The notes: generated by a model from the letters alone, not told the origin. A stretch of DNA of 23,398 nucleotides from a virus (IMGVR_UViG_3300017781_005457:1-23398); one strand, 5' to 3'; positions 1 through 23,398 are shown, counted from the first letter of the stretch. Translations and numbers: made by a program.

Positions 1-639
1 ACTACCAAAATGATAGAAGTGGCCTGAATGTGTTCTATAAAAAGCTATATTATTAAGATCTAATTTTAAAAAGAAATCCCAATCACAAATAAATGGTGAT
101 TGATACATAGTATCGAATCCACCTACAATCATATAATCTTTTTTATACATTGCAAATGGAAATATTCCACCATCTCTAGTTAATATATCTTTTTCTCTTA
201 ATCTTAATTCATATTCTATAAATTCATCATATTTAAAATCTTCTGGGGTGTGTCCTAAATTTTTAACTGGAAAGTTAAATATACCAGGCCCTATAGGTTC
301 AATTTGATTTATAGTTAATACTTGTTTTTCTTTTAATTGCGATTCAATAATTTTATCCCAACCTTTACATAAAACATTATCGTCATTTATAATACAAATT
401 TTTTCATTAGTAGCATTCATTACAGCTAAGTTAAGAGCTGTTTGCATACCTTGATTATTACCTAAGTCTAAAATTTTAATATCATCAATAAAGTCATCTA
501 AAACGTCTCTAGATTCTTCTATATAACCATCTACAGCTACAATGATTTCATTTTTATTAGTTTGTTGTTCAATAGCTGATTTTAAACATAAATGCAAATA
601 ATCGGGGTTTCTATATGTTGGTATTATTAAACTTATCAT
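1..639 (-). CDS. GT2-family glycosyltransferase, 3' end cut by window edge
   Basis: The reading frame opens at ATG 639-637 and stays open for 213 codons to the left window edge, so the C-terminus is missing. The N-terminus MISLIIPTYRNPDYLHLCL is the classic GT-A (GT2) opening. It is followed by IIVAVDG (residues 32-38) and an acidic IINDDN segment at 83-88, which would be the metal and nucleotide-sugar binding DxD-like site. A later GGFDTMY/CDWDFFLKL segment fits the acceptor side of GT2 enzymes. It would transfer a sugar from a nucleotide-sugar donor in the cytoplasm. Its ATG overlaps the stop of the upstream methyltransferase-glycosyltransferase gene as ATGA, so the two are probably translationally coupled. 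The fold assignment is firm; donor and acceptor are unknown. Confidence 0.85.
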   Translation of the reverse strand, partial: MISLIIPTYRNPDYLHLCLKSAIEQQTNKNEIIVAVDGYIEESRDVLDDFIDDIKILDLGNNQGMQTALNLAVMNATNEKICIINDDNVLCKGWDKIIESQLKEKQVLTINQIEPIGPGIFNFPVKNLGHTPEDFKYDEFIEYELRLREKDILTRDGGIFPFAMYKKDYMIVGGFDTMYQSPFICDWDFFLKLDLNNIAFYRTHSGHFYHFGS

Positions 640-2099
640 ATTTTTGTCCAATCAGTTAAAGGTGATAACCAATTAGTTTCACAGTGGGTTGAATAACCTG
701 GAATGCTACTGACTACACCTATTTTTTTTGTATTAATTAATTCAGTAAAAAACCCATAGGAATCAGTTATTTTTTCACTTGAATATTTTTGTATTAAATC
801 TAAATCTTCTTTAAGTCTAGAAACATAGGTAGCAAAACTCATAACTGTACTATTTGTTAGCTTCCAATGTACTGATTTTGTTCTAGATAACCTAGTAACT
901 TCAGCATTCATTTCAATTTGAGGATTACCACCATCTTTTGCATTAATGTATTTATCTGGATGATCATATAAAGTGGTATACATTTTATAACGTCTAATAC
1001 CTTCTTTTAGGTAATTTTTTGAATTAGGTAAATGTAAAAAATCATCTTCAAGTAAATATACCATAGAATCATCATCATTTTCCTTAATAGCCAAATTTAA
1101 TGCATCTCTAAATGTACCAGCTCCTGTTCCATTATCAACTTCAACTAATCTTAATTTTAAATCATTAACAAAATCTTTTGTTTCTTGGTTTAATCTATCT
1201 CCTATTATTACTATATTTTCTCTACCAAATTCATCTATACAATTTCTTAAACAATGCTCTTTAGTTGCATTTTTTATTTTTTTCTTAGTTATGCTAGCTT
1301 CTAAGTTAGATAATCTATAATATACTTTCATAGCAATACTTTTTTCCCTTTTTCGAACTACACCTAAACCACAACTACCATAAAAACCATAATGGTAATA
1401 ATTATCTTCGTCAAATGATAATTCAAATGCTTCTCTTTCATAAAATGTTTGATAATTAAAATTTTGTTTTGCACTAACAAATTGTCTAAAATCATTCGTT
1501 GACATAGGTGAAAAAGAATATTCATGGTATAAATGAAGAGCATTTGGATACTTTTTAAATAATTCATTAGCTAAACCCTTACAAAATGCCATTTCATGAC
1601 TAGCATCTGTAAATGTTAAATCAATTTGTATATTACTATCTAAATTTTTAACATATTCAATCCCATCAATAGGATAAGTAGGAACAATAATACCATTTTT
1701 AATATACTTTTTAAAATCTGATATTATCCATTTATGGTCAGGTGCACTATTTAAATCTCCTGTATATAATTTACCTTCACCGTTTACTTCTAATGCTTTA
1801 GCAATTAGAGATGAACTAACCCCACTAGCAAAACCAACTTCTAATACATTTTTAGGTTTTTTAGTTCTTATATAAAAATAAATTACTTTAGCTTCATTGT
1901 AATCAATAGGCCCAGCTCCTGCCCACTCACCATCTCCATTAGATGATTCTTCAATTATTTGATTCATTAATGTACTATTCCAATAATCATTAAATTCTGA
2001 TTCAAGTTCATAGTAATTAGGAAATTCAGCCTCTAGCTGATTTACAACATCAATATTAAATTGATACATACCTTGTAATTCTTTAGTTTTATATGGCAT
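636..2099 (-). CDS. Two-domain protein: SAM methyltransferase plus GT-A-like glycosyltransferase
   Basis: The protein has 487 residues. The N-terminal half (about 60-250) reads as a class I SAM methyltransferase: LEVGFASGVSS at 86-96 is the glycine-rich SAM loop, YTGDL at 112-116 the following acidic position, and FTDASHEM at 163-170 a post-II motif like that of the CmcI/Methyltransf_24 group. The C-terminal half (about 290-487) resembles a GT-A glycosyltransferase. It has IVIIGDRLN at 296-304, an AGTFRDALNLAI stretch and the acidic VYLLEDDF at 347-354 at the DxD position. The protein probably methylates and extends a surface sugar in the cytoplasm. It starts 1 nt after the stop of the gene at 2101-3006 and overlaps the next gene by 4 nt. 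The domain fusion is visible; the acceptor is unknown. Confidence 0.72.
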   Translation of the reverse strand: MPYKTKELQGMYQFNIDVVNQLEAEFPNYYELESEFNDYWNSTLMNQIIEESSNGDGEWAGAGPIDYNEAKVIYFYIRTKKPKNVLEVGFASGVSSSLIAKALEVNGEGKLYTGDLNSAPDHKWIISDFKKYIKNGIIVPTYPIDGIEYVKNLDSNIQIDLTFTDASHEMAFCKGLANELFKKYPNALHLYHEYSFSPMSTNDFRQFVSAKQNFNYQTFYEREAFELSFDEDNYYHYGFYGSCGLGVVRKREKSIAMKVYYRLSNLEASITKKKIKNATKEHCLRNCIDEFGRENIVIIGDRLNQETKDFVNDLKLRLVEVDNGTGAGTFRDALNLAIKENDDDSMVYLLEDDFLHLPNSKNYLKEGIRRYKMYTTLYDHPDKYINAKDGGNPQIEMNAEVTRLSRTKSVHWKLTNSTVMSFATYVSRLKEDLDLIQKYSSEKITDSYGFFTELINTKKIGVVSSIPGYSTHCETNWLSPLTDWTKI

Positions 2100-2100
2100 T

Positions 2101-3006
2101 TTATATTTGTTTTATTTTTCCATCTAAATGGATATATTTAACATTTCTAATAATATTTTCTTTAACATTATCATAAGGAGTTAAAATGATATTATTAGTA
2201 GATTTACTAACAGCATCATTTATACCTGCTTGATAACCAATATTAAATTTAGCTCTTGATTTAATTAACATTTGTTGCCTTAAATTAAGGTTTAAATCAG
2301 CAAAGTTATAACGAATAGGAAATAATTTATCCCATTCAGTATCCTTTAAATCAAATTCACTATAGTAATATACGGGAGTATCTTTGTATTTCCTAGCTTC
2401 TTTTATTAAGTTTTTATCATCCCATCTACCTTTTAATTTATCAATTCGTGAAGCGAATAATAAACAACCATAATCACCTTTAATATCAGGGTTTGGGTTT
2501 TCATCTACATCATAATATAAATGAGGTCTACAATCTATATTTTTTAATTCATCTGAAGTAAATCCAAACCTTAATAATATTTGCTCAGTTAAAGGTATAT
2601 TAATATCATCAGTATAAGCTCTATCATGATCTGTAAATACTACATCAAAATCACCTGGTTCAAATCTATGGTAGACATAAGGATTATTTTTAAATATATA
2701 ATCAATATAATCTAAAGGATTATTATCACCATATTTCCATTGTCCAATTGCGTTACCAAATATTTGTTCTAAATAATTTCTTGATGGTAAAGCAAATTTA
2801 AGGTGAGGATATTTTGATTTTAATGCTTGAGGTAAACCACTAATTATAGCCCAATCACCTAAAGAAAAACATAAGCGAGTAAAAGGAAACCAACCATCAT
2901 ATAAATCATTAGGAAATACAGTATTTACTTCCTTTAATGGTATTCCTATTTTATCTACTTCACCACTATTAATAACCTGATCGTTTTGTATTCTAAACTG
3001 TAACAT
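2101..3006 (-). CDS. Hypothetical protein, possible GT-B (heptosyltransferase-like) glycosyltransferase
   Basis: The protein has 301 residues and no motif that names a family with certainty. The segment LCFSLGDWAIISGLPQAL (about 45-62) followed by KSKYPHLKFALP resembles the N-terminal nucleotide-binding region of GT9/heptosyltransferase-like GT-B enzymes, which typically have a GD...ALK..YP pattern. A second region with a serine/asparagine-rich turn near 260-275 (IGYQAGINDAVSKS) would sit where GT-B proteins bind the donor. It lies between a sulfotransferase (1-nt TAATG overlap) and a methyltransferase-glycosyltransferase (1-nt gap), so a role in glycan assembly is likely from context. The exact function is a guess; it could instead be an uncharacterised accessory protein of the cassette. 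Confidence 0.5.
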   Translation of the reverse strand: MLQFRIQNDQVINSGEVDKIGIPLKEVNTVFPNDLYDGWFPFTRLCFSLGDWAIISGLPQALKSKYPHLKFALPSRNYLEQIFGNAIGQWKYGDNNPLDYIDYIFKNNPYVYHRFEPGDFDVVFTDHDRAYTDDINIPLTEQILLRFGFTSDELKNIDCRPHLYYDVDENPNPDIKGDYGCLLFASRIDKLKGRWDDKNLIKEARKYKDTPVYYYSEFDLKDTEWDKLFPIRYNFADLNLNLRQQMLIKSRAKFNIGYQAGINDAVSKSTNNIILTPYDNVKENIIRNVKYIHLDGKIKQI

Positions 3007-3929
3007 TAATTTTTAAAATCGAAATTAAAATAATCTATATCTTCTTTATATAAATCTCCTACCATATTAATCATTTCATCATCATAAACATTATAATAAT
3101 GAATTTCATTAGTCGAAGAATTGTAACTTTGTTTTTGAAAAGTTCTACGCTTTAAGTATTGGTCACCTGTTATTTTTTCAGCCCAATCAAGAAATTTTTT
3201 CATTTCTGTTGTTTTGTAAATGTTATCTACAATAACTTCTCCTTTTTCATTTACAAGAAAATTTTTTTGTGGAATTAAATAAATATTTTGATCATCCCAA
3301 CTACTATGAAACCCAAATCTATTCTTTTTATGCCAAGGTACATCTGCACTTGTAAATTCTTCTTTAGCTTTATATAAATTTGTTATATATTCTTTAAAAC
3401 TATTTTTACCTATACTAGTGTTTACTGCCCAACCTGTTGTAACTATATCATTAGTATGATTACTTAGTTGTATTAAAATTTCCCTATTAGGATTGTATAA
3501 AGGAATTTTATTAGTAATTTCAGGAGGTGGTTTTAAATATAATTCTGTTGGGTTTTTAGATTTCATTTTAAAAGAATGATTATCCAATTCTACTGGTCTA
3601 AGATGGTTATCACCTCCCCATTTAGTATATTTGTAAGCAGACCAAAGCCTATCCCAAGGATTTCTTATAATCGCAAACGGATTAAAATCATCCCAATTAT
3701 AACCTATACTATCTGTATGGTATTTTATTACTTTAACTGGTCTATGACCATAATTAAATCTATGTGAACCTGATTCGGTGTTGTACAATATTTGTTTTAA
3801 CCAAGTACCAGCAGTTTTAGGTATATGGATATGCAATAAATGATCATTAGAATGAAATTTCCATAACCTTTCATTTATTACGGAATTTGAATCACTAAAT
3901 CTTTTATATATTCCTGGTTTATTTGACAT
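3006..3929 (-). CDS. PAPS-dependent sulfotransferase-like protein
   Basis: The protein has 307 residues. Two sulfotransferase signatures are visible. HIPKTAGTW at 35-43 matches the 5'-phosphosulfate loop (P-K-[TS]-x-G-T) that binds PAPS. FAIIRNPWDRLWSAYKY at 85-101 matches the 3'-phosphate-binding R-x-P-x-x-R-x-x-S-x-Y motif. This is the pattern of the Sulfotransfer_2 family, which moves sulfate from PAPS to a sugar hydroxyl. No signal peptide or membrane segment is seen, so it should act in the cytoplasm. It is embedded among glycosyltransferases, overlapping the upstream GT2 gene by 11 nt and the downstream gene by 1 nt, so a sulfated glycan is the natural inference. Cysteine or lipid acceptors cannot be excluded. 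Confidence 0.87.
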   Translation of the reverse strand: MSNKPGIYKRFSDSNSVINERLWKFHSNDHLLHIHIPKTAGTWLKQILYNTESGSHRFNYGHRPVKVIKYHTDSIGYNWDDFNPFAIIRNPWDRLWSAYKYTKWGGDNHLRPVELDNHSFKMKSKNPTELYLKPPPEITNKIPLYNPNREILIQLSNHTNDIVTTGWAVNTSIGKNSFKEYITNLYKAKEEFTSADVPWHKKNRFGFHSSWDDQNIYLIPQKNFLVNEKGEVIVDNIYKTTEMKKFLDWAEKITGDQYLKRRTFQKQSYNSSTNEIHYYNVYDDEMINMVGDLYKEDIDYFNFDFKN

Positions 3930-4716
3930 TTATTTTGTATTCTTCATTAGGGTCATTATCTAATGGTGTTTTATCTACACCAGCATATTTACTCCCATTA
4001 GTCCATTTATCTAATTGATGAAATCCATGTGTTCTATTACCTAATTGATCATCAAAAATAGCTTTATATTGTCCATATTCTTTTAAAGGTGAACAATGTT
4101 TATAGTGGTGCCATAAATGAACAAACATTACTGCATCTAGATTTCTTGTTCTTGGGTGTGGAAACCAAAAATCTTTATTAATCATGCTTTCTCTTCTCCA
4201 ACTAACTTGAGATGAATCTAAATTAGTAACAGGCATAACTAATCTAGTAGTTACATCTTCTTCATTTGGTTTTCCTTTTGTATAATTCTGTATTGTTGGG
4301 TTGTAATATTTTAATTTACAATAAGCATAATGAATTTGAGGATTATGGTTATAAAAACGGTTTAGACTATTTAAATATGATGGTACTAAAGCATCATCAT
4401 CACATAACATAAAAACAATATCAGCATCTGAATTTTGTATTGCTTCATTGGCATATTTTCCTATTTCACTACCCTGTCTATTAATTTTATCTATTACAGT
4501 ATCATGAGTATTAATAAATTTAGTTTTTTTAAGAAAACTAGGTTTTAATATACTTCTTGCTATTGGTTCACCTAAATGTTCACTCCCATCATCTATAAAA
4601 GCTATTTCAAAGTTTTTATAAGTTAATTTATTAATGCTATTCAAAGCATTCCTAACCATTTCAGGTCTATTATAATAAAAAAATATAATTAAAAATTTTA
4701 AATCTTTCTTTTCCAT
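3919..4716 (-). CDS. GT2-family glycosyltransferase
   Basis: The protein has 265 residues and a GT-A fold. FLIIFFYYNRPEMVRNAL at 8-25 is the opening strand and helix, AFIDDGS at 39-45 carries the first acidic pair that contacts the nucleotide, and VFMLCDDDAL at 101-110 holds the DxD metal-binding site. A WRRESM segment further on fits the acceptor side. The only plausible start is the ATG at 4716, which lies 19 nt inside the upstream gene, an unusually long overlap for this window. It would add one sugar to the glycan made by this cluster. Substrate is unknown. The family call is secure. Confidence 0.88.
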   Translation of the reverse strand: MEKKDLKFLIIFFYYNRPEMVRNALNSINKLTYKNFEIAFIDDGSEHLGEPIARSILKPSFLKKTKFINTHDTVIDKINRQGSEIGKYANEAIQNSDADIVFMLCDDDALVPSYLNSLNRFYNHNPQIHYAYCKLKYYNPTIQNYTKGKPNEEDVTTRLVMPVTNLDSSQVSWRRESMINKDFWFPHPRTRNLDAVMFVHLWHHYKHCSPLKEYGQYKAIFDDQLGNRTHGFHQLDKWTNGSKYAGVDKTPLDNDPNEEYKINVK

Positions 4717-6119
4717 ACCATTTGATATTCTTTTCTGCCTCTATTAATTTGAGTTACTCCATTATCTCTAAAACCTAATTCAAAATATAGGTTACGAGCA
4801 AAATTATCTCCAAAAACCCATAAAGAGGCAGATTCTAGGTTTGATAACATATTAACATAAGCTTTTTTAGCATAACCCTGTTTTCTATGCCTAGGATGTA
4901 TATCACACCCTAATTCAATAATTTCTTTTCCATCAATTTTAGTCATATATCTTCTAGTATAACCAATAGGAAGTTCAATTTCAAAATACTCAGACATATG
5001 ACGTAAATAATTTCCTTCGTTAGCTACATATTGTCTTTGTACTCGTGATATAATTTGATATGGCCACAGTTTTTTATCTAAATTCTTAAACCATTTTTGA
5101 GCTTCATCTAAACCAAATACATTATTATCTTCTAAAAAATTTCTTGTTGAGTCATCATTTCTTACTTCTAGAAACCATTTTAAATCTGCTTCGGTCATAT
5201 CTCTTAAAGTAATTTCCTTATCATTTTTTGCTAATACTTGCCCATTAGCCATAACTGTTCTTATTGAACCATATTCATATGGTTTTATTGGACAATAATT
5301 TGCTTTATCACCAAAGTCTTTTATTTTATTATTATTTTGAATATCAAAAGGAACATAACATATATCACTAATACTTTCTAATGTATGTCCGGCATTTGTA
5401 ATATTATCTGTAAATATTATTTGTTCTTTAGCCCTTAATGATAGATTAGCTTTTTCTAATTCTATTAAATTAAAATTAAATATATTATTATGATTTTTAT
5501 ATAATGTTTTAGCTACATTTAAAGATAAAAAACCATTGCTTACTGCTGCATGTTTTCTTGAATGGTGTGTATTAATTTTACCCACATCTTTTTTATCTAC
5601 AGCTTTATGATATTTTACACTATCTATATGTTGGGCTACATAACCAACATTATCAACAAACTTATTAAAAAATGGTTCATAAAATTTTTCATCTACTGGA
5701 ATGTAATCATCTTCACATAAAAACACATAATCAGATTTACTTTTATCTTTAATTAACTGTTTTATTGCTTTATTCCAGGCACCATAAGAATGGTTAGTAT
5801 TATCATGAAATATTATTTTAATTTTATCTTCTAACCCATACCATTTAACTACTTCTAATACTTCAGCATATACTTCTTTATTATCTTGTTCTTCCCATTC
5901 ATTAATAACAAAATAAATCTTATTTAAATTACTTATATTATTTTTTTTAAGAAATTTACAATGAGCGTTTACTAAATAATAATGAACAACTTGTTGATAC
6001 CATGAACCATAAGTTTGAGATGGGTTCTTTGTTTTTTTAGTCTTAGGATCGTATTTAAATCTTTTTTTGGTAGATCTAGGTCCAAACCAGAAGTTTACTA
6101 TATAATCAAATTTCTTCAT
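4698..6119 (-). CDS. Fusion of GT-A-like glycosyltransferase and GNAT N-acetyltransferase
   Basis: From the preferred start the protein has 473 residues. Residues 1-280 look like a GT-A glycosyltransferase, with YFVINEWEE near 69-77, a GAWNKAIKQL stretch and YVFLCEDDYIP at 131-141 as the acidic site. Residues 302-473 are a RimJ/RimL-like GNAT domain: ITLRDMTEADLKWFLEVRND at its start, HPRHRKQGYAKKAY at 408-421 as the acetyl-CoA pyrophosphate loop, and NLYFELGFRDNG near the end. A GTG start at 6128 is possible, but ATG 6119 lies 2 nt after the upstream stop and is preferred. A DegT aminotransferase is directly upstream. The acetyltransferase half may N-acetylate the amino sugar that enzyme makes, though this is inference. 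Confidence 0.78.
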   Translation of the reverse strand: MKKFDYIVNFWFGPRSTKKRFKYDPKTKKTKNPSQTYGSWYQQVVHYYLVNAHCKFLKKNNISNLNKIYFVINEWEEQDNKEVYAEVLEVVKWYGLEDKIKIIFHDNTNHSYGAWNKAIKQLIKDKSKSDYVFLCEDDYIPVDEKFYEPFFNKFVDNVGYVAQHIDSVKYHKAVDKKDVGKINTHHSRKHAAVSNGFLSLNVAKTLYKNHNNIFNFNLIELEKANLSLRAKEQIIFTDNITNAGHTLESISDICYVPFDIQNNNKIKDFGDKANYCPIKPYEYGSIRTVMANGQVLAKNDKEITLRDMTEADLKWFLEVRNDDSTRNFLEDNNVFGLDEAQKWFKNLDKKLWPYQIISRVQRQYVANEGNYLRHMSEYFEIELPIGYTRRYMTKIDGKEIIELGCDIHPRHRKQGYAKKAYVNMLSNLESASLWVFGDNFARNLYFELGFRDNGVTQINRGRKEYQMVWKRKI

Positions 6120-6121
6120 AA

Positions 6122-7318
6122 TTACCACCCTTTTCTAATGCAGTCAACTATATATTCTCTTTGTTCTTGTGTTACCCACCATCCAACTGGGATATTTACT
6201 ACTTTTCCTATTGTTTTGTCTAGGTTAGGTAATTCTGTTTTGAATTCTTCTACACAGGTGTGTTTATCATTTCTTTCATGTACCTGAGATACAGCTATAT
6301 TACATTCATCCATGTACTTATAAAATCCATCTCTATCATCTACTAACATAGTATAAATCCAAAATGCTGAATCAAATCCTTTTTTTCTTTCTAATAATGT
6401 AACTCCATCTATATTTTCTAATTCTGAATCATAATAAGCAGCATTTTCTTTATGTTTGGAAATTATATCATCTAAATGTTTAAAATTTTCCATTCCAACT
6501 GTGGCACAAACATCATTCATATGAAATTTATAACCCCATTCTTCAATATCAGCTTCACATCTAAAGTCTTTTCTATCACTATCTCTATCAATACCATACC
6601 ATCTAATTAATTTACCCCTATCATGTAATTCTTGATGAGGACTAAATAGTAAACCACCATCAATAGAAGTAATATGTTTTATTGCTTGTAGAGAAAACAT
6701 TGTTAAATTATCACTAGTACCAATAAATTCACCTTTATATTTAGAACCAAAGGAATGAGCTCCATCTTCAATTACTGCTGGTGCCCAACCAAATTCACTT
6801 CTAAAACTTGTTCTAATTTTTCTTAATTTGTCTAAATCTAATGGGTAACCTCCCCAATGAACACCCATTATAACTTTTGTTTTTTTAGTAATTTTTCTTT
6901 TTAAATCATCAAGATCCATATTTAATGTTTTTGGATCTATATCTACCCATTTAATTTTAAGATTATTAGCTAAAACAGGCCAATTTGAAGCTGTACAAGT
7001 CATTGCAGTACATAAAACTTCATCACCATCTTCTAATCCTGGCCAATTATGAGATACCCAAGCTACACCTTGAAATACATCTTCATTCCAATGGGGTTTA
7101 GGTTTTTTTAATAAATGAAGAGCCATATGTAAAGCTGATGTACCAGCATTTAATGTTTGTATATGTTTATGACCGAAATAATTTTGTAATTGATGTTCAA
7201 ATTGATCTACTTTAGGTCCTTGACCTATAAATCCACTATTAAGTACTTTTGATACTTCAGGAGCTGCTGTATCAGCCATAAAAACTTTAAATAAAGGTAT
7301 TTTTTCAGATGGTTTCAT
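6122..7318 (-). CDS. DegT/DnrJ/EryC1/StrS-family PLP-dependent sugar aminotransferase
   Basis: The protein has 398 residues, a usual length for the family. The N-terminus carries GFIGQGPKVDQFEHQL (29-44), NAGTSALHMAL (57-67, PLP-phosphate pocket), IEDGAHSFGS (183-192, the aspartate that contacts the PLP nitrogen) and FSLQAIKHITSIDGG (208-222), in which K214 is the expected Schiff-base lysine. Such enzymes convert a nucleotide-activated keto-sugar into an amino sugar using glutamate or glutamine. Relative to typical members there is an insertion rich in W and H near 75-95. It overlaps the upstream GT2 gene by 14 nt. The downstream gene carries a GNAT domain, which suggests an N-acylated amino sugar. 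A dehydratase supplying the keto-sugar is not in the window and may come from the host. Confidence 0.9.
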   Translation of the reverse strand: MKPSEKIPLFKVFMADTAAPEVSKVLNSGFIGQGPKVDQFEHQLQNYFGHKHIQTLNAGTSALHMALHLLKKPKPHWNEDVFQGVAWVSHNWPGLEDGDEVLCTAMTCTASNWPVLANNLKIKWVDIDPKTLNMDLDDLKRKITKKTKVIMGVHWGGYPLDLDKLRKIRTSFRSEFGWAPAVIEDGAHSFGSKYKGEFIGTSDNLTMFSLQAIKHITSIDGGLLFSPHQELHDRGKLIRWYGIDRDSDRKDFRCEADIEEWGYKFHMNDVCATVGMENFKHLDDIISKHKENAAYYDSELENIDGVTLLERKKGFDSAFWIYTMLVDDRDGFYKYMDECNIAVSQVHERNDKHTCVEEFKTELPNLDKTIGKVVNIPVGWWVTQEQREYIVDCIRKGW

Positions 7319-7928
7319 AAAATTTATTTTGTTTTTCTTGTTTTTCTATTGTTTTAGGATGATATAAAGCATATTGTTCTGCTTTAGGTAAAGGTGCATA
7401 AGTTAAAAATCCATCTAACTTTTCATGTACTTTATTTACCCACTTAATTTCAGGTTTATTTTTCCAAATTCTCCATTGATAATCAGGCCAATTAACCCAC
7501 CCTTCATTTGATAATCTCCAACCCCACTTTTTAACATGCTCAGTTTTTATACCTTTAACAGTATTAACACGCGGTACTAAATATACTTCATTATCAGGAT
7601 TATTTTCTAATATTTCAGGTAATGCTTCAAGTAATATAGTATGAGGTATTTCATCCGCATCAATTTGAAAAATATAATCACCTGTACATAAATCTCTTAG
7701 TGTATTTTTCCAATCAGCAAAATGTTTTTTGAAAGTTTTAGCATGATAAGTACAACAATTGTCTCCATTTAATTCAGATAATCTATCCCATACTTCAGGT
7801 GAACCATTCTTTTTATCAAATAAAATAACTATTTCATCTTGCTTACGTTTTTTATTTATAAGTAAGTTTAATAAACGAGTTATCTCATCTAATTCATTAC
7901 AAACTGTAATTGCATAACTTATTTTCAT
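7305..7928 (-). CDS. GT2-family glycosyltransferase (WaaE-like)
   Basis: The protein has 207 residues. The opening ISYAITVCNELDEITRLL (3-20) with a following DEIVILFD (31-38), the KHFADWKNTLRDLCTGDY stretch (68-85) and FQIDADEIP (87-95) match the short GT2 enzymes related to LPS-core beta-glucosyltransferase WaaE. In these the D-A-D motif binds the metal and donor and a tryptophan-rich C-terminal half contacts the acceptor. Here W146, W149 and neighbours lie in such a stretch. It overlaps the DegT gene by 14 nt. A copy of the TTTCGTATATT motif lies 21 nt upstream of its ATG, inside the end of the previous gene, so a promoter there is possible but unproven. Confidence 0.87.
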   Translation of the reverse strand: MKISYAITVCNELDEITRLLNLLINKKRKQDEIVILFDKKNGSPEVWDRLSELNGDNCCTYHAKTFKKHFADWKNTLRDLCTGDYIFQIDADEIPHTILLEALPEILENNPDNEVYLVPRVNTVKGIKTEHVKKWGWRLSNEGWVNWPDYQWRIWKNKPEIKWVNKVHEKLDGFLTYAPLPKAEQYALYHPKTIEKQEKQNKFYETI

Positions 7929-7931
7929 ATT

Positions 7932-8375
7932 TTACTCAGGTAATACTCCAATATACGAAAGAGCATCCATGTACTCACGTTCTGGAAATGATTTTAATGA
8001 AGACATATCCATTTTATGTGTTTGTCCTTCTACTTTTCCTTCTTCTCCCTCTTTAAGAGGTATAGCTTTAACACCAGCCCACGTCCAAGATTGTTCATCT
8101 GCACCATTAGCAAATACCATACCAGAAGAAGGTATATTAATAGTATTTGGGATCCAAATTAAATCTGTTTCTGGATCTTTCCAAGCAATATCTTTATAAA
8201 GTTCAGGTAATGTAATTAACTGTTCATTATAAAACTCAGAACCTTCTTTCATTAGTGAATTTGTCCAAAATCCACAAGATAAACTTAAATAGTTAGTTAT
8301 ATCTTTATTTATTTCAACTTTGTAACATAAGTCACCTCCTGACTTAGGACAATTTATTATTTCATCGTATTGCAT
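7932..8375 (-). CDS. Hypothetical protein with cysteine-containing N-terminus
   Basis: The protein has 147 residues and is not assigned to a named family. Near the N-terminus it has NCPKSGGDLCYK (8-19) and LSCGFW (32-37). This looks like a treble-clef or zinc-ribbon start (C-P-x-C-G-G) in which the second cysteine is a serine, so metal binding may be partial or lost. The rest is mixed, with several tryptophans (WIPNTIN, SWTWAGVK) and a conserved-looking end DALSYIGVLPE. No membrane segment or signal peptide is seen. It sits 2 nt from the upstream and 3 nt from the downstream glycosyltransferase genes and is probably co-expressed with them. Its role is unknown; similar proteins occur in marine T4-like phages as far as I recall. 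Confidence 0.75.
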   Translation of the reverse strand: MQYDEIINCPKSGGDLCYKVEINKDITNYLSLSCGFWTNSLMKEGSEFYNEQLITLPELYKDIAWKDPETDLIWIPNTINIPSSGMVFANGADEQSWTWAGVKAIPLKEGEEGKVEGQTHKMDMSSLKSFPEREYMDALSYIGVLPE

Positions 8376-8377
8376 AA

Positions 8378-9679
8378 TTAATTTAATTTAGGTAATTCAA
8401 CTTTTGTTTTTGGGTTTAAAGTAGGGATTTTTAAATCTACTTGTTTTGGAAATTCAGGAATATTAGCGTCTAATATTTTACCCACTAATTCTTTCATTTT
8501 CTCCCAACTAAAATTAGTTTTAATATAATGCCCTTGTTGTTTTGAAGGCACAATATATTTTTTATAATTTGTATAAACATTTTTAAATGCTTTTGTAGCA
8601 TGTGTTTGATCAACACTAAACCATTGGAATTGTTTTAATAACCATTTATTTGCTGCTGAATCATGTATGTGTTCTAATTTACCAGGTAATAAGTAAGCAT
8701 ATGCTGGATTTAAAAAATCTAATTGACCTGACCAACCTGATGCTATTATTGGTTTTTTAGATAAACAAAATTCCATTAATGGTCTTCCATATCCTTCACC
8801 TTTAGTATGTGAAACCATAGCTTTTATTTTTGGGTGATTATATAATTCATTCATTTCAGAATTTGTAAAATCCCCTTGTAATAAATAAACATTAGGTAAA
8901 TCTTCACCTCCTACTGATTGTCTAATTCCATTAACTTTATCTAATATAGCATCTCTACTCATATGATTATCTACTCCAGTTGAAGCTTTTAATATTAAAG
9001 CAGGTTTAGCACCTTTTTTATTTTTAAATGTTTCAAGGAAATTTTTAATCATTAACCCAACATTTTTTCTATCATGACCAAGTGCTCCTTCCATCCACAT
9101 CCCAACAAATAAAAAGCAAAATGATTCTTCAATTTCATTTAAATCTAATTTATTATCTTTTGTAGGTAAATGTTTGTAAATATCTAAATCTGCTCCCTCA
9201 AATACAACATGAATTGGTTTTTGATTACGTATTTTTTCTCCTGTTGGTTTATTATTTTGATCTAATTGGTCAAATGATAAATTTTCAAATACATTTTTAC
9301 TATGTTTAGAAGATACAAAGTTCATATTCATTCTATTTAACCCTTGTACCCATTCACCTTGGCAACCTGTACTTTCAATTCCGGCTGTACATCCGATATT
9401 GAATTTTCCAACTGGTTGAAATTCATTAGGTATAGTAATTTGCATCCAAACATCAGGTTGAATACCTTGAGGTATCGATTGAACTGCATGATCCCATAAA
9501 AATTTCCATTCAGGGTGTTTTGCACAAAATCCCCAAGTTGTATCACCCCACTTTTGTGGTAATAATTTTACATCATATTTGTCTAACTTAATAATAGCTT
9601 TAACAATATCTCTTGCTCGTGCTCCATAACCACTATAGGTATCAAAAGGAGAACTTATATAAAATGTAGGTTTACTCAT
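8378..9679 (-). CDS. GT4-type (GT-B fold) glycosyltransferase
   Basis: The protein has 433 residues. FYISSPFDTYSGYGARARDI (6-25) is the N-terminal strand and glycine-rich loop of GT-B retaining enzymes. CFLFVGMWMEGALGHDRKNV (188-207) resembles the start of the donor-binding domain. KGEGYGRPLMEFCLSKKPII (293-312) is the E-x7-E-like signature of GT4 proteins, where the conserved glutamates hold the nucleotide sugar. It starts in a 1-nt TAATG overlap with the preceding GT4 gene, and the two together may add successive sugars. It has no membrane anchor. Family assignment is strong; sugar and linkage are unknown. Confidence 0.9.
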   Translation of the reverse strand: MSKPTFYISSPFDTYSGYGARARDIVKAIIKLDKYDVKLLPQKWGDTTWGFCAKHPEWKFLWDHAVQSIPQGIQPDVWMQITIPNEFQPVGKFNIGCTAGIESTGCQGEWVQGLNRMNMNFVSSKHSKNVFENLSFDQLDQNNKPTGEKIRNQKPIHVVFEGADLDIYKHLPTKDNKLDLNEIEESFCFLFVGMWMEGALGHDRKNVGLMIKNFLETFKNKKGAKPALILKASTGVDNHMSRDAILDKVNGIRQSVGGEDLPNVYLLQGDFTNSEMNELYNHPKIKAMVSHTKGEGYGRPLMEFCLSKKPIIASGWSGQLDFLNPAYAYLLPGKLEHIHDSAANKWLLKQFQWFSVDQTHATKAFKNVYTNYKKYIVPSKQQGHYIKTNFSWEKMKELVGKILDANIPEFPKQVDLKIPTLNPKTKVELPKLN

Positions 9680-11121
9680 TAGTATATTAATTTATGGTTT
9701 AAAAATTTTCCTCTATATTCAGTTAGATTAGTAATAATCATTTTAGGTTTTGGTTGCCATTTGTTAAATAATTCTTCAAATGCTTCCATTACTCTATATC
9801 CTTGATGATCTGCTGTAAATCCAGCTTCATCACCAATTGCCCAATCTCTACCTGCTTTTCCTCTTCTATCTCTTTCTTCAGGAGATAAATTATAAATTTC
9901 TGTTAATCTATCAACTGCATCTTCCCATCTACATCTATCATCAAAAATATAAGGTGTAGGAGGAGAGCCTTGTATTGATCTCGAAGATGGATAAACTGGG
10001 AATGCCCATTCTCCATGTTCTTTATAAGTACCTCTATGGTTAGAAGGTACATCAGGACATGGTGTAAACCATTTACCATTTTTATCTACAAATCTCATTT
10101 GATCTTGCATTCCACCTGTAGTATTAGCTATAATACAAGTACCTGATAAAATAGCTTCAGTAATTGTTAATCCCCAACCTTCATTAGAAGTTAATAACAT
10201 TTGGACATCTGCTAAATTATATAGATAATTTAATTCATTTCTATTTAATTTTGCCGTTGAAAATATTACATGATTTGGATACTTTTCACCAAATAAATAT
10301 TCATTAACCTTAGCTAAATTTGTACCATGATTTGATGAAACCTCAGTATGAAGAATTAATCTACAACTTTCTGCTTCTTCTGGTGGTAACGAATCTAAAA
10401 AGGTCCTAAATGCTAACATAGTATCAGGAATTTGTTTTCTTCTTATATTCCTTGAATTAAAGAAAGCTATAAATTTAGTTTTTTCATCATCTTTACCTAA
10501 TACTTTTTTTCTAAAATCTAAATATTTTTGATCTTTTTTATCAACTGGAAAGAAATGATCATGATTTAATCCGTGAGGAACATATTTAAATATTTTCTTT
10601 TTATCTTCTCCAACTACTAATTTATTTATGTTAACAGTTTGTTTTGAAATACCCATTAATAAATCACAAGATTCATAGAATGGTTTATTGTACATTGGAG
10701 CTGGATAGTCATCCCAAATATTTAAATAAGTAATTGGAATTGATTTTCTAATTTCATGTTCCATTTGAAATACCCAGGTAAAGTATCTAGGATCAGTAAT
10801 AAGCAAGATAGCATCTGGTTTTTCTTGTGCTATTACTTGTCTTAAAATATCACCATTTCCATATCCATCAACACACCATAAAAAACATGAAGCATCTTTT
10901 ATATTTGCTTCTTTATTACAGTCGTTGCTTAGATCAAGTCTTTTACCTTTATCTGGATGTTTAACTGCTCCAGCTAACTGTACCCAATTATAATGGTGAC
11001 ATGTTTTTAATACAATTTCTTTACCTACAGTTGCTACACCTGAGGTTACTCTTATATCATCAGTGATTAATAATATTTTCTTCCTTTTATCTTTAGGAAG
11101 ATGCTTATAACTTTTATTCAT
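9679..11121 (-). CDS. GT4-type (GT-B fold) glycosyltransferase
   Basis: The protein has 480 residues. KILLITDDIRVTSGVATVGK (15-34) is the GT-B N-terminal strand and loop. FIAFFNSRNIRRKQIPDTM (217-235) corresponds to the donor-domain start with the basic residues that bind the nucleotide phosphates. TSNEGWGLTITEAILSGTCI (311-330) is the E-G-x-G-x-x-x-x-E signature of GT4 retaining enzymes. It is the first large gene of the glycan block after the small ribbon-helix-helix-like gene (10-nt gap). It probably starts or extends a glycan chain in the cytoplasm. Assignment to GT4 is secure; substrate unknown. Confidence 0.9.
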   Translation of the reverse strand: MNKSYKHLPKDKRKKILLITDDIRVTSGVATVGKEIVLKTCHHYNWVQLAGAVKHPDKGKRLDLSNDCNKEANIKDASCFLWCVDGYGNGDILRQVIAQEKPDAILLITDPRYFTWVFQMEHEIRKSIPITYLNIWDDYPAPMYNKPFYESCDLLMGISKQTVNINKLVVGEDKKKIFKYVPHGLNHDHFFPVDKKDQKYLDFRKKVLGKDDEKTKFIAFFNSRNIRRKQIPDTMLAFRTFLDSLPPEEAESCRLILHTEVSSNHGTNLAKVNEYLFGEKYPNHVIFSTAKLNRNELNYLYNLADVQMLLTSNEGWGLTITEAILSGTCIIANTTGGMQDQMRFVDKNGKWFTPCPDVPSNHRGTYKEHGEWAFPVYPSSRSIQGSPPTPYIFDDRCRWEDAVDRLTEIYNLSPEERDRRGKAGRDWAIGDEAGFTADHQGYRVMEAFEELFNKWQPKPKMIITNLTEYRGKFLNHKLIY

Positions 11122-11131
11122 TAATTTTTGT

Positions 11132-11320
11132 TTAAAGTTCTATGTTAGTTTGGTTAGTTATTTGTTTTCTAAAATTTTCGTCTGTAAGATACAAAAACAA
11201 ACTACGGTCAGCAAGTTTTTGGAATGAGAATTTTCTCTTTACACATTCAATTTTAAAATTTTCGAATAAGCCAGCTTGAACTTTTACACTTGTAAGTGTC
11301 ATTGGTTTTTTAATATTCAT
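11132..11320 (-). CDS. Small ribbon-helix-helix-like protein, possible DNA-binding regulator
   Basis: The protein has 62 residues. The pattern fits a ribbon-helix-helix (Arc/MetJ-like) fold: a short strand TSVKVQ (10-15), helix 1 around GLFENFKIECVKRK (17-30), a turn FSFQKL, and helix 2 ADRSLFLYLTDENFRK. Such dimers use the paired strands to read an operator in the major groove. The gene begins the glycan block and follows a 51-base intergenic region containing promoter-like elements, so it might regulate that block and itself. This is inference from fold and position; it has no exact family match that I recognise, and some phage RHH-like proteins have other roles. Confidence 0.6.
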   Translation of the reverse strand: MNIKKPMTLTSVKVQAGLFENFKIECVKRKFSFQKLADRSLFLYLTDENFRKQITNQTNIEL

Positions 11321-11339
11321 AATCTTAATTATTTAATAA

Positions 11340-11347
11340 CATTTATA
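11340..11347 (-). promoter_or_regulatory. Possible T4-like late promoter element
   Basis: The minus strand reads TATAAATG, one base from the T4 late promoter consensus TATAAATA, about 20 bases upstream of the ATG at 11320 in one of the few non-coding gaps. In an AT-rich genome a near match can occur by chance, and no late sigma factor gene is visible here. Confidence 0.3.
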
Positions 11348-11351
11348 TTTA

Positions 11352-11364
11352 ATTATACATATAT
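11352..11364 (-). promoter_or_regulatory. 13-base intergenic motif shared with the hsp20 upstream region
   Basis: The minus strand reads ATATATGTATAAT, identical over 13 bases to positions 17773-17785. It contains a perfect TATAAT -10-like hexamer but no clear -35 element. Both copies lie in non-coding gaps upstream of a gene (RHH-like protein here, hsp20 there), so a shared promoter or regulator site is plausible. Confidence 0.4.
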
Positions 11365-11371
11365 CAAAATA

Positions 11372-12343
11372 TCAATAGATTATCCCTTCTCCACATAATT
11401 CTTGTTCTTCTTTATAAGGACAAAAAGTACAATTCCATTTTGAAGGGGATTTGATATACTCTCTTTCTTTAATGTTTCCACTACTATTAAAACATTCTTT
11501 TATAAAATCATTAATAGCAGTTTTTGCTCTATTTAACTTTATTTTTCCACTTGGGGGAGTAAAAGTTTGTACTCTATATGCTTGGTGGGGTGACATAATT
11601 TTATCATCATCCCAATCTAATACTTTCCTTTTTACAATAAAAAATTCAATTTCTATTTTATCTAATGGTATATTGTATTGTTCAGAAAAGAATTGTTTAT
11701 ATAACAATAATTGAAATTGTTTACTTTCATCTTTTTTAGCAAATTTATTCCATCCTTTAGTACTGGTTTTTATGTCGATTATCTTAAATGTCTCTGTTGC
11801 TTCATGGTATGTTACAACATCTAAGTACCCCATATATAATACGTTATTATACATTTTATTTGGCGCGATTACAATTGGTACTTCACAACCTACTAAATAA
11901 GTACCTTTTTTACTAAAATATCTGCTACGTTTTTTCTTAAACCAATCTAATATAGCTACCCCATCTTCAAAAAATTCCCTCATTTCAACTGCATCTGAAA
12001 AATGGGAATTATTATTTTTTTTATATTGGGTTTGATATTCACCAATAAATTTTTCTTGAAAATATTCTTTAATATCTATTTCTCTATCAGCAGCCGCAAA
12101 TGATTTATCATATGCTATATCTAAATAATGTTGCATTGCTTCATGAACTGCTGTTCCAAATACAGTATGAATAGAAGAAGTAAATCTTTTAATTTTATCT
12201 TTATATTGTAACTTCCACCTATGAGGGCATCCTCTAAAAATAGACATTTGAGAATAAGATATATTCTTTTGAAAAGCAAAGTTTATCTCTTGAGGAGGAT
12301 TATTTTTAATCTCCTTTACAATATGAGGTAGTTTTTTAGGCAA
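11372..12343 (-). CDS. PD-(D/E)XK nuclease, RecB/Cas4-like, with probable 4Fe-4S cluster
   Basis: The protein has 323 residues. It starts with SYSQMSIFRGCPHRWKLQY (29-47), the usual opening of RecB-type PD-(D/E)XK nucleases. VFGTAVHEAM at 61-70 carries the motif I histidine. MGYLDVV at 171-177 gives the metal-binding aspartate D175, IIDIKTS at 188-194 the D-x-K pair, and QLLLYKQFF (211-219) the Q/Y helix. Four cysteines (C39, C305, C308, C317) match the Fe-S cluster layout of AddB and Cas4. It probably cuts or resects DNA ends in recombination, replication or packaging. Its start is 3 nt after the Nmad1-like gene, in the same run as the clamp-loader genes. No cas genes are nearby, so a phage DNA-metabolism role is favoured over CRISPR adaptation. 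Confidence 0.87.
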   Translation of the reverse strand: MPKKLPHIVKEIKNNPPQEINFAFQKNISYSQMSIFRGCPHRWKLQYKDKIKRFTSSIHTVFGTAVHEAMQHYLDIAYDKSFAAADREIDIKEYFQEKFIGEYQTQYKKNNNSHFSDAVEMREFFEDGVAILDWFKKKRSRYFSKKGTYLVGCEVPIVIAPNKMYNNVLYMGYLDVVTYHEATETFKIIDIKTSTKGWNKFAKKDESKQFQLLLYKQFFSEQYNIPLDKIEIEFFIVKRKVLDWDDDKIMSPHQAYRVQTFTPPSGKIKLNRAKTAINDFIKECFNSSGNIKEREYIKSPSKWNCTFCPYKEEQELCGEGIIY

Positions 12344-12346
12344 AAT

Positions 12347-12805
12347 TTATTTTTTCCATTTATCACGTCCTACTAATAAACCAATTATTCCATAATTAGC
12401 TATATCAATAAACGTATCTTCCATTCCTTCTCCTTTAACATAATTTTTACCATTACTAAGAAGATTTTTTAACCTTGAAATTTTATCAGTTAATCTAATA
12501 CATAAACCAGTAAGTGAAAATTTCTTATCTGCTTCATCTTTTAAATCACCACCCAAGGCAATATTATTTAAACCATAATCCATATGCTTACGAGCAAACA
12601 TCTCATACATTTCACCTTGTATTTGTTTAAATTCCTTAGATAATTCTGGGTATGATGTTTCAAATACTTCGATTACTCCTAAACCAGCAATAATATTTTC
12701 TTTTTCAATTTTTTTAGCTGCAGAAGTAGCCATTGCAGTTGCGGCTGTAGCATCAAATTCTGCTTCGCTAACTAATTCAAAATGTTTTTTTACTGAATCT
12801 CCCAT
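12347..12805 (-). CDS. Nmad1/DUF1599-like protein (nucleotide modification associated)
   Basis: The protein has 152 residues. The C-terminal 100 residues match what I know of the Nmad1 (DUF1599) domain: EMFARKHMDYGLNNIALGG (68-86), then CIRLTDKISRLKNLL (102-116), and MEDTFIDIANYGIIGLL (128-144). Charged residues at these positions form a helical metal-dependent pocket related to the MazG/dUTPase all-alpha pyrophosphatases. The first 45 residues are alanine-rich and helical and may be an extra arm. Nmad1 proteins occur in phages, often near base-modification or nucleotide-metabolism genes; the biochemical activity is not established to my knowledge. The gene follows directly on the 74-residue gene without spacing. 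Confidence 0.75.
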   Translation of the reverse strand: MGDSVKKHFELVSEAEFDATAATAMATSAAKKIEKENIIAGLGVIEVFETSYPELSKEFKQIQGEMYEMFARKHMDYGLNNIALGGDLKDEADKKFSLTGLCIRLTDKISRLKNLLSNGKNYVKGEGMEDTFIDIANYGIIGLLVGRDKWKK

Positions 12806-13030
12806 CTATATAACTTGTTTTCCTGGTTGGAAATATTTTTCTAATATCTCTAATCTTTCATGTGCGCCCGCAAAAGTTTTTAATGCTTCTTGAGCATTTT
12901 TATAAAAATCTTCTGTTGTGTGATCACCAATCCCTACTGGGTTATTTGATAATAGATCAATACTTAATAGTGCTTTTGCTTTATCCGCTGTTGCAGCTGA
13001 ATGGAGCATTTGATATAATTTTTCGTTCAT
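12806..13030 (-). CDS. Small helical hypothetical protein
   Basis: The protein has 74 residues, is mainly helical by composition and has no recognised domain. It is rich in alanine and leucine early on (LHSAATADKAKALLSIDLL, 9-27), has a glycine/histidine turn (PVGIGDHT, 31-38) and ends in an acidic-basic helix ERLEILEKYF. It overlaps the end of the gp62-type gene by 4 nt (ATGA), so it is translated with the clamp loader, and abuts the Nmad1-like gene. No cysteines, membrane segment or signal peptide are seen. The close packing supports a real gene; function unknown. Confidence 0.75.
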   Translation of the reverse strand: MNEKLYQMLHSAATADKAKALLSIDLLSNNPVGIGDHTTEDFYKNAQEALKTFAGAHERLEILEKYFQPGKQVI

Positions 13031-13443
13031 TTTAATAAGGGTTTTATTTGTTTTTTTTCTAATCCTATACTCATCAATATACGAAGGACTTCGTCATTCC
13101 CCAAAAAATCTAAATATTCTTTTACTTCAGTTTTTGAACATTCCCAATAACTGCTTAAATGATTAAGTAACTCATCATTGTGTTTTTTAATATTAGACTT
13201 AATATATTTATTCCATTTATTATTTTTTGGAATATATTCTCTATAAATTGAGTATATTTCTTCTTTATTTTGAGGGTTTATTCTTTGTGCCTCATTAACT
13301 AAATCTAAATAGTCTACATTCATAGACATAAATCTATGAATCATATAACTATTCCAAAGTTCCCAGTCTTTATCTGAAAATGATGAAGGATTGGCTTTAA
13401 TAGAATTAATCTGTTTTAACCAATCCCAAACATTTTTAATCAT
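13027..13443 (-). CDS. 62: Clamp-loader small subunit, gp62-type
   Basis: The protein has 138 residues. It matches the compact gp62 of marine T4-like phages rather than the longer T4 protein. Recognisable parts are NSYMIHRFMSMNVDYLDLVN (about 31-50), in which the P/SYM(I/V)xRxxS pattern recurs in gp62, followed by NKEEIYSIYREYIPKNNKW (about 58-76) and a C-terminal helical part with SKTEVKEYLDFLG. With gp44 it would form the 4:1 ATP-driven loader that opens the gp45 clamp on DNA. It lies just downstream of gp44 with one small gene between, as in the T4 45-44-62 order. A TTCGTATATT copy occurs inside its 3' end. The identification is by pattern memory, so moderately sure. Confidence 0.75.
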   Translation of the reverse strand: MIKNVWDWLKQINSIKANPSSFSDKDWELWNSYMIHRFMSMNVDYLDLVNEAQRINPQNKEEIYSIYREYIPKNNKWNKYIKSNIKKHNDELLNHLSSYWECSKTEVKEYLDFLGNDEVLRILMSIGLEKKQIKPLLK

Positions 13444-13444
13444 A

Positions 13445-13723
13445 TTATTTTTCAGATAAAACGCTTTCGTCTGCTAATTCCTCTCTTAATTCTGGTGGTA
13501 ACCCATCAGCTAATATTTTGTCATTATAGGGATCTATAAAGACTGGAATTGGCATAATTGCATCATTATCAGTACCAGCTACATACTTAGAAATTTTTCT
13601 AAGAATAACTGATGATTTCCAAATGTTTGTTCCCTTAGAGTTAATAACTCCTTTAGTAGCTTTTAAATCTACATTTACTTGGGGTTGTTGAGGTTGTTGA
13701 CCTCCGGCGTTTCCTGCTTTCAT
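13445..13723 (-). CDS. Hypothetical protein between clamp-loader genes
   Basis: The protein has 92 residues, with no family recognised. The first 20 residues are low-complexity, rich in glycine and glutamine with proline (GGQQPQQPQ), probably a flexible tail. The remainder has KGTNIWKSSVILRKISKYV (about 30-48), which may form a helix, and PIPVFIDPYNDKIL (about 58-71). The end is acidic (ELADESVLSEK). It is 2 nt downstream of gp44 and 1 nt upstream of gp62, so it is part of the same translation unit and might be a partner of the loader. In T4 these two genes are adjacent, so this is an insertion relative to T4. Function unknown. Confidence 0.7.
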   Translation of the reverse strand: MKAGNAGGQQPQQPQVNVDLKATKGVINSKGTNIWKSSVILRKISKYVAGTDNDAIMPIPVFIDPYNDKILADGLPPELREELADESVLSEK

Positions 13724-13725
13724 AT

Positions 13726-14640
13726 TTATTTATTATTGATTAAATTATTGATTAAACTCATTATATTAATTTCCTTATCAATTCGGAAATTAGCTTTATA
13801 TTGATGGTCATTAACTAACATAGCTACTGTACCTTCTTTACCAGGCATATATTTACTTGCGCTTTCATATAAAGATCTAAATAAATCTTCATAATCATCT
13901 GTATTAGCATTAGCAATTATTTGTCTAATATTTTTAAAATTTGGTTTTGATTTACCTAATTCATCTATTACTTCATATATGTATTTAGATGAAACTAAAA
14001 GTGATTTATCTAATTTAAGTTCATTATTAACTGTATTAGCTTGAATTGCATTAATGCATTTTCTTAAATCAGGATAAAACTGTAATACTATGGCACCTAA
14101 ACTATCCATATCAAATACAATTTTTTCTAAATCCATAATCCAAGATAAATGATAAGCAACTTGCTTTTTATTTGGTGGAACTACTTTAAGTACTTGACAT
14201 CTAGATTGTAGAGGATCTATAATTCTTTCTACATAATTACAAGTTAAAATAAATCTTGTAGTTCTAGAAAATGTTTCTATTATGTTTCGGAGCGATGCTT
14301 GCGCTTGAATCGTAAGAAAATCCGCCTCGTCCAAGATAACAACCTTGAGGGGCTTAAATGAAGCAACCGATGCGAAACTAGAGACTTTATCCCTAATAGT
14401 TTCGATCCCACGCTCGTCAGAAGCGTTAATATAAATGTGATCACAATCTAAATTTTTAATTATTAATTTTGCTAATGTAGTTTTACCTGTACCAGCTGGT
14501 CCATAAAATATAAAATTTTGAATATCATTATTATATAATTGGGATGCAATGGAGGATTTTAAACTCTCATTACCAACATAATCTTTTAATTTTACTGGTC
14601 TGTATTTTTCTACTAGTAAGCTATGATTAGTATTCTCCAT
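13726..14640 (-). CDS. 44: Clamp-loader large subunit, gp44-type AAA+ ATPase
   Basis: The protein has 304 residues, close to T4 gp44 (319). It is a AAA+ clamp-loader ATPase: LVEKYRP (9-15) is the family's N-terminal signature, FYGPAGTGKTT (45-55) Walker A, VVILDEAD (100-107) Walker B, FILTCNY (130-136) sensor 1, and PLQSRC (143-148) the arginine-finger SRC motif. It uses ATP to load the gp45 sliding clamp on primed DNA for the polymerase. It overlaps the upstream 88-residue gene by 14 nt. A patch covering about residues 70-118 uses GC-rich codons unlike the rest (see finding). The call is secure. Confidence 0.95.
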   Translation of the reverse strand: MENTNHSLLVEKYRPVKLKDYVGNESLKSSIASQLYNNDIQNFIFYGPAGTGKTTLAKLIIKNLDCDHIYINASDERGIETIRDKVSSFASVASFKPLKVVILDEADFLTIQAQASLRNIIETFSRTTRFILTCNYVERIIDPLQSRCQVLKVVPPNKKQVAYHLSWIMDLEKIVFDMDSLGAIVLQFYPDLRKCINAIQANTVNNELKLDKSLLVSSKYIYEVIDELGKSKPNFKNIRQIIANANTDDYEDLFRSLYESASKYMPGKEGTVAMLVNDHQYKANFRIDKEINIMSLINNLINNK

Positions 14641-14893
14641 AAATTGAATATTGTTTAATTGGTTCAGGTTTTACTTCTTCTTCAGTTGTAGAAATAGCAT
14701 ATAACTCACTTTTAAGGGGAGCCAATCTATACTCCCCTTTAAAGCCAGTCTTTACCATATAAGCTTCTAAGGTATCAGTAAGCGTTTTATGGATAGCACC
14801 ATCTGGTTCATTAGCGATTAATCTCCATTTATCACCAGGTGGTACTCTGCGAGCAATTAAAATATTCTCTTCTATAACCTTCTTTTTTGCCAT
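14627..14893 (-). CDS. Small hypothetical protein starting the clamp-loader operon
   Basis: The protein has 88 residues. It begins with a basic stretch MAKKK, then mixed strands and helices, with IARRVPPGDKWRLIANEPD (about 13-31) and an acidic C-terminal segment (TTEEEVKPEP). No family is recognised and no membrane segment is seen. It overlaps gp44 by 14 nt and is the first gene after groEL. Its ATG follows a TTTCGTATATT motif by only 5 bases, so it probably opens a transcript for the loader genes. The start is well supported by that spacing. Function unknown. Confidence 0.75.
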   Translation of the reverse strand: MAKKKVIEENILIARRVPPGDKWRLIANEPDGAIHKTLTDTLEAYMVKTGFKGEYRLAPLKSELYAISTTEEEVKPEPIKQYSIYGEY

Positions 14894-14898
14894 ACTAT

Positions 14899-14928
14899 AA
14901 TATACGAAATTATTTGTTAACCTCCAAA
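14899..14928 (-). promoter_or_regulatory. Bacteroidota-like promoter upstream of the clamp-loader genes
   Basis: On the minus strand TTTG (14928-14925) is followed by 20 bases and then TATATT (14904-14899), inside the motif TTTCGTATATT, with the ATG 5 bases later. It matches the TTTG...TAnnTTTG layout in spacing. The TTTG lies in the last codons of groEL. A transcript starting the usual distance after the box would have almost no leader. Confidence 0.55.
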
Positions 14929-16554
14929 TCCTGGTTGAGGAACTGCATTATTTTCATGTCCTCTTTCTTTAAATTCATCGGAATCTTTATCTTCAATAAT
15001 AGTACATTCAGTAAGTAATACTGTTCCAGCAACTGAAGATGCATTTTGTAATGCTAATCTGGTTACTTTAGTAGGATCAATTATACCTGCTTCTTTATAA
15101 TCTATTACTTTCCCTTCATCTATATGAATTCCTGCCCAATGATCATTACCTGAATCTACTAGTTTATATTTACCTAGTAATTGTGCTTCAGTTGAATCAT
15201 AACCAGCATTAAGTAATATTTGTTCAAATGGTTTTCCACATGCTTTATAAACAATTTTTGCACCTTCATTGTTTACATTTATATCTTCTCTTGCATAAAG
15301 TAAAGCAACTCCACCTCCTGGTAATATTCCTTCTTCAATAGCAGCTTTTGTTGCATGTAAAGCATCATCAACCCTATCTTTTCTTTCATTCATTTCTGTT
15401 TCAGTATAACCACCTACATGGATTATTGCAACTCCACCTACAAATTTAGCTAATCTATTTTGTAATTGTTCAGTTTCATATGGTGTTTTAGATTTTGTAA
15501 CTTGAGCTTGTATTTCTTCAATACGCGATTCAATTGTTTCAATATCTCCTTTACCATCAACTATTGTAGTTTGTTCTTTTTCTATAGTAACTACTCTAGC
15601 TTCACCAAACCAATCCCAACTAAATTTATCAAGTTTCATTCCTTTATCTTTACTAAATACAGTACCACCAGTAGTAATAGCTATATCTTCTAGAATTAAC
15701 TTTCTTCTATCTCCAAAATCAGGAGCTTTTACAGCACAAACACTTAATGTACCTCTCATTTTATTGACAATAAGAGTAGCTAATGCTTCATTATCTATAT
15801 CTTCAGCAATTATTAATAATGATTTACCTTGAGCACCTACTGCTTCTAAAATTGGAAGTAATTCTTTAACTGATGATAATCTACCATCAACAATAAGAAT
15901 AGCTGGGTTTTCAAGTACTGAGGTCATATCATTGTTATTAGTAACAAAATACGGGGATTTATAACCTCTAGCAAATTGCATTCCTTCTACAGTTTCAATA
16001 TAATTATCTGCTGTCCTAGAAGATTCAATATGAACAACACCTTGTTGACCTACTTTATCTACTGCAGTAGCAATTAATTTACCTACTTCTGAATCATTAT
16101 TAGCTGATACAGTAGCAATTTGTTGTAATTGGCTTTCTTCACCTATGTCTTCTGACATATTTTTAAGTGAAGCAATTACTTCTTGGGTTGCTTTATCTAT
16201 ATCTCTTTTAATTTGAACAGCATTTTGTTTATTATCTAAAGCACTTAAACCATTCTTAATTATTTCTCTGGCTAATAGTGTAGATGTTGTTGTACCGTCT
16301 CCAGCTTTATCTGCTGTTTTAATAGCTGCCCATTTTACTAGTTGTACTCCTAATTCTTGATTAGGTTCTTTTAATACAATATTTTTTGCAACTGTTACAC
16401 CATCTTTAGTACTTTGTGGTGCTTCAATTATTCCTTTTCCTATAACAACATTTCTACCATTAGGTCCTAGGGTTGAAACAACAGCATCTGCTAAAATATC
16501 AATACCTTTTATTAAATTTTTTCTGGCGTTTTTACCAAATTCTACTTTTTTCAT
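14917..16554 (-). CDS. groEL: Chaperonin GroEL (Hsp60), phage-encoded
   Basis: The protein has 545 residues, full length. ATP-site motifs are intact: STLGPNGRNV (27-36), TKDGVTVAKNI (49-59), AGDGTTTSTLL (84-94) with D86, and DDALHATKAAIEEGILPGGG (396-415) with D397 at the position of the hydrolytic aspartate. The apical domain (about 185-375) carries GYKSPYFVT and RGTLSVCAVKAPDFGDRR. It ends PQPGFGG instead of the bacterial GGM repeats. It should form the 14-mer that folds proteins with GroES, either to aid phage protein assembly or to supplement host chaperonin. The partner groES is 1 nt upstream. The divergence from bacterial GroEL throughout suggests an old phage lineage, but this is by eye. 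Confidence 0.97.
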   Translation of the reverse strand: MKKVEFGKNARKNLIKGIDILADAVVSTLGPNGRNVVIGKGIIEAPQSTKDGVTVAKNIVLKEPNQELGVQLVKWAAIKTADKAGDGTTTSTLLAREIIKNGLSALDNKQNAVQIKRDIDKATQEVIASLKNMSEDIGEESQLQQIATVSANNDSEVGKLIATAVDKVGQQGVVHIESSRTADNYIETVEGMQFARGYKSPYFVTNNNDMTSVLENPAILIVDGRLSSVKELLPILEAVGAQGKSLLIIAEDIDNEALATLIVNKMRGTLSVCAVKAPDFGDRRKLILEDIAITTGGTVFSKDKGMKLDKFSWDWFGEARVVTIEKEQTTIVDGKGDIETIESRIEEIQAQVTKSKTPYETEQLQNRLAKFVGGVAIIHVGGYTETEMNERKDRVDDALHATKAAIEEGILPGGGVALLYAREDINVNNEGAKIVYKACGKPFEQILLNAGYDSTEAQLLGKYKLVDSGNDHWAGIHIDEGKVIDYKEAGIIDPTKVTRLALQNASSVAGTVLLTECTIIEDKDSDEFKERGHENNAVPQPGFGG

Positions 16555-16555
16555 A

Positions 16556-16912
16556 TTATATATCTGTTAAATGTTCTTTATCAATTTCACTTACTTCTGT
16601 TTCGGCCAGTATATCTTCTACTGGTACTATTACCTTAGCTAAAATTTGGTTTTCAGGACCAACATAATATTCTTCACCATCAAATTGTAATTTGGTAAAT
16701 CCCATTGTTGGTAGAATAACCTTTTCTCCTACCTTAATAATTGTTTTTAAAAATTCCCCTGAATGTGTGTGTTTTCCAGGTCCTACAGCTAACACTTCAC
16801 CTACTTCATTTAATTCTTTACCCATATCCGGAACGATAATTCCTCCATAAGTAACTTCCTCGTTTTCAATAGGTTTAACGATAACTGCGTCAAATAGCGC
16901 TTCTAAGTTCAT
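16556..16912 (-). CDS. groES: Co-chaperonin GroES (Hsp10), phage-encoded
   Basis: The protein has 118 residues against about 97 in bacteria. DAVIVKPIENEEV (8-20) matches the start of the Cpn10 barrel. YGGIIVPDMGKELN (22-35) is the mobile loop, whose hydrophobic IIV would dock on GroEL. VGEVLAVGPGKHTHSGEF (37-54) is the roof-loop region, and VGEKVILP (61-68) with DGEEYYVGPENQILAKV (78-94) the closing strands. The extra ~20 acidic residues at the C-terminus (EDILAETEVSEIDKEH) are unusual. It forms the heptameric lid of GroEL. Its ATG overlaps the stop of the small upstream gene (ATGA), and groEL starts 1 nt after its stop, giving a compact operon. Confidence 0.96.
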   Translation of the reverse strand: MNLEALFDAVIVKPIENEEVTYGGIIVPDMGKELNEVGEVLAVGPGKHTHSGEFLKTIIKVGEKVILPTMGFTKLQFDGEEYYVGPENQILAKVIVPVEDILAETEVSEIDKEHLTDI

Positions 16913-17214
16913 AATTGTTGTATGTATTGTTTAATATTGGTTTCAATTTTTCTATAATTATTTATAACTTCATCTACTGATGTATAGTTTTTCTTTGTAT
17001 GGAGTAAATATTTAGAGATTGACTCTAAGGCACCTCCTAAATTAGGATGGTAAGTTTGGGGCTTATGATATTCCTTTCCTTTACCTTTTGTCCTAAAATG
17101 ATTCGCATTAGGCGTAATTCTTTCATTCACTGTATAACAATGGTCATCCTTTGTTATAAAGTAAGGTTCCAATTTTGGATCCTCAATAATTGTAAGTTGT
17201 TTGCTTTTTTTCAT
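16909..17214 (-). CDS. Small hypothetical protein heading the groESL operon
   Basis: From the preferred start the protein has 101 residues. An upstream in-frame ATG at 17238 would place the codons over the TTTCGTATATT promoter motif, while ATG 17214 lies 6 bases after its TATATT box, matching the spacing at two other genes; 17214 is therefore chosen. Residues DPKLEPYFITKDDHCYTVNE (12-31) and HPNLGGALESISKYL (56-70) are the distinctive parts and the protein ends in a basic helix. No family is named. It overlaps groES by ATGA, so it is co-translated with the chaperonin genes. A link to folding is possible from position only. Confidence 0.75.
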   Translation of the reverse strand: MKKSKQLTIIEDPKLEPYFITKDDHCYTVNERITPNANHFRTKGKGKEYHKPQTYHPNLGGALESISKYLLHTKKNYTSVDEVINNYRKIETNIKQYIQQL

Positions 17215-17220
17215 AACGAC

Positions 17221-17249
17221 AATATACGAAAAAAACATTGCTAGGACAC
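17221..17249 (-). promoter_or_regulatory. Bacteroidota-like promoter of the groESL operon
   Basis: The minus strand has GTG (17249-17247), a 20-base spacer, then TATATT (17226-17221) within TTTCGTATATT, followed after 6 bases by the ATG at 17214. The -33 element is a weak match to TTTG/TTG. The box, the C-G before it and the distance to the ATG repeat what is seen at 14899 and 19225. Confidence 0.5.
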
Positions 17250-17262
17250 GTTTTTTTGCAAT
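17229..17262 (-). terminator. Weak intrinsic terminator-like hairpin after hsp20
   Basis: In the minus-strand transcript ATTGC (17262-17258) can pair with GCAAT (17241-17237) across a 16-base loop, followed by GTTTTTTT. The U-run is good but the stem is only 5 bp, so efficiency is doubtful. It overlaps the spacer of the next promoter, a sensible place to separate two transcripts. Confidence 0.3.
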
Positions 17263-17267
17263 TATTT

Positions 17268-17690
17268 TTACTTAATTTTAATAGATTTTGGCTTAGCTTC
17301 TTCAGCTAAAGGTATAAAAATCTCTAATAATCCATTTGTTAAAGATGCATCAGTTTGACCTAAATCAAATTTAGGAGCAATTTTGTATCTTAAATCAAAT
17401 GATTTTTTAGATAAACCTTGATGAATAGTTCCTTCATGGAATTTTTCATCTTCTGGTTTTTTATATGTGATTTTTAAAATATCACCTTCTATATCAAGGA
17501 TAACGTCTTTTTTAGTTAACCCAGTACAGGCAACTTCAAAATAAAGTCCTTTATCATCGAAGAAAATATTAAGTGGATGTGATTGTTTTGTGTTTGTAGC
17601 TGGTTGAAATGTACTATCAGCTTTGAAGTGATTCCTAAATAGGATGTCGAAAGGACTTAAATGCCTCTCTAATAATTGTAATGTACTCAT
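17268..17690 (-). CDS. hsp20: Small heat-shock protein Hsp20 (alpha-crystallin family)
   Basis: The protein has 140 residues. The N-terminal arm includes the phenylalanine-rich LSPFDILFRNHF (11-22). An alpha-crystallin domain spans about 40-130, with LYFEVACTGLTKKDVILDIE (49-68) and the hallmark LTNGLLEIFIPLAEE (117-131). The tail SIKIK holds the I-x-I motif (137-139) that docks neighbouring subunits. It would hold unfolding proteins, passing them to the GroES/GroEL pair encoded just downstream. Hsp20 is a recurrent gene of T4-like marine phages. It is flanked by the two largest gaps in this region, with a hairpin upstream and a weak terminator-like hairpin downstream, so it may be a separate transcription unit. 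Confidence 0.92.
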   Translation of the reverse strand: MSTLQLLERHLSPFDILFRNHFKADSTFQPATNTKQSHPLNIFFDDKGLYFEVACTGLTKKDVILDIEGDILKITYKKPEDEKFHEGTIHQGLSKKSFDLRYKIAPKFDLGQTDASLTNGLLEIFIPLAEEAKPKSIKIK

Positions 17691-17705
17691 ATCATTTTGT
17701 TTTAT

Positions 17706-17720
17706 GGAGCCGAAGCTTCC
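17706..17720 (-). promoter_or_regulatory. UUCG-loop hairpin in the hsp20 leader
   Basis: The transcript would read GGAAGCUUCGGCUCC, folding as GGA(A)GC / GCUCC around a C(UUCG)G tetraloop with one bulged A. It is GC-rich in an otherwise AT-rich gap and ends about 15 bases before the hsp20 ATG. No U-run follows, so it is not a terminator for this strand. It might affect translation or mRNA stability. Confidence 0.4.
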
Positions 17721-17772
17721 GGTTAATTTAATTTAAAAACATAACTTGTGCCCTAGCTACAATGTTTTGTTT

Positions 17773-17785
17773 ATTATACATATAT
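17773..17785 (-). promoter_or_regulatory. 13-base intergenic motif, possible hsp20 promoter
   Basis: The minus strand reads ATATATGTATAAT, identical to 11352-11364. It holds TATAAT and lies about 83 bases upstream of the hsp20 ATG. No convincing -35 element is seen. It may mark a promoter class different from the TTTCGTATATT sites. Confidence 0.4.
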
Positions 17786-17795
17786 AATATAATTA

Positions 17796-17811
17796 GAAAA
17801 TATATATTTTC
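17796..17811. repeat. Perfect AT-rich palindrome after the oxygenase gene
   Basis: GAAAATATATATTTTC is a perfect 16-base palindrome about 10 bases past the stop of the oxygenase-like gene, extendable by a G-U and two A-U pairs in the minus-strand RNA. It could form a hairpin that ends or protects that transcript, but it lacks a clean U-run. Confidence 0.45.
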
Positions 17812-17821
17812 CAAATTATTT

Positions 17822-18484
17822 TTAATCTTCTGAATCAAAGAAAAACATTTGCCATAATCTTCCTGACTCAATATCCCACCCAAAATAGTCTTGGGCAGCA
17901 TGAATACATTTAGCATCGAATATAACTAATCTGTTATAAACATTTCCTGCAACGTCAACATCTTCATATGGGTGAGGATCAACAAATGTGTGTTGATTAA
18001 AAGCATGATCAATATTTTTACCATTTACTGGTTCTTGACTATGTCTTATTTTAGTTTCTTTATGTTGCATTAATCTTGTTCCAGAAGCTACAGGTGCATC
18101 AGGAGATAAATAAATCATTCCTGCCCATCTTTGTTGATCACAATGATAAACTAAAGATGTACCAGATATTGCAGATTGAAATCTTCCATTCATACCATAA
18201 TCCTCCCACATTTCTTTTCCTACAATTTTTTTCCCAATTATTTCTTCAAATTTTTCTTTAACACCATCAAAAAAGTATTGTTTTCTTGTACGCATACCTA
18301 AGTATCCTGGATCATCAAAATAATACTGTTTTAATGCAAAGTCTCTTACTGCTTGTGGATCTTCATAAAAATTATCTACAATCCATATTCTTGGTTTTTG
18401 ATTTTTATTTACTTTAAATTCATTAGAGTATATTTGACCCCATTGACTATCAGGTGAGGAATCTTTTTTCTTAATTTTGCTCAT
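17822..18484 (-). CDS. 2-oxoglutarate/Fe(II)-dependent oxygenase-like protein
   Basis: The protein has 220 residues. The double-stranded beta-helix core is suggested by VYHCDQQRWAGMIYL (112-126), giving the H-x-D iron ligands H114 and D116. CIHAAQDYFG (193-202) supplies the distal histidine H195, and SGRLWQMFFF (207-216) has R209 in place to bind 2-oxoglutarate. IWIVDNFYEDPQAVRDFAL (33-51) is the usual N-terminal segment of DUF6445-like and related oxygenases. Such enzymes hydroxylate proteins, sugars or small molecules and are common in marine T4-like phages. It lies 11 nt downstream of the clamp gene and is probably co-transcribed with it. Substrate unknown. Confidence 0.83.
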   Translation of the reverse strand: MSKIKKKDSSPDSQWGQIYSNEFKVNKNQKPRIWIVDNFYEDPQAVRDFALKQYYFDDPGYLGMRTRKQYFFDGVKEKFEEIIGKKIVGKEMWEDYGMNGRFQSAISGTSLVYHCDQQRWAGMIYLSPDAPVASGTRLMQHKETKIRHSQEPVNGKNIDHAFNQHTFVDPHPYEDVDVAGNVYNRLVIFDAKCIHAAQDYFGWDIESGRLWQMFFFDSED

Positions 18485-18495
18485 ATTTTTTTAAT

Positions 18496-19218
18496 TTATT
18501 CGTTTCGTGCTATATAATAAATACTATTAATACCACCTTCAAATGATAATTTCATCATTCCTTTTTTAGATATTTTTATACTACAAGTGTCTATATCTTT
18601 ATTTGCATTTAAAATATCTTTAAATATATCTGAATTAAAAGGTAATTTAATACTTTCATCTGTTATAGTACCTTGTAATTGATATTCTATTTTATTTGAA
18701 AATCCTGTATTATCGCCAAATAAGAATTCACAAACAATATTTCCGTCTAAATCCTTTGAAGATTGAACTAACATATTATCTACATCATTTAAAGCATTTT
18801 TTGCTTTTATTAAATTGTCTACTTCTTCTCTAACTAAACTTAATTCTATTTCAAATCCTTCTTCTGGGTCATTATACCAAGGGGATTTACCCATTATTAA
18901 AGTATCGGCTAATGCGTAAGATAATTCAAAATTAGCATCTGATATATTTAATTTAGTATGTAATTCTCCTTGTTTTTCAGATGATAATAATAAATCACCA
19001 TTTGTAATTGATAATAATTTTATTAATTTATTTGTATCAAATACTCCAATTTCACAATCTTCAAAGTTAAATTCAGATAAAACTACTTTACATACTCTAC
19101 CTGACTCACCAGCATAAACAGTTAAGGTATTATCCTTAATTCTCCATTTAACTTGATTATTCAATCCATTTATATAATACTTAGAAATAAATGATTGTAA
19201 TGTGTTTTTATTTATCAT
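18496..19218 (-). CDS. 45: Sliding clamp, gp45-type
   Basis: The protein has 240 residues (T4 gp45 has 228). It shows the gp45 pattern: alternating strands without catalytic motifs, IGVFDTNKLIKLLS (57-70) as the inter-domain helix, LLLSSEKQGELHTKLNISD typical of the first domain, and KLPFNSDIFKDILNANKDID in the second. It would form the trimeric ring that tethers the split polymerase to DNA and, in T4-like phages, also activates late transcription. The gene directly follows the polymerase C-terminal part, with a TTTCGTATATT motif 6 bases before its ATG, so it has its own promoter. The position between polymerase and clamp loader and the length support the call. Confidence 0.88.
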   Translation of the reverse strand: MINKNTLQSFISKYYINGLNNQVKWRIKDNTLTVYAGESGRVCKVVLSEFNFEDCEIGVFDTNKLIKLLSITNGDLLLSSEKQGELHTKLNISDANFELSYALADTLIMGKSPWYNDPEEGFEIELSLVREEVDNLIKAKNALNDVDNMLVQSSKDLDGNIVCEFLFGDNTGFSNKIEYQLQGTITDESIKLPFNSDIFKDILNANKDIDTCSIKISKKGMMKLSFEGGINSIYYIARNE

Positions 19219-19224
19219 AACCGT

Positions 19225-19252
19225 AATATACGAAAAATATTTTAGATTTCAA
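19225..19252 (-). promoter_or_regulatory. Bacteroidota-like promoter of the sliding-clamp gene
   Basis: The minus strand has TTG (19252-19250), a 19-base spacer and TATATT (19230-19225) within TTTCGTATATT, with the ATG 6 bases after the box. It is the best match of the three start-linked copies. The TTG lies in the last codons of the polymerase C-terminal gene. It would let the clamp be made in excess over the polymerase. Confidence 0.6.
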
Positions 19253-20177
19253 CGGAATTGAACGCATTTATGTAAGGGTTTAAATCCAAACTCCATTGTA
19301 AATCACTAAAAAATCCTTCTAGTTTATTTAATAATATTGAGTCAAATACTTTTTGTCTATCAGCATATTGCTCTAAAAATTGTTTAATTTTATCAGGCAT
19401 ATCATAATCAAAAAATGCTAAAGCTTCTATTTTATATGGGTTATCTTTTAAATAAATCCATTTTACTTTATCTGCCATAGTAATTAAATTATATTTTCTA
19501 TCTAATTTCCATAATTTTAATAAATCATTATAACGAATAGCAGCTCTAACTGGTGCAGGTGCTCCTTTTAATATTTCAGTAAATAATTCTCCTGCTCTAG
19601 CTTTTTGACCAGAGTATTTTTGTAATTTTTTAACTGCTGTAGGATTACCTAATTTAGCTAGTGGAATAGATCCACCTAATATTTGTTTTTTAAATGTTTT
19701 AATTTGGCTAATAATATTAGCTTTCTCTTCTCCCTTTAATACTTGTTGAAGAATTTTGTGAAAAAAATCCCCTAAAATAGGTGGAAAATTCGCTTTCATA
19801 AATTCTAGACCTTTTATATCTAAAACCTCTTTGTTTATACCTTCTTGTTTGGTTATCCATTGTGCATAACGTCTTGTTGCCCTGAAATAAGCTGATCTTA
19901 TTACACATTCAGTTTTCATTTCAAGTCTGTGAGTTGTGATGTTAAAGGTCTCACGACATAACCTATCATAATCGTCTGTAATAATATCTTGGTAAGCTAA
20001 AGCAACTTTTTCTAATTTACTATCCTTTTCTTCATCTGATAGTTCTTCAAAATTAGGATATAAATGTTTTAATATTGGTTCAGCATTAAAATAATTGGAA
20101 TCAGTGTCAACATAAGCACAGTAGTTCTTATCTTCTTTATCACAAATAAACCAAGGTGTTTCTTCTAAATGTTTCAT
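19242..20177 (-). CDS. 43: DNA polymerase family B, C-terminal part (motif C and thumb), gp43C
   Basis: The protein has 311 residues. AYVDTDSNYF (21-30) is polymerase motif C, with catalytic D24 and D26. CVIRSAYFRATRRYAQWI (91-108) matches the KKRY-region motif of T4 gp43 that contacts the primer-template, and LDIKGLEFMKANFPP (119-133) the following family B motif. The rest is the thumb. It has no exonuclease, motif A or motif B, which are in the gene at 20804-22507. The two together total 878 residues, close to T4 gp43 (898). It begins in an ATGA overlap with the DUF6165-like gene. The two chains must associate to give an active enzyme. A conserved clamp-binding C-terminal peptide of the T4 type is not obvious. 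Confidence 0.93.
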   Translation of the reverse strand: MKHLEETPWFICDKEDKNYCAYVDTDSNYFNAEPILKHLYPNFEELSDEEKDSKLEKVALAYQDIITDDYDRLCRETFNITTHRLEMKTECVIRSAYFRATRRYAQWITKQEGINKEVLDIKGLEFMKANFPPILGDFFHKILQQVLKGEEKANIISQIKTFKKQILGGSIPLAKLGNPTAVKKLQKYSGQKARAGELFTEILKGAPAPVRAAIRYNDLLKLWKLDRKYNLITMADKVKWIYLKDNPYKIEALAFFDYDMPDKIKQFLEQYADRQKVFDSILLNKLEGFFSDLQWSLDLNPYINAFNSVEI

Positions 20178-20542
20178 CTATATTCCTTAATATTTTTAAA
20201 TTTGGAACCAGAAATAATATTAATATCATTTTTTAATTGATTCCTAACTTCATTATATTTAAATATCATTCTTGATGATTTAATAAAATCTTTATCTCTA
20301 ATTGTTTTTTCTCTAACTCTATTTTCTAATTCCCATAATATACGATTAACTTTAGCTAACTCCAAATATAATACTTTAATTTCTTTACCATTTTTTGTAA
20401 ATATTTCTACTACTCCCGGATTTAACAATAGAAATTCCTTTTCAACATTAGCTAAATTATCAGCATTGTGCATATTTAATTTTTTTATTTCTAATATAGA
20501 AATTCTATCTAGTAATTCGCCATTTGAAATCTCTATTTTCAT
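20174..20542 (-). CDS. DUF6165-like protein inserted between polymerase halves
   Basis: The protein has 122 residues, highly helical and charged. KIEISNGELLDRISILEIKK (2-21) matches my memory of the DUF6165 start (I-x-[VI]-S-x-G-E-L-x-D-[KR]-x-[ST]-I-L-E-I-K). Later parts LYLELAKVNRILWELENRVR and SRMIFKYNEVRNQLKNDINI also fit, and the end (SGSKFKNIKEYR) resembles the usual closing S-Y/E-Y segment. DUF6165 proteins have no proven activity that I know of, and in bacteria are often next to glycosyltransferase genes. Here it is coupled by ATGA to the polymerase C-part downstream and by 1 nt to the upstream small gene. It is not RegA, which has a similar length in T4 but a different sequence. Confidence 0.72.
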   Translation of the reverse strand: MKIEISNGELLDRISILEIKKLNMHNADNLANVEKEFLLLNPGVVEIFTKNGKEIKVLYLELAKVNRILWELENRVREKTIRDKDFIKSSRMIFKYNEVRNQLKNDINIISGSKFKNIKEYR

Positions 20543-20543
20543 T

Positions 20544-20807
20544 TTAAAATCTTGTATCTCCTGGTATTTTAATTATTGGGCCTGGTCTTTCTCCTTGTGA
20601 GTTTCTTAAAGGGCTATCTAAATCAATTTGAAATGTAACATTATTTATTTTAAATCTAAATACTCCTTGTTTTAGAAATTTTTTAAATGCATTTTCTTGT
20701 TTTTCAGACCAAAGTTCACTCATAGTAATTAATTCTTCTTTACTAATAGTTTCACCATTTGCTATGATATGCATATTTTTTCTAATAGATTGTTTTTTTA
20801 ATGTCAT
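20544..20807 (-). CDS. Small hypothetical protein after polymerase N-terminal part
   Basis: The protein has 87 residues with a basic start (MTLKKQSIRKN), a helix SELWSEKQENAFKKFLKQG (about 30-48), a strand pair VFRFKINNVTFQIDL (about 49-63) and a glycine/proline-rich end (GERPGPIIKIPGD). No family is recognised. Its ATG overlaps the stop of the polymerase N-part by 4 nt and its stop is 1 nt from the DUF6165-like gene, so it is translated with the polymerase. It shows no homing-endonuclease signature (no LAGLIDADG, GIY-YIG or HNH). Function unknown. Confidence 0.72.
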   Translation of the reverse strand: MTLKKQSIRKNMHIIANGETISKEELITMSELWSEKQENAFKKFLKQGVFRFKINNVTFQIDLDSPLRNSQGERPGPIIKIPGDTRF

Positions 20808-22507
20808 ATTTTTAATTTAATTTCATTTCTTATTACTTTATTCATATGTTTATTTGCGCATAAGGCAGATTCTTGAATAATTCTGTGACCTGATAATGTA
20901 ATTGCTTCACTTAATATAGATTCTGGTAATCCATATCTAAAACCAGGTAATGCTGTTGCACCATATAAACTATTAAGCAAAATTTTCATTGTGTATTGCA
21001 TTAAATAGTTATATTCTCCTGCTATTTTATCTTTAGCTTCATATGCTTTTTTCATTGCTTTTTTATAAACAACCCTTTCATTAAACCATTTATTTAAAAC
21101 GGTTGATAATGTAGATTCTTTTTCAGTTGAAAATATAGAACCATTAGCAGATACTGAAAAGTTATTTTGTTCAATCATGTTTATTAGCCTTCCAACATTA
21201 ACATTAGTAGAATTATCTTTAGAATTTTTAATTAATAATTCTTCATTAGGATCACGTTTTTTTAAATCGTTTAAACCCAATCTATTATTACGATCATCTG
21301 CATCTACAATACGCCCTACAAAAGTTTCTCTACCTATGTTTAAAGACATAATTATAGATGGATACAGTGATGTTAAATCTTCATCAAACATATACTTATA
21401 CAATCCTGCTTTAGGACAAAATAAATACCCCCCAGCATATCCTTTTTTAGCTTTTGGGTTAATATGTCTTGCGGGTGGAATTATTCCTTGAGAAAGTAAA
21501 TAAGCTGATATAGCTCCATCTTGAGTAATGCTATTAGAATAAACTTCACTGTAATTATGTTTTCCTTTATGGGATAAATTTTTAGTTAAAGCTATATATT
21601 GTAATTTTTCATCTAATAATTTTAATATTTCAACATCACGAAAATTATATTGAATAAATTTATGTATATCGGTTGCGAATAATTGGTCTAAATTACCTTC
21701 ATATTCTATTTTACCAATACCTGTATATTTTTCTCCAATAGCATCTAATTTCCAACTTGGTTCATCTTTCCAACTATATTTTTTATGCAAACGAATATAA
21801 TCTAAAGATTCAACACCTATAATATCAACAAATTGGTTTCTTTTAAAAAACCATTCATTATTTTTTTTAGCATTAACTTTATTTATAGGAGATAAATGAT
21901 TAGCCCATTCTTTACCTAAAACATTACACATTCTATAGTATAGATAAGGTATATCAAAAAAATCACTATTATAACCAATTAAAATATCAGGATCAATTTC
22001 TCTAAACTTTTCTAAAAACTTAGCTAATAATTCCTTTTCTGTTTTACAAGGAATAATTTCTTTATTTTTTGCTTTAGTATGTTTTAATTCTGATTTTTTA
22101 TCTAAAATTAGGATAGCCCACCAATCTTCTTGTTTATCCCACCAAGCTATAGAAGTAATGGGCATTGGAGCACTTTCAATATATTCTTCAGTTAATGCTC
22201 CTCCAATTTCACACTCAATATCAAAAAATAATTCTCTATGTGAAGTAGATGGTTCATCGGCAGTACCATACCTTTCAACAAGATATTTTTGGTGGGGCTT
22301 CATGTCATGAAAATGTAAATTAGGAGTATTTCTATCCCAATTTACTGTTTTCTTTAATTTTTCACCATTAATCCCATTTAATGTACCTTCACTATCTTCT
22401 ATATAAGAAGCATTATACCAAACAATTTCATCATATCCAATATCATCCCAAAGATAAACTTTGTATTTATTGTCTTTTATTTTTTGAGTATAACACTTTT
22501 TATACAT
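20804..22507 (-). CDS. 43: DNA polymerase family B, N-terminal part (exonuclease, motifs A and B), gp43N
   Basis: The protein has 567 residues. The 3'-5' exonuclease is complete: FFDIECE (94-100, D96 and E98), IGYNSDFFDIPYLYYRM (177-193, D185) and YNFRDVEILKLL (287-298, D291). DEDLTSLYPSIIMSL (375-389) is polymerase motif A with D377, NERVVYKKAMKKA carries fingers residues, and MKILLNSLYGATALPGFRY (507-525) is motif B with K508. The chain ends about 40 residues later, before motif C, so alone it cannot catalyse polymerisation. Motif C and the thumb are in the gene at 19242-20177. All motifs are intact, arguing against decay. It overlaps MazG by 1 nt. Confidence 0.95.
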   Translation of the reverse strand: MYKKCYTQKIKDNKYKVYLWDDIGYDEIVWYNASYIEDSEGTLNGINGEKLKKTVNWDRNTPNLHFHDMKPHQKYLVERYGTADEPSTSHRELFFDIECEIGGALTEEYIESAPMPITSIAWWDKQEDWWAILILDKKSELKHTKAKNKEIIPCKTEKELLAKFLEKFREIDPDILIGYNSDFFDIPYLYYRMCNVLGKEWANHLSPINKVNAKKNNEWFFKRNQFVDIIGVESLDYIRLHKKYSWKDEPSWKLDAIGEKYTGIGKIEYEGNLDQLFATDIHKFIQYNFRDVEILKLLDEKLQYIALTKNLSHKGKHNYSEVYSNSITQDGAISAYLLSQGIIPPARHINPKAKKGYAGGYLFCPKAGLYKYMFDEDLTSLYPSIIMSLNIGRETFVGRIVDADDRNNRLGLNDLKKRDPNEELLIKNSKDNSTNVNVGRLINMIEQNNFSVSANGSIFSTEKESTLSTVLNKWFNERVVYKKAMKKAYEAKDKIAGEYNYLMQYTMKILLNSLYGATALPGFRYGLPESILSEAITLSGHRIIQESALCANKHMNKVIRNEIKLKI

Positions 22508-23079
22508 TAAATTATAGTTCCTGGATTAAAGTTTGGTCTACATCTATCTATTTCTTCATTTGTAAAGAATTGATGTAAATTAGGTTTAAAATAATTTATT
22601 GATTTCATTACTTTTCTGTCTCTGGAACGGTAGACAATATACCTTCCTTCCTCAAGTTTTTCAAAATGGCAGGCCTCAGCTTGTTCCTTACTTCGTACCC
22701 TGACGGTATCCATGGCTTCTTCTTCAGATTTGCAAGCTTTTGACATATTAGACGCTTGTACTTCCTCATATGCAGGCCATATCTTACTCTTAAGGCCGTG
22801 TAGCATAGTACCGTTCCCAAGGGAAACATAAGTAATATCGCACAAAGCGTCCAAAACCTCCACGATGTCTCCTCTTTCGCAAGCTTCTTTATATTCTTCA
22901 AGTTCTTCAAGGATAAAGTCATAAACGAACTTCCACTCCTTTTCTTTTGGTATTGTTGTTTCATAATTATTTGGTTTGCCAAATGTGGCGTTAAATTCTT
23001 CTACTTCATCTACAAAAGGTACTCCATTGACCCATGTAGGTAATTTTTCTTCTTTGAATAATTTTAATTGTTTACTCAT
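22507..23079 (-). CDS. MazG-like nucleoside triphosphate pyrophosphohydrolase
   Basis: The protein has 190 residues. The all-alpha NTP pyrophosphatase signature is present: LEEELEEYKEA (57-66) gives the E-E-x-x-E metal ligands and VEVLDALCDITYV (73-85) the E-x-x-D pair. VQASNMSKACKSEEEAM (107-123) and the C-terminal YIVYRSRDRKVMKSINYFKP fit the Bacteroidota-type homologues I recall, annotated as phosphoribosyl-ATP or NTP pyrophosphohydrolase. It would cleave NTPs or (p)ppGpp-like nucleotides to monophosphates, shaping nucleotide pools for replication. It lies 1 nt upstream of the polymerase gene. Residues 53-153 are encoded with GC-richer codons than either end (about 43% GC by hand count). 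Confidence 0.85.
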   Translation of the reverse strand: MSKQLKLFKEEKLPTWVNGVPFVDEVEEFNATFGKPNNYETTIPKEKEWKFVYDFILEELEEYKEACERGDIVEVLDALCDITYVSLGNGTMLHGLKSKIWPAYEEVQASNMSKACKSEEEAMDTVRVRSKEQAEACHFEKLEEGRYIVYRSRDRKVMKSINYFKPNLHQFFTNEEIDRCRPNFNPGTII

Positions 23080-23080
23080 A

Positions 23081-23398
23081 TTATTTAATTTTATTTTGAA
23101 ACTTCATAAAGGATCCTGATTTATCATTAGTTAATCCTCCTACTGTATGTAATTTACAATCTTCTTCTGGCCAAACCACACTATTATCTTCTCTTTCTGC
23201 AAATTCTAAAAATTCATCTGATTGTAAATAATCTTGTATTGGTTCTGAATCTTCTCTTTCCCATGGATATACAACCCATTGTTCACCTACTTCTTTAGCA
23301 TAAAAATTATGTTGAAATTTAGATGTTGATTTATGATGTAATACAGCCCAATAAGCACCTGGTGCTTTACTTAAAGTTTCTCCTGTATCATTAATATC
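23081..23398 (-). CDS. Hypothetical protein, 5' end outside the window
   Basis: An open frame enters from the right window edge and stops at TAA 23083-23081. It has 105 visible residues and its start is not in the window. The visible part includes KAPGAYWAVLHHKSTSKF, VGEQWVVYPWERED, an acidic QSDEFLEFAEREDN stretch and the end GGLTNDKSGSFMKFQNKIK. It is rich in tryptophan, glutamate and aspartate and no family is recognised. It lies 1 nt upstream of the MazG-like gene with the same codon bias as the rest of the phage, so it is a real gene in the same transcript. Function unknown. Confidence 0.65.
   Translation of the reverse strand, partial: DINDTGETLSKAPGAYWAVLHHKSTSKFQHNFYAKEVGEQWVVYPWEREDSEPIQDYLQSDEFLEFAEREDNSVVWPEEDCKLHTVGGLTNDKSGSFMKFQNKIK

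What the first reader, a model, noticed from the sequence alone, without database searches (positions are those of the whole stretch)
19242..22507. T4-like DNA polymerase split into two proteins between motif B and motif C
One gene encodes the exonuclease plus motifs A and B (567 aa). Another, 627 bases further along the transcript, encodes motif C (YVDTDS) and the thumb (311 aa). Every catalytic motif is intact and the lengths sum to 878 aa, near T4 gp43, so this is a functional split and not decay. The break falls between the post-motif-B helix and the motif C strand. Split family B polymerases are known in some Aeromonas T4-like phages and in Methanothermobacter. Here the two halves are separated by two other genes with no homing-endonuclease signature.
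Basis: partly seen in the sequence, partly recalled or inferred. Interest (0 to 1): 0.8.

Follow-up and report, generated by a model that had tools for sequence, protein, structure and literature searches.

The report
Phage DNA polymerase in two pieces
A large, uncultured group of aquatic T4-related phages makes its DNA-copying enzyme as two separate proteins that must join to form one active site, and many members have packed unrelated genes into the gap between the two halves.

Summary
A T4/RB69-type family B polymerase is encoded as a 567-aa protein (N domain, exonuclease, motifs A and B) and a 311-aa protein (motif C, thumb), 627 nt apart with two unrelated genes between.

It is not an artefact or decay. 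In 184 non-redundant related IMG/VR and MAG loci the break is always at the same place (motif C always residue 24 of the C half) and none has one continuous frame. 75 of 79 loci of the nearest unsplit clade do. dN/dS is about 0.09 and 0.08. No intein, intron or endonuclease was found at the junction.

In 37 loci the halves overlap by 1-4 nt (mostly ATGA). Most others carry a small conserved gene and often glycan-type cargo, up to 4.2 kb. The break maps to T4 residue ~608, about 100 residues from the Aeromonas 44RR break (~510). The C half gained a conserved extension (MKHLEDTPW[WF]ICD) absent from unsplit relatives, a candidate subunit latch.

Best explanation: an obligate two-subunit replicative polymerase. 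Complex formation and activity are inferred, not shown. Split PolBs are known, so this is a new variant of a known kind. The clade is probably Immutovirus-like phages of Flavobacteriia (weak host evidence).

The parts
20804..22507 (-). Polymerase N half, 567 aa: N-terminal domain, 3'-5' exonuclease, palm motif A, fingers, motif B
   Evidence: fold search hits RB69/T4 gp43, TM 0.7-0.77; dN/dS 0.09
19242..20177 (-). Polymerase C half, 311 aa: N-terminal extension, motif C (YVDTDS), rest of palm, thumb
   Evidence: thumb residues 124-299 match RB69 729-893 at Z 19, rmsd 1.9 A; dN/dS 0.08
22214..22222 (-). Exonuclease motif D96-I-E98 (T4 D112/E114)
   Evidence: Alignment to T4 gp43
21377..21379 (-). 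Motif A aspartate D377 (T4 D408), catalytic metal ligand on the N half
20960..20974 (-). Motif B NSLYG (N half residues 512-516)
20097..20108 (-). Motif C DTDS, C half residues 24-27; same position in all 184 loci
20139..20177 (-). Lineage-specific extension of the C half, residues 1-13 (MKHLEETPWFICD); candidate inter-subunit latch (inferred)
   Evidence: Absent from T4, 44RR and Mel-clade polymerases; P8 and I11 invariant, mean entropy 0.47 against 0.90 for the protein
20544..20807 (-). Y87, small conserved gene of unknown function between the halves; start overlaps N-half stop by 4 nt (20804-20807)
   Evidence: Between the halves in 135 of 184 loci; lies ~9 kb from the polymerase in two 164-kb relatives, so it is not a polymerase fragment
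20174..20542 (-). X122, DUF6165/DUF4254 cargo gene; its stop overlaps the C-half start by 4 nt (20174-20177)
   Evidence: Pfam; in the gap of 41 of 78 loci
18496..19218 (-). Sliding clamp (gp45 family) directly downstream
   Evidence: phrog_223
13726..14640 (-). Clamp loader large subunit (gp44 family)
   Evidence: phrog_168
13027..13443 (-). Clamp loader small subunit (gp62 family)
   Evidence: phrog_225
22507..23079 (-). MazG-like nucleotide pyrophosphohydrolase, upstream neighbour

Best explanation
The two genes encode the two subunits of one replicative family B polymerase of gp43 type. The N subunit carries proofreading, fingers and the motif A metal ligand. The C subunit carries the motif C metal ligands and the thumb. 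They associate non-covalently after translation from one operon and complete the palm sheet, so neither should polymerise alone. The heterodimer then works with the phage's own gp45 clamp and gp44/62 loader. The split happened once in the ancestor of this clade, at the surface loop before the motif C hairpin. A 13-residue extension of the C half, gained by the clade, probably helps the halves lock together. The junction, no longer bound to one reading frame, repeatedly took up passenger genes. Shown: sequence, conservation, selection, absence of unsplit copies and of splicing elements. Inferred: complex formation, activity, and the latch role.
For: Break at the same place in 184 non-redundant loci, 0 fused. 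Nearest unsplit clade 75 of 79 continuous, a positive control for the test. dN/dS 0.09 (N) and 0.08 (C). N and C distances correlate 0.91, against 0.34 with the adjacent MazG gene; the clamp gives 0.90, as expected of replisome partners. Catalytic residues intact. No second PolB in 16 large contigs up to 168 kb. The split clade is one group with 100% support. The C half modelled alone has a confident thumb but unfolded palm pieces (residues 1-13 and 86-128, pLDDT under 50), as expected if palm folding needs the N half. Precedent: split 43A/43B of Aeromonas phage 25 co-purify and are active (reviewed in PMC2988022).
Against: No biochemistry and no modelled complex. The low palm confidence of the C half could also reflect a shallow alignment (48 rows). 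11 of 12 large contigs also encode a small family A polymerase-like protein, so the split PolB is not the only polymerase candidate. N and C trees share only 12 of 43 splits in quick trees, though distances correlate strongly.
Confidence: 0.88

Rival explanations
1. The halves are joined covalently after expression by a split intein, or at RNA level by a trans-splicing intron.
For: Split inteins at PolB are known (Pseudomonas phage MIJ3, PMC6892783). In distant relatives the same region carries inteins (L084, L125).
Against: The N half ends within a few residues of the homologous break and the C half has only 23 residues before motif C, too short for intein parts and without the HN+S/T/C end. 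N overlaps the next gene by 4 nt, leaving no room for an intron half. No Rfam match in the window.
Confidence: 0.03
2. A programmed frameshift or readthrough makes a fused protein.
For: In 34 loci the halves overlap as ATGA and the C frame is reached by a -1 shift.
Against: In 146 of 184 loci, the window included, other genes lie between the halves. No conserved slippery heptamer seen at the overlaps.
Confidence: 0.03
3. The polymerase is inactive or relic; another polymerase (host enzyme or the phage's small family A protein) copies the genome.
For: Small PolA-like protein of 417-460 aa in 11 of 12 large contigs, with motif A aspartate, motif B K and YG, and motif C aspartate.
Against: Purifying selection and intact motifs in both halves. 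The related cultured phage immuto has the same small protein beside a full 777-aa PolA, so the small one is probably accessory. The gp45/44/62 accessory set is kept.
Confidence: 0.05
4. Assembly or sequencing artefact.
For: All loci are metagenomic or MAG contigs; no reads could be mapped.
Against: Same break in 184 distinct sequences from many samples, with different genes between.
Confidence: 0.01

Closest known systems
Split gp43 (43A/43B) of Aeromonas phages 25 and 44RR
   Same: T4-type PolB encoded by two adjacent genes; in phage 25 the two proteins co-purify and polymerise DNA (PMC2988022).
   Different: Break at T4 ~510, in the fingers before motif B (498 + 391 aa). In phage 25 a seg homing endonuclease lies between and 43B has a group I intron. 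Here the break is at ~608, after motif B, with no mobile element, and is fixed in a whole clade.
Split PolB of Methanothermobacter thermautotrophicus (Kelman, Pietrokovski and Hurwitz 1999)
   Same: Functional family B polymerase from two genes; from memory the break also separates motif B from motif C.
   Different: Archaeal, with genes far apart. Break position not tested here; only the title was seen in reference lists.
Microcystis phage Mel-JY01 PolB and its clade
   Same: Nearest PolB in phage records (about 34% identity over both halves), with a gp45-like clamp and clamp loader just downstream.
   Different: One continuous 848-aa gene.
Fractured PolB with split intein (Pseudomonas phage MIJ3)
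   Same: Two PolB ORFs near motif C with a gene between.
   Different: Contains intein halves and an HNH endonuclease gene; none here.
Flavobacterium phage vB_FspM_immuto (Immutovirus)
   Same: Nearest cultured relative by major capsid protein (60%), also carries GroES/GroEL and glycan genes.
   Different: Uses a 777-aa family A polymerase; no PolB annotated in the 100 kb read.

Membership tests
T4 gp43-type family B DNA polymerase | Sequence match to PolB profiles over the whole length, in two pieces meeting at one point | tested here: met
   phrog_262 94-569 and 565-842 of 856; PF00136 and PF03104 for N
T4 gp43-type family B DNA polymerase | Exonuclease and polymerase catalytic carboxylates | tested here: met
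   D112, E114, D219, D324, D408 and motif C DTDS of T4 all conserved
T4 gp43-type family B DNA polymerase | Fold of RB69 gp43 | tested here: met
   N model TM 0.70-0.77 to RB69; C thumb Z 19, rmsd 1.9 over 162 residues; C palm part modelled poorly alone
T4 gp43-type family B DNA polymerase | Single polypeptide | tested here: not met
   Two ORFs; 0 of 184 loci fused
Split gp43 of Aeromonas phages (43A/43B) | Break in the fingers before motif B | tested here: not met
   44RR break aligns to T4 510; here 608
Split gp43 of Aeromonas phages (43A/43B) | The two proteins co-purify and are active | not testable with these tools
   Known for phage 25
Split-intein fractured gene | Intein N- and C-terminal blocks flanking the break, endonuclease gene between | tested here: not met
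   No extra sequence of intein size at the break; gap genes are Y87, DUF6165, cupin, aminotransferase, methyltransferase and similar types
T4-like phage | gp23-type capsid in the same genomes | tested here: met
   PF07068 in 5 of 10 large contigs of the clade, E to 8e-76; the window itself is a 23-kb fragment and was not tested for it

The most novel reading that the evidence does not exclude
The split is a regulated two-subunit design and not a neutral accident. The N subunit can act alone as a proofreading or host-DNA-degrading exonuclease, and docking of the motif C/thumb subunit through its conserved PW[WF]IC latch switches polymerisation on.
Probability: 0.12. Interest if true: 0.75.

Novelty: new variant of a known kind. 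Interest (0 to 1): 0.52.

Why it matters
It shows that the catalytic palm of a replicative polymerase can stay divided for the whole radiation of an abundant aquatic phage clade, with the two metal-binding aspartate motifs on different proteins. It supplies hundreds of natural sequence pairs for studying how a split active site is held together, a candidate latch peptide, and a clear case where a split core gene became a docking site for cargo genes. It also gives a natural break point for split PolB enzymes, and points to replacement of the replicative polymerase (PolA in Immutovirus, split PolB here) within related phages.

Tried and rejected
Homing endonuclease or intron at the junction: gap genes clustered (18 clusters from 78 loci); cluster representatives were scanned with Pfam or read by eye; none recognised, and no Rfam hit in the window. 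One Pfam call on gap genes failed because of a wrong coordinate, so about 9 clusters were judged by reading only. Y87 as a polymerase fragment: rejected, since it lies elsewhere in genomes with abutting halves and has no significant Pfam match. Programmed frameshift: rejected for the window. Unsplit clade member hidden by my filters: tested and excluded. Whether the first split junction was an ATGA overlap or already held Y87 could not be resolved on the tree, because the stem to unsplit relatives is very long. N/C tree congruence by shared splits was weak in quick trees (12 of 43) and is not used. Promoter and terminator scan gave no more than chance. Papers: no report of a break at this site found in the open-access library; the key papers of 1999 and 2010 are not held. 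No read mapping and no complex prediction were possible.

Full report
OBSERVATION. On the minus strand of the window, two open frames of 567 aa (22507-20804) and 311 aa (20177-19242) together make one gp43-type family B polymerase. The two match adjacent parts of one PHROG profile, 94-569 and 565-842 of 856. Aligned to T4 gp43, the break falls at residue ~608, in the loop between the helix after motif B and the motif C hairpin. The exonuclease carboxylates, motif A aspartate, motif B and motif C are all intact. Two small genes lie between: Y87, without a known family, and X122, a DUF6165/DUF4254 protein.

IS IT REAL? Searches of IMG/VR with the C half and of GTDB contigs with the N half gave 282 loci that carry both halves, 184 of them non-redundant. 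In all 184 motif C starts at residue 24 of the C half, and none is fused. A filter-free check found 277 motif-B sites in these loci and no case with motif C in the same open frame within 160 aa. A continuity check on the nearest unsplit clade (relatives of Microcystis phage Mel-JY01) found 75 of 79 continuous. One contig (L036) has a stop inside the C half. Pairwise dN/dS medians are 0.09 for N and 0.08 for C. No second PolB was found in 16 large contigs of the clade, up to 168 kb. This excludes an assembly artefact and decay.

HOW THE JUNCTION VARIES. Of 184 loci, 37 have overlapping halves (34 by 4 nt as ATGA, 3 by 1 nt), 1 has them 9 nt apart, 48 have Y87 alone or with little else between, 87 have Y87 plus cargo and 11 have other genes without a recognised Y87. 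Gaps reach 4.2 kb. Cargo includes DegT-type aminotransferase, cupin, cytidylyltransferase and GNAT-type proteins by reading, and FkbM methyltransferase, formyltransferase and phosphomannomutase by Pfam, that is, mostly glycan-type genes. No homing endonuclease was recognised. Y87 is an independent gene: in two 164-kb relatives it lies about 9 kb from the polymerase. On a tree rooted with unsplit polymerases the split clade is one group with full support, while the junction state changes many times. So the split arose once, needs no insert today, and the junction became a landing site for passengers. Which junction state came first is unresolved.

HOW IT MOST LIKELY WORKS. AlphaFold of the N half alone gives a confident model (mean pLDDT 83) matching RB69 gp43. 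The C half alone gives a confident thumb (Z 19, rmsd 1.9 A over 162 residues of RB69 729-893), but its palm pieces, including the N-terminal extension and residues 86-128, are unfolded. In an intact enzyme those pieces pack on the motif A part of the palm, which here is in the other protein (established knowledge of gp43). The simplest reading is an obligate heterodimer that completes the palm on binding. N and C evolve together (distance correlation 0.91, against 0.34 for MazG next to N; the gp45 clamp gives 0.90). The C half has a 13-residue extension, MKHLEDTPW[WF]ICD, absent from T4, 44RR and the unsplit relatives. It is more conserved than the protein's average, with P8 and I11 invariant in 183 sequences. 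I propose it as the latch between the subunits; this is inference.

COMPARISON. Split PolBs are known. In Aeromonas phage 25 the 43A and 43B proteins co-purify and polymerise DNA (PMC2988022), but the break there and in 44RR is at T4 ~510, before motif B. Pseudomonas phage MIJ3 has a PolB fractured by a split intein with an HNH gene. The Methanothermobacter enzyme (Kelman 1999) is, from memory, split between motifs B and C as here; I could not test this. Two distant relatives show independent breaks near the same loop: L084 (LR756508, with two inteins) and L301 (with an endonuclease-like gene between). The region before motif C is thus a recurrent place for breaks and inteins, and an old element-driven break, since cleaned up, is possible.

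WHO CARRIES IT. No phage record exceeds 60% identity in either half. The major capsid protein of a 164-kb member is 60% identical to that of Flavobacterium phage immuto, and two of three GTDB hits sit in Flavobacteriaceae bins. Immuto has a 777-aa PolA next to GroES/GroEL and no annotated PolB in the 100 kb read. The clade here has the split PolB near GroES/GroEL and lacks that PolA (no positive control inside that search). Both share a small PolA-like protein. The replicative polymerase seems to have been replaced between these related phages. The host assignment is weak evidence only.

VERDICT. It is a new variant of a known kind, with a new break site fixed across a large uncultured clade, a candidate latch peptide and a cargo-bearing junction. 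Complex formation and activity remain to be shown at the bench.

Noticed in passing
L474-L477; e.g. 164-kb contig of L382 at 138444-139688: Small family A polymerase-like protein (417-460 aa) in 11 of 12 large clade contigs and in Flavobacterium phage immuto (gp001, 441 aa), with motif A and C aspartates and motif B K and YG kept. A possible second, accessory polymerase.
   Followed up: partly
L472 (immuto NC_055915) 37898-42237: The nearest cultured relative by capsid has a full PolA beside GroES/GroEL where this clade has a split PolB: apparent swap of the replicative polymerase family between related phages.
   Followed up: partly
window 19242-19274 and C-half C termini in related loci: The clamp-binding-like FF[NST]F tail of unsplit and many basal split polymerases is replaced by tails such as AFNSVEI or ALSSFEI in the window's group. 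The clamp interaction may have changed.
   Followed up: no
L301 5964-7007: Independent break of PolB near motif C in the Mel-JY01 clade, with a 275-aa endonuclease-like ORF between; Pfam finds no clear family for it.
   Followed up: partly
L084 9001-16925 (LR756508): Huge-phage PolB with inteins at motif B and motif C and a further break between the two motifs, about 3 kb apart.
   Followed up: no
window 14917-17690: Phage-encoded GroEL, GroES and Hsp20 next to the replication genes.
   Followed up: no
window 1-11121: Block of glycosyltransferase, aminotransferase, sulfotransferase-like and methyltransferase-like genes, probably surface-glycan modification; similar genes appear as cargo between the polymerase halves of relatives.
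   Followed up: no
window 17822-18484: DUF6445 protein that PHROGs calls a minor coat protein, sitting between clamp and Hsp20 genes; the coat label looks doubtful in this context.
   Followed up: no
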